A stretch of 40,116 nt of DNA from a virus: positions 1-40,116 of IMG/VR virus record IMGVR_UViG_3300030331_001975; one strand, 5' to 3'. How positions within the stretch are numbered: position 1 is the stretch's first letter; every line of letters begins with the position of its first letter. Made by a program: the position numbers and the translations under genes. The notes beneath the pieces are model-generated. The model made no database searches, was not told the origin of the DNA, and saw only the letters and a program-made list of their open reading frames with translations. Positions 1 to 40,116 of this stretch are shown here, piece after piece.

Positions 1-315
1 CTCTTTATATAGCTGTTCTATGACATATGATCTTGTCCTGTGGGCTGAAGCTACTAAACTGTCCTCCTTACGCTGTAACCCGTTAGATATTGATAGGCTA
101 ATCTTAGGGTGCGACATAAGCTTACTGCAATCAACGTAAGCGTGTTTAGGTATGCCACCTGTCTTGGTACGAGCTACATCATATACACTCATATAGACCT
201 CTATATGACTTCCCAACTTACCTTTGACAATGCCCTCGACAAATGCCCTTTGCTTGGGAGTTAGATCGATGGGTTTCTTTACTACCTTTAACTGTGGCTT
301 TGATTTCTCTGTCAT
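1..315 (-). CDS. Terminase small subunit-like protein, partial (C-terminus beyond left edge)
   Basis: An open frame of 105 codons starts with ATG at 315 and runs off the left edge without a stop. It begins MTEKSKPQLK and soon reads DLTPKQRAFVEGIVKGK, the N-terminal pattern common in phage small terminase subunits, which form the DNA-recognition part of the packaging motor. A following stretch (CSKLMSHPKISLSISNGLQR) fits the helix-turn-helix portion of that family. The C-terminal oligomerisation part is not in the window. It is divergent from the plus-strand early operon. No Shine-Dalgarno (SD) is visible; a TAATAT hexamer lies exactly 6 nt upstream of the ATG, so a leaderless mRNA is possible. 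It could also be a helix-turn-helix protein unrelated to packaging. Confidence 0.62.
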   Translation of the reverse strand, partial: MTEKSKPQLKVVKKPIDLTPKQRAFVEGIVKGKLGSHIEVYMSVYDVARTKTGGIPKHAYVDCSKLMSHPKISLSISNGLQRKEDSLVASAHRTRSYVIEQLYKE

Positions 316-367
316 GGATAAATATTAACCGATCAACAGTCATTCGCTAATCATACTTTTATATCTA

Positions 368-389
368 CTTATATGCTTGCTTATATGCT
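368..389. repeat. Short direct repeats upstream of the early promoter
   Basis: CTTATATGCT occurs twice, at 368-377 and 380-389, so the copies are offset by 12 nt. They overlap and follow the -35 region of the rightward promoter. Spaced direct repeats here could be an activator or repressor site. This is inference from position only. Confidence 0.4.
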
Positions 390-404
390 CAATATCATTA
401 TACT
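377..404 (+). promoter_or_regulatory. Sigma70-like promoter for the rightward early operon
   Basis: TTGCTT (377-382) and TATACT (399-404) are separated by 16 nt, a good match to the bacterial housekeeping promoter. The predicted start near 411 gives a leader of about 65 nt before the first well-supported start codon at 478. The -10 element overlaps a perfect palindrome. Confidence 0.55.
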
Positions 405-412
405 TATAAGTA
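401..412. promoter_or_regulatory. 12-bp perfect palindrome overlapping the -10 box (operator candidate)
   Basis: TACTTATAAGTA reads the same on both strands and covers part of the -10 element and the predicted transcription start. A dimeric repressor bound here would block the promoter. The ribbon-helix-helix-like protein at 5705-5971 is one possible ligand, by inference only. Confidence 0.42.
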
Positions 413-477
413 TGGACAGGGCGCGAGGTGCGCCACCCATACAAACCTTAACAAAAACAAACACTTGGAGGTGTTAC

Positions 478-639
478 ATGACAAGCAACATAAACAAAGA
501 ACGGATAGCTGTTCGCAAATTTGACAAGGTAAACCTAGATTTCTGGAATGGTATCCAGAGAGGTAAGAGAACTAAAGATAAAGGTAGACCGAAGCAATGG
601 TCTAAAGACAGAAACACTAGACGTAATGTTTACGCATAA
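478..639 (+). CDS. Small basic hypothetical protein
   Basis: A 53-residue protein, MTSNINKERI onward, ends with an Arg/Lys-rich tail (GRPKQWSKDRNTRRNVYA). The start at 478 is chosen because GGAGGT at 467-472 lies 5 nt upstream. The frame is open from 373, but the earlier ATGs lie before or within the promoter and lack an SD. It is the first gene of the rightward early operon. Small basic proteins at this position in phages often act on host factors or nucleic acid, but no family is recognised and no function is assigned. Confidence 0.6.
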   Translation: MTSNINKERIAVRKFDKVNLDFWNGIQRGKRTKDKGRPKQWSKDRNTRRNVYA

Positions 640-679
640 ACTTAGTGATAATCGATTAACTTAAATAGAGGAATTAAAA

Positions 680-1120
680 ATGGAATCAACAAAGAAAATT
701 TTTGTAGTGTATGGAGAAGATGCTCTTAGCCATAGGAAAGCATATAACAAAACAAATCATGATCGTTACTATCCAGTGTGCGCGACAGCAAAAAAGTTTA
801 AACAATTAATGAAAACTGACACATGGACGCTCAGTGCATTACAGAATATTGAGGATTTAGATTTTGAAGTAATTACGTTTACAAATTGGATTGGACTAAC
901 TGAGTGGGATGAAGAGGTATTCGTCTACAGAAATTGGTTGATCAGAAAGCATGAGCGTCATGATGATGGGTGGGTAGTTTACGCACCATCATCAGATTCA
1001 GAGAAATTTGACTTAGATGATTACACCGCGGTGGATCACTACGATACCTTGGAGGATGCTGTAAGGACAATTGATTTGTTTAACGATTGCCTTTATAAAA
1101 AACCAAGTTTTATAAAGTAG
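680..1120 (+). CDS. Hypothetical early protein
   Basis: A 146-residue protein starting MESTKKIFVVYGEDALSHRK, preceded by GAGGAATT about 6 nt upstream. It is rich in aromatic and acidic residues, has several Trp, and shows no membrane segment, signal peptide or recognisable catalytic motif. It lies between the small basic gene and the MoxR-type ATPase, on the same strand, so it is probably in the early operon. A hairpin follows its stop. No family is recognised. Confidence 0.7.
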   Translation: MESTKKIFVVYGEDALSHRKAYNKTNHDRYYPVCATAKKFKQLMKTDTWTLSALQNIEDLDFEVITFTNWIGLTEWDEEVFVYRNWLIRKHERHDDGWVVYAPSSDSEKFDLDDYTAVDHYDTLEDAVRTIDLFNDCLYKKPSFIK

Positions 1121-1129
1121 CTAGCAGTT

Positions 1130-1153
1130 AAGCCCATTCGTGAGAGTGGGTTT
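1130..1153 (+). terminator. Stem-loop between 146-aa gene and MoxR gene (weak terminator or processing site)
   Basis: AAGCCCATTC (1130-1139), loop GTGA and GAGTGGGTTT (1144-1153) form a 10-bp stem with two G-U pairs, closed by a GNRA-type tetraloop. Only three T residues follow, so termination would be weak. It may instead punctuate or protect the mRNA upstream of the MoxR module. Confidence 0.5.
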
Positions 1154-1204
1154 ACTGGTGTCTATTGATACCACATTAAACTTAAATTACATGGAGGACA
1201 TTCT

Positions 1205-2251
1205 ATGAAGATGTCAAAAGTAGCAAGCCACACTGAGTGGATCGTTAAGGCTAATCATACGCCCTGTCTGATAGGTGGAACAGGGATCGGTAAGTCAGCG
1301 ACAGTTAGACAGCTAGTTGATAAGTTAGCTGATGGTAGGAAAGTAGTAGATAGTATAAAGCCTAATGAGGATGAGTATGGGTTTATAGATTTCAGATTAC
1401 CGCTGTATGAGTCATTAGACCTTTCTGGACTGCCTTACATTAATGACAATGGACAACAGAAACGAGCCTTTCTGGGTAATCTTCCCACAGGTGGTGAAGG
1501 TCTGTTATTCCTTGATGAGGTCGCACAGGCTCATCCCAGTGTTGTATGCCTAGTGTCTCAGTTAATTAGTGATAAGCGACTAGGAGAGTATGTACTACCC
1601 AAGGGTTGGCGAGTGGTGCTAGCCTGTAACCGCGTATCGGATCGCGCATCCAGTAATCGACTGCCGACTCATTTAGTTGAGAGAGTACAGTTGATTGAGT
1701 GTGATGTCGTATTTGAAGATTGGGAGCGATGGGGTACTGAGAATAAAGTAAATCCTTATGTTATGGGTTATCTGTCATTTCAACCACAGGCTCTCAATAT
1801 CTTTGATGCTAAGTCTGATGGAGCGCAAGCTAACCCAAGATCATGGACTAGGCTGAGTGACATTCTAAAAACTGGACTGCCTAAAGATATGTGGAGAGAA
1901 ATGGCTGTGTCTTCAGTTGGCGAGTTACAAGCTACTGAGTTTGCTAACTTTATAATGCTTATGGATGACGTTCCTAATCTGTCAGACATTGTTAACGGTG
2001 TTGAAGCGCAAGTACCTACAAAGGGCGGTGTATGTTATGCCACCTGTATTGCTCTGATGGATAAGATAGAAACCGCATCCAATGAATTGATCCACAGATA
2101 TTTTGAAAATGCACTAGCATTTGTTAGTGGAATGGATACGCCAGAGTTCTCGATATTCTTTGTGCGTCAATGCGTGGCGAGAAGACCAGAGTTAAAAGAT
2201 TCGTCAGCCTACTCTGGATTCAAGATCAATAATCAGCACATCGAATATTGA
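1205..2251 (+). CDS. MoxR-type AAA+ ATPase
   Basis: This 348-residue protein has a Walker A motif (GGTGIGKS, residues 24-31), Walker B (LLFLDE, 100-105), a sensor-1 Asn in the ACNR segment (N142) and an Arg-finger-like Arg in LPTHLVER (R160). That layout fits the MoxR/RavA branch of AAA+ proteins, which act as chaperone-like motors with VWA-domain partners. The expected partner is two genes downstream (3238-4602). The start has GGAGG about 7 nt upstream. The likely role is ATP-driven remodelling of an unknown target together with the next two products. Family assignment is firm; the target is unknown. Confidence 0.87.
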   Translation: MKMSKVASHTEWIVKANHTPCLIGGTGIGKSATVRQLVDKLADGRKVVDSIKPNEDEYGFIDFRLPLYESLDLSGLPYINDNGQQKRAFLGNLPTGGEGLLFLDEVAQAHPSVVCLVSQLISDKRLGEYVLPKGWRVVLACNRVSDRASSNRLPTHLVERVQLIECDVVFEDWERWGTENKVNPYVMGYLSFQPQALNIFDAKSDGAQANPRSWTRLSDILKTGLPKDMWREMAVSSVGELQATEFANFIMLMDDVPNLSDIVNGVEAQVPTKGGVCYATCIALMDKIETASNELIHRYFENALAFVSGMDTPEFSIFFVRQCVARRPELKDSSAYSGFKINNQHIEY

Positions 2252-2253
2252 TT

Positions 2254-2270
2254 GGTCAATAATATTTTTT
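2254..2270 (+). repeat. Copy of dispersed GGTCAATAATATT-T-tract motif
   Basis: GGTCAATAATATTTTTT starts 2 bp after the stop of the MoxR gene and abuts the AGGAGG ribosome-binding site of the next gene. It resembles the motif copies at 4787-4806, 5191-5212, 12062-12080 (inverted) and 31397-31416. Function unknown. Confidence 0.45.
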
Positions 2271-2285
2271 AGGAGGAAAAAATAA

Positions 2286-3245
2286 ATGGAAAAATCTACA
2301 TTACATGAGACAGCAACACTGGTGAGATTCACCACTAAGTTTTGGAGTGGCATCAAATCTGATAAAGACCTACGTTCACAGTTGGCTGATGATGTGTCAG
2401 CACAATCTGACTTATTAAACGTGCAGAAATATCTGGTGGGTAAAGAGCACTCCAAATACTTTCGTAGGATTATCAACAAAGTAAGGAATGAGTTTTACTA
2501 TCCTAATACATTGCCTTGGAATGATAACTCCTCAGATGATGAAGGGATGGTAGTATCTGGGTGGAGGTTATGCCCTAACTCAAATCTGGACAATCTGATT
2601 GCTCAGATGAGCCAGTCTAAGCGAGACTTTGAAAAGGAGGTTGATGAGTTTCTTGAGTTTTATCCAGATAGGATTAAACAAGCCAAAGTATTATTAGGCG
2701 ATGCATTTGATCCTTTAGATTACCCAGATAGTGATTACATTAGAGAGAAGTTCCGTTTTGAATTTGAGACTAACATGATCCCTAATTACTCATCTGATAT
2801 CAGATTAAAGGTGTCAGCATCCGCAAGGGCAAAGATAGAGAGCGATGTAACCAACAGGATTCAATCTAACGCACTCTCAGCGAGTAAGGCGATCATTGAC
2901 TCACTAGTTGAACAAGTCTCTCACATCGCTGATAAGGTGGGTCAGTACGATCCTAAAGATAAACAAGGTGGATTCTTTAAGGATTCATCCTTTGAGAAAC
3001 TCAGACAGGCTATTTCTGTACTGCCTAATTTCAATAAAGATATACTTGGTGATATTTCATCGGTCAAAGATGCACATCAAAAATTAGTGGGCATCATGGC
3101 GAAGATAGATTCTGTCGATTCGCTCAGACAGGATAGCGATGAGTCAGCCAGTAAACGCGAGGAAGTCTCAACAGATTTGAAGAGTGCAATTGATCCTCTC
3201 AAAGGCGATTTCCTTGCTAAATTAGGAGGGTTAAAGAATGACTAA
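2286..3245 (+). CDS. Helical middle protein of the MoxR-VWA module
   Basis: A 319-residue protein with AGGAGG upstream of its ATG. The sequence looks mainly alpha-helical and charged, with heptad-like stretches toward the C-terminus, and has no transmembrane segment or catalytic motif I can name. It sits between the MoxR ATPase and the zincin-VWA gene and overlaps the latter by 8 nt, so the three are probably translated together. By position it may be an adaptor or substrate of the ATPase. No family is recognised. Confidence 0.75.
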   Translation: MEKSTLHETATLVRFTTKFWSGIKSDKDLRSQLADDVSAQSDLLNVQKYLVGKEHSKYFRRIINKVRNEFYYPNTLPWNDNSSDDEGMVVSGWRLCPNSNLDNLIAQMSQSKRDFEKEVDEFLEFYPDRIKQAKVLLGDAFDPLDYPDSDYIREKFRFEFETNMIPNYSSDIRLKVSASARAKIESDVTNRIQSNALSASKAIIDSLVEQVSHIADKVGQYDPKDKQGGFFKDSSFEKLRQAISVLPNFNKDILGDISSVKDAHQKLVGIMAKIDSVDSLRQDSDESASKREEVSTDLKSAIDPLKGDFLAKLGGLKND

Positions 3246-4602
3246 CCTTACCCCTAAAGAAATGGTAATAAAGGCGAGAACCGCCCTCATGCGCGATCAA
3301 GTTGGCATGGCATCAATACTCTTACCTTTAGAGATTGTCGAAGATGAGACTAAGCCGACTATGGCAACAGATGGTCGTAAGATTTATTACAATCCAGAAT
3401 TTGTGAAAGATTTATTATCCGAAGCGATACAGGGTGTTTTATTTCATGAGGGTTGTCACGTTATCTTTGAGCATCATTTAAGGATCGGTAAACGCAATCA
3501 TAAACTTTGGAATATCGCGTGTGACTATGTGATCAATATGTATATTCTAGATGTACTTGGAATGAAGTTGCCCGAAGGTGGATTGTATGACGCGCGATTT
3601 AAAGGTATGGGTGCTGAGAAAGTTTACTCCATCTTGGATGATGAGTTGGATCAAGATAAAGAACAGAATGATGAGAGCAACAGCGATCAATCTGGGAATG
3701 ACTCCGACTCTGATGACGGCACAGAAGATGAACAACAATCGACTGGTAAATATTCTTCTGAGGATGGCACACAGAACACTCCTCCGCCATCAAAGTATGA
3801 CAATCTTCCAGACTCGCAAGGCGAAATCATTATGCCTAAACATGACGATGGCAGAGAGTTTAATGGCGAGGAGTTAGAAGAAATGGCTAGCGCACTCAGA
3901 CAAGATGTCGTTATGGGCGAGAAGCTAGAGCGATCACATGGCAACGGTGAAGGGAATGCCTTAATAGGTGTTATGTCAGATATAGCTAGAAAATCTACCA
4001 TCAAATGGTCTGAGGTGATTGGCGATGATATGAAGTCAAATATAGCTGATGATTACACATGGTCTAAGCCTAATAGAAAGCATTCTTGGAGAGGTGTTCA
4101 CATGCCATCGCCCACGCATAGTGTTGATGGCGGTGTGTTAGCTATCGCTATGGATTCAAGTGTGTCAGTCAGTCAGAAGGAAGCTGACTACATGGCGAAA
4201 GAAACCAGAGTTATTGCTGAGGAATTAGGGCTAGACAAAGTAATGGTCTGTTACTGTGATCACATCGTTAGAAAAAATAGTGATGGTGAATGGTGGGATG
4301 TCTTTGATCTAAGCTGTGGCGATGAGATCGAGTTCAAGTTGCGCGGTGGTTATTACACAGAGTTTGATCCAGTCATGAATTTACTCAATGACTACACCGA
4401 TAATGCACATGAGATACAGGCACTAATCTATTTTACGGATGGTCATGGCGATGTGAATGCAGAATTGCAACCAGACTTGCCAGTCTATTGGGCGATTACT
4501 GATGAGCGATTCTTTACTGATGACTATTACATCAAGCGCATGGCAGAGAACTTACCTTTTGGTAAACACATCTACCTTGATGCTGAAGAAGCGTACCGAT
4601 GA
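3238..4602 (+). CDS. Metallopeptidase-like / VWA-domain protein (DUF2201-like)
   Basis: This 454-residue protein has two parts. The N-terminal part carries HEGCH (residues 70-74, the HExxH zincin pattern), a further His pair at 79-80, and WNIACDYVIN (91-100), as in DUF2201-type putative metallopeptidases. An acidic low-complexity linker covers about 134-170. The C-terminal part is a VWA-like domain with an intact metal-binding MIDAS motif: DSSVS (306-310), T374 in RGGYYTEFDP, and TDG (400-402). Such proteins pair with MoxR ATPases in bacteria. The SD (TTAGGAGGG) lies inside the preceding gene. Whether the zincin site is active is unknown. Confidence 0.85.
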   Translation: MTNLTPKEMVIKARTALMRDQVGMASILLPLEIVEDETKPTMATDGRKIYYNPEFVKDLLSEAIQGVLFHEGCHVIFEHHLRIGKRNHKLWNIACDYVINMYILDVLGMKLPEGGLYDARFKGMGAEKVYSILDDELDQDKEQNDESNSDQSGNDSDSDDGTEDEQQSTGKYSSEDGTQNTPPPSKYDNLPDSQGEIIMPKHDDGREFNGEELEEMASALRQDVVMGEKLERSHGNGEGNALIGVMSDIARKSTIKWSEVIGDDMKSNIADDYTWSKPNRKHSWRGVHMPSPTHSVDGGVLAIAMDSSVSVSQKEADYMAKETRVIAEELGLDKVMVCYCDHIVRKNSDGEWWDVFDLSCGDEIEFKLRGGYYTEFDPVMNLLNDYTDNAHEIQALIYFTDGHGDVNAELQPDLPVYWAITDERFFTDDYYIKRMAENLPFGKHIYLDAEEAYR

Positions 4603-4796
4603 GAGAGCAGAACTGGTGTGATCGATGCGAGGAGATCGTTGATAAAGATGACGATCTCTGGACAACGGGAGATGTGTACGGTGTTTTCGATAGCCGAGGT
4701 TATCGAGACACCTTTGACGATGGCTCGACTTTGGTATGTCAAGATTGCTTGGCAGACAAAGAATTCATTGAGGAAGGATTATTAACGGGTCAATAA
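4599..4796 (+). CDS. Small protein with two Cys pairs (possible zinc ribbon)
   Basis: A 65-residue acidic protein that overlaps the VWA gene stop by 4 nt (ATGA), implying coupled translation. It contains CDRC (residues 7-10) and CQDC (about 48-51), two CxxC pairs about 38 residues apart that could bind one zinc ion. The tight coupling suggests it belongs to the MoxR-VWA module. No named family is recognised. Confidence 0.7.
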   Translation: MREQNWCDRCEEIVDKDDDLWTTGDVYGVFDSRGYRDTFDDGSTLVCQDCLADKEFIEEGLLTGQ

Positions 4797-4816
4797 ATAT
4801 TTTTTTTACAGCAGGG
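4787..4816 (+). repeat. Dispersed motif plus TTTTTACAGCAGGG element
   Basis: GGGTCAATAAATATTTTTTT lies across the stop codon of the Cys-pair gene. It runs into TTTTTACAGCAGGG (4803-4816), a 14-nt string found again exactly at 12042-12055. The GGGAGG that follows serves as the SD of the next gene. Confidence 0.5.
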
Positions 4817-4827
4817 AGGACACACAA

Positions 4828-5058
4828 ATGGGAATTAAAAAGTTTAAAGTTGGAATGATCACCACAGATTCTTTTACTGTGGAAGTTGATGCAGAAAACG
4901 CTGAGCAAGCAGAACAAAAAGTTGAAGAGACAATAAGAGCACTCGAGGAGTATCAGCAGACAGATGGTCGATACTTATTCTATTGGACAGGGCAAGATAA
5001 CTGTGAGGTTGTCCACAGAGAAGTGTCGATAGAGGAAGTTGAACTTATTGAGGTTTAA
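4828..5058 (+). CDS. Small hypothetical protein
   Basis: A 76-residue acidic protein (MGIKKFKVGM start) with alternating beta-like N-terminal segments and a helix around residues 22-42. The SD is GGGAGGAC, about 8 nt upstream. It is the last gene before the terminator at 5105-5132, so it probably closes the early operon. The TVEVDAENAEQAEQKVEE pattern recalls small single-domain proteins seen in mobile elements, but I cannot name a family. Confidence 0.7.
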   Translation: MGIKKFKVGMITTDSFTVEVDAENAEQAEQKVEETIRALEEYQQTDGRYLFYWTGQDNCEVVHREVSIEEVELIEV

Positions 5059-5104
5059 TATATAATTTAATCACGATTAGTTATTCATTCGTGATACCCC
5101 CTTC

Positions 5105-5132
5105 GGGATGGCAATAGTCATCCCTTTTTTTT
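5105..5132 (+). terminator. Rho-independent terminator of the early operon
   Basis: GGGATG (5105-5110) pairs with CATCCC (5119-5124) across the loop GCAATAGT, followed at once by eight T residues (5125-5132). This is a textbook intrinsic terminator placed 47 nt after the last stop of the 478-5058 operon. Confidence 0.85.
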
Positions 5133-5190
5133 ATCTATTAAAAGTTGCTCTACCTACACCTGTGTTTTTAATACCTGTGGTAAACGACTG

Positions 5191-5212
5191 TTGACCAGTA
5201 AATATTTTTTTT
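5191..5212 (+). repeat. Dispersed TTGACCAGTAAATATT-T-tract motif (best copy)
   Basis: TTGACCAGTAAATATTTT and four further T lie in the gene-free island. The first 18 nt recur exactly at 6156-6173 inside a minus-strand gene. Close variants occur at 2254-2270, 4787-4806, 31397-31416 and, inverted, at 12062-12080. The upstream stretch 5133-5190 shows nothing else beyond a short ACCTGTG direct repeat (5158-5164, 5173-5179). Confidence 0.5.
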
Positions 5213-5279
5213 AACTCGCGGCAAAAGCACAACATATTGTGGTGGCTAAATAATTAATACACTATATGTAGTTTTTTTC

Positions 5280-5307
5280 TTGCACTATGCAATCTATAAC
5301 GTATAAT
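5280..5307 (+). promoter_or_regulatory. Sigma70-like promoter in non-coding island
   Basis: TTGCAC (5280-5285) and a consensus TATAAT (5302-5307) are separated by 16 nt. Predicted start is about 5313-5315. The next feature downstream is a terminator, not a gene, which suggests a short non-coding transcript or an attenuated leader. Confidence 0.65.
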
Positions 5308-5313
5308 TATTGT

Positions 5314-5375
5314 GTTGACGATTCCATTTGGTTGACACCTCCGCAAAGGGAGTAACGCAAGTTGCTCCCTTTTTT
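5314..5375 (+). ncRNA. Putative small RNA of about 60 nt
   Basis: A promoter with a consensus -10 and an intrinsic terminator enclose about 60 nt with no plausible open frame. The 5' half is unstructured by eye and contains TTGAC twice; the 3' half is the terminator hairpin, as in many phage and bacterial small RNAs. It lies upstream of a leaderless gene and a regulator gene. The alternative is an attenuator controlling read-through into 5431. Confidence 0.5.
5345..5375 (+). terminator. Rho-independent terminator of the putative small RNA
   Basis: AAAGGGAGTAAC (5345-5356), loop GCAA and GTTGCTCCCTTT (5361-5372) form a stem of about 12 bp with one G-U pair, and a T run ends at 5375. There is no gene between this and the previous terminator. 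Confidence 0.82.
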
Positions 5376-5394
5376 ATTGATGTTCGACTAAAGA

Positions 5395-5424
5395 TTTCAC
5401 AAGGCTTGCATTAAGCTATATAAT
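5395..5424 (+). promoter_or_regulatory. Promoter for the 5431 gene, predicting a leaderless mRNA
   Basis: A consensus TATAAT (5419-5424) ends 6 nt before the ATG at 5431, so transcription would begin at or next to the start codon. The -35 is weak (TTTCAC at 5395-5400, 18-nt spacer). No SD precedes the ATG, in agreement with leaderless translation. Confidence 0.55.
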
Positions 5425-5430
5425 AAATCT

Positions 5431-5724
5431 ATGTACGCAGTAATAAGACATACGTTTGTGCTTGATCTTAGAGATAAGTATAACTCTCAAGGTGAATGGC
5501 AACACAAGGTTTGGTTGTTTGATACTGAACGAAAAGCTATGGCTTATGCGATCACTTTATTGACTGACCCTGTGTTGATTGGCAATGAGCATTACTTAGC
5601 ACACGCATTAGAAAGATTGCAGACAGGTAAGTTTTGGCAGTTGGGAAATGAATCAGTTGCAGTTGGTAAGGTTGAAGACACCATACACATAGAGGAATAT
5701 GAGGATGAAAAATCTATACATTAG
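5431..5724 (+). CDS. Hypothetical protein, likely leaderless
   Basis: A 97-residue protein beginning MYAVIRHTFVLDLRDKYNSQ, mixed alpha/beta by eye, with an acidic C-terminus. No SD is present; TATAAT 6 nt before the ATG suggests a leaderless transcript. Its 3' end overlaps the start of the ribbon-helix-helix-like gene by 20 nt, so the pair is probably an operon. No family is recognised. A small partner upstream of a ribbon-helix-helix gene would suit an autoregulated pair, but toxin-like features are not evident. Confidence 0.65.
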   Translation: MYAVIRHTFVLDLRDKYNSQGEWQHKVWLFDTERKAMAYAITLLTDPVLIGNEHYLAHALERLQTGKFWQLGNESVAVGKVEDTIHIEEYEDEKSIH

Positions 5725-5971
5725 ATGTTCAGAAGAAACTTATCAGTTGGCAAATGATCTTGCTAAAAAAGAAAGCAGATCAGTTACTAAACAAATCATA
5801 CATTTAATTCACAACGAAGCAGAAAGGTTGGGCATAGAAGTTGAAGTAAAAAAACCAGATTGGTTAGAAAAAATTAGTGACGTTCCAACGACTGCGGAAC
5901 TGCCATCTGATGTCAAGGTCGGTCTTCAAGGGCTTGTTGGAACATCACAACAGGGCTTTCACCAAGACTAA
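5705..5971 (+). CDS. Ribbon-helix-helix-like DNA-binding protein
   Basis: An 88-residue protein. The first 40 residues (a short strand KNLYIRCS, then EETYQLANDLAKKESRS and a second helix ending near AERLG) follow the Arc/MetJ ribbon-helix-helix pattern of dimeric repressors that bind short palindromes. ATG 5705 is preferred over the in-frame ATG at 5699 because GAGGAAT (5692-5698) is correctly spaced. The C-terminus overlaps the convergent gene by 59 nt. Candidate operators are the palindromes at 401-412 and 8188-8201. The fold assignment is by pattern only. Confidence 0.6.
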   Translation: MKNLYIRCSEETYQLANDLAKKESRSVTKQIIHLIHNEAERLGIEVEVKKPDWLEKISDVPTTAELPSDVKVGLQGLVGTSQQGFHQD

Positions 5972-6428
5972 TATACCAGTAGTTTAGTAAAGTTTTAGCC
6001 GAGGTCTTCACCACTTGTATATCTATATCATCTAATTCTTTAGGTGAATCAACCATTATTCTCCAGAACTTTCTTTCTATTTGTTCTCCGCATTCTTTTT
6101 TTAATTCTCTTTGAACTTTGATGAGAACAATAGAACGAGGCGTAGAAGGAAAAGATTGACCAGTAAATATTTTATCAACAGCTCCTGCTGAGCTTTGCAA
6201 AAACGCACCGCTAGTTGCAATGAGACCTAGGTATTTATCACAAGCATTGTGTTCGCTTTCGTTTAGTTTGTTACTGAGATAAAGACTATCTATGATGTGC
6301 TGATCATACACTATTGCTCTAGCAATATTAGTATCTTCAACCTTTGAAATGCCTACCCTCTGCTTTGAATGAAGATAGGCATTACCTATTTCGTTTATCT
6401 TAAGTTTAGATTTCCCAATCAAAGTCAT
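5913..6428 (-). CDS. Hypothetical protein downstream of primase-helicase
   Basis: A 171-residue, probably helical, protein with no membrane segment or recognised motif. It starts inside the end of the primase-helicase gene (23-nt overlap), so it is translated from the same mRNA, and it ends inside the opposing regulator gene. Position suggests a replication accessory role, but no family is recognised. Codons 86-91 carry the 18-nt dispersed motif on the opposite strand. Confidence 0.75.
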   Translation of the reverse strand: MTLIGKSKLKINEIGNAYLHSKQRVGISKVEDTNIARAIVYDQHIIDSLYLSNKLNESEHNACDKYLGLIATSGAFLQSSAGAVDKIFTGQSFPSTPRSIVLIKVQRELKKECGEQIERKFWRIMVDSPKELDDIDIQVVKTSAKTLLNYWYISLGESPVVMFQQALEDRP

Positions 6429-8160
6429 CTTCTACTTTAGCTATCTCTCGATACCTTCCGTTAACTGGATTGAACTGCATCGTAACATTGCCAAGAGAAC
6501 CTTGCCAACCCCATCTTGCTTTCCAGTTATGAATCTGAACTCCATCATCTCCTCTGTAAACTGTAATCCCTGTGTCTGCTTTAGAAAACCATGCCATTGA
6601 TTTAGCTATGTCGACTCCTGTGCATACATTCTTTTTGCCATCCCTAATTTGTGGCTTGGTCGGATGACTTACAAAAAATACTAAGACATCATGTTGCTTT
6701 GCAAACAACTGAACTTTAGTAAGCATGTCAGATACCATGTCTGTTTCTAACGCATACTTAGTGTCAGTCTGAATAAAGTTAAACGGATCGATGACTAGAA
6801 TCCTTGCACCGACTCTCTGTACCGCATTCGCCCCCTTCTCCAAGATGCTTTCAATCGTAGGTATATCGCCATCCATATAGTCTTGAAACAAGATATGATC
6901 TTTAATCCATGACTCTGCATAGTCCTTTTCTTCTTGTGTCATTCGCGTGTTAACGCCTTTAAAGAAGGGTTTGCCTGTAAGTATTTGTGCTATCTGTACT
7001 GCATGAAGATGAGGTGGCTTTTCAAAACTACAGAAACAAGTCTTCCAACCATTGTTGCTAGCTACATTGACTATTAACTGGTCAATAAAAGCTGACTTGC
7101 CATCCCCGGGATATCCTGTTACGACAAATAAATTTCCTGTGCTAAGAGTAAACAGCTTATCCACAGAAGCAAAACCTGTTGAAACTCCAGTAGGCATACC
7201 TTTCTCGTACAGAGATTGGAAGTCCTCTGAGTAATGATCAATAGAGTTTAATCCATGTAATGGTATCGGCTCTGCATTAAGTATCGACTGCTTTAAATCA
7301 TACTTGCCTTTTGCTATTAGCAAATCATTAGCATCTTTCTCGCCTTGGAAATCCACACGATAGCACCTTGCTTTATTTAATCGTCTAGATAATTCGTCAG
7401 CTAACACATCACCAGACACATCATTATCTGTTGCCAGTATAATCTTTTCTACACCCTCAAACTTTTGCCTGTCTTCCCAAACGTATTTAAATCTACCGTC
7501 CTCTGATGCATCGACTTTATTGTTAGTAATCTTTGATGGCGCACCATTTGGTACAGAATAAACTTCTACGTTCATATAATCATGGAAGGCTGTCTTGATT
7601 GCTAAGGCATCTAACTCTCCTTCGGTAATTACAATGGTGTTTTCTAAATCGGGTAGCTTTCTATCTTTGACATTTGTGCCCCACAACCTAGTTGCATTGC
7701 CATCCCACCAGAATCTTTTATCTTCGGCATCTCTATATTTGATAGCTTCAATATCCCCTTCTGCTGTGCGGTAGACAAAACCTATGACTGGTTTATATTT
7801 ATTTGCACCTGATCCGCCAATCGCTGTGCCGTAAGACAAAGCTACCTCTGGACTTATCTTTCTGCTTTTAAGAAATAAAGCGCCAACGCTTCTCAAATCA
7901 TTGACAGGCTCATCTATTTTAGTGACAGGCTTTGGTGTTGGCTTGACTGCTCTTAGTCTTGTTTGAGTTTTCTTTGGCACGATTCCGTTCTCACCGCAGT
8001 GATGGCAGTTGTAAATAATCTTTTCGCTTTCTATATTGACTGATAAGGGTTTATCCCTTTTATGTTTTGATCGGGTATCTTGACAAAGTGGACAGGCGAT
8101 TTTGTGTTGTCCCAAGCTAAGGGAATAGGTAGACGACTCTACCGCTGTGTTGACATCCAT
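6406..8160 (-). CDS. DNA primase-helicase, T7 gp4/Twinkle type
   Basis: This 584-residue protein joins a primase and a hexameric RecA-fold helicase. A zinc-binding domain has CPLC (C23, C26) and CHHC (C52, C55). The TOPRIM primase core shows TEGELD (179-184) and ATDND (243-247). The helicase has Walker A GYPGDGKS (349-356) and Walker B ILVIDPF (454-460). It ends in an acidic tail with a terminal aromatic (DDFDWEI), like the T7 gp4 tail that contacts DNA polymerase. The SD is CGGAGA about 8 nt upstream. It should unwind DNA and prime lagging-strand synthesis at the fork. No DNA polymerase gene is in the window. Confidence 0.95.
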   Translation of the reverse strand: MDVNTAVESSTYSLSLGQHKIACPLCQDTRSKHKRDKPLSVNIESEKIIYNCHHCGENGIVPKKTQTRLRAVKPTPKPVTKIDEPVNDLRSVGALFLKSRKISPEVALSYGTAIGGSGANKYKPVIGFVYRTAEGDIEAIKYRDAEDKRFWWDGNATRLWGTNVKDRKLPDLENTIVITEGELDALAIKTAFHDYMNVEVYSVPNGAPSKITNNKVDASEDGRFKYVWEDRQKFEGVEKIILATDNDVSGDVLADELSRRLNKARCYRVDFQGEKDANDLLIAKGKYDLKQSILNAEPIPLHGLNSIDHYSEDFQSLYEKGMPTGVSTGFASVDKLFTLSTGNLFVVTGYPGDGKSAFIDQLIVNVASNNGWKTCFCSFEKPPHLHAVQIAQILTGKPFFKGVNTRMTQEEKDYAESWIKDHILFQDYMDGDIPTIESILEKGANAVQRVGARILVIDPFNFIQTDTKYALETDMVSDMLTKVQLFAKQHDVLVFFVSHPTKPQIRDGKKNVCTGVDIAKSMAWFSKADTGITVYRGDDGVQIHNWKARWGWQGSLGNVTMQFNPVNGRYREIAKVEDDFDWEI

Positions 8161-8178
8161 AATTTTCTCCGCTAAATT

Positions 8179-8207
8179 ATTATAATAACTTACTAGTAAG
8201 TAGTAAC
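8179..8207 (-). promoter_or_regulatory. Possible promoter for the primase-helicase gene
   Basis: On the minus strand TATAAT (8184-8179) has a weak GTTACT 17 nt upstream (8207-8202). The predicted start is about 7 nt further on, just before the SD. The spacer is almost filled by a perfect palindrome, so the site looks controllable. The weak -35 keeps confidence low. Confidence 0.35.
8188..8201. promoter_or_regulatory. 14-bp perfect palindrome (operator candidate)
   Basis: ACTTACTAGTAAGT is identical on both strands and lies between the proposed -35 and -10 of the primase-helicase promoter. The related string AGTAAGTA occurs at 8195-8202 and again at 8238-8245. A dimeric repressor, perhaps the ribbon-helix-helix-like protein at 5705, is a plausible ligand. 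Confidence 0.45.
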
Positions 8208-8233
8208 CTCCTTTAAAATAAACACTTAGTAAA

Positions 8234-8253
8234 TGTAGTAAGTAACTACTACA
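8234..8253. repeat. Inverted repeat at the 3' end of the 85-aa gene
   Basis: TGTAGTA (8234-8240) and TACTACA (8247-8253) flank AGTAAC. The repeat overlaps the stop of the 8249-8506 gene and shares AGTAAGTA with the palindrome 33 nt away. It may be part of the same operator cluster or a weak RNA hairpin; no T-tract follows on the minus strand. Confidence 0.4.
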
Positions 8254-8506
8254 CTAAAGTATCTATCTCCCTTGCAATATTGTTGGCTAATTTCTTTCTT
8301 GAAATTAATGGATAATTAGTTAGTGCCATGATTGATTTCACCGCACCTTGATGATTGATCTTTAAACTGTCGCATAAATCTAGAAAGTCCTCACTCTTTA
8401 AATATTGCATGGCATCAGTGGATTTATTCAAATCTTTACTGGCAATATCTCTTACTGCTTGTTTAAAAATTGCTCTGATTAATTTACTGTCATCACCACT
8501 AGCCAT
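8249..8506 (-). CDS. Small helical hypothetical protein, likely leaderless
   Basis: An 85-residue, mostly helical protein (MASGDDSKLIRAIFKQAV start). It is first in the leftward operon, upstream of the primase-helicase. No SD precedes the ATG; a TTGATA/TAGTAT promoter with a 17-nt spacer places the transcription start on the A of the ATG. No family is recognised. Its position as first gene next to an operator cluster would suit a small regulator or replication accessory protein. Confidence 0.7.
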   Translation of the reverse strand: MASGDDSKLIRAIFKQAVRDIASKDLNKSTDAMQYLKSEDFLDLCDSLKINHQGAVKSIMALTNYPLISRKKLANNIAREIDTLV

Positions 8507-8512
8507 TTATAA

Positions 8513-8541
8513 ATACTAATACACAAGTTGCATATTATCAA
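8513..8541 (-). promoter_or_regulatory. Leftward sigma70-like promoter
   Basis: On the minus strand TTGATA (8541-8536) and TAGTAT (8518-8513) are separated by 17 nt. Six nt separate the -10 box from the ATG at 8506, predicting a leaderless mRNA for the 85-aa gene and the downstream primase-helicase. Confidence 0.6.
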
Positions 8542-8556
8542 CCTATGATTTATTAT
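8528..8556 (+). promoter_or_regulatory. Rightward sigma70-like promoter for the DNA metabolism operon
   Basis: TTGCAT (8528-8533) and TATTAT (8551-8556) are 17 nt apart; an overlapping consensus TATAAT lies at 8556-8561. The predicted start near 8563 gives a short leader before the SD GAGGGA (8575-8580). It overlaps the leftward promoter, so the two may compete. Confidence 0.55.
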
Positions 8557-8586
8557 ATAATATCATAATTATGTGAGGGATTATAA

Positions 8587-8847
8587 ATGAGTTATCAGAT
8601 AGAAAAAGATATTCCGTTGCCTAAACGTACAGGCAGACCTAAAAAATACCCTATAAACATAGAGGAATTACAGGTTGGAGAGATGATAAAAGTACCTATG
8701 GCTGAGGATAATTATTATGAAGATGCATTATTAATTAGAAATTTTGTATCGGCTTACAAAAATAAATCAAAAAGAAAATTTGCTACTCGCAGAATTACTG
8801 AAGATGAATACGGTGTCAATGGCATAGGCATATGGAGGTTAGAATAA
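8587..8847 (+). CDS. DUF7303-like small protein, copy 1
   Basis: An 86-residue protein with the pattern EKDIPLPKRTGRPKKYP, VGEMIKVPM in the middle and a terminal GIWRLE. The adjacent gene has the same order of motifs, so the two are paralogues. I recall this pattern as the DUF7303 family of small phage proteins with no known function; that name is from memory. The SD is GAGGGA 6 nt upstream. It is the first gene of the rightward DNA metabolism operon, and the basic N-terminus hints at nucleic-acid contact. Confidence 0.7.
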   Translation: MSYQIEKDIPLPKRTGRPKKYPINIEELQVGEMIKVPMAEDNYYEDALLIRNFVSAYKNKSKRKFATRRITEDEYGVNGIGIWRLE

Positions 8848-9137
8848 TGCATAAGATAGATAAGAATATACCATTTCCTAGCGACATGATTCTTCGCAAC
8901 ACAAAAGCTGAAAGATATCCTTGGAAACAAATGGATGTAGGAGATAGTGTTAAGATACCCATGAGGGAAAAAGAAGATGTTGATAAGTTCCGCAACAGGG
9001 TTTGTGCTAGCTATAGAAGATATGGCAATGAGCAGAATCCAATGAAAAGATTTACTTACAGATTTTTAAAAGACCCAGATGGTCGCATTGATGGTCTTAG
9101 AGTCTGGAGACTACACGACTACGATGTTCACGAATGA
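8847..9137 (+). CDS. DUF7303-like small protein, copy 2
   Basis: A 96-residue paralogue of the preceding protein: DKNIPFP, then YPWKQMDVGDSVKIPM, a basic middle (KRFTYRF) and terminal LRVWRL. The start at 8847 is chosen because GGAGG (8834-8838) lies 8 nt upstream and the ATG overlaps the previous stop (TAATG). The frame is open to an earlier ATG at 8832 that has no SD. Its end overlaps the nuclease start by 4 nt. Function unknown. Confidence 0.72.
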   Translation: MHKIDKNIPFPSDMILRNTKAERYPWKQMDVGDSVKIPMREKEDVDKFRNRVCASYRRYGNEQNPMKRFTYRFLKDPDGRIDGLRVWRLHDYDVHE

Positions 9138-10021
9138 AATATACTAACAAGCATGACATCCCTAAAGAGATTATTAGGGCAATAGAAAATGACCAGTACA
9201 CTAGGGGTAACTCTGACATAAGTGTAACTGGTTTATTGCAACCTCCTAGAATCAGATTGTTAGAGCGAAAACATCATGATGATATTGTTCTAGATTATTC
9301 AGATGAGACTTGGAAAATACTAGGTCAAGCTGTACATGCAATATTAGAAAGGGCAAATGAAAACTATGATGACACTATTACAGAGCAAAGATTGTTTGCA
9401 GACATAGAAGGATGGACTGTTAGTGGTCAGACAGATAGCTTGGCTGTGCATGATAAGATTCTTAAAGATTATAAAGTTACTTCAGTATGGACTGTGGTCA
9501 ACGCTTTGAAGGAAGGCAAGTCTGATTGGGAGAAACAGCTTAACTGTTATGCATATCTCTACAAGCACAACACTGGAGAAACCATTAACCAGTTAAATAT
9601 TATTGCGATAGCTCGCGACTGGAATCGAAGGGAGTTGCAGAGAAGAGGCGGTGATTATCCAAAGAGCAGTATCATTACTATTGATATACCGCTGTGGTCT
9701 GAGCAAGAACAGTTGCAGTTTTTTAAAGATAGAGTTTCTTTTCATAGGTCTTCTGAATTCAAACATAGTATGGATGGTGAGTTACCGCTATGTTCTGATG
9801 AAGACAGGTGGAAAAGAGAGGACACTTTTCGTGTGATAAAGAAGGGTAGGAAAAGAGCAATTAGAGTTTTACCTAGTCTGAAAGAAGCCGAAGAGTTTTT
9901 GGGGAGTAACGAAGATGGTTTATCTATAGAGATTTCTAAAGGTGAATCAATTAGATGCGGTGCATACTGCAATGTTGCTCAATTTTGTAACCAGTATAAA
10001 GAGGAGTTAGCGAATGGATGA
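9134..10021 (+). CDS. PD-(D/E)XK superfamily nuclease (Cas4/RecB-like exonuclease)
   Basis: This 295-residue protein shows GQAVHAILE (64-72, the His-containing helix of RecB-like nucleases), GQTD (98-101) and KDYKVTS (111-117), giving the D-x(n)-DxK catalytic arrangement (D101, D112, K114), then a Q-x3-Y helix (QLNCYAYL). The C-terminal region has PLCSDEDRW and RCGAYCNVAQFC, Cys spacing that could hold an iron-sulfur cluster as in Cas4/AddB nucleases. Next to an annealing protein it probably resects DNA ends for recombination. It overlaps both neighbours by a few bases. Cluster binding is inferred. Confidence 0.82.
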   Translation: MKYTNKHDIPKEIIRAIENDQYTRGNSDISVTGLLQPPRIRLLERKHHDDIVLDYSDETWKILGQAVHAILERANENYDDTITEQRLFADIEGWTVSGQTDSLAVHDKILKDYKVTSVWTVVNALKEGKSDWEKQLNCYAYLYKHNTGETINQLNIIAIARDWNRRELQRRGGDYPKSSIITIDIPLWSEQEQLQFFKDRVSFHRSSEFKHSMDGELPLCSDEDRWKREDTFRVIKKGRKRAIRVLPSLKEAEEFLGSNEDGLSIEISKGESIRCGAYCNVAQFCNQYKEELANG

Positions 10022-10751
10022 CAAAGCATTAGATGCACTTTTATCTAAACCTACTTATCAAACTATATGGAATACACTTAGTAAAGTAGATTGTAACGAT
10101 CATATTGAAAAGAAAATGAACCTAAGTTATTTATCTTGGGCATGGGCGTGGGGTGTTTTGATGGATCATTATCCCGATGCAGTAATTGATTTTTATCATG
10201 ATCCGCAAACAAATTTACCTTGTGTATTTTTTCCAGACAAGACTGCTGAAGTTAGATGCAGAGTTTCTATAGGTTCTGTAACCAGAGAAATGTGGTTGCC
10301 TGTTATGGACAACAGAAACAATGCCAAAGTTAATCCAAATTCTAGAGATGTTAGTGACGCCAAGATGCGATGCTTGGTAAAGACTCTAGCACTTTTTGGA
10401 TTAGGGCATTACATCTATGCGGGAGAGGATTTACCTCCAAGTGAAAAAGAAGAGAAGGTTGAAGAGAAAGTTGTCAAAGCTGAAAAGCCTAAGAAGCAAC
10501 CAGTAAAAGAAGAAACAAAGGACTGGACATCAGACCCTAAGAAATATGCTGACACATTTGTTACACCTATGTTAGCGTTGATTGATAAAGCTGAAGATGT
10601 TGTATCCTTAAAAGAGTTGTTTGTTAATAACAAAAGTCACTTCAAGGTTCTTGAGGAACAAGTGCCAGAAGAATACAAAAAGTTAATTGACAAATTTATG
10701 AAGAAAACAAATGCATTTGAAAAGGAGATTGGTGATGCAGATACAAAGTGA
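10014..10751 (+). CDS. DUF1071-type single-strand annealing protein (Sak-like)
   Basis: A 245-residue protein whose N-terminal 140 residues match the DUF1071 annealing-protein pattern: LSYLSWAWAWGVLMDHYPDA (43-62), a beta-rich middle ending in LPVMD, then DAKMRCLVKTLALFGLG and YIYAGEDLP. Phage proteins of this kind anneal complementary single strands. A Lys/Glu-rich linker follows (about 145-170), then a helical C-terminus. The upstream exonuclease and downstream SSB-like gene complete a typical phage recombination set. The start overlaps the nuclease stop by 8 nt. Confidence 0.87.
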   Translation: MDDKALDALLSKPTYQTIWNTLSKVDCNDHIEKKMNLSYLSWAWAWGVLMDHYPDAVIDFYHDPQTNLPCVFFPDKTAEVRCRVSIGSVTREMWLPVMDNRNNAKVNPNSRDVSDAKMRCLVKTLALFGLGHYIYAGEDLPPSEKEEKVEEKVVKAEKPKKQPVKEETKDWTSDPKKYADTFVTPMLALIDKAEDVVSLKELFVNNKSHFKVLEEQVPEEYKKLIDKFMKKTNAFEKEIGDADTK

Positions 10752-11064
10752 TGGACAGATATTTACAAACAATTTTAAATCTGGAGATAAACAACCAGAT
10801 TGGACAGGATCAATTAAGTTAAGTAGAGAACTACTTAAAGGTTTAGTTACTAAGGTTAAAGAGGGGGGCGAAGCTGAAGTTAGAGTTGCCCTTTGGGATA
10901 GAACGTCAAGGGATGGCAACGAATACAAGTATGCCCGATTTGATTTACCACAACCAAAGAAAGAGGAGGTCAATAATGTACCCCAAGAAAGTAAACCTAA
11001 TGAGGGAGGACATGATAACAGACAACAGTCCGACCCTTTCGCCAACGAAGATATCCCTTTTTAG
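10735..11064 (+). CDS. SSB-like protein with acidic DIPF tail
   Basis: A 109-residue protein: about 75 residues that look beta-rich, a flexible polar linker, and the terminus DPFANEDIPF. That ending matches the acidic tail of single-stranded DNA-binding proteins, which recruits partner enzymes. ATG 10735 is chosen because AAGGAGAT lies about 8 nt upstream; the frame is open to an earlier ATG at 10711 without an SD. It overlaps the annealing-protein gene by 17 nt. The body is shorter than bacterial SSB and the OB-fold is inferred. The tail is encoded by DNA also read in another frame by the next gene. Confidence 0.7.
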   Translation: MQIQSDGQIFTNNFKSGDKQPDWTGSIKLSRELLKGLVTKVKEGGEAEVRVALWDRTSRDGNEYKYARFDLPQPKKEEVNNVPQESKPNEGGHDNRQQSDPFANEDIPF

Positions 11065-11281
11065 AAAGATGTACGCAAAGGGAATAATACAAGAGATAGA
11101 GGAAGTTACTAATCCGCAAGACTTTCATAACTTTCTTTCATCTTACAATGCTTTGACTAAACAATTGGAGAATGTGCGTGATCCATTAAAGACTACACCG
11201 CACAAGTTGTTGATCGATTACTTGCAGTATGTGATTGACAAGAACCAAAGGGAAGCAGAGCAAACAGCATTGGGTGTTTGA
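10976..11281 (+). CDS. Hypothetical protein overlapping the SSB-like gene
   Basis: A 101-residue protein. ATG 10976 is chosen because GAGGAGGT (10963-10970) lies 5 nt upstream, the strongest SD in this area; this makes an 89-nt out-of-frame overlap with the SSB-like gene. In-frame ATGs at 11012 and 11069 give shorter alternatives. From residue 22 it reads SPTKISLFRKMYAKG, then a helical region rich in charged residues. No family is recognised. It may be a recombination or replication accessory protein by context. Confidence 0.62.
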   Translation: MYPKKVNLMREDMITDNSPTLSPTKISLFRKMYAKGIIQEIEEVTNPQDFHNFLSSYNALTKQLENVRDPLKTTPHKLLIDYLQYVIDKNQREAEQTALGV

Positions 11282-11363
11282 TTAGACCAAAGTGACTCCA
11301 TACTTAAGTTGCAGGCTTGATCCACCTGTGGTCGCAACGGATCATTAAATAACGGAGGATAAA

Positions 11364-11675
11364 ATGGCGATAAAAATTATAGATAATAATCCTTATAAAG
11401 GGTGTTTTAGAGGAACAGAGATAAATTATTTTGCAGTGAAAGTTTCTTTTTCAGAAAATGAATTTAAGTTGATGGAGCACTTTGAAGAAGAATTAGATAT
11501 GAAAATGACAGACCAAATCGAATATGTTTTGAATGGTTTATTTCCTAAAACTAGAGAAGCTTACTGTAGCTTTATGAAGGATGGCGTTAAAAAAAAGTAT
11601 GAACAAATAAGAAAAGATGCTACTAAAAATGAAGCATTTACTATAGATAAGATTAGTAAAGTGCAAAGGGGGTAA
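11364..11675 (+). CDS. Hypothetical protein
   Basis: A 103-residue charged protein with GGAGGA (11355-11360) ahead of the ATG. It has a beta-like start (NYFAVKVSFSENEF) followed by helices. The 82-nt gap before it contains several overlapping short inverted repeats, for example TGATCC (11318-11323) with GGATCA (11339-11344), but no clear terminator or promoter. No family is recognised. Confidence 0.68.
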   Translation: MAIKIIDNNPYKGCFRGTEINYFAVKVSFSENEFKLMEHFEEELDMKMTDQIEYVLNGLFPKTREAYCSFMKDGVKKKYEQIRKDATKNEAFTIDKISKVQRG

Positions 11676-11679
11676 TCAA

Positions 11680-12018
11680 ATGGAAGAAAAAGAATTGTGG
11701 ATGGAAAAAATTAGAGGTCTCGCTCCTGTCTTAGAGAAAGCAGAGATAGAAGTTCATAATGAGAAGGCAAACTTGCAGAGACTTATGGCTCGACTGAAGA
11801 CAGAAGCTATCTCTCATGGCAATAAATCAGTTGCTTCACAAGAAACATACGCAGAAAATCAAGATGTAATCTATCAATCTAGATTGAATGTAGGCATTGC
11901 ACAAGGACACTTGATGTCAGTCAAGGTGCAGATAGATGCTTTAAAGATTGGCTTTGAAGAGTGGAGAACTAAAAAGGTAAACGAGAGGGAAGAGCGCAAG
12001 AGGTATGATGGCGATTAA
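11680..12018 (+). CDS. Coiled-coil hypothetical protein of the recombination operon
   Basis: A 112-residue protein, almost all helix and heptad-like (RGLAPVLEKAEIEVHNEKA, later YQSRLNVGIAQGHLMSVKVQ), ending in a basic EERKRYDGD tail. Similar-looking small helical proteins sit beside recombination genes in many phages, but I cannot give a name. It starts 4 nt after the previous stop, whose last codons supply an AAGGGGG-type SD. Structural or DNA-binding scaffolding is possible but unproven. Confidence 0.7.
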   Translation: MEEKELWMEKIRGLAPVLEKAEIEVHNEKANLQRLMARLKTEAISHGNKSVASQETYAENQDVIYQSRLNVGIAQGHLMSVKVQIDALKIGFEEWRTKKVNEREERKRYDGD

Positions 12019-12033
12019 TATTTTTGATAGTTT

Positions 12034-12053
12034 CTGTTGTATTTTTACAGCAG
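12034..12053. other. Intergenic stem-loop with TACAGCAGGG
   Basis: CTGTTGTA (12034-12041), loop TTTT and TACAGCAG (12046-12053) form an 8-bp stem with one G-U pair in the 84-nt gap before the next gene. The 3' arm belongs to the 14-nt string TTTTTACAGCAGGG shared with 4803-4816. No T-tract follows, so a terminator is unlikely. Confidence 0.45.
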
Positions 12054-12061
12054 GGTGTTAT

Positions 12062-12080
12062 AAAAAAATATTTACCCGTC
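12062..12080 (-). repeat. Inverted copy of the dispersed AAATATTT motif
   Basis: The minus strand reads GACGGGTAAATATTTTTTT, matching the motif at 4787 and 5191. It lies just after the TACAGCAGGG stem-loop and 22 nt before the next start codon. Confidence 0.45.
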
Positions 12081-12102
12081 CATTATCTTTAGGGAGTTTG
12101 TT

Positions 12103-12444
12103 ATGAAAGCTAGCAGTGCGAAAGCAAAAGGGAGAAAGTTACAGCAATGGTTTACTAATTTGTTGATTGATAAACTTAATTTAGATAAAGAAGATTTAGA
12201 AAGTAGACCGATGGGCAGTCAAGGAGAGGATATTATACTTGGCAAACAGTCCAGAGATAAGTTTCCATATTCTATTGAATGCAAGAATCAAGAGGCGGTA
12301 AACATCTGGAAAGCCTATCAGCAAGCTGAAGATAACTGCAAAGGCTACGAGCCTTTGGTAATAATAAAAAGGAACAGAAGCAAAACTCTAGCAGTAGTAG
12401 AAGCGGAGCATTTTGTTTCTCTTATGGTGAACAAAGATGATTGA
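12103..12444 (+). CDS. PD-(D/E)XK endonuclease, possible resolvase
   Basis: A 113-residue protein with a basic N-terminus, then GSQGEDIIL (38-46) and SIECKN (57-62), giving the D43 / E59-x-K61 arrangement of a small PD-(D/E)XK nuclease, followed by WKAYQQAEDN and a PLVIIKRNRS strand. Small enzymes of this sort in phages may cut branched DNA, as Holliday-junction resolvases do. The SD is AGGGAG about 9 nt upstream. It overlaps the next gene by 8 nt. The nuclease fold is likely; the exact substrate is inferred. Confidence 0.78.
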   Translation: MKASSAKAKGRKLQQWFTNLLIDKLNLDKEDLESRPMGSQGEDIILGKQSRDKFPYSIECKNQEAVNIWKAYQQAEDNCKGYEPLVIIKRNRSKTLAVVEAEHFVSLMVNKDD

Positions 12445-12796
12445 ACTTTACGAAAAGAAACTAAACAAAAGAAAGCGAGATTGGTGGGAGTGGCACAAGA
12501 GTAATCCGCGTGTATGGCTTTTGTTTGAGCAGTACACATTTGAAGCGATCAATAGTGGCAGAAAGAATTACTCACATTGGGCTATCATTAATAGGATTAG
12601 ATGGAACGAAGAGATAGAAACAAAAGGTGGTGACTTTAAGATAAGCAACGACTACATATCTTTTTACGCAAGACTATTCCATGCAAGATATCCAGAACAT
12701 AATGGGTTCTTTAAGTTAAAGCTATTGAAAGAAGAAAAAGAAATAGAGTTTTTAGAGTCCAAGGGTTATGACAGGAACGTCAGATTGTTTTCTTAA
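12437..12796 (+). CDS. Conserved phage hypothetical protein
   Basis: A 119-residue basic protein. The segments WWEWHKSNPRVWLLFEQYTF, AIINRIRW, FKISNDYISFYARLF and a late GFFKL follow a pattern I remember from many phage hypothetical proteins near replication genes; its function is not known. Seven Trp residues are notable. It overlaps the upstream nuclease and, at its 3' end, the convergent giant gene by 45 nt, so rightward and leftward mRNAs meet here without a terminator between them. Confidence 0.75.
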   Translation: MIELYEKKLNKRKRDWWEWHKSNPRVWLLFEQYTFEAINSGRKNYSHWAIINRIRWNEEIETKGGDFKISNDYISFYARLFHARYPEHNGFFKLKLLKEEKEIEFLESKGYDRNVRLFS

Positions 12797-15700
12797 CTCT
12801 GGCACGAAAGCTAACCTCATGTCTCTAGACATTTCCATTTGCTCTAATATCTCTTCTTTTTGATCTGAAGATAAAGAGTTTGTATTTAATACAGCATCCC
12901 TTTGTTTTCGCCAGTGTCTCATGTATCTTTCAATCGCAAGTATTTGAGGTCTAGTTACAGCTAGCCCTCTGTGATTTTGCATGTATGCCATCAACTCATC
13001 TGTTCTTCCTTGCTTGCGTAAAGCGTTTACAGTCTGTTGGAACTTGTTACTCTCTGCTCTTAATTCATAGTATTGTTGCTGTAAGCCACCGCCCAAATCA
13101 GTTTGTAAAAATCTTTTAAAGACTGGCATTCTATCTATTCTTGGGCTGATAAAATCTCTGTCAGTAGTTTGTCTTAATATTGCATCAGTCATACCAAGGA
13201 CATAGCCACCGATTGTTCCTCCGTAACCTCTTAACACATACTCTATTTTTATTGGTGATATGTTAAAGGTTTCTCCGACAAGTCTTGCTAACTCATTAGT
13301 ATTATAATTAGCTTGATATCCCGGCTCCAAGCCAACTCTCTTGTAGTATGGAACTATCTCATTACCAGTGTAAGAACTTCTATTAATTATAGCTTCTGTC
13401 AATGGCTTGATTGCTTGGAATCCTAAAGGATCAATCTTCAAAGTAGTTTCTGCTTGCCGAAGTAAAGAATCAACTGTTTCATTTAAATCTCCACCCATCG
13501 CAACATCTATTATTCTTTCTGGAATAACCTTATACATAACTCCAACCTCAAAAGGTATAGGTATTTTTAAAGCGGGTATTCCTTCTGCATACGGAATTAT
13601 CCAGTTATCATCTCTAATTTCTCTTGTTGCTCCTTTGTATTCTTCTTCATCACTTACTAGAGCGTAATATAAACCAGTCAATAATGTTAATAATCCTCCC
13701 CTTGCCAAAGTGCCTAGAGCAACTCGCCTTGCAAAATCTTGTTGAGTTTCATCAGCCGCTTGCTTTGCCGCGGCCGAATACTTGCCGCTATGTGCTCTAT
13801 ACAAAACATCAAGACCTTGTATCCTAGCATTTAAAAATGGTATTGCCGCGGTTACAATCCTAAATATAGGACTAAGTCCTCTTCTGCTAAAGTTAATTAC
13901 TTCTAATGCTTGATAAGCCGCTTCAGCCTGACTTCCTGTCAAATCAAGTATCTTATCGTAGACTGCTTGTCTTGTTGCTCCGTCTGATTTAGTGGTCTGC
14001 TGTCCTAGCCAATCCCATATTCTTACAGCAGAATCTGTTAGAGATAGCGCACCATTTCTTCCTCTACCGGCTTTGTTCATTTCTTTTCTAATAAACTTAG
14101 CTACATCCTGTGGATCGTTGCTAAAATCATAACCTCCGATAATTCCAAACTTTTCTAGCTGAGTCATATCAGCATTAAAGTTTTTAAAGGTGTCTATGAT
14201 GGGAACCATATTTGCTCCCGAGGTTACGTAAGAAGAAAGACTATCTCGCAATAAGTTAGCTATCATAAATCCGGGATCACGAGTTACTAACTCTCTCAAA
14301 AATCCCGCGGGGTAAGCTAAAAATTTTGCGAGACCACCTATGTCATCTATTCCAACAGTCTGCAAACTATTGACCAACATAGGATCAGCCACATCAAAGA
14401 AAACCTTTTCGCCATCTATCATCACTGGCATGAGGTTGGCTCTGTTGCCTTCGTAAGTTTCGTCATCTATTCTTTGCGCTTGACCAGATAACTCGAGAGA
14501 CCTCATAAGCTTTTGCAGTCCATCATTTTTCATAGCCGCAGTAACAATAGCTAATTGATTTTTTGAAATAACAGTTAACGGATCAAGGTTTAAATCTTCT
14601 TTACTGCCTTTCATTTTTACTGATAGAGGATTAGAGGATAAGAATCCAGAAGCAATCTTGGGTCCGGCTACATTCTGATCTTCCATTTGTCTGTAGAAAG
14701 GATAATAATCAGAGTTCTCTCGCCATATTTTCGCTGTTCCTCTAGTTTCTATAACTTCATTAGCAGAAGCTGTTGAATTGTATGCTTGTATCAGACCTAG
14801 TATTTCTGCTCTTGTTTGCTCAGGTGTAAGACTTTCATCAACTCGATACTTACGCTTAGACTTTTTATTGAAGTCTCTTATCAATTGAGCATTCGTTCTG
14901 TCCTCTTGCAGTATTCCTCCTTCAACGGCAAAGTCTATTACACGATTATTGAACTGCTGAAACTTATCATATACCTGTTTGACTATTGGATAATCTGATG
15001 CTATCTCTGCGGCTTGTGCTATCGCATCTTCAGATACAGGAGTCTCGACTCCTTGTTCGTTAAGTCGTTTACCTCTGGTAGCAACTGCATATATTTTAAA
15101 TAAAGATTCTAAATCTACATTCGGGTCCTGATATAGTGGAGCAAATATTTCTATCAGTCCCCCATGCTCAAACTGTTCCACAGATGCCAAACCTTCTTTG
15201 AATGTAGGCACTCCTGCTTTGAGCATCATCGCATAAATGCCTTTCGCTCTATCAGAGTGCCTAAGAGCCTGTAATGCTCCAGTCTCTGCCATAAGATTAA
15301 GCTCTCTTGCTTCTGGACTTATTGCAGTGGCTCTCATAATTGCTTGCTCTGCTCTTGTTAACTTATCAACAAACGCTTCTCTTCCTCTAGTAAGCATTTC
15401 ATTGAGAGTGCCAAGGTTAGTGCTATCAACTAAAGTTCTACCGAATGATTTTGCAGGCATCTCTGGTCTGCCTATTTCATTTAAAGTCCCTTCATATTTG
15501 GGAGGAACTTTGGCATTGCTTCTATGAAATTTAGGAGGATCATTTATTATGCCCATGTCCTCTGGGGCATTTTGAAAATCAAATGCAATCTTAAGGGCAA
15601 CAGGATTTGCTTGATCGTTGTAGGTAGGTATGACTCCTCGAGATAAGGATTCATTTATTCTTATAACTTCTGCTTGCACCTCAGCAATATCAGCATCAGT

Positions 15701-18700
15701 AATATCTGCTTCGCCTGCAAGTGCTGAGTTTTCTTCTAAGTAAGGTGGTACTGTTTTAGGTTCAAATCCTACTTCTGCCGCGAATTGTCGGTAGCTTTCG
15801 TAGGCGGGGATGTAAAGATCACGGAGGGCGGCTCTTTGTATATCGGATGATTCGGTGAAACCAACTCTATCCCTAAGTCCTCTAATGCCTGATTTAGTTC
15901 CCGGTGTCCATCCTTGATCTTCTCCATATTCTATATACTCCGATTCTTGTCCATATCTTTTTAAAGTATAACCCTTACCCTGTATCCCTTCAAGGATAGT
16001 GCTAGCAAAGTCAGTCAAATCTTGCGCTGTATAAGGACCTTCAGAAAAAGACTTGGGGTCCATGAATGTTACACCTGTTTTATTATTAGCCATCAACGTA
16101 AAGTTAACTTGTTGTCCGGCTCTTTCCATGCCTTCAAATGTATTTGTAATATCTTGTAACTCTTGCACTGTAAATGCAGATTGATCCGGCTTTTCTAAAA
16201 TCAATCCAGTTTTTAATAAACCTTTTTCTACAGGTCTAGCTGTCACTGCCGCATCTTGCATAAACGCATCCGTAAATAACTGCGCTATTGACCTAACTAC
16301 AGCAGGCTCCGCCCCGGGAAGTTTCAATAATATATTTGGATTCAAGTATCCATCATAGGTTCCGGCAGACTCTGTAATTTCGTGAGGTATTTGCAGATTA
16401 TTTAAGAATTTAATTTTATTACCTGAAGAAATCTTCTTTAAAATTTGTCTTTGATAATTTAAGAAGCTTGCAAAAGGAACGGACTCGTCAATATTCTTTG
16501 GAAGATAACCTCTCTCTTTCCCCATTTTAAATTCTATGATTACTTCAGGAGCAGAATTTACAATAGCATCATACATATTTTGCTTTAAGTCTGTGTCAAA
16601 AATATTTGATTGTGTTTTACTTTTGTAATTAGGATTGTGAATAAATTTACCAGAGAAGGGTCTGTCAATTGCAAAATCTCCCTGATCTATCATTTCTTTT
16701 ATTGCAGATATTTCTTCTGAAGAGTGTCTTACAGAGGACTCATACGTTCCTTCATTATAAATCTTAGTAGGACCATCATATCTTTGATGAGCCCACAGCA
16801 AAGCTTGCACTTGTCTAGGTGTAAATGTTCTTACTTCACCATCAATGTTGTAATTTTCAGTGGCTAACAATCCGATAATAGCTTGCATAACCCTGTATTC
16901 GTTCTCATTAATGCCACCGCCTGTGCCATTATCCATGCCAAACTTTCTAATCATATGCCTATCAATTACAGAGAATGGACTAAACCTGTTGTTAGATGAG
17001 TCTAATACTTCTAGGGCATAAGTAGCTGTTTTCTGGCCCGTTTCTTGTTTTTTATACAAGCCTGTTTCATAAATTTTTGCGATGTCATTTAGTCTTTGAT
17101 TGTTCTTATTAGCTACGTTAAACTTTTTAAGTTCCTTTATAAATTTATCCTTGTCATTGACAGGGTCTATTTGTCTGGCAACTATCATTGTTCTTAACGT
17201 ATCTTTTAAATTAGGTTCTGGCTTTGCTTGTGCAGAGGTAACGCCAAAGATAGATGAAAACTCATTCATGTTAACATCTCCAACTATTGTTGGTATTCCA
17301 TTACCCCATCTCTCATACCACAGATAATCCATATTTTTCTTTACTGCATCTCGTAAATCTGCTTTTAACTGAGAGTAATCTACAAAATCATGTCGCTTTG
17401 CCTTTGTAGGAGAGAATGCACCGAGCGCGGCTCTAAAGTTTTCTGCTTTAGGATTGCCATTAGTATTTTTATATTCATTGTAAACAGCTTCTTCTGTCGC
17501 ACCGGGGAATAAAATATTACTAGGCGTAATACCTGCCCGCGAAAACTTAGGTGTACTATTTATTTGATCGGTCAATAATCTTATTTCTTCTTCAGCTTGC
17601 CTTAACTTGTTAAGTTCTCTTTGGTAGCTAGCCCTAGACATCGAGCCACCTTCCTGTCTAATGGTGCTCTCAGCTACCATCATTCTTTGTGTTGCCCTTT
17701 GCAATCTGTCCTCTGCATCTTCTCTGGTCTGAGAAAACTTAGGTGGTGATACAAATTGATTTCTTTCTTTGGCTCTATCTAATGCTTGCAAGCTTCTTAT
17801 TTTATTTCTTTCTCTTCTGCCTATCTTACCCAGACGAATGTCTTCCATGACAGCTATCGGTGAACTAAATCCAGAACCAAATATGCTGTCAAAAAAACCT
17901 TTTATTAAGTCTATGATTTTTCTAATAGTTTTCTTTGACTCGCCCTTAAATTTGCTAGGGTCTTTTCTGTAGTATCTAAATAGTTCAGCAACATATTCTT
18001 CTTCGAGAGCGATGATGTTGCCAGTTTCTCTGAGACTAGCATAATTTATATCTATCATTTCAAGAGCAGTCTTTGGCTTGTCACCTTTCTTGGCATCTTT
18101 TGGTTGATTGTCTGCTTCGATAGTCGGTAAATATTGTTTTGCAAAATTTAAAAGACGTTGATACTCGCCCTCAGTAATTAAATCTAAATCTCTTATGGCA
18201 TGGATAGCTTCATGATCTATAGTAGCTGAGATGGCAGACTCTAGCTCTGCATCAGACTTACTGCCATCAGGATCAAACTTTGTCATTGATACGAGTATTC
18301 TTCTAAAAGCATCATCATATTCTGCTTCTACATCACTTGCTCTTCCAGTTAGAACAGGTCTACCATCTATAAATTCCATGCCTTGAGATGACCTAATCGC
18401 TGTTTCAAATTTAAGACCTACATCTGACAAGCCTAACTGATTCATTTTTTCTCTAATATTTTTTCGTAACGTATCATACTTTTTCATAGTATTTGGAGGA
18501 GCAAGCAACAACACCTCCTCTTGCGTTACTACATCTGCACCTTGAGATTCTTGATTGCTAACAACCTCATCTATTTGTTCTTCTTGCAAAGGCGTTAAAT
18601 CTTGCAGTCTTTGTCTAAATTGATCAGTAGTTTCATTTAAAGGCTGTGCTTTTCTAGCCTGTCTAACCTCAAAGTCTGTAGTCATTACCAGTTTGTTTTT

Positions 18701-20842
18701 AATTTTTTCTGCCCTTCCACTCTCTATTAAATCGTTTCTAAGCATGTTTAATTCTTTGGGAGACAAATCCCTACCAGTCTGATTATTCTTTACGAGAGAC
18801 TTAATCTGAGCCGTTGTGATGGGCTCTCCTTTAATACTTGTGTACAAAGTATTTAATTGATTTGCACTGTAAGGTCTAGGTCTAAGGTCAGGTAATTTTG
18901 TGGGATTAGAAAACCTAGGTAAGTTTCTAAGTCTAGTGAGAAGTAACTCTTTCTGACCTCTATTCATTTTAGTAAATGAGTTAGTGCCAGTAAGCGTTTC
19001 AGCTATGTATTGGAAAGCAGGCGAGTTTAAATCAGGAGTTATGTTTTTTGCTTTGAATACCTTGTTGAAATCATTTCTAGATACAGGTATTTTTTCTCTT
19101 GATCTTTTTTGTCCAATGGACTCACCTGTAAGCACCCCTTTCTTAGCCACTTTAAATATGACATGCGCCCTCTCTGACATTAAAGAATTAAAGTCAGCAG
19201 GCGATAAAAGTTTCTTGGCTTCTTTGGGAGTGTAGAAAGATTTGATAGGCACATTTTTCTTCTGTGCTTTAGTTTGGAGTTGACCGATAAGACTTGCTTT
19301 ATCTATCTTGGTATTTCTTAATGGATATGAAGTTTGTTGTAGTGCTAATCTATCCTCTAAATTTTTTGTTTGTGATTCATCTAGAGGACCTAATACGTTC
19401 TTGATAGCTTGTATATCTTCTGATATTTGTTTTTGATTTTTTACTTTATCTTTACGCTTTATGTTTATAGTGCTATCTAAAGCCGCCACAGCTTGAGCAG
19501 GTATCAAGTGCGCTTGAGGATCATAAACTTTTCTAGCTAAATTATAAGCTGTCCCATTGCCATACAGCCCATTGATAGATAAGTTTTGTTTAGCCGCAGA
19601 ATCTACAAACGAATCTCTTAAACTTTTTCTTAGATCAATAGCTTTTTTGGCGGCAGATTCAGTGTCTGGCTCAGTAGAATATACATTGCCTGTTTCTAAT
19701 CCTACAACCGAACCAGTGCCGTTAGGATTACGAACAATTTCAAACTCTTCTAATACAGGAGGTTCAGCAAACTCTAATGTGGACTCGGGTATGGGCGCAT
19801 CTTCTACTGGCGCGGTAGGCTGTATATCTTTAGGGGCAACAAAGGTTGTAGTTGTGGCTTGATTAAAGAAATCTCTACGTTTAAATTTGCTTTTCTCTTC
19901 TTCTTCTCTTTGCTGTCTCTCTAGGTCTTCATTGTATGTATTGCCAATGCCTCTTTTATCTAGCACACCTCTAAAAACTAGATCAGAAACAAAACCTACA
20001 GCGCCACCTACAGTAAAGTCATCGAGTAAACTTTCTCCTATTGGTAACTTATCGCTGTATATTCCTCTTGCTACTAAGTCTTGCGCTAAACCTGCACCTG
20101 CTTCTTGTATTGCCTCTCTTCCCCCTGTGCCTACAGCAAATCCTAACTTATCTACTAATCCTAAATTTACTTTGTCTTTTGGCACATATCTAAATAAATT
20201 ATTTAAAGAAAATATTTCTGAAGCACCTATTGCGCCACCTGATAACTCGGCTAGAAGCTCTTGCATTGCCCCTACTTCTTCGCCTTGCTCTCTGGCAAAC
20301 TCTATATTTTGTCCTTGCGCTGAAATACCTGCCGGAATAGCTAAACCTAAAGCGGCTCTTCGCGAAAACTTTTGTGATCTGTCTAATTTTTCTGCGGCTG
20401 TAAGACCTTTAGCTGTGGCTCCTAATCCTGCTAGCTTTCCTGCCGCGGCTCCGGGTATAAAGAACGAAGCAAATGATCCTAGCCCTGCGCCAAACTTACT
20501 AGAGAAAGCATCTTCATATCCCTCTGATGCGCCCAAGCTACTTTCATTAAGTTGATTTTGTAAACCTCTTAGGTACTCCCCGACATCACTGTCGTTACCC
20601 ATATCAAATAAGTTGACAACACCTTCTCCGGCAGAAATAAATGAACCTGCCAAACCTCGAGGGATACCTTTTGCAACCTCTGCAAGGTGACCGCCAAAGG
20701 TGGTTTGCACTTCTTCTTTAAATGGCTGATAGTATTCTGGATATAATTCAGACAGTTGATTCTGCAATAAGATTGCATTTTCTTTGGTTATATCATCATC
20801 AACCTCTAATATCCTACCATCTGGTAAACGATATTGACCCAT
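12752..20842 (-). CDS. Giant polyvalent internal-virion protein (LPD38-like, zincin motif)
   Basis: A 2,696-residue protein, the last gene of the late operon. The N-terminus (MGQYRLPDGRILEVDDDITK) resembles the start of injected virion proteins, and Gly/Ala-rich hydrophobic segments follow (about 110-185). HEAIH at 877-881 is a metallopeptidase-type motif. Around 1,100-1,400 a WYERWGNGI / FGVTSAQAKPEPN / QVQALLWAHQ region recalls DUF7178-like domains (from memory). About 2,060-2,350 (SGFLSSNPLSV, RDPGFMIANLLRDSL, IPFLNARIQGLDV) resembles the LPD38 large polyvalent protein domain. Such proteins are thought to enter the host with the DNA. No break is visible. Confidence 0.82.
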   Translation of the reverse strand: MGQYRLPDGRILEVDDDITKENAILLQNQLSELYPEYYQPFKEEVQTTFGGHLAEVAKGIPRGLAGSFISAGEGVVNLFDMGNDSDVGEYLRGLQNQLNESSLGASEGYEDAFSSKFGAGLGSFASFFIPGAAAGKLAGLGATAKGLTAAEKLDRSQKFSRRAALGLAIPAGISAQGQNIEFAREQGEEVGAMQELLAELSGGAIGASEIFSLNNLFRYVPKDKVNLGLVDKLGFAVGTGGREAIQEAGAGLAQDLVARGIYSDKLPIGESLLDDFTVGGAVGFVSDLVFRGVLDKRGIGNTYNEDLERQQREEEEKSKFKRRDFFNQATTTTFVAPKDIQPTAPVEDAPIPESTLEFAEPPVLEEFEIVRNPNGTGSVVGLETGNVYSTEPDTESAAKKAIDLRKSLRDSFVDSAAKQNLSINGLYGNGTAYNLARKVYDPQAHLIPAQAVAALDSTINIKRKDKVKNQKQISEDIQAIKNVLGPLDESQTKNLEDRLALQQTSYPLRNTKIDKASLIGQLQTKAQKKNVPIKSFYTPKEAKKLLSPADFNSLMSERAHVIFKVAKKGVLTGESIGQKRSREKIPVSRNDFNKVFKAKNITPDLNSPAFQYIAETLTGTNSFTKMNRGQKELLLTRLRNLPRFSNPTKLPDLRPRPYSANQLNTLYTSIKGEPITTAQIKSLVKNNQTGRDLSPKELNMLRNDLIESGRAEKIKNKLVMTTDFEVRQARKAQPLNETTDQFRQRLQDLTPLQEEQIDEVVSNQESQGADVVTQEEVLLLAPPNTMKKYDTLRKNIREKMNQLGLSDVGLKFETAIRSSQGMEFIDGRPVLTGRASDVEAEYDDAFRRILVSMTKFDPDGSKSDAELESAISATIDHEAIHAIRDLDLITEGEYQRLLNFAKQYLPTIEADNQPKDAKKGDKPKTALEMIDINYASLRETGNIIALEEEYVAELFRYYRKDPSKFKGESKKTIRKIIDLIKGFFDSIFGSGFSSPIAVMEDIRLGKIGRRERNKIRSLQALDRAKERNQFVSPPKFSQTREDAEDRLQRATQRMMVAESTIRQEGGSMSRASYQRELNKLRQAEEEIRLLTDQINSTPKFSRAGITPSNILFPGATEEAVYNEYKNTNGNPKAENFRAALGAFSPTKAKRHDFVDYSQLKADLRDAVKKNMDYLWYERWGNGIPTIVGDVNMNEFSSIFGVTSAQAKPEPNLKDTLRTMIVARQIDPVNDKDKFIKELKKFNVANKNNQRLNDIAKIYETGLYKKQETGQKTATYALEVLDSSNNRFSPFSVIDRHMIRKFGMDNGTGGGINENEYRVMQAIIGLLATENYNIDGEVRTFTPRQVQALLWAHQRYDGPTKIYNEGTYESSVRHSSEEISAIKEMIDQGDFAIDRPFSGKFIHNPNYKSKTQSNIFDTDLKQNMYDAIVNSAPEVIIEFKMGKERGYLPKNIDESVPFASFLNYQRQILKKISSGNKIKFLNNLQIPHEITESAGTYDGYLNPNILLKLPGAEPAVVRSIAQLFTDAFMQDAAVTARPVEKGLLKTGLILEKPDQSAFTVQELQDITNTFEGMERAGQQVNFTLMANNKTGVTFMDPKSFSEGPYTAQDLTDFASTILEGIQGKGYTLKRYGQESEYIEYGEDQGWTPGTKSGIRGLRDRVGFTESSDIQRAALRDLYIPAYESYRQFAAEVGFEPKTVPPYLEENSALAGEADITDADIAEVQAEVIRINESLSRGVIPTYNDQANPVALKIAFDFQNAPEDMGIINDPPKFHRSNAKVPPKYEGTLNEIGRPEMPAKSFGRTLVDSTNLGTLNEMLTRGREAFVDKLTRAEQAIMRATAISPEARELNLMAETGALQALRHSDRAKGIYAMMLKAGVPTFKEGLASVEQFEHGGLIEIFAPLYQDPNVDLESLFKIYAVATRGKRLNEQGVETPVSEDAIAQAAEIASDYPIVKQVYDKFQQFNNRVIDFAVEGGILQEDRTNAQLIRDFNKKSKRKYRVDESLTPEQTRAEILGLIQAYNSTASANEVIETRGTAKIWRENSDYYPFYRQMEDQNVAGPKIASGFLSSNPLSVKMKGSKEDLNLDPLTVISKNQLAIVTAAMKNDGLQKLMRSLELSGQAQRIDDETYEGNRANLMPVMIDGEKVFFDVADPMLVNSLQTVGIDDIGGLAKFLAYPAGFLRELVTRDPGFMIANLLRDSLSSYVTSGANMVPIIDTFKNFNADMTQLEKFGIIGGYDFSNDPQDVAKFIRKEMNKAGRGRNGALSLTDSAVRIWDWLGQQTTKSDGATRQAVYDKILDLTGSQAEAAYQALEVINFSRRGLSPIFRIVTAAIPFLNARIQGLDVLYRAHSGKYSAAAKQAADETQQDFARRVALGTLARGGLLTLLTGLYYALVSDEEEYKGATREIRDDNWIIPYAEGIPALKIPIPFEVGVMYKVIPERIIDVAMGGDLNETVDSLLRQAETTLKIDPLGFQAIKPLTEAIINRSSYTGNEIVPYYKRVGLEPGYQANYNTNELARLVGETFNISPIKIEYVLRGYGGTIGGYVLGMTDAILRQTTDRDFISPRIDRMPVFKRFLQTDLGGGLQQQYYELRAESNKFQQTVNALRKQGRTDELMAYMQNHRGLAVTRPQILAIERYMRHWRKQRDAVLNTNSLSSDQKEEILEQMEMSRDMRLAFVPELRKQSDVPVITLGL

Positions 20843-20850
20843 TAATATTC

Positions 20851-22398
20851 CTAATTAGTTATCTGATTTGCAAATTCACCTGTTGCGGCAGGTATGTTAT
20901 CTATGCCTAGCCTTTTGTTTAATGCATCGCTTATAGAAAGTATTCTATTAAATATATTTTGTTTTTCAGTCATATCAATAGCTTGTTCGTAAGATTTATT
21001 TAATTGCTCGAGAGTATCTATCAAGTTTTTCTTTTGCGATTGATCTAATTGACCCTCTAATAAATTCACTTTAGCTAGTGTTGCCGCTGTGGAAAGTCTT
21101 AATAACCGTCCTTGTTCTTTAGCAAGTTCATCTGCACTTGCTTGTCTTTTAACCATATTATTATATTTGTCTATCTCTAAAGCTTCTCTTCTTAAGGCGC
21201 TTTCTGCATTAAATTTAGCTTGTTTTTGAGCTTGTAAAGCGGTGTCTTGCACATCCTCTTTTCCTGCTATATTCAAAGCAGTGGATAACAATTCTCTATC
21301 TGCTTTTGTTTGCGCTAGCCTATCTGCAATGTCTTCTCTTCTTTGCCTTCTCTTTAATCCCTGTAAACCAATAGCTGACTCACCGAGACCCGATGCAATT
21401 TCACCTAAATTTTTAGCAGAACCTATGGCTTTAGCTAAGTTGCCCAGAGTAAATACGCTAAGTTCTCTTTGCCGATCTTCTTCTGTAATTTTAGGTATGT
21501 CTATGCTTTTTAAACCAAATCTTTCTGTAATTCCACTGACTCTTTCTTCTAAAGGAGCTTTTGGTTTTATGGAAAAAGCATCTTCTATATCTTGCATACC
21601 TTGTTCTAAATTAAAACTTTTTAGCCCAGATGTTTCTATTGGGGCAGATGTTGTATCCTGTTTTTTCACTAATTCCAAAGCTCTGTCTAATCTTCTTCTT
21701 GTATCGACCTCAACATCATTAGTGGATTGATTTTTTGTTCTTGCTTGACCTCTAGCCAAAGCCGCATCTGTCACTAATTTAGCTTGCGCTTCTGGCTCTC
21801 TTTGCATAGAACCTATTCCTAATTTTTCTCTATCTCTAGCTCCTCCTGCAAAATAATCATATAGAGGAAACTCTTCTCTTACTTTATCTAAGTCTCCAAT
21901 ATCTGACAATGCATCAGTAGTTTGCGTTATACCCGTAGCACCTATTGCCATAGATTTTTGTATATCTGCAAGTTGCTTGTTTAACATTTGCCTTCTCATC
22001 GGAGCAAGAAATGGGTCTCTTAGTTCTTGAGTAATACTTTGAAGCAGAACTTGTGGTGAGGTAGCTGTAAGACCTCCTGCTTGCATTTGTACAGGCGGAG
22101 CCATGCCCTGCGACCCAGAACCTTGGGAGTTAACTGGTGAGGACATTCTGGCTTGCATAGGCATAGCCCCTTGACCTTGCATCAATCCCATGACCGCTTC
22201 CTCAACTACTGTGGTTTGCGGTTGGTTCATTCTAGCTACTTCATTTTCATACATTTTTCTAAACTTTGCTCGTCTTTGCACCTCTGATACGACCATAAAA
22301 ACTGGATACTTAGAATCAGGATTATTAATCATGGCGGCAAGTTCTGCATCTGGAACGCTTTCTAACTCTTCTCCAATCTCAATTAAGTTCATAGCCAT
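20851..22398 (-). CDS. Internal virion / structural protein
   Basis: A 515-residue protein between the 450-aa structural gene, which it overlaps by 1 nt (TAATG), and the giant polyvalent gene. The N-terminus (DSKYPVFMVVSEVQRRAKFR) matches a pattern I remember from phage virion proteins of this gene order. A Met/Gln/Gly-rich low-complexity stretch (about 70-115) leads to long helices rich in Gln, Lys and Ala. No catalytic motif or clear membrane segment. It probably belongs to the internal core or ejection apparatus, on context. Confidence 0.68.
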   Translation of the reverse strand: MAMNLIEIGEELESVPDAELAAMINNPDSKYPVFMVVSEVQRRAKFRKMYENEVARMNQPQTTVVEEAVMGLMQGQGAMPMQARMSSPVNSQGSGSQGMAPPVQMQAGGLTATSPQVLLQSITQELRDPFLAPMRRQMLNKQLADIQKSMAIGATGITQTTDALSDIGDLDKVREEFPLYDYFAGGARDREKLGIGSMQREPEAQAKLVTDAALARGQARTKNQSTNDVEVDTRRRLDRALELVKKQDTTSAPIETSGLKSFNLEQGMQDIEDAFSIKPKAPLEERVSGITERFGLKSIDIPKITEEDRQRELSVFTLGNLAKAIGSAKNLGEIASGLGESAIGLQGLKRRQRREDIADRLAQTKADRELLSTALNIAGKEDVQDTALQAQKQAKFNAESALRREALEIDKYNNMVKRQASADELAKEQGRLLRLSTAATLAKVNLLEGQLDQSQKKNLIDTLEQLNKSYEQAIDMTEKQNIFNRILSISDALNKRLGIDNIPAATGEFANQITN

Positions 22399-23750
22399 TA
22401 ACTCATACCTCTATATAGTCCTAATGCCCCTAAACCAGTGCCGACTAATGACTGAAATAATCCCGGCTGTTGTTGCATTGTGCTTATGGTTTGATTTGGA
22501 GTTACAGGCACACCTCTTAATAAGCCGCCATAGAATCCTAACTGTCCTCTTGTGGCATCTTGCTGTCTTAAGAAATCTTGATAACCCATATCCAAAGCCG
22601 CTTGTTGCAGTGCTCTCTGCTGTGCGCCCTGTCTTCTTAGCGCATCTAGTCTTGCTAGCGTATCGGCTTGTCGTTGCTGACCAAGATTAGCTAGCTGTGA
22701 TGCCCTAGATAAAGCAAATCTATTACCTATATCAAATCCAGACTGACGCAATCTCTCTTGCGCTTGTCTTTGCGCCTCAAGCTGACCTAATCTAGACAAA
22801 CCAAATTGTGATCTAGCTAAATCAGCGGCTCTTTCTGCACCTACTTGTTGTACAGCTCTGTCGAAAGCTTGTTGACTTCCTCTAGTCTGTATATCATCTA
22901 ATCTTTGTCCTAAATTTCTTTGTCTTTCAGCTTGCAATATAGCCTCTCTATAGCCACCTAAACCTCCTGCTCTAGCGGCTTGTTGGGCTATTCGGTCACC
23001 CTCTATCTCAGAACCTCTTCTTGCTTCTCGTTTTGCAACATCTGTAACCCTTTGCTGAAACGGACTCATAAACCTATTAACTCCTGTTTCAAACCTTAAC
23101 TTACTGTAATCTGGAATATAAGGTGTTCCTCTAGGCGCGGTGCTTCGTGGTGGTGGAGATGGTTCTTCTGGGATTGGCATCGGAGATGGATCAGGTCTTC
23201 TGCCGTCTGTAGGAGATGGCAAAGTGGTTTTCAATCCTCTAGCAGGAATGGTGGTTAATGCGGGTCCACCTCTAAAAATAGGAGCATCCCTATCATCAAT
23301 GCCGTCCCTATTTGCATCTCGCATATCTGCGGTTCTTATTCCTCCACCCATAGGTTGTTGTTGAGGTTGTGAAGGTAATCCACCGGGATTCATAACTCCC
23401 GGAATCATTCTCTGATTAGGCTCTGGTGGCGCATAAATAGGAGGTGCTGTAAAAGAAGGCGCTCTGTATCCTGACATATAACCAGAAGGCATACCTTGAA
23501 TAGTCCTAGTAGCTTCTTGTAATTCAAAAGGAGTACCAGACTGAGCGTAACCTCTAGTCATAGCTTGAGCAGTAATCTCATCAGGAGAAAAATATGCTAA
23601 CCTATCGGCTCCATATTGAAATCTAGGCTGTAAAGACTCTGCTTCGCCTCTTTTTAATAGTCTTGTAAAATATGGTTGTGCGTATTCAGGCAAATCACTT
23701 TGTATAATTCTCTGCTCTGTAGGCGCGCTTGATCCTCCTCCACCACCCAT
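22398..23750 (-). CDS. Virion structural protein, Gln/Arg-rich helical
   Basis: A 450-residue protein. It starts with a glycine run (MGGGGGSSAP), then a Pro-rich region (about 90-215). The C-terminal half has a pattern I recall from podovirus virion proteins: FMSPFQQRVTDVAKREARRG, GGLGGYREAILQAERQRNLG, long Gln/Arg/Ala helices, a YQDFLRQQ segment and GQLGFYGGLLRGVPV. These are thought to be internal or ejected components. GGAG is spaced 7 nt from ATG. Neighbours on both sides are of the same class. The role is inferred. Confidence 0.72.
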   Translation of the reverse strand: MGGGGGSSAPTEQRIIQSDLPEYAQPYFTRLLKRGEAESLQPRFQYGADRLAYFSPDEITAQAMTRGYAQSGTPFELQEATRTIQGMPSGYMSGYRAPSFTAPPIYAPPEPNQRMIPGVMNPGGLPSQPQQQPMGGGIRTADMRDANRDGIDDRDAPIFRGGPALTTIPARGLKTTLPSPTDGRRPDPSPMPIPEEPSPPPRSTAPRGTPYIPDYSKLRFETGVNRFMSPFQQRVTDVAKREARRGSEIEGDRIAQQAARAGGLGGYREAILQAERQRNLGQRLDDIQTRGSQQAFDRAVQQVGAERAADLARSQFGLSRLGQLEAQRQAQERLRQSGFDIGNRFALSRASQLANLGQQRQADTLARLDALRRQGAQQRALQQAALDMGYQDFLRQQDATRGQLGFYGGLLRGVPVTPNQTISTMQQQPGLFQSLVGTGLGALGLYRGMS

Positions 23751-23751
23751 A

Positions 23752-24159
23752 CTATATCTCCTTTACACATTTGTATGTTATTTTATCGTAACCATGATTT
23801 ATTCCATGATCACGAATTTCTTTTTTACTTGTCCAAAATTCTATGCTTTGACAGCCTAAAAGTCTTGCCAAGTCTTCTATGCTTGCTTGAAACTTATCTG
23901 CACCTGACTGCTCTCGATACCAAGCTATCCAAAGCAATAGATATCTTTCGTTAGAAAAGTTTCTTTTTAATACTTGGGTTATAAGAAAACCATCTTTAGG
24001 TTCTATGTCTTTATCTATCCACAAGATAGCTTCGTTATTAATGCATGCAACATAAATATCTTCAGGCGTTTCTGCTTCATGCGTTTCTTTTTGTATTGTA
24101 TTTAAACCTTCTTTAATATCTTCCCAATACTCATCGATATTAACTCGAACTAACGTCAT
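23752..24159 (-). CDS. Phage gp13-like / acetyltransferase-fold-like protein
   Basis: A 135-residue protein overlapping the repeat protein upstream by 4 nt (ATGA). It has the alternating strand-helix order of GNAT-fold proteins: CINNEAILWI, a helix, YLLLWIAWYREQSG, IEDLARLLGCQSIEFWTS and a last strand. Position among the large virion proteins recalls T7 gene 13, a small assembly protein. The GNAT acetyl-CoA loop (Q/RxxGxG/A) is not apparent, so enzymatic activity is unlikely. Assignment is by fold pattern and context. Confidence 0.55.
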   Translation of the reverse strand: MTLVRVNIDEYWEDIKEGLNTIQKETHEAETPEDIYVACINNEAILWIDKDIEPKDGFLITQVLKRNFSNERYLLLWIAWYREQSGADKFQASIEDLARLLGCQSIEFWTSKKEIRDHGINHGYDKITYKCVKEI

Positions 24160-27100
24160 GCAGGTAATACTCTTTTATCATTGATCGGTCTAGCTTGTTT
24201 TGTTGTATTAGTTTTTTCAGTTCTAATTCTGTCCATCATTCTTTCTAACTTGTTTGCCCCTGCGTCAGAACTGCCATCACCTAACATAGATACTACATCA
24301 GCAGGTACAATAAATTCATCTTGAGACACTGCTACTCGTTGACCATTTTTATTAGGGTCTCCAATGACACCAAAAATATCATCCTCCATTCCGCCTGCAA
24401 GCGAACCTTTTATCATTCCTTCTGTTTGGGCATTAGGCGCAAGGGTTTTAAGAACTGCTCTTCTTATTTCTCTAAATGCATTAGAGCCATACTTATCAAT
24501 AAATGCCGATACGACCTCATCATTTGTTTCGTTGCCTAATATAAATTGTGCCACTTGATTAGTTAAAGGATCATCTAACATGGCTTGAGTTATGCCGCCC
24601 TCTTGTTTAAGGTCTACACCTCTGCCCTTTAATATATCTGCTTGTGTAACCTTGCCATCACCAGTCAAGTCTGGAAACTTAGTGTCTCCACCCGGAGCCA
24701 TGAAACCCATTTTGTTTCTTACATCTTCAGGTAACTTAGCTAATCCTTTATTTTCTTTTGGAACTGCTTTTAGGCTACCGCCCTCAGCTCTACCTTTTCT
24801 TGTTGATGTAGTAGCTTTTGGAGTTTGCGGAACTTCTTCAGCTTGATTTGCACCTTGCTCACCTAATAATTTTTCTAAGGCATCAATTTGATCTTGCAGA
24901 TAGCTTGGATTAAATTGAGGCGCTGTTTCTGCTGTTAAAAACTGACTAAAGTCAGGCAAAGTAGATGCATCAAACAATTGATCGGTAGTAGCAAACTGAC
25001 TGAAATCAGGCAAGTTAAGTGTGGATGGATCAAACAATTGATCTGTAGTAGCAAACTGGCTAAAGTCAGGAACACCTTGTATATCACCAAAATTAATTGT
25101 AGTAGGTGTTGGTGTAAACCCTTCAAACTGACCCTGCAATCCACCAAGGTCTTGGGCAAATCCTGTTTGGGCTTGCTGTAAATTACTTAGCTGACTTAAT
25201 ATTCCTGTAGGATCAAATTGAGGAATGTTAGATAAGTCTTGTTGCGTAGCAAATTGACTAAAGTCTGGTAGATTAAGAGTGCTCGGATCAAAGGGTGTAA
25301 ATCCTTGGAACTGTCCTTGCAGATTACCTACGTCTTGTGCAAGTCCTGTTTGCCCTGTTTGCAGATCACTTAACTGACTTAGTATATTACTAGGATCAAA
25401 TTGAGGTATGTTAGATAAATCTGCTTGAGTAGCAAACTGACTAAAGTCAGGCAAACCTAAAGTGCTTGGATCGAATTGAGGAACACCGCTTATCGCTGTG
25501 GATAAGTCTTGTTGAGTGGCAAATTGACTGAAGTCTGGTAAACCTAAAGTGCTTGGGTCGAACTGAGGCACACCACTGATTGCTGAAGATAAATCTTGTT
25601 GCGTAGCGAATTGACTGAAGTCGGGTACACCTTGTATATCGCTAAAGTTTATTGTGGTTGGACTTGGGGTAAACCCTTGGAACTGCCCTTCAAGCCCTCC
25701 TAAATCTTGAGCGAAACCAGTCTGTGCTTGCTGTAATGCCGCTATTTGCTCTTGCAAAGATGTGGGATCAAACTGAGGTATATTAGATAAATCTGTTTGC
25801 GTGGCAAATTGGCTAAAGTCTGGAGCTCCCTGTATGTCATCAAAGCTAATAGTTGTTGGGCTTGGACTAAATCCTTGGAACTGTCCTTGTAGTCCTGCTA
25901 ATCCAGTCTGTAAGTCACTAATTTGAGATGCAATATTAGACGGATCAAAAGGCGTGAATCCTTGGAACTGTCCTTGTAAACCACCTAAGTCTTGAGCAAA
26001 TCCTGTTTGGGCTTCTTGCAAAGCCGCGAGTTGATTTTGTATCGCTGTTGGATCAAAAGGTGTAAACCCTTGGAACTGTCCTTGTAATCCTGCTAGTCCT
26101 GTCTGCAAACTAGAAATATCAGACTGCAATCCAGAGGGATCAAATGAAGGTATACCTGATATTGCCGCGGCTAACTGATCTTGTGTAGCAAAGCCACTAG
26201 TATCTACTGTGGGTAAACCTGCAATAGCTTGTTGATTAGCTTCTATTAAAGCTTGTAATTCTGCTAACTGACTTGAATAGTCAGGAACGTCTGTTGCACT
26301 TGTTGTTCCCTCTTCTAAAGCGGAAAGTCTACTTGTTAAATCATCAAGTCCCGATGCAGAACGTAAAGAAGCTACGAAATCATCGTACTCTAAAGGTGTT
26401 TCCAAATCCATTGTTCGGGTTTCATCATCCCCCGTACCAGTGCCATCTGGACCTGTGCCTGTATCAGTATCTGTGTCTGTTCCTGTATCAGTATCAGTAT
26501 CAGTATCTGTTCCTGTATCTATCTCGCCTGCTGTCGGATTTACATTTCCGAAGTAGCTAAACTCTGGAGAAAAACCCGGTATAAAACCAGTCGGTATGGG
26601 ATTAGCAAATCTTCTAGGTACATATCCTCTAGTCAAATCTCCATCACCAAAATAATCTGGAGTCTGCGTACCTTGTTGCGATCCTCTTCGTCCTCCTCTA
26701 TTGCCTTCTGGTCTTGATGTCATATCAGAAAAAGGAGCAATTATTGGCTCAGGCACAAAGGGGTCTACTGTAAATCCTTGTGTCGCTTGCGTGGGATCAA
26801 TGATAGAAGGCACTCCCATACCTGCTGAGCCATAAAATTGTCTATAACTAGCTGATTGTGTGGGAGAAAACATTCCGGGCTGTATTACAGTTTGATCTGT
26901 TGGTACACCTGCGCCTCCGCCACCAAGCCCTTCATCACCAAAATAGTCTGGCATCGCAGGATTTTGTTCTGCTAAATAATTATAATAAGCTTGCTTGCCT
27001 GCTTCGTAAGCAACATCACCTATATTTTTTGTGGTCCCTCCTTCTTGCATCCCTGTAATATCAATAGGAACCATCTCTGGGTACATCTCTTGCAATCTTT

Positions 27101-27827
27101 TTGCTCTCTCTTCTGGGCTTTCCAATGAGGCTATATACTCTTCAAGCTCTTCTTGAGATATCATTGCTCCAGTAGTTCCCATTCCTATCCCAGTTGGAAT
27201 GTAAACACTCGGATCAGACAATGCTGATAGGGTGGCTTTTGCGCCAACCTCTAGTCCAGATGGATTAGCTAGATTAGCAATTGCTTCTTGTCCTAATTCT
27301 TTTCCTAGAAATTCTTTCGTAGAGTCTGCAATAACAGGATTAAATGCAGAGGAAGTTGCCGCATCTACTATATTTTTTGCACCTGCTTCAGCTATGATTT
27401 CTTTAGTCGCTTCTGTTGTTAAAGGCTGTCCTGCTGTTTGCGCGGCAGATTCTGCTACAGTTTGACCGGCAATATCTGCACCTGCTATGGGCAACTTGTT
27501 TAAAAATTGACCTAAACCAAATCCTGTTAGACCCGCTAATAATCCTTTCCTAACATCTCCTGTAGCCGCAGTCTGAGCTAATCCAGAACCTATTGCACTA
27601 GCGGCTATGTTACCCAAAGCGTTGCCTAAAAAAGCTTTACCTAAAACACTTCCTAAGATAGGAGCTAAGAATGGCAAGAACGCTTCGGGTTGCCCTGTCT
27701 GTGGATTCACAGTCAAAGGCATAGCTGACGCTAGCCCTTTCATTTCAACAGGATTAACGTGCAACAACATACTGTCTCCGAATCTGCCTTGATTGGCTAC
27801 GTTCTTAGCTTGTTGTCTTAAGTCCAT
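24156..27827 (-). CDS. Repetitive internal virion / structural protein with Ca-loop motif
   Basis: A 1,223-residue protein from ATG 27827, where GAGGAAA lies about 9 nt upstream; the frame also runs to a TTG at 27857. The order is a Gly/Ala-rich hydrophobic region (about 50-110), a Gly/Pro/Tyr-rich region, an Asp-Thr repeat, then a long array of LPDFSQFATQQDL and LQGQFQGFTPFDPS repeats, likely fibrous. Near the C-terminus DLTGDGKVTQADIL is a dockerin/EF-hand-like calcium loop, followed by SQDEFIVPADVVSMLGDGSS, a conserved-looking end that I recall from marine phage proteins. Probably a virion component. Confidence 0.72.
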   Translation of the reverse strand: MDLRQQAKNVANQGRFGDSMLLHVNPVEMKGLASAMPLTVNPQTGQPEAFLPFLAPILGSVLGKAFLGNALGNIAASAIGSGLAQTAATGDVRKGLLAGLTGFGLGQFLNKLPIAGADIAGQTVAESAAQTAGQPLTTEATKEIIAEAGAKNIVDAATSSAFNPVIADSTKEFLGKELGQEAIANLANPSGLEVGAKATLSALSDPSVYIPTGIGMGTTGAMISQEELEEYIASLESPEERAKRLQEMYPEMVPIDITGMQEGGTTKNIGDVAYEAGKQAYYNYLAEQNPAMPDYFGDEGLGGGGAGVPTDQTVIQPGMFSPTQSASYRQFYGSAGMGVPSIIDPTQATQGFTVDPFVPEPIIAPFSDMTSRPEGNRGGRRGSQQGTQTPDYFGDGDLTRGYVPRRFANPIPTGFIPGFSPEFSYFGNVNPTAGEIDTGTDTDTDTDTGTDTDTDTGTGPDGTGTGDDETRTMDLETPLEYDDFVASLRSASGLDDLTSRLSALEEGTTSATDVPDYSSQLAELQALIEANQQAIAGLPTVDTSGFATQDQLAAAISGIPSFDPSGLQSDISSLQTGLAGLQGQFQGFTPFDPTAIQNQLAALQEAQTGFAQDLGGLQGQFQGFTPFDPSNIASQISDLQTGLAGLQGQFQGFSPSPTTISFDDIQGAPDFSQFATQTDLSNIPQFDPTSLQEQIAALQQAQTGFAQDLGGLEGQFQGFTPSPTTINFSDIQGVPDFSQFATQQDLSSAISGVPQFDPSTLGLPDFSQFATQQDLSTAISGVPQFDPSTLGLPDFSQFATQADLSNIPQFDPSNILSQLSDLQTGQTGLAQDVGNLQGQFQGFTPFDPSTLNLPDFSQFATQQDLSNIPQFDPTGILSQLSNLQQAQTGFAQDLGGLQGQFEGFTPTPTTINFGDIQGVPDFSQFATTDQLFDPSTLNLPDFSQFATTDQLFDASTLPDFSQFLTAETAPQFNPSYLQDQIDALEKLLGEQGANQAEEVPQTPKATTSTRKGRAEGGSLKAVPKENKGLAKLPEDVRNKMGFMAPGGDTKFPDLTGDGKVTQADILKGRGVDLKQEGGITQAMLDDPLTNQVAQFILGNETNDEVVSAFIDKYGSNAFREIRRAVLKTLAPNAQTEGMIKGSLAGGMEDDIFGVIGDPNKNGQRVAVSQDEFIVPADVVSMLGDGSSDAGANKLERMMDRIRTEKTNTTKQARPINDKRVLPA
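24900..26200 (-). repeat. Coding repeat array in the 1,223-aa structural protein
   Basis: About 1.3 kb encodes many imperfect copies of two alternating units, one around DFSQFATQQDLS and one around GLQGQFQGFTPFDPS. At DNA level the copies are near-identical over 20-40 nt stretches, for example the AAATTGACTAAAGTC-like strings, so recombination between units is possible. Boundaries are approximate. Confidence 0.75.
26440..26530 (-). repeat. Low-complexity Thr-Asp/Gly repeat
   Basis: The DNA is made of short repeats of GTATC/TGT units (ATCAGT, ATCTGT, CCTGT) and encodes TGTDTDTDTDTG-type sequence. Such tracts are prone to slippage. In the protein it is an acidic flexible linker between the Pro/Gly-rich half and the repeat array. 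Confidence 0.8.
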
Positions 27828-27828
27828 A

Positions 27829-28167
27829 TTATCTTTCCTCTGTTGTCTCGCATCCAAACAAACTAAAACTTTGGTTTGCTGAGCTTGCGTAGACTCTAAC
27901 TACATCTGCTTGATTTAAAGTTATGCCTATTACATGAGCCTCGGTGGCATTAGCCGCTAATGATTTATCAAAAAAAATATATTCTTTATTGCTTGTTGTT
28001 GCGCCTGCTACCGATATATTTATTCTGTAAGTTACACCCGATCCTGATCGATTACATATTACTAAAGAACTTACTGTTGTTTGGCTTTTATCTGGCACTG
28101 TATATAGTGTTGTTTCTGTTGTTGCTGATGGAGCAACCTGTCCTAATACTTTTAAACTATCAGACAC
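27829..28167 (-). CDS. Beta-rich virion protein
   Basis: A 112-residue protein from GTG 28167, preceded by GGTGGA 5 nt upstream; a GTG at 28176 is an alternative start. It reads LKVLGQVAPSATTETTLYTV, then SSLVICNRSGSGVTYRI, ITLNQADVVRVYASS and FSLFGCE, a beta-sandwich-like pattern I recall from many phage structural gene blocks. It overlaps the 67-aa gene upstream and its stop is 1 nt before the next ATG. It is likely a small head or tail decoration or fibre-associated protein; the exact position in the particle is unknown. Confidence 0.7.
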   Translation of the reverse strand: MSDSLKVLGQVAPSATTETTLYTVPDKSQTTVSSLVICNRSGSGVTYRINISVAGATTSNKEYIFFDKSLAANATEAHVIGITLNQADVVRVYASSANQSFSLFGCETTEER

Positions 28168-28363
28168 TTGATCCACCCATTAATAAAAACTGATGTCTTC
28201 TAACTGCTTTACTAATTACTGATTGCTGTAATGTTTGTAAATTTCCAGAGTCTGCATTGATGTCTTGTATAGCTTGCTCTGTCAGTCTTCTTGTAACTGC
28301 TTGATCTTCAAGATCATATTCTGGTGATGGTATCGGTAAAGGTACAGATGTTTTTGTCGCCAT
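28160..28363 (-). CDS. Small structural-region hypothetical protein
   Basis: A 67-residue protein, MATKTSVPLPIPSPEYDLED onward. The Pro-rich start is followed by one long helix (QAVTRRLTEQAIQDINADS). Its ATG overlaps the previous stop (TAATG) and its end overlaps the beta-rich protein gene. No family is recognised; the coupling implies a role with the adjacent virion proteins. Confidence 0.7.
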   Translation of the reverse strand: MATKTSVPLPIPSPEYDLEDQAVTRRLTEQAIQDINADSGNLQTLQQSVISKAVRRHQFLLMGGSSV

Positions 28364-30231
28364 TATCTTCTCCCATCTTGTCTAAGGTCTAATCGCAAAT
28401 CACCTAATCGCCAACCGAAATCATTAGAATTATTCTCTATTCTTATTGCGGTCTGTCTTGCTCTAGTTCTAGTATTTATAAACGTAGAGTTAGGTGTGAC
28501 TGCTACAGTTTGTTTTGTAGATAAACTTTGCAAAGGATAATCTCTGCCTTTAAATATAAAGTTTACCGTGCTGTCTGAAGTAGATGCTCCTCTGTATTGT
28601 AAGTCTGGTATTAGCTTAGATACAAACATGTATCTTTCGCCATCTGGATCAAGATCAAAATCAGATGACTCTATGAATGCAGTAAAAGGTTGCCCATCTG
28701 CACTATGTCCTGTCTCATGATTAAATAAAAAGTTTGAATCAGTTGTATCTAATTTGCTTGCCGCTATGGGCGATCCTAATATGTAAGCAGGATTCCATGC
28801 AGTTCTTGCAAAGCCATCACTAGTTGTGCCTATAGCCCAAGATTGTTCTAAATAATTATAAGATACATATCTATTTATCTCATCACTATCGGCACTTGGA
28901 TAAAACCAAATAATCTCGTTATGATCAGGTATTGGTGCGGCAAATACTTTAAACGATTGGCCTTGATTAAAGTCTCCAAAAACATGATCTAACACAGTGC
29001 AAGGCAACCTTTGAGCAGAACCTGCATATTGATAGAATGCCCCGTTGTCCATAAAGTACACAACATTACTCGCAGTGGCCGCGGCATTAGGACTTGCCAT
29101 TGACATGCCGTTAGCTACCTCGTTAAAACTAAATATAAATGGCGCTCCAACAAATCGCATTGACACAATACCTGCATCTGTCCAAATTAATATTTCTTGT
29201 CTTGTTTTGAGTGCGCCAATTATTAAACTACCTGAAGATAATCTTACTCCTCCTGCTGAGTTTGTTGCAGATGGTGTCCAATTTACCGCATCTTCAGAAT
29301 CAGAAAATCTAACTAATAACGGGTCAATAGTACTTGAACCTATAGGATTGCATCCAAAAGCAATAACGTGCCTATCGACATCTGACATCATTATTTGAAA
29401 AAGAGCCGTTGGCGTATCACTTGCTCCTGCCCTAGTGCTAGCATCTACTGCTCTTGTCGTAACTCCACTAGATTCATCCCAATAATATAATCGTCCTCCT
29501 CTTGGTGCGGCAATAACATCATCTCCAAAATTATCGAGACTCCACAGCCTTAACTGGTTTGTTACTGATATTGCACTAGCAGAACCCCATGCTCCTGCTC
29601 CCCAAGTACCAGAGCCCCATCCTGTGCTAGATATGTATACATCTAATCCAGTATTTATCTGATAGGCTCCAACTACACTAGAGCCTCCATTGCCAGAGTC
29701 TGAGGAGTTTGCTGTAACGGTAGAGCCACTTGTATCTTTTGCAATGATGGTAAATGTATTAGTAGTTAGAATACTATCAATCTCATATTCTTGATTCAAA
29801 ACATTTGCGACTACATTGCCACCTAAAGATGAAGCTCCTGAAAAAGTAACAAAGTCTCCTTTTACTGCGCCATGAGAAGCATCAGTTACGGTAATGGTTG
29901 AGCTACCGTCTGTTGCAGAAAAAGTTACATCACCTGCACTAGTTGTAGTTCTTATAGGAGTGATGTCGTTAAACGTAACTCCTTCTTGCGCTAATAATTT
30001 TTTATGAGTGCCAAGAATATTATATTGGGTTTGTTCCGCTGATTTATAAACGTGAATTTTTCTGCATGTTCCAGTAAAAGAATTAGATGAGTTTTTAGCC
30101 CAACCTCCTATCTTTTCTGGCCTACCTTTTCTAAATCTAATTTTATCGGCATCAAACCAACCGCCCTCGTTGGAGTAATTAGTTCCTTCTTTATCTATAC
30201 CCGGTTTGAATACAAATTTTCTTAAAGCCAA
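28363..30231 (-). CDS. Large tail / stabilization-type structural protein
   Basis: A 622-residue, beta-rich protein. It starts at TTG 30231: GAGG lies 7 nt upstream and no nearby in-frame ATG exists. The opening KPGIDKEGTNYSNEGGWFDA and KIRFRKGRPEKIGGW is a pattern I recall from phage tail or stabilization-type proteins that sit between tail genes. An insert rich in Ser/Thr/Gly (about 95-190) looks like an Ig-like beta domain. Repeated strand-turn units suggest a propeller-like fold. It probably forms part of the tail or head-tail complex. The specific name is uncertain. Confidence 0.72.
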   Translation of the reverse strand: MALRKFVFKPGIDKEGTNYSNEGGWFDADKIRFRKGRPEKIGGWAKNSSNSFTGTCRKIHVYKSAEQTQYNILGTHKKLLAQEGVTFNDITPIRTTTSAGDVTFSATDGSSTITVTDASHGAVKGDFVTFSGASSLGGNVVANVLNQEYEIDSILTTNTFTIIAKDTSGSTVTANSSDSGNGGSSVVGAYQINTGLDVYISSTGWGSGTWGAGAWGSASAISVTNQLRLWSLDNFGDDVIAAPRGGRLYYWDESSGVTTRAVDASTRAGASDTPTALFQIMMSDVDRHVIAFGCNPIGSSTIDPLLVRFSDSEDAVNWTPSATNSAGGVRLSSGSLIIGALKTRQEILIWTDAGIVSMRFVGAPFIFSFNEVANGMSMASPNAAATASNVVYFMDNGAFYQYAGSAQRLPCTVLDHVFGDFNQGQSFKVFAAPIPDHNEIIWFYPSADSDEINRYVSYNYLEQSWAIGTTSDGFARTAWNPAYILGSPIAASKLDTTDSNFLFNHETGHSADGQPFTAFIESSDFDLDPDGERYMFVSKLIPDLQYRGASTSDSTVNFIFKGRDYPLQSLSTKQTVAVTPNSTFINTRTRARQTAIRIENNSNDFGWRLGDLRLDLRQDGRR

Positions 30232-30233
30232 AA

Positions 30234-30677
30234 CTACACCTCATGCCATTCTTTTCCTTGGAATAATAAAGCTTCAGCTTCTCTTCTTCTAACTAAACCA
30301 TCAAGCACTTTGCCGCTTGCTTTATTCCACCTTTTAATTTGAAACGGAACTTCACTATACTTCTTTTCATTTAGAACTTTTAACATCGTAGATGACTTAA
30401 GATTTGTAGGACCTAAATTGAATACCCAAGATACTAATGCATCATACTGACATTGCTCTAAATCTACATGCACCAGATTTTTTACATATCCTTCAAACTC
30501 TTCTATGTCTTCTCGTAAAAGTTTCTCTGCTTCTTCTTTGGAGATTACATCTCCTTCTTTAACTTTTTTTGTATACCCATATCCTATAGTCCAAACACCT
30601 GCGGGACACTTGTAGCTTTCTAACTCACATCCCTCGAACTTTTTAATTAAGGCTACACCCTCTTCTGATATTCTCAT
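30234..30677 (-). CDS. Endolysin, GH24 lysozyme (T4/P21 type)
   Basis: A 147-residue muramidase expected to cut the glycan chains of peptidoglycan at lysis. The catalytic segment FEGCELESYKCPAGVWTIGYG aligns with the T4 lysozyme E-x8-D-x5-T triad as E15, C24 and T30, so the usual Asp is a Cys; spacing is exact. Length fits the family. There is no N-terminal hydrophobic segment, so export should depend on the holin, whose gene is directly upstream (6-nt gap). Supporting motifs include QYDALVSWVFNLG and RRREAEALLFQG. Confidence 0.93.
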   Translation of the reverse strand: MRISEEGVALIKKFEGCELESYKCPAGVWTIGYGYTKKVKEGDVISKEEAEKLLREDIEEFEGYVKNLVHVDLEQCQYDALVSWVFNLGPTNLKSSTMLKVLNEKKYSEVPFQIKRWNKASGKVLDGLVRRREAEALLFQGKEWHEV

Positions 30678-30683
30678 TACTAT

Positions 30684-31055
30684 TTATTTACCTACACCTT
30701 TTACGCGTTCAAAACTTCTAGCGCCTCCGAGGCCAAGCATGCCGAGCAAAAGCGGCATCATCACAGAGGCATCGGCTTGGGGTATCATGATACCGAAACC
30801 TGCACATATAGGAGATATTAAGAAGTTGACGAATAAGCCTAGGACACAAGTATATCCGGCTAACGGTCTCCAACTCGATTGAAACCAATTACCTTTGGCA
30901 TCTAGCTTATTAATCTCTATCTGACCCTTTGCAAGCTCTTGAGCATGGCGCTCTGCCATTGTGCTTATCTCATGGGCCAAAGCCATCTTTTGATCTTTGT
31001 CTTCTATAAATTTATCTAATAACTGCGTAGCAGGACCAATTAAATTTTGTAACAT
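30684..31055 (-). CDS. Holin, 3TM / GTA-holin-like
   Basis: A 123-residue protein with an amphipathic N-terminal helix and the segment QIEINKLDAKGNWFQSSWRP, the characteristic run of the 3TM holin (gene-transfer-agent release) family. It is followed by hydrophobic segments at about 66-92 and 95-112. It should form the membrane lesion that lets the lysozyme reach the wall. It is placed immediately upstream of the endolysin on the same strand. The ending GGARSFERVKG is basic and probably cytoplasmic. Confidence 0.85.
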   Translation of the reverse strand: MLQNLIGPATQLLDKFIEDKDQKMALAHEISTMAERHAQELAKGQIEINKLDAKGNWFQSSWRPLAGYTCVLGLFVNFLISPICAGFGIMIPQADASVMMPLLLGMLGLGGARSFERVKGVGK

Positions 31056-31063
31056 AACCTCAC

Positions 31064-31378
31064 CTATTTTTTTGACATGTAAGCTGTTGCACCAAAATAC
31101 AAACCGATCACAGAAGCTTGACTTAAAAATATCATGTCACTCATTGCACTCCATGTATCTAGCCTAGATTCAGATATCACTAAAGATGCAAGAGGATAAG
31201 CTATCATAGATATCATAGCTACCCATGCCATTCTTCTTTGTGTATCTGCTTTTTCTTCCGCTAACTCTTGCTTAAGTATTTCATTATGTCTAGCAATCTC
31301 TTCGTCAGAAACTGTACCATCTCCATCAAAATCATACTCAGAATACTTAGACTTAGGCTCTAGTTTTTTTGGTGTCAT
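31064..31378 (-). CDS. EF-hand membrane protein of the lysis region
   Basis: A 104-residue protein with a full 12-residue EF-hand loop at 16-27 (DFDGDGTVSDEE; acidic or oxygen ligands at positions 1, 3, 5, 9 and 12), a charged helix, and two membrane segments (about 50-68 and 82-100). Its place directly before the holin gene suggests a second holin, an antiholin or a calcium-responsive lysis modulator. I recall similar small proteins near lysis genes in marine phages, but no function is established. Confidence 0.7.
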   Translation of the reverse strand: MTPKKLEPKSKYSEYDFDGDGTVSDEEIARHNEILKQELAEEKADTQRRMAWVAMISMIAYPLASLVISESRLDTWSAMSDMIFLSQASVIGLYFGATAYMSKK

Positions 31379-31396
31379 AATTTTCCCAATTAATTA

Positions 31397-31416
31397 TTGA
31401 CTAGTAAATATTTATT
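31397..31416 (+). repeat. Copy of the dispersed motif between lysis genes
   Basis: TTGACTAGTAAATATTTATT differs by few bases from the copy at 5191 and covers the stop codon of the 47-aa membrane protein gene (minus strand). Confidence 0.4.
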
Positions 31417-31555
31417 CTGGAGGAGGTTCTGTGATGGGAGTTGAATCTGGACCTGCAAGCCAAAATATCAAAGCACCAATTATAATCATAACTACAAGTA
31501 AGACTAGGTGAACCCAACTTGTTTCATCTCCTCCATTGTATTCTTGCCATCCCAT
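31412..31555 (-). CDS. Small single-span membrane protein
   Basis: A 47-residue protein, MGWQEYNGGDETSWVHLVLL start, with one strong membrane segment (about 16-34, rich in Leu/Val/Ile) and a short Pro/Glu-rich tail. The ATG overlaps the stop of the upstream gene (TAATG) and an AGGAGGT site lies about 10 nt upstream. It lies in the membrane-protein cluster before the holin, so a role in lysis (small holin or antiholin) is plausible. It is too short for family recognition. Confidence 0.7.
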   Translation of the reverse strand: MGWQEYNGGDETSWVHLVLLVVMIIIGALIFWLAGPDSTPITEPPPE

Positions 31556-31806
31556 TAGGGAGCTACCTCCTCTTCCTCTACAGGTAATGGAACTACATTA
31601 AGTCTTGTAATTTTTGTATCTTCAGGAACCCATTCGGGTCTACAAAAAATTGTCCCCTCTTCTAATCCTTGAAAATATTTTCTTTCACGAGTCATTTCTT
31701 GAGCTATCCACTCACAGTGTTGTGGATTCATGAAGTAAGATTTTTTCGTTTTATCCTCTACTCCATTTATCATAACCACTAAAGCAATGACTAACTTTGG
31801 ATTCAT
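31555..31806 (-). CDS. Small exported or membrane-anchored protein
   Basis: An 83-residue protein with a hydrophobic N-terminus (residues 4-14, KLVIALVVMIN), then a soluble part with two Cys (about residues 31 and 55) that could form a disulfide outside the cytoplasm, and an acidic end. It overlaps the coiled-coil membrane gene by 4 nt (ATGA). The pairing resembles small exported proteins near phage lysis genes; an outer spanin role is not supported, as no lipobox is visible. Confidence 0.65.
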   Translation of the reverse strand: MNPKLVIALVVMINGVEDKTKKSYFMNPQHCEWIAQEMTRERKYFQGLEEGTIFCRPEWVPEDTKITRLNVVPLPVEEEEVAP

Positions 31807-32105
31807 TGCCTCTCACGAAGCATAATCTCTATTAGCGTTCCTAGCTTCTCGTCAGTAGCTTTTGAGATTTCTGTTTGCTGTGCAAGTCCATCTGCTATTG
31901 TTTGTATCGCTTGCTCATTTAGTTTTGTTCTTACTGAATTATCAGTTGTTGTAGTCTCTAGTTTTTCTACTACTTTAGATACTTTTGCAACTTCTTCATC
32001 AGTAGCCTGCGCTTGAGCCTGCATAGTTCCCCATGCGATAGCCGCAGGTATAATTGCCGCCACAAGCGGCACTGCCCATGATGGGACCTTTATAGAGTCA
32101 CTCAT
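31803..32105 (-). CDS. Membrane-anchored coiled-coil protein (possible inner spanin-like)
   Basis: A 100-residue protein with one N-terminal membrane segment (about 11-27, VPLVAAIIPAAIAWGTM) followed by a long coiled-coil-like helix to the end. That topology matches inner spanins, which bridge the periplasm at the last stage of lysis, and it lies among lysis genes. Overlap with the exported 83-aa gene (ATGA) is consistent with a pair. Function is inferred from topology only. Confidence 0.6.
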   Translation of the reverse strand: MSDSIKVPSWAVPLVAAIIPAAIAWGTMQAQAQATDEEVAKVSKVVEKLETTTTDNSVRTKLNEQAIQTIADGLAQQTEISKATDEKLGTLIEIMLRERQ

Positions 32106-32117
32106 AATTTTTTTTCC

Positions 32118-32537
32118 TTATAAATCTAAATTAATTTTTTTCTCATCAATAAGTTTTTGTCTATTAGCCATATGTTCTGATTCAAGTTCTTCTTTACTCT
32201 GCCCGAAATATTCTACTGCCAAATGATTATCTATCATTGACTGATTAATATTTATTTTATCAGCAAACAATCTTCCTAGCACTCTGCCAAATTTTCCTTT
32301 TGCATCTTTTTCTGTTTGAATAACTAATTGTTTTGCAGATGTAATTTTATTGATTAGATACTCTTTAGCTAACAATCCTCGTATCTTCTCGTCTTCATCT
32401 CTTGTTCTAGACTCTGGAGTATCTATGCCGTAAAGACGTACCTTACTGTTAAACATAATGCCAAAGCCTAAATCTATTGAGCAATCTAAACTATCGCCAT
32501 CGATTACTCTATTTACTTTACATTTGTATTCGTACAT
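32118..32537 (-). CDS. Staphylococcal-nuclease-family (SNase) nuclease
   Basis: A 139-residue protein with the thermonuclease-family catalytic set: VIDGDSL (D13, D15), VRLYGIDTPES (R34, D39, E42) and KGKFGRVLGRLF (R85), matching Asp19/21, Arg35, Asp40, Glu43 and Arg87 of staphylococcal nuclease. There is no signal peptide. It probably cleaves DNA or RNA in a calcium-dependent way, perhaps host DNA or virion-associated. The ATG overlaps the previous stop (TAATG). Confidence 0.88.
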   Translation of the reverse strand: MYEYKCKVNRVIDGDSLDCSIDLGFGIMFNSKVRLYGIDTPESRTRDEDEKIRGLLAKEYLINKITSAKQLVIQTEKDAKGKFGRVLGRLFADKININQSMIDNHLAVEYFGQSKEELESEHMANRQKLIDEKKINLDL

Positions 32538-32785
32538 TAGGTAACCTTTCTGTATTTTCTTACTTTTTTTGCAACGCTCTTAGGCTGTTTAACGAATTGT
32601 TTTCCTGCTTTTGTTCCTTTTCTTTTAGCTCTAGTAGTTGCCGCATACTCTTGTGGCGATAAAGCTTTGATAGCTTTTTCTGGCAAATATCTCTCTCCAG
32701 TCTCGCTAGACTTTTTGCCTGACTTTGTTCTCCACTTTTGCTTTGTCCAAGACTTAAGACTTCTCTGTGACTTCTTCAACGGCAT
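32537..32785 (-). CDS. Small basic DUF5872-like protein
   Basis: An 82-residue, very basic protein starting at ATG 32785 (the frame extends to a TTG at 32797). SQRSLKSWTKQKWRTKSGKK, TGERYLPEKAIKALSP and EYAATTRAKRKGTKAGKQF match a pattern I remember as DUF5872. The C-terminus is Lys-rich. There is no SD; the gene starts inside the end of the methyltransferase gene, so coupled translation is likely. A DNA-binding or virion role would suit the charge but is unproven. Confidence 0.75.
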   Translation of the reverse strand: MPLKKSQRSLKSWTKQKWRTKSGKKSSETGERYLPEKAIKALSPQEYAATTRAKRKGTKAGKQFVKQPKSVAKKVRKYRKVT

Positions 32786-33380
32786 GATCAAATCCAAATA
32801 CGGTAATGTAAGCGTCTGTCTTCCTAGGCTCTTCTATGTATTTTCTTTCTAGAAAATGTGGAACCTGACAATAATCTACTAGCTCCCAAAAGCTTTGCCT
32901 TCCGGGATCGCACATTATCAATTGTTTATTATGAAACGCTAGTTTATCTATTAGCTCTATCCAACAATCCACTTGATTTTTCCAAAAGCAAACATCGCAA
33001 GCAATGTAAACATCGAAGTCCATTGGCAGAGTATCATCAAAAATATCTTGCTGTACAAACTTAGGATTAGAATCCATAAGCTTACAAATTAAATCAAAAT
33101 AAGGCTTAACTGTTTCGTCTTGATCGAATCCAGTTACTATCCCGCCTTTCTTTTGCAGATAACAACTCATTGCTCCCCATCCGCAACCTAAGTCAGCAAA
33201 TGTTTTACCTTTAACATTTACCTCATCAAAAGCATCTAAGAAAACTAAAGTAGAGTTCCAAACCTTATTGCCATGCATAGAATGTACGTTATAGTGTTTC
33301 TTTAACTTTTTTATTTCAGGATGAGAAGACATAGGTATTTCTATACCTTTTATTTTCACATTAGTTTTTGTAGCCACCAC
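32754..33380 (-). CDS. Class I SAM-dependent methyltransferase
   Basis: A 208-residue protein with the SAM-binding motif FADLGCGWGAMSCYL (motif I, DLGCGWG at 63-69), then GFDQDE (acidic end of strand 2), DIFDD and an FDVYIACDVCFW region in the position of motif IV. An N-terminal GNKVWNSTLVFLDAF segment resembles the lead-in of METTL/protein-lysine-type methyltransferases, so a protein substrate is possible. The start is a GTG at 33380, overlapping the previous gene by 20 nt; ATG at residue 17 is an alternative. Substrate unknown. Confidence 0.8.
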   Translation of the reverse strand: MVATKTNVKIKGIEIPMSSHPEIKKLKKHYNVHSMHGNKVWNSTLVFLDAFDEVNVKGKTFADLGCGWGAMSCYLQKKGGIVTGFDQDETVKPYFDLICKLMDSNPKFVQQDIFDDTLPMDFDVYIACDVCFWKNQVDCWIELIDKLAFHNKQLIMCDPGRQSFWELVDYCQVPHFLERKYIEEPRKTDAYITVFGFDHAVEEVTEKS

Positions 33381-33552
33381 CTTTAGCCTTATATTGTTTA
33401 GCTAACATTTGCGCCTTGCGAGCAGACCATTGCCCGGGCTTGCCTCCTTTAGAGCCTGCCTTAATTCTATTAAACATTCTCTTTCGCATTGTAGGCTTTG
33501 TATAATTACCTGCCTCATTTACCCTAGATTTTGATCTTTTTGCTCTACTCAT
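33361..33552 (-). CDS. Small basic conserved phage protein
   Basis: A 63-residue, Lys/Arg-rich protein: MSRAKRSKSRVNEAGNYTKP, GSKGGKPGQWSARKAQMLAK. This pattern is familiar from structural regions of marine phages, without known function. Its start overlaps the stop of the 57-aa membrane gene by 4 nt (ATGA) and its end overlaps the methyltransferase. Its charge suggests nucleic-acid binding or a virion DNA role. Confidence 0.75.
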   Translation of the reverse strand: MSRAKRSKSRVNEAGNYTKPTMRKRMFNRIKAGSKGGKPGQWSARKAQMLAKQYKAKGGGYKN

Positions 33553-33722
33553 AATAATTTAGCCAAAAATATTGTGCCTACTATAAATGGATATACGCCC
33601 CAGATCATCAATTCCAATCGATCAAATCTTTTAGAGCCGTCTTCTAATCTCTTTTCGATATTCTCGTATCTTAGGGCGCATTCTTTTTCATGAGTTTCAA
33701 TACGCTTATTAGCATCATTCAT
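33549..33722 (-). CDS. XhlA-like coiled-coil membrane protein
   Basis: A 57-residue protein: a charged helical N-terminal part (ANKRIETHEKECALRYENIE) with heptad-like spacing and a C-terminal membrane segment (about 39-57, MIWGVYPFIVGTIFLAKLL). This topology matches XhlA-type small phage membrane proteins that work with holins. The ATG overlaps the previous stop (ATGA) and its own stop overlaps the next start. Assignment is by topology. Confidence 0.68.
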   Translation of the reverse strand: MNDANKRIETHEKECALRYENIEKRLEDGSKRFDRLELMIWGVYPFIVGTIFLAKLL

Positions 33723-33889
33723 TTCTTAGAAACATTCCTATTTCTTGCAGGCTTTTTCTTTGCCGCTACTTTTTTAGGAACAGTTTTTAATTTAGGTTTA
33801 CTTTTGACTTTTTCTTTCTTATCTTCAGTAACAACCTCAGTGGGCTTTGTCCACAGAATTTTTATCTTCATCCAAAGTTTCTTGAACAT
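33719..33889 (-). CDS. Small basic protein with Lys-rich tail
   Basis: A 56-residue protein starting at ATG 33889, where GGAGG lies 6 nt upstream; the frame is longer without SD support. An initial hydrophobic/Trp stretch (FKKLWMKIKILW) is followed by a very basic tail (KPKLKTVPKKVAAKKKPARN), similar to histone H1-like tails. It overlaps the upstream gene by 53 nt and the next by 4 nt. DNA binding is likely from charge; no family is named. Confidence 0.6.
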   Translation of the reverse strand: MFKKLWMKIKILWTKPTEVVTEDKKEKVKSKPKLKTVPKKVAAKKKPARNRNVSKK

Positions 33890-34040
33890 CATCAGCCTCC
33901 TCTTGAAATGATTTAATCTTTTCCACAATTGTTTTTCGCATAACTGCAACCGCCTCTAACTCTGATCCCTGCCATGCGCCCCTAACTGTTCCAACATCTA
34001 TAAGCTGTAACATCCCAAGTGTTAATTGTTTATCATCCAT
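33837..34040 (-). CDS. Small hypothetical helical protein
   Basis: A 67-residue acidic protein, MDDKQLTLGMLQLIDVGTVR onward, mostly helical, with SD GAGGAAA before its ATG. Its last third overlaps the Lys-rich gene in another frame. The composition (acidic, helical) contrasts with the basic product it overlaps; an interacting pair is conceivable. No family is recognised. Confidence 0.65.
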   Translation of the reverse strand: MDDKQLTLGMLQLIDVGTVRGAWQGSELEAVAVMRKTIVEKIKSFQEEADDVQETLDEDKNSVDKAH

Positions 34041-34067
34041 AATATTTCCTCACCAAAATAAAATTTA

Positions 34068-34376
34068 TTACCAAGCAAGACCCCAAGCTGTTGATGGAGT
34101 TTTAGCCTCGTTTAATTTAGCAGTAGCTTTTGCTTCCACTTCTTTTACTGTATCAGAACCTAATGTAGATTTCACCCATGCAACAACTGTCGCCTCATCG
34201 AGATCATCGTAAGCGACAAACCCGCTGTCACTTGGATCAGGTGTGTAAGACTCCATACCTGATACCGTACCTGAATGATCACCATCAGTGTCTGTTGCTG
34301 ACCATGCGGCATGAACTACACCTTTGTCTGAGTCATTTGTATATTCTAAATTTGTAACGCTCCATACTACTGCCAT
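34068..34376 (-). CDS. Tail-region protein, DUF7936-like
   Basis: A 102-residue acidic protein. The order VWSVTNLEYTND, GVVHAAWSATDTDGD, a YDDLDEATVVAWVKSTLG stretch and a terminal WGLAW matches a pattern I remember as DUF7936, found beside tail genes. It lies two genes after the tail fibre. GAGC-type bases precede the ATG, so the SD is weak. Its role in the tail or fibre assembly is unknown. Confidence 0.72.
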   Translation of the reverse strand: MAVVWSVTNLEYTNDSDKGVVHAAWSATDTDGDHSGTVSGMESYTPDPSDSGFVAYDDLDEATVVAWVKSTLGSDTVKEVEAKATAKLNEAKTPSTAWGLAW

Positions 34377-34387
34377 TTTATTGCTCC

Positions 34388-34654
34388 TTATGCATCTGGG
34401 TCGTAATCGTTTGCGGCAGTTATTGCGGCATTAATAGAAGACATATCTTCCGAACCCCAATCATCTAGTGCCACACCCATTGAAAGATATCCAGAGCTAC
34501 GCATAACTCTTTCTTTCTTCTCGGCTTTTGTCATGTCATTGCAAAAATCATTGTCATCATCTAGACAATTTGTAATCACGCTGACGCTTCCTAACATTGC
34601 AGAATACATTTGTGCTTTTTCTTCTGCGGTTCTTTCTACTACTTCTTCACTCAT
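34388..34654 (-). CDS. Small acidic protein downstream of tail fibre
   Basis: An 88-residue acidic helical protein with two Cys (about 30 and 38), starting 1 nt after the stop of the tail fibre gene with GGAG about 7 nt upstream. No family is recognised. Small genes directly after fibres are often assembly chaperones, which remains a guess here. Confidence 0.68.
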   Translation of the reverse strand: MSEEVVERTAEEKAQMYSAMLGSVSVITNCLDDDNDFCNDMTKAEKKERVMRSSGYLSMGVALDDWGSEDMSSINAAITAANDYDPDA

Positions 34655-34655
34655 T

Positions 34656-37600
34656 TTACTCTCCTTCTAAGGCTGTTATGCGAGTGGTTAATGATTCAAT
34701 GATAGCTTGTTGCTCTTGAATCGCTTTTACTAACATAGGCACTAAAGCAGATGGCGCAAGTGTTTGAACATTTGCATCATCTGTTTGCCATATATCTTGA
34801 CCATCTTTTACTTCAGGATGGTTATCAATAACTGTTTTTACTTCTTGAGCAATAAATCCATGTTTTAAAGTTCCATATGTGTGTCCTAAACAAGGCTCAT
34901 CTGACCCTTTGATATACTGAGGTAAATCACTAGGAACATCTTTTGCTTTTTTCCAGTTGTAAGTAACAGGTCTTAGGTCATTTATAAATGAAAGTCCTGC
35001 TGTGCTTGATACAATATTTTCTTTGAGTCTTTCATCAGAGGAAGCTGACCAAGTAGTTGAACTACCGTCTAATAATAAAGTAGCAATATTACTTCCTACG
35101 CCTATCTGTATTCTGTCATCACCTGAAACGGAAAAATTATTACCAATGCCTATTGCGTTTGCTCTTGCAACAGCTCCAAAATCAACATTGTATCCAAGCG
35201 CAACATTACCTGAACCTGTAGTTAATGTATCACCTGCCAAGCCACCCACTAATGTATTTTGATTCCCTGTGGTTATTGATAGACCTGCTTCATGTCCCAC
35301 TGCTGTATTGAAAGAATTAGTAGCAGAGGTAAAGTTTTGTGTTCCTAAAGCACTTCTTCCAATTGCTACGTTTTTGCTTCCCAAAGTGTCCGAACCAAGT
35401 GCAGAGACACCTAGAGCTACGTTGAAATCTGCGTCAGTAAGTTTATCCCCTGCCAAGCCACCTATAAGAGTGTTTTGAACACCTGTAGTTATATCGTTTC
35501 CTGCTTCATGTCCAACGGCAACATTGTATGCGTTAGTATCTGAAGCAACATTCATGGTTGCTAGTGCAGAGTCTCCTATTGCAACATTTCTATTGCTTTG
35601 AGTATTTGTACTCAAAGATGATTTTCCTATCGCAATATTTTCATCTCCAGTAGTTATTGCATCACCTGCAAGCCCACCTACAAATGTGTTATCTATGCCT
35701 GTGGTTACTTGATTACCTGCTTGATGGCCTACTGCCACATTATAAGCATCAGTTGATGAAGTGAAGTTTTGAGCTTGTAACGTGCCTTGACCAACAGCAA
35801 CACTATTATTTCCTTTAGTATCTGCTCCTAAAGCGTTGTAGCCTAGTACTACGTTGTTATTCCCGCTTGTTAAAGCATCTCCTGCGAGACCTCCCATAAG
35901 AGTGTTTCGGAGCCCTGTAGTTACTGACTCACCTGCTACGAATCCTACCGCAACATTGTATGCATCTGTAGCACTTGTGAAATTTTGGTTTTTTAATGCA
36001 GACCTACCTATTGCAGTTGACCTACTCCCTAATGTGTCTGTGCTCAAACTGTTATAGCCTAAAGCTACGTTGAAGTCAGCATCAGTAAGAGCATCACCTG
36101 CTAAGCTACCGATGAGGGTGTTTTGTTCTCCTGTGGTTATTAGGTTGCCTGCTAAGTAACCCATAGCAGTATTGTTACTTGATGTAGTAACACTTAGCAA
36201 AGCGCCATGGCCTAGTGCAGAGTTCTGACTACCCTCAGTTGCGCCACCTAACGCACTCTTACCAACACTCGTGTTAGAAGACCCTGTGGTCATAGCATCA
36301 CCTGCTAGACCGCCAATGAGGGTGTTGTTTACGCCTGTGGTTACTGATTGTCCTGAATTATGTCCAACTGCCACATTGTAAACATCAGTTGCAGATGTAA
36401 AGTTTTGAGCCGATAACGCTTGGAATCCTATTGCAACCGACCTAGAGCCTTTAGTGTCTGCTGATAAAGCACTTCTTCCAACCGCTATATTAGCATCAGC
36501 ATCTGTTAAAGCATCACCTGCAAGACCACCAATGAGCGTGTTTCCTATGCCTGTGGTTATTAAATTACCTGCGTTATATCCTACTGCAACATTGTAAATA
36601 TCTGCATTTGATGTGTTATTTTGAGTTTGAAGAGCATGACTACCTATCGCTACGCTGTTATCACTTGCCGTTTCGCTACTAAGAGCTAAATAGCCTATAG
36701 CAATATTGTCTCTTCCAGTTGTTAGAGCATCGCCTGTCAATGCACCCATAAGAGTGTTGCGAACACCTGTTGTTACTGACGTACCTGCATCAGTGCCCAC
36801 AGCAGTGTTATACATATCTGTCGCACTTGAGGGGTTTTGATTGTTTAACGCTCTAAAGCCAAGTGCAACGCTGAAGCTTCCTACAGTATTAGACGACAAA
36901 GAAGAATGACCCATAGCTACGTTACCGTCTGCATCTGTTATTGCGTCACCTGCTACACCGCCTATAAGTATGTTTCTAATACCTGTGGTTATTTGTTTAC
37001 CTGCTTCAAAACCGATTGCTATGTTGTGTGCATCAGAACTATCAGTAAGATTAAAAAGTTGTAATGCACTTTTTCCAATAGCAATATTTTTACGACCTGT
37101 GGTATTTGTGAATAAACTTGTGGAGCCTATAGATATGTTGTTAACGGCAGTTGTGCCACTTTTTTGAGATTGATAGCCCATTGCTATGTTGTGAGTATCT
37201 GTTGCACTTGATGTAAATGCTTGGTCGTTTAACGCTTGATAACCAATAGCAATACTTTTGCTACCGATTTGGTCTGTGGTTAAAGCCTCTACACCAATTG
37301 CGATGTTAAAGTCAGCATCAGTTAACGCATCCCCTGCCAAGCCGCCAATAAGAGTGTTTTCAACGCCTGTTGTAACAGATAATCCTGCTTCAAAACCAAC
37401 TGCGATATTGTAGTTTGCTGTTGATGAATTAAAACTTTGAGAGCTTAAAGCGTTATAACCAAGTGCAACGGCTCTATTACCTCTAACTTCACTTCCTAAA
37501 GCATTATAACCAAGTACGGTATTTGCTGTTCCATCAGTAAGTGCATCACCTGCAAGACCGCCTATAAGGGTGTTTAAGTTACCTGTGGTTACTGACAAAC

Positions 37601-40116
37601 CTGCATTAGCACCAACCGCTACATTGTAAACACTTGTCGCTGAACTAAAGTTTTGAGAATTTAAGGCTTGATGTCCTACCGCTACACTACTTTCACCTTC
37701 TGTATCGTTTCTAAGGGCATAAGCACCCAAAGCCGTATTTTTATCGGCTCCTACCGATGCACTTAATGCGTTAGAACCAAATGCAACAGATTCAGTACCT
37801 GTTGTGACTGCGTCTCCTGATGCATATCCGACAAATGTGTTGTTATCACCCGTAGTAAGCGCAGTACCTGCTTCATCACCCACGACAGTATTAAAATTAC
37901 CACCACTAGTAATGCTGTTACCTGCGTTGACACCAAAGCGTACATTGCTTGTGCCGAGTGTTGGAGTAGATAGAGAGCCGTCTGCGGATATGCGGAAGCG
38001 TTCTGTAACAGTCACGCCAGAATTAGAAGCATTTGTAAAAACCCCAATATGAGAGCCATCTAAAGAATAAATGCCGCCTCTTCGTATACTATCTGTGCCT
38101 AAATCTATTCCAGAAAAATTACTACCTGTTGCCGCAAGTGAAATTAAACTGCCATTTGTGCTTTTAACACCTAAAACAGTATTTGCCCCAGTTGTTGAAA
38201 AATGATTGGCTGTGCTTGAACCAAGAGCGACATTTGAATTAAAAGATGCCGAACCTGCATCTGACGCATCAAAAACTAACGCATCAACATTACTTCCACC
38301 ATCACTAACGATGAATTTTAAGTCTTGGTCTGCTATTAAACTAAATATCTGAGTGCTAGAGCCATTTTTAAATTGTAAGAAAGTAGTGCCTGCATCTTTG
38401 AATCTAATATCAGCACCATCAGCATCGAGATTTATATCTCCTGCAACGTCTATTGTTAAATCGCCTGAATTAACATCAATCTCTCCATTAGTTCCATCAT
38501 AGGTAATTTTTAAATCGTGTCCTGCTCCTGTTCTTAACGCACCTGAATCAGACGCTGTAGATATATTGCCGTCAGCTTGTATTGTTCCACCTACAATAAT
38601 ATTTGAATTGAAAGTGGCAACACCTGCACTTGACATATCAAGGGTAAGGGCTGTGATTTCTGAACCACCGTCATTACCTTTGAATATTATATCTCTATCT
38701 TCAAAAGCGGATTTAATAAATAAATTTTCACTAGAAGAACCTATTGAACCTATCTGACCGCCATTAACTCGCAAGTCTATCATTTCGCCATTAGCATTTT
38801 GACGATTTAAAAAAAGCATTGACCCATTATTTCTGGATATTTGTAAAAAGCCATCAGCATCAATACTAGCACCATAAACATCTGAATTATTATTAAACAA
38901 GGTTGCCGTACTGGTTCCAAAAGTAACAACGTCATTACCGCCATCAACAAATAGCATATGAGTGTTGCCATTAGACTCAACACGAAAGTCATAATCATTG
39001 CTTCCGTTATTGATTACTGTTTCACTAGAAAGCATTTGGACTACGTCAGCACTACCAACTTCAAATCTTAAATCACCCCTTCCTTTAATAAAGGATGAAC
39101 CTGTGGAATCTTTGAGATGAATAAATGCTTCTGTATCTGTGCTTTCCAATCTAATAACTTCGTTATCTGAGCCACTATTAATATGAAGTGTTGCGGAAGG
39201 ACTTGATGCTTCCCCTATGCCGACTCGATCATTACCTGCATCCACAAAAAGCATATGTTGATTGCTATTAGATTCAACGCGGAGGTCTCCTTCTGCATTT
39301 CCAGTTTCGTTGACTATAAACTCACCATCTCCATGCAAAGACACATGCGCGGTGTTGTTCGCAAAAAAATCAACTCTGTCATCTGAGGACGTTCCAAACT
39401 GAAGAACATTGCTACTCGCTTGTAAAAATCCAGAAGTAGAAGCACTGCTTATAGACAACGTATCTGCAAGTGTAATGGTTGCATTAAACGTAGCCGCACC
39501 TGCCGCTGACATGTCAAGCGTGAGGGCTGTGATGTCAGAGCCGCCATCATTACCTTGAAACTTCATGTCTGCGTCAGATGTAGTAGATTTGAGAATAAAA
39601 TTACCTGCGGCTGAATCTATAAATCCGCTTTGTGTACCACCATCTTTGAATATAACTTGACCACCATCAGCATCAAGGATGATGTCTCCTGCAACGTCTA
39701 ATGTTAGATTTCCTGTATCATTAGCTATATTTCCATTAGAACCAGTATGTTGAATTACTAAATCTTGGTCTGCACCATAAATTGTTTTTCCGCCATCGCC
39801 TAGTTTTATATCGTGGTTAAACGATGCTGTACCTTCGTTAGACATATCAAGGGTTAGGGCTGTTATGGTACTGCCGCCATCATTACCTAAGAATACAATG
39901 TCTTTGTCTTGCGTAGGTGCTGATATGTTAAACTGACCAGATGAGTTATTAAAAAATTGACCAAAGTTTATCGTATCATCTGCTAACGTAATCGTAGTGC
40001 CATCAACATTGATGGTTAGATTTCCCGCTACATCGAGTATTAAAGAACTACTAGAATCAATCTCAGTCCCGTCAATAGTTATATTATCAACCACAACACC
40101 TGCATTTGCAGTGACA
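34656..40116 (-). CDS. Tail fibre with YadA-like repeats and C-terminal S74 chaperone, partial
   Basis: At least 1,820 residues; the frame stays open through the right edge (a GTG at 40094 is just an internal Val), so the N-terminus lies outside. The N-proximal part repeats segments such as LTLDVAGDIILDADGG, DITALTLDMSAAGAATFN and DAGNDRVGIG. The middle is a trimeric beta-roll-like array (SVAIGYQAL, NTLIGGLAGDALTDAD) with a 216-bp period. The end is an S74 intramolecular chaperone: SSDERLKENI with Ser codon 35037-35039 and Lys codon 35022-35024 as the likely cleavage dyad, then a HGFIAQEV segment and a final coiled coil. It should bind the host surface. Confidence 0.93.
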   Translation of the reverse strand, partial: VTANAGVVVDNITIDGTEIDSSSSLILDVAGNLTINVDGTTITLADDTINFGQFFNNSSGQFNISAPTQDKDIVFLGNDGGSTITALTLDMSNEGTASFNHDIKLGDGGKTIYGADQDLVIQHTGSNGNIANDTGNLTLDVAGDIILDADGGQVIFKDGGTQSGFIDSAAGNFILKSTTSDADMKFQGNDGGSDITALTLDMSAAGAATFNATITLADTLSISSASTSGFLQASSNVLQFGTSSDDRVDFFANNTAHVSLHGDGEFIVNETGNAEGDLRVESNSNQHMLFVDAGNDRVGIGEASSPSATLHINSGSDNEVIRLESTDTEAFIHLKDSTGSSFIKGRGDLRFEVGSADVVQMLSSETVINNGSNDYDFRVESNGNTHMLFVDGGNDVVTFGTSTATLFNNNSDVYGASIDADGFLQISRNNGSMLFLNRQNANGEMIDLRVNGGQIGSIGSSSENLFIKSAFEDRDIIFKGNDGGSEITALTLDMSSAGVATFNSNIIVGGTIQADGNISTASDSGALRTGAGHDLKITYDGTNGEIDVNSGDLTIDVAGDINLDADGADIRFKDAGTTFLQFKNGSSTQIFSLIADQDLKFIVSDGGSNVDALVFDASDAGSASFNSNVALGSSTANHFSTTGANTVLGVKSTNGSLISLAATGSNFSGIDLGTDSIRRGGIYSLDGSHIGVFTNASNSGVTVTERFRISADGSLSTPTLGTSNVRFGVNAGNSITSGGNFNTVVGDEAGTALTTGDNNTFVGYASGDAVTTGTESVAFGSNALSASVGADKNTALGAYALRNDTEGESSVAVGHQALNSQNFSSATSVYNVAVGANAGLSVTTGNLNTLIGGLAGDALTDGTANTVLGYNALGSEVRGNRAVALGYNALSSQSFNSSTANYNIAVGFEAGLSVTTGVENTLIGGLAGDALTDADFNIAIGVEALTTDQIGSKSIAIGYQALNDQAFTSSATDTHNIAMGYQSQKSGTTAVNNISIGSTSLFTNTTGRKNIAIGKSALQLFNLTDSSDAHNIAIGFEAGKQITTGIRNILIGGVAGDAITDADGNVAMGHSSLSSNTVGSFSVALGFRALNNQNPSSATDMYNTAVGTDAGTSVTTGVRNTLMGALTGDALTTGRDNIAIGYLALSSETASDNSVAIGSHALQTQNNTSNADIYNVAVGYNAGNLITTGIGNTLIGGLAGDALTDADANIAVGRSALSADTKGSRSVAIGFQALSAQNFTSATDVYNVAVGHNSGQSVTTGVNNTLIGGLAGDAMTTGSSNTSVGKSALGGATEGSQNSALGHGALLSVTTSSNNTAMGYLAGNLITTGEQNTLIGSLAGDALTDADFNVALGYNSLSTDTLGSRSTAIGRSALKNQNFTSATDAYNVAVGFVAGESVTTGLRNTLMGGLAGDALTSGNNNVVLGYNALGADTKGNNSVAVGQGTLQAQNFTSSTDAYNVAVGHQAGNQVTTGIDNTFVGGLAGDAITTGDENIAIGKSSLSTNTQSNRNVAIGDSALATMNVASDTNAYNVAVGHEAGNDITTGVQNTLIGGLAGDKLTDADFNVALGVSALGSDTLGSKNVAIGRSALGTQNFTSATNSFNTAVGHEAGLSITTGNQNTLVGGLAGDTLTTGSGNVALGYNVDFGAVARANAIGIGNNFSVSGDDRIQIGVGSNIATLLLDGSSTTWSASSDERLKENIVSSTAGLSFINDLRPVTYNWKKAKDVPSDLPQYIKGSDEPCLGHTYGTLKHGFIAQEVKTVIDNHPEVKDGQDIWQTDDANVQTLAPSALVPMLVKAIQEQQAIIESLTTRITALEGE
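35225..37565 (-). repeat. 216-bp coding repeat array in the tail fibre
   Basis: The CACCTGC(A/C)AA-type string that encodes LAGDAL recurs near 35231, 35446, 35663, 35879, 36095, 36299, 36515, 36731, 36947, 37331 and 37547. Most intervals are about 216 bp (72 codons); one is about 204 and one about 384. Each unit holds roughly five YadA-head-like repeats of 14-15 residues. Flanking partial units extend the array to about 37,950. Confidence 0.85.

Follow-up and report, generated by a model that had tools for sequence, protein, structure and literature searches.

A conserved phage gene triad of MoxR-type ATPase, DUF3150-like protein and zincin-VWA protein as a probable remodelling unit also carried by conjugative plasmids

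Pairs of an AAA+ ATPase and a VWA protein have already been described in phages. For the pair of a MoxR AAA+ ATPase and a metallopeptidase-vWA protein in jumbo phages, regarded as a chaperone pair, a role in virion assembly has been proposed (Iyer et al., 2021, PMC7824862), gp24/gp25 of an N4-like phage comprise an AAA ATPase adjoining a vWFA protein (PMC2784036), and a phage MoxR protein from S-CREM1 has been assigned to CGN (PMC9964418). Here we analysed a stretch of 40,116 nucleotides from a marine phage (IMG/VR record IMGVR_UViG_3300030331_001975), hereafter the window, in which three neighbouring genes on the same strand form one tight cluster and encode a MoxR-type AAA+ ATPase, a helical middle protein and a zincin + VWA protein. 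As in the jumbo-phage pair, MoxR adjoins a vWA protein whose N-terminal part is a metallopeptidase domain, but the accessible part of that account mentions no DUF3150-like third gene, and the window phage is smaller (PMC7824862). The N4-like phage resembles the window in its ATPase and vWFA neighbours (PMC2784036) and differs in that no DUF3150-like gene occurs at the N4-like locus examined (L016). The literature searched gave no mention of the triad itself.

The triad lies within the window's non-structural (replication/recombination) region, with the structural genes on the opposite strand (Table 1). The first-pass annotation of this DNA described the genes as packed with overlaps, which is true of the middle/VWA junction (8 nt) and the VWA/Cys-pair junction (4 nt), whereas the MoxR and middle genes are separated by a 34-nt gap. 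Strong Shine-Dalgarno sequences are located upstream of the MoxR, middle and VWA genes, and the catalytic motifs of the triad proteins are all intact.

Table 1. Triad genes and selected neighbours in the window, with the basis of each assignment.
Feature	Position	Strand	Details
MoxR-type AAA+ ATPase, AAA_5 (CbbQ/GvpN/NorQ-midasin side)	1205..2251	+	348 aa; phrog_1297, PF07728, motifs, PDB match
Middle protein, DUF3150-like	2286..3245	+	319 aa; profile, fold, gene neighbourhood
Zincin-like (HEGCH) DUF2201_N + acidic linker + DUF2201 VWA with MIDAS	3238..4602	+	454 aa; PF13203, PF09967
Small Cys-pair protein, two CxxC, ATGA-coupled to VWA	4599..4796	+	65 aa; lineage-specific
Twinkle-like primase/helicase (context), convergent with triad	6406..8160	-	phrog_239 6.4e-73
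Exonuclease (context)	9134..10021	+	phrog_2139 2e-50
Sak-type single-strand annealing protein (context)	10014..10751	+	PF06378 1.7e-41; phrog_659 1.5e-44
RusA-like Holliday junction resolvase (context)	12103..12444	+	phrog_244 5.6e-19

The ATPase carries Walker A (GGTGIGKS), Walker B (LLFLDE), sensor-1 N142 and the arginines R160 and R212. R160 is present in 83 of 85 non-redundant relatives, none of which departs from K30, N142 or R212. Its best PHROG is phrog_1297 (1.9e-65) and its best PDB match is midasin. With complete motifs and a match to Pfam AAA_5 (PF07728) above the cut-off (23.3 bits against 22), the protein is assigned by sequence to the MoxR AAA+ ATPases, on the AAA_5/CGN side, and the intact MoxR-type ATPase first annotated here is thereby borne out. 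CbbQ_C (PF08406), the marker of CGN proper (CbbQ/NirQ/NorQ), is not among its Pfam matches, unlike the IncC and SXT-like ATPases, in which this domain is found.

The annotated union of a HEGCH metallopeptidase-like domain with a VWA domain of complete MIDAS likewise holds. Of 96 non-redundant relatives, 94-96 retain the HEGCH (H70/E71/H74) and MIDAS residues (D306-S308-S310, T374, D401), and about 94 have the HExxH of the putative metallopeptidase domain. Both DUF2201_N (PF13203; 116.9 bits against a cut-off of 23.2, E 1.6e-33) and the DUF2201 VWA model (PF09967; 31.3 bits against 26.4, E 2.5e-7) match above their cut-offs, which together with these motifs places the predicted protein in both families. 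The label 'HNH endonuclease' that phrog_1314 attaches to it is probably a mislabel and was rejected, given that Pfam returns DUF2201_N/VWA.

The middle protein had been taken for a protein of no recognised family, a view that profiles, fold and synteny do not support. Its own score against Pfam DUF3150 (PF11348) is 21.1 bits (E 2.2e-4), below the curated cut-off of 24.9 bits; DUF3150 is matched by 26 of its 45 relatives (best E 5.4e-9), and a profile-profile comparison of the middle family with DUF3150 (hhalign) reached 97.1% and E 5e-11 over 150 columns. The predicted model, an N-terminal alpha/beta part followed by a C-terminal helical bundle, aligns with DUF3150 phage proteins at a TM of about 0.75, and a BFVD match to a DUF3150 protein scored 0.76/0.82. 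Sub-threshold HMM scores, profile-profile similarity, predicted fold and gene order thus point to a distant relative of DUF3150. A Foldseek search of the PDB returned nothing at E<=0.001, and the PDB matches were generic helical bundles confined to residues 166-319 (Z about 10); common bundles would score likewise, and therefore we draw no inference from them and claim no new fold. Our searches found no paper on DUF3150, nor on CobS/CobT/SXT together with DUF3150.

Linkage supports the view that this protein belongs to the cassette. All 107 other loci whose flanks were sufficient (67 of them non-redundant), the only loci taken into this count, have the middle gene near both the MoxR and the VWA gene, in the order MoxR-middle-VWA at 101, middle-MoxR-VWA at four and MoxR-VWA-middle at two. 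The middle and VWA genes are once fused in frame (L077, 780 aa), with a spacer between them in the sister contig (L075). Presence of the middle gene also tracks the VWA tree (12 changes as against 32 in shuffles). Another observation would suit an ordinary MoxR-VWA pair in which the middle gene has no joint function and travels as a passenger through common operon descent: 45 of the 96 non-redundant VWA genes, about half, have no detectable middle gene and nearly always have MoxR (for example in an N4-like phage, phage G, S-TIM5 and CRP-7), and hhalign of the neighbouring proteins at such loci revealed no hidden DUF3150 relatives. The third component is therefore not obligatory in the wider MoxR-VWA family. 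Nevertheless, linkage to both partners throughout, three gene orders and the fusion make the passenger explanation highly improbable, and this comparative sequence evidence makes the middle protein a true third member of the cassette. The AF2 model of the natural fusion was poor (pLDDT 60.8, pTM 0.30) and gave no middle-VWA interface, and two broader alignments of the fusion (A5, A7) proved misaligned and were rejected.

The small protein with two CxxC pairs is present after the VWA gene and coupled to it, as first described. No homologue was found in the phage collection, and across that collection and the related loci the gene occurs elsewhere only in one contig, 100% identical; the conserved unit is therefore three genes, and the four-gene cassette was rejected. 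Of the earlier proposals of a conserved four-gene order and of two new components, what stands is the MoxR/middle/VWA order and the middle protein. Absence of the middle and Cys-pair genes from relatives keeping MoxR and VWA had been named beforehand as evidence against the cassette; within its lineage the middle gene withstands this, but the Cys-pair gene does not.

The triad is not restricted to phages. It occurs in Cupriavidus/Ralstonia genome contigs and on Burkholderiales conjugative plasmids, where it adjoins T4SS genes and not Red genes. A genome scan with profile A1 gave no bacterial relatives, and profile A8 matched only the centre genome among 398 Pseudomonadota. DUF3150 has homologues in 1,152 plasmid records, IncC resistance plasmids among them; 969 of these records are typed as conjugative. 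The bona fide DUF3150 genes of IncC plasmids and of an SXT-like element have genes for a CbbQ-type ATPase and a CobT/VWA protein in their vicinity. In one arrangement DUF3150 stands between the CbbQ-type AAA_5 ATPase and the CobT/VWA protein with HExxH, preceded by YqaJ exonuclease and RecT, and one IncC plasmid shows the series AAA_5/CbbQ_C - hypothetical - ssb - bet - exo - DUF3150 - VWA. This plasmid set beside recombination genes is a probable distant counterpart of the phage triad, and such recurrence of a middle-type gene around a diverged CbbQ/CobT-type pair is a further argument against a passenger.

In the window, the exonuclease, Sak annealase and RusA genes are located 4.5-8 kb downstream of the triad. 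Phage MinM2 has the same plan, including the primase/helicase arrangement, with an ERF-type annealase and its exonuclease 4-8 kb from the triad. Sak annealase is found in 16 of 28 records with the middle gene and in 1 of 11 without, most Sak-positive records belonging to one phage group. Proximity of annealase and exonuclease genes is common in phage early regions.

These distributions bear on function. Maturation of structural proteins by a virion-assembly chaperone/protease, proposed in print for jumbo phages (PMC7824862), has an analogy in Acidianus two-tailed virus, in which the VWA protein p892 and virion proteins are binding partners of p618 (PMC4124505). However, the jumbo-phage pair differs from the triad in that the latter is also found on conjugative plasmids, which make no virions and which therefore speak against a purely virion role, and the window triad belongs to the non-structural arm, its genes running on the other strand from the structural ones; we regard this role as distinctly unlikely. 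That the triad recurs on plasmids as well as in phages speaks against virion assembly, the only published proposal found, as a general function and points toward DNA handling by the element.

Many phages and a number of plasmids inherit the three genes together, and resistance plasmids have a probable distant counterpart; the genes therefore probably encode one protein-remodelling machine. We contend that the triad is very probably a co-functioning unit and, with good but lesser confidence, an AAA+/VWA remodeller; that its client is linked to DNA recombination is put forward tentatively, with more doubt than conviction. A single three-subunit remodelling machine of mobile elements seems to us an evenly balanced proposition. 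Such a machine would act early, perhaps on nucleoprotein complexes. Linkage shows that its three components are inherited together; by analogy with MoxR-VWA biology, the AAA+ ring would spend ATP to remodel a client, while the VWA domain, via its MIDAS metal, would grip the client or dock onto the ring. The DUF3150-like protein, with bundled C-terminal helices that would suit protein binding, may link zincin-VWA to the ring or to the client, and the zincin domain, given its strict HExxH conservation, may cut or bind the client. As the weakest step, gene neighbourhoods suggest that the clients could be the element's own DNA replication/recombination proteins or their blockers and not virion proteins. 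It can be speculated, although we think it unlikely, that an AAA+ ring with DUF3150 and zincin-VWA proteins is general to mobile elements, partnered with the element's annealase/exonuclease in phages, ICEs and IncC plasmids, and strips or proteolyses DNA-bound proteins (e.g., roadblocks, crosslinked proteins) during replication-recombination. The MoxR-VWA-type remodelling set originally suggested is accordingly kept as a conserved three-gene cassette, probably a remodeller, and given up in its four-component version.

Carriage by phages and conjugative plasmids would also suit host takeover or counter-defence, with the ring remodelling or degrading a protein of the host or a defence complex in the early phase of infection or once a plasmid has entered; the triad's position among small unknown genes and the scattered gain and loss (12 changes on the VWA tree) are in keeping with this. 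We consider it possible yet rather doubtful: the window's four proteins had no PADLOC match, in models that cover defence rather than anti-defence, the nearest isolate found, DSL-LC04, lacks the module by annotation, and all three proteins are strongly conserved, unlike many anti-defence genes. Cofactor or metal insertion into a phage or host metalloenzyme, comparable to CobS-CobT cobaltochelatase or CbbQ-CbbO/NorQ-NorD, is suggested by the AAA_5 ATPase, by the CbbQ_C- and CobT-like neighbours of DUF3150 and by a Cys-pair protein that could bind metal. With no CobN-like or metalloenzyme gene adjoining the triads examined, and the Cys-pair protein unconserved, this explanation is very unlikely. 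If the triad is one remodelling machine, DUF3150, a family without a function, gains a setting and partners.

Among known systems, the IncC/SXT-like sets (L209, L215, L216) share with the triad an AAA_5 ATPase, DUF3150, HExxH + VWA and nearby recombination genes; no function for their genes was found in the SXT/IncC literature searched. Their proteins are strongly diverged, the plasmid VWA partner is CobT-type whereas that of the window is DUF2201, and the IncC ATPase is separated by ssb-bet-exo. VMAP ternary systems also combine MoxR, vWA and a third protein (Kaur et al., 2020, PMC7159879). What sets the third protein of the window apart is its resemblance to DUF3150, including a predicted fold that clearly matches DUF3150 proteins, and no fused effector domains like those reported for VMAP systems (PMC7159879) are seen in the triad; Pfam and PADLOC, libraries that may contain no VMAP model, reported no VMAP-C in the window proteins. 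RavA-ViaA of E. coli similarly pairs a MoxR-type AAA+ protein with a VWA partner gene, but the window ATPase is on the AAA_5/CGN side, with no Pfam match to the RavA C-terminal/LARA domain at E<=1, and the triad has in addition a metallopeptidase domain and a third subunit.

In the virus record of 40,116 bases, ORF calling recovered the four reading frames of the first-pass annotation (see table), with clear Shine-Dalgarno sequences upstream of the MoxR, middle and VWA genes. The description of these genes as packed with overlaps holds for the second and third junctions (-8 and -4 nt) and not for MoxR/middle, where a gap of 34 nt is found.

Coordinates of the features in the window and in two related loci
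Location	Strand	Feature
1205-2251	+	MoxR-type AAA+ ATPase
2286-3245	+	DUF3150-like middle protein
3238-4602	+	zincin-VWA protein
4599-4796	+	Cys-pair protein, 65 aa, two CxxC pairs; start in ATGA overlap with VWA gene
5431-5724	+	97-aa ORF, kept downstream of the triad in L005-L007, L009 and L010; intervening genes not kept
12752-20842	-	2,696-aa virion/polyvalent-like protein containing a zincin-like motif, HEAIH; very long for a record of 40 kb
32118-32537	-	139 aa; on reading resembles staphylococcal-nuclease-type nuclease
32754-33380	-	putative methyltransferase, 208 aa, motif DLGCGWGAMS
34656-40094	-	1,812 aa, read as fibre-like with many repeats; C-terminal SSDERLKENI... resembles S74-type chaperone domain on reading
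L209:2637-3407 (SXT-like)		256 aa, between ATPase and DUF3150; WGR-like by eye; no Pfam match
L216:2639-3544 (IncC plasmid)		301 aa, hypothetical, after ATPase

The ATPase exceeds the Pfam AAA_5 cut-off and matches phrog_1297 (1.9e-65); its closest solved structure is a midasin AAA module, which ranks above CbbQ and RavA. The VWA protein has the Pfam architecture DUF2201_N + DUF2201. HExxH and every MIDAS position show almost no variation across 96 non-redundant relatives, whether or not the middle gene accompanies them, which indicates at sequence level that selection keeps both sites. In PHROG the protein falls in phrog_1314, which carries the label HNH endonuclease, probably a mislabel of this DUF2201 zincin-VWA protein, and the name has been copied into many deposited phage genomes.

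The middle protein had been assigned to no recognised family, a view superseded by its relationship to DUF3150. Alone it gives a weak Pfam match, while 26 of 45 relatives match DUF3150, and tblastn links it (1e-10) to a gene of Synechococcus phage MinM2 that bears the annotation DUF3150. Profile-profile comparison gave 97% against bona fide DUF3150 and 100% over 293 columns against the plasmid/MinM2-type set. The AF2 model (pLDDT 87.6, pTM 0.76) has an N-terminal alpha/beta part followed by a C-terminal helical bundle and aligns with DUF3150 proteins of phages (TM about 0.75); structure comparison recognised no solved fold for it.

The profile searches yielded 73 viral loci in which the middle gene occurs, and many loci were retrieved via the VWA gene. 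MoxR and VWA are both present in all 107 middle-gene loci with enough flanking DNA (67 non-redundant), some retrieved through the VWA gene, for which only the MoxR linkage is independent. Of the proposed conserved four-gene order, the MoxR/middle/VWA part thus stands, in three gene orders; the Cys-pair protein was seen among relatives only in one identical contig and drops out as a conserved component. A single metagenomic contig, which contains some ambiguous positions downstream, encodes the middle and VWA proteins as an in-frame fusion (780 aa) through a deletion of ~120 nt relative to a sister contig; this is supportive, not decisive. The middle gene clusters on the VWA tree (12 changes vs 32 in shuffles), many deep branches of which are weakly supported. 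It is lacking from 45 of the 96 non-redundant VWA loci; nearly all of these 45 keep MoxR, and they include loci of an N4-like phage, phage G, S-TIM5 and CRP-7. Records OQ594354, OL906435 and PP438419 (claimed hosts Synechococcus, Planktothrix, Planktothricoides), all 65,014 bp with identical scores, are probably three deposits of a single phage.

Plasmids of Burkholderia, Paraburkholderia, Cupriavidus, Robbsia, Simplicispira and Rhodovastum also carry the triad, mostly in adjacent MoxR-DUF3150-VWA order, as do most Cupriavidus/Ralstonia genome contigs retrieved, and DUF3150 homologues occur in 1,152 plasmid records. Among 398 Pseudomonadota genomes, bona fide DUF3150 was found in 8, DUF2201_N in 12, and our A8 search profile matched the centre genome only, a sparse occurrence as expected of mobile elements.

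Virion assembly has been proposed for the two-gene phage version, MoxR and metallopeptidase-VWA (PMC7824862); as a general role of the triad it is unlikely, because triads also occur on plasmids. We prefer replication/recombination proteins, or proteins blocking them, as clients, with counter-defence the main rival. Genes for an exonuclease (phrog_2139), a Sak annealase and a RusA resolvase follow the triad in the window at a distance of 4.5-8 kb and on its strand, separated from it by a convergent twinkle helicase gene; MinM2 has the same plan, but with an ERF annealase and about 25% protein identity. Sak occurs in 16/28 middle-gene-bearing records vs 1/11 without, and the exonuclease family is less selective. 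Since a single phage group accounts for most Sak-positive records, and the plasmid triads of Burkholderiales adjoin T4SS genes instead, this association is a lead, not proof.

By analogy with RavA-ViaA, ATV p618-p892 (PMC4124505), midasin and CbbQ-CbbO, the ATPase would form a ring powered by ATP, served by an adaptor that carries the MIDAS; co-inheritance points to the DUF3150-like protein as a third subunit, and the zincin domain is predicted to add client cleavage or metal binding. Most regions retrieved around bona fide DUF3150 contain a Walker-A ATPase, an HExxH + DxSxS protein, or both; in the regions scanned these are AAA_5 + CbbQ_C and a VWA protein with CobT-type matches. In L209 and L215, YqaJ exonuclease and RecT genes lie upstream of the ATPase/DUF3150/VWA genes, and L215 is probably an SXT/R391-like element, as its RecT N-terminus (MEKPKLIQ) fits the primer sequence that PMC3118119 gives for SXT bet. 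The IncC plasmid has the order AAA_5/CbbQ_C, hypothetical, ssb, bet, lambda exonuclease, DUF3150, VWA. No three-part module common to phages and plasmids, and having this CbbQ/CobT-type counterpart near Red-like genes, was found in the open-access literature searched; already known are the two-gene MoxR-VWA pair, DUF3150 as a name, and the database labels on DUF3150 and VWA genes.
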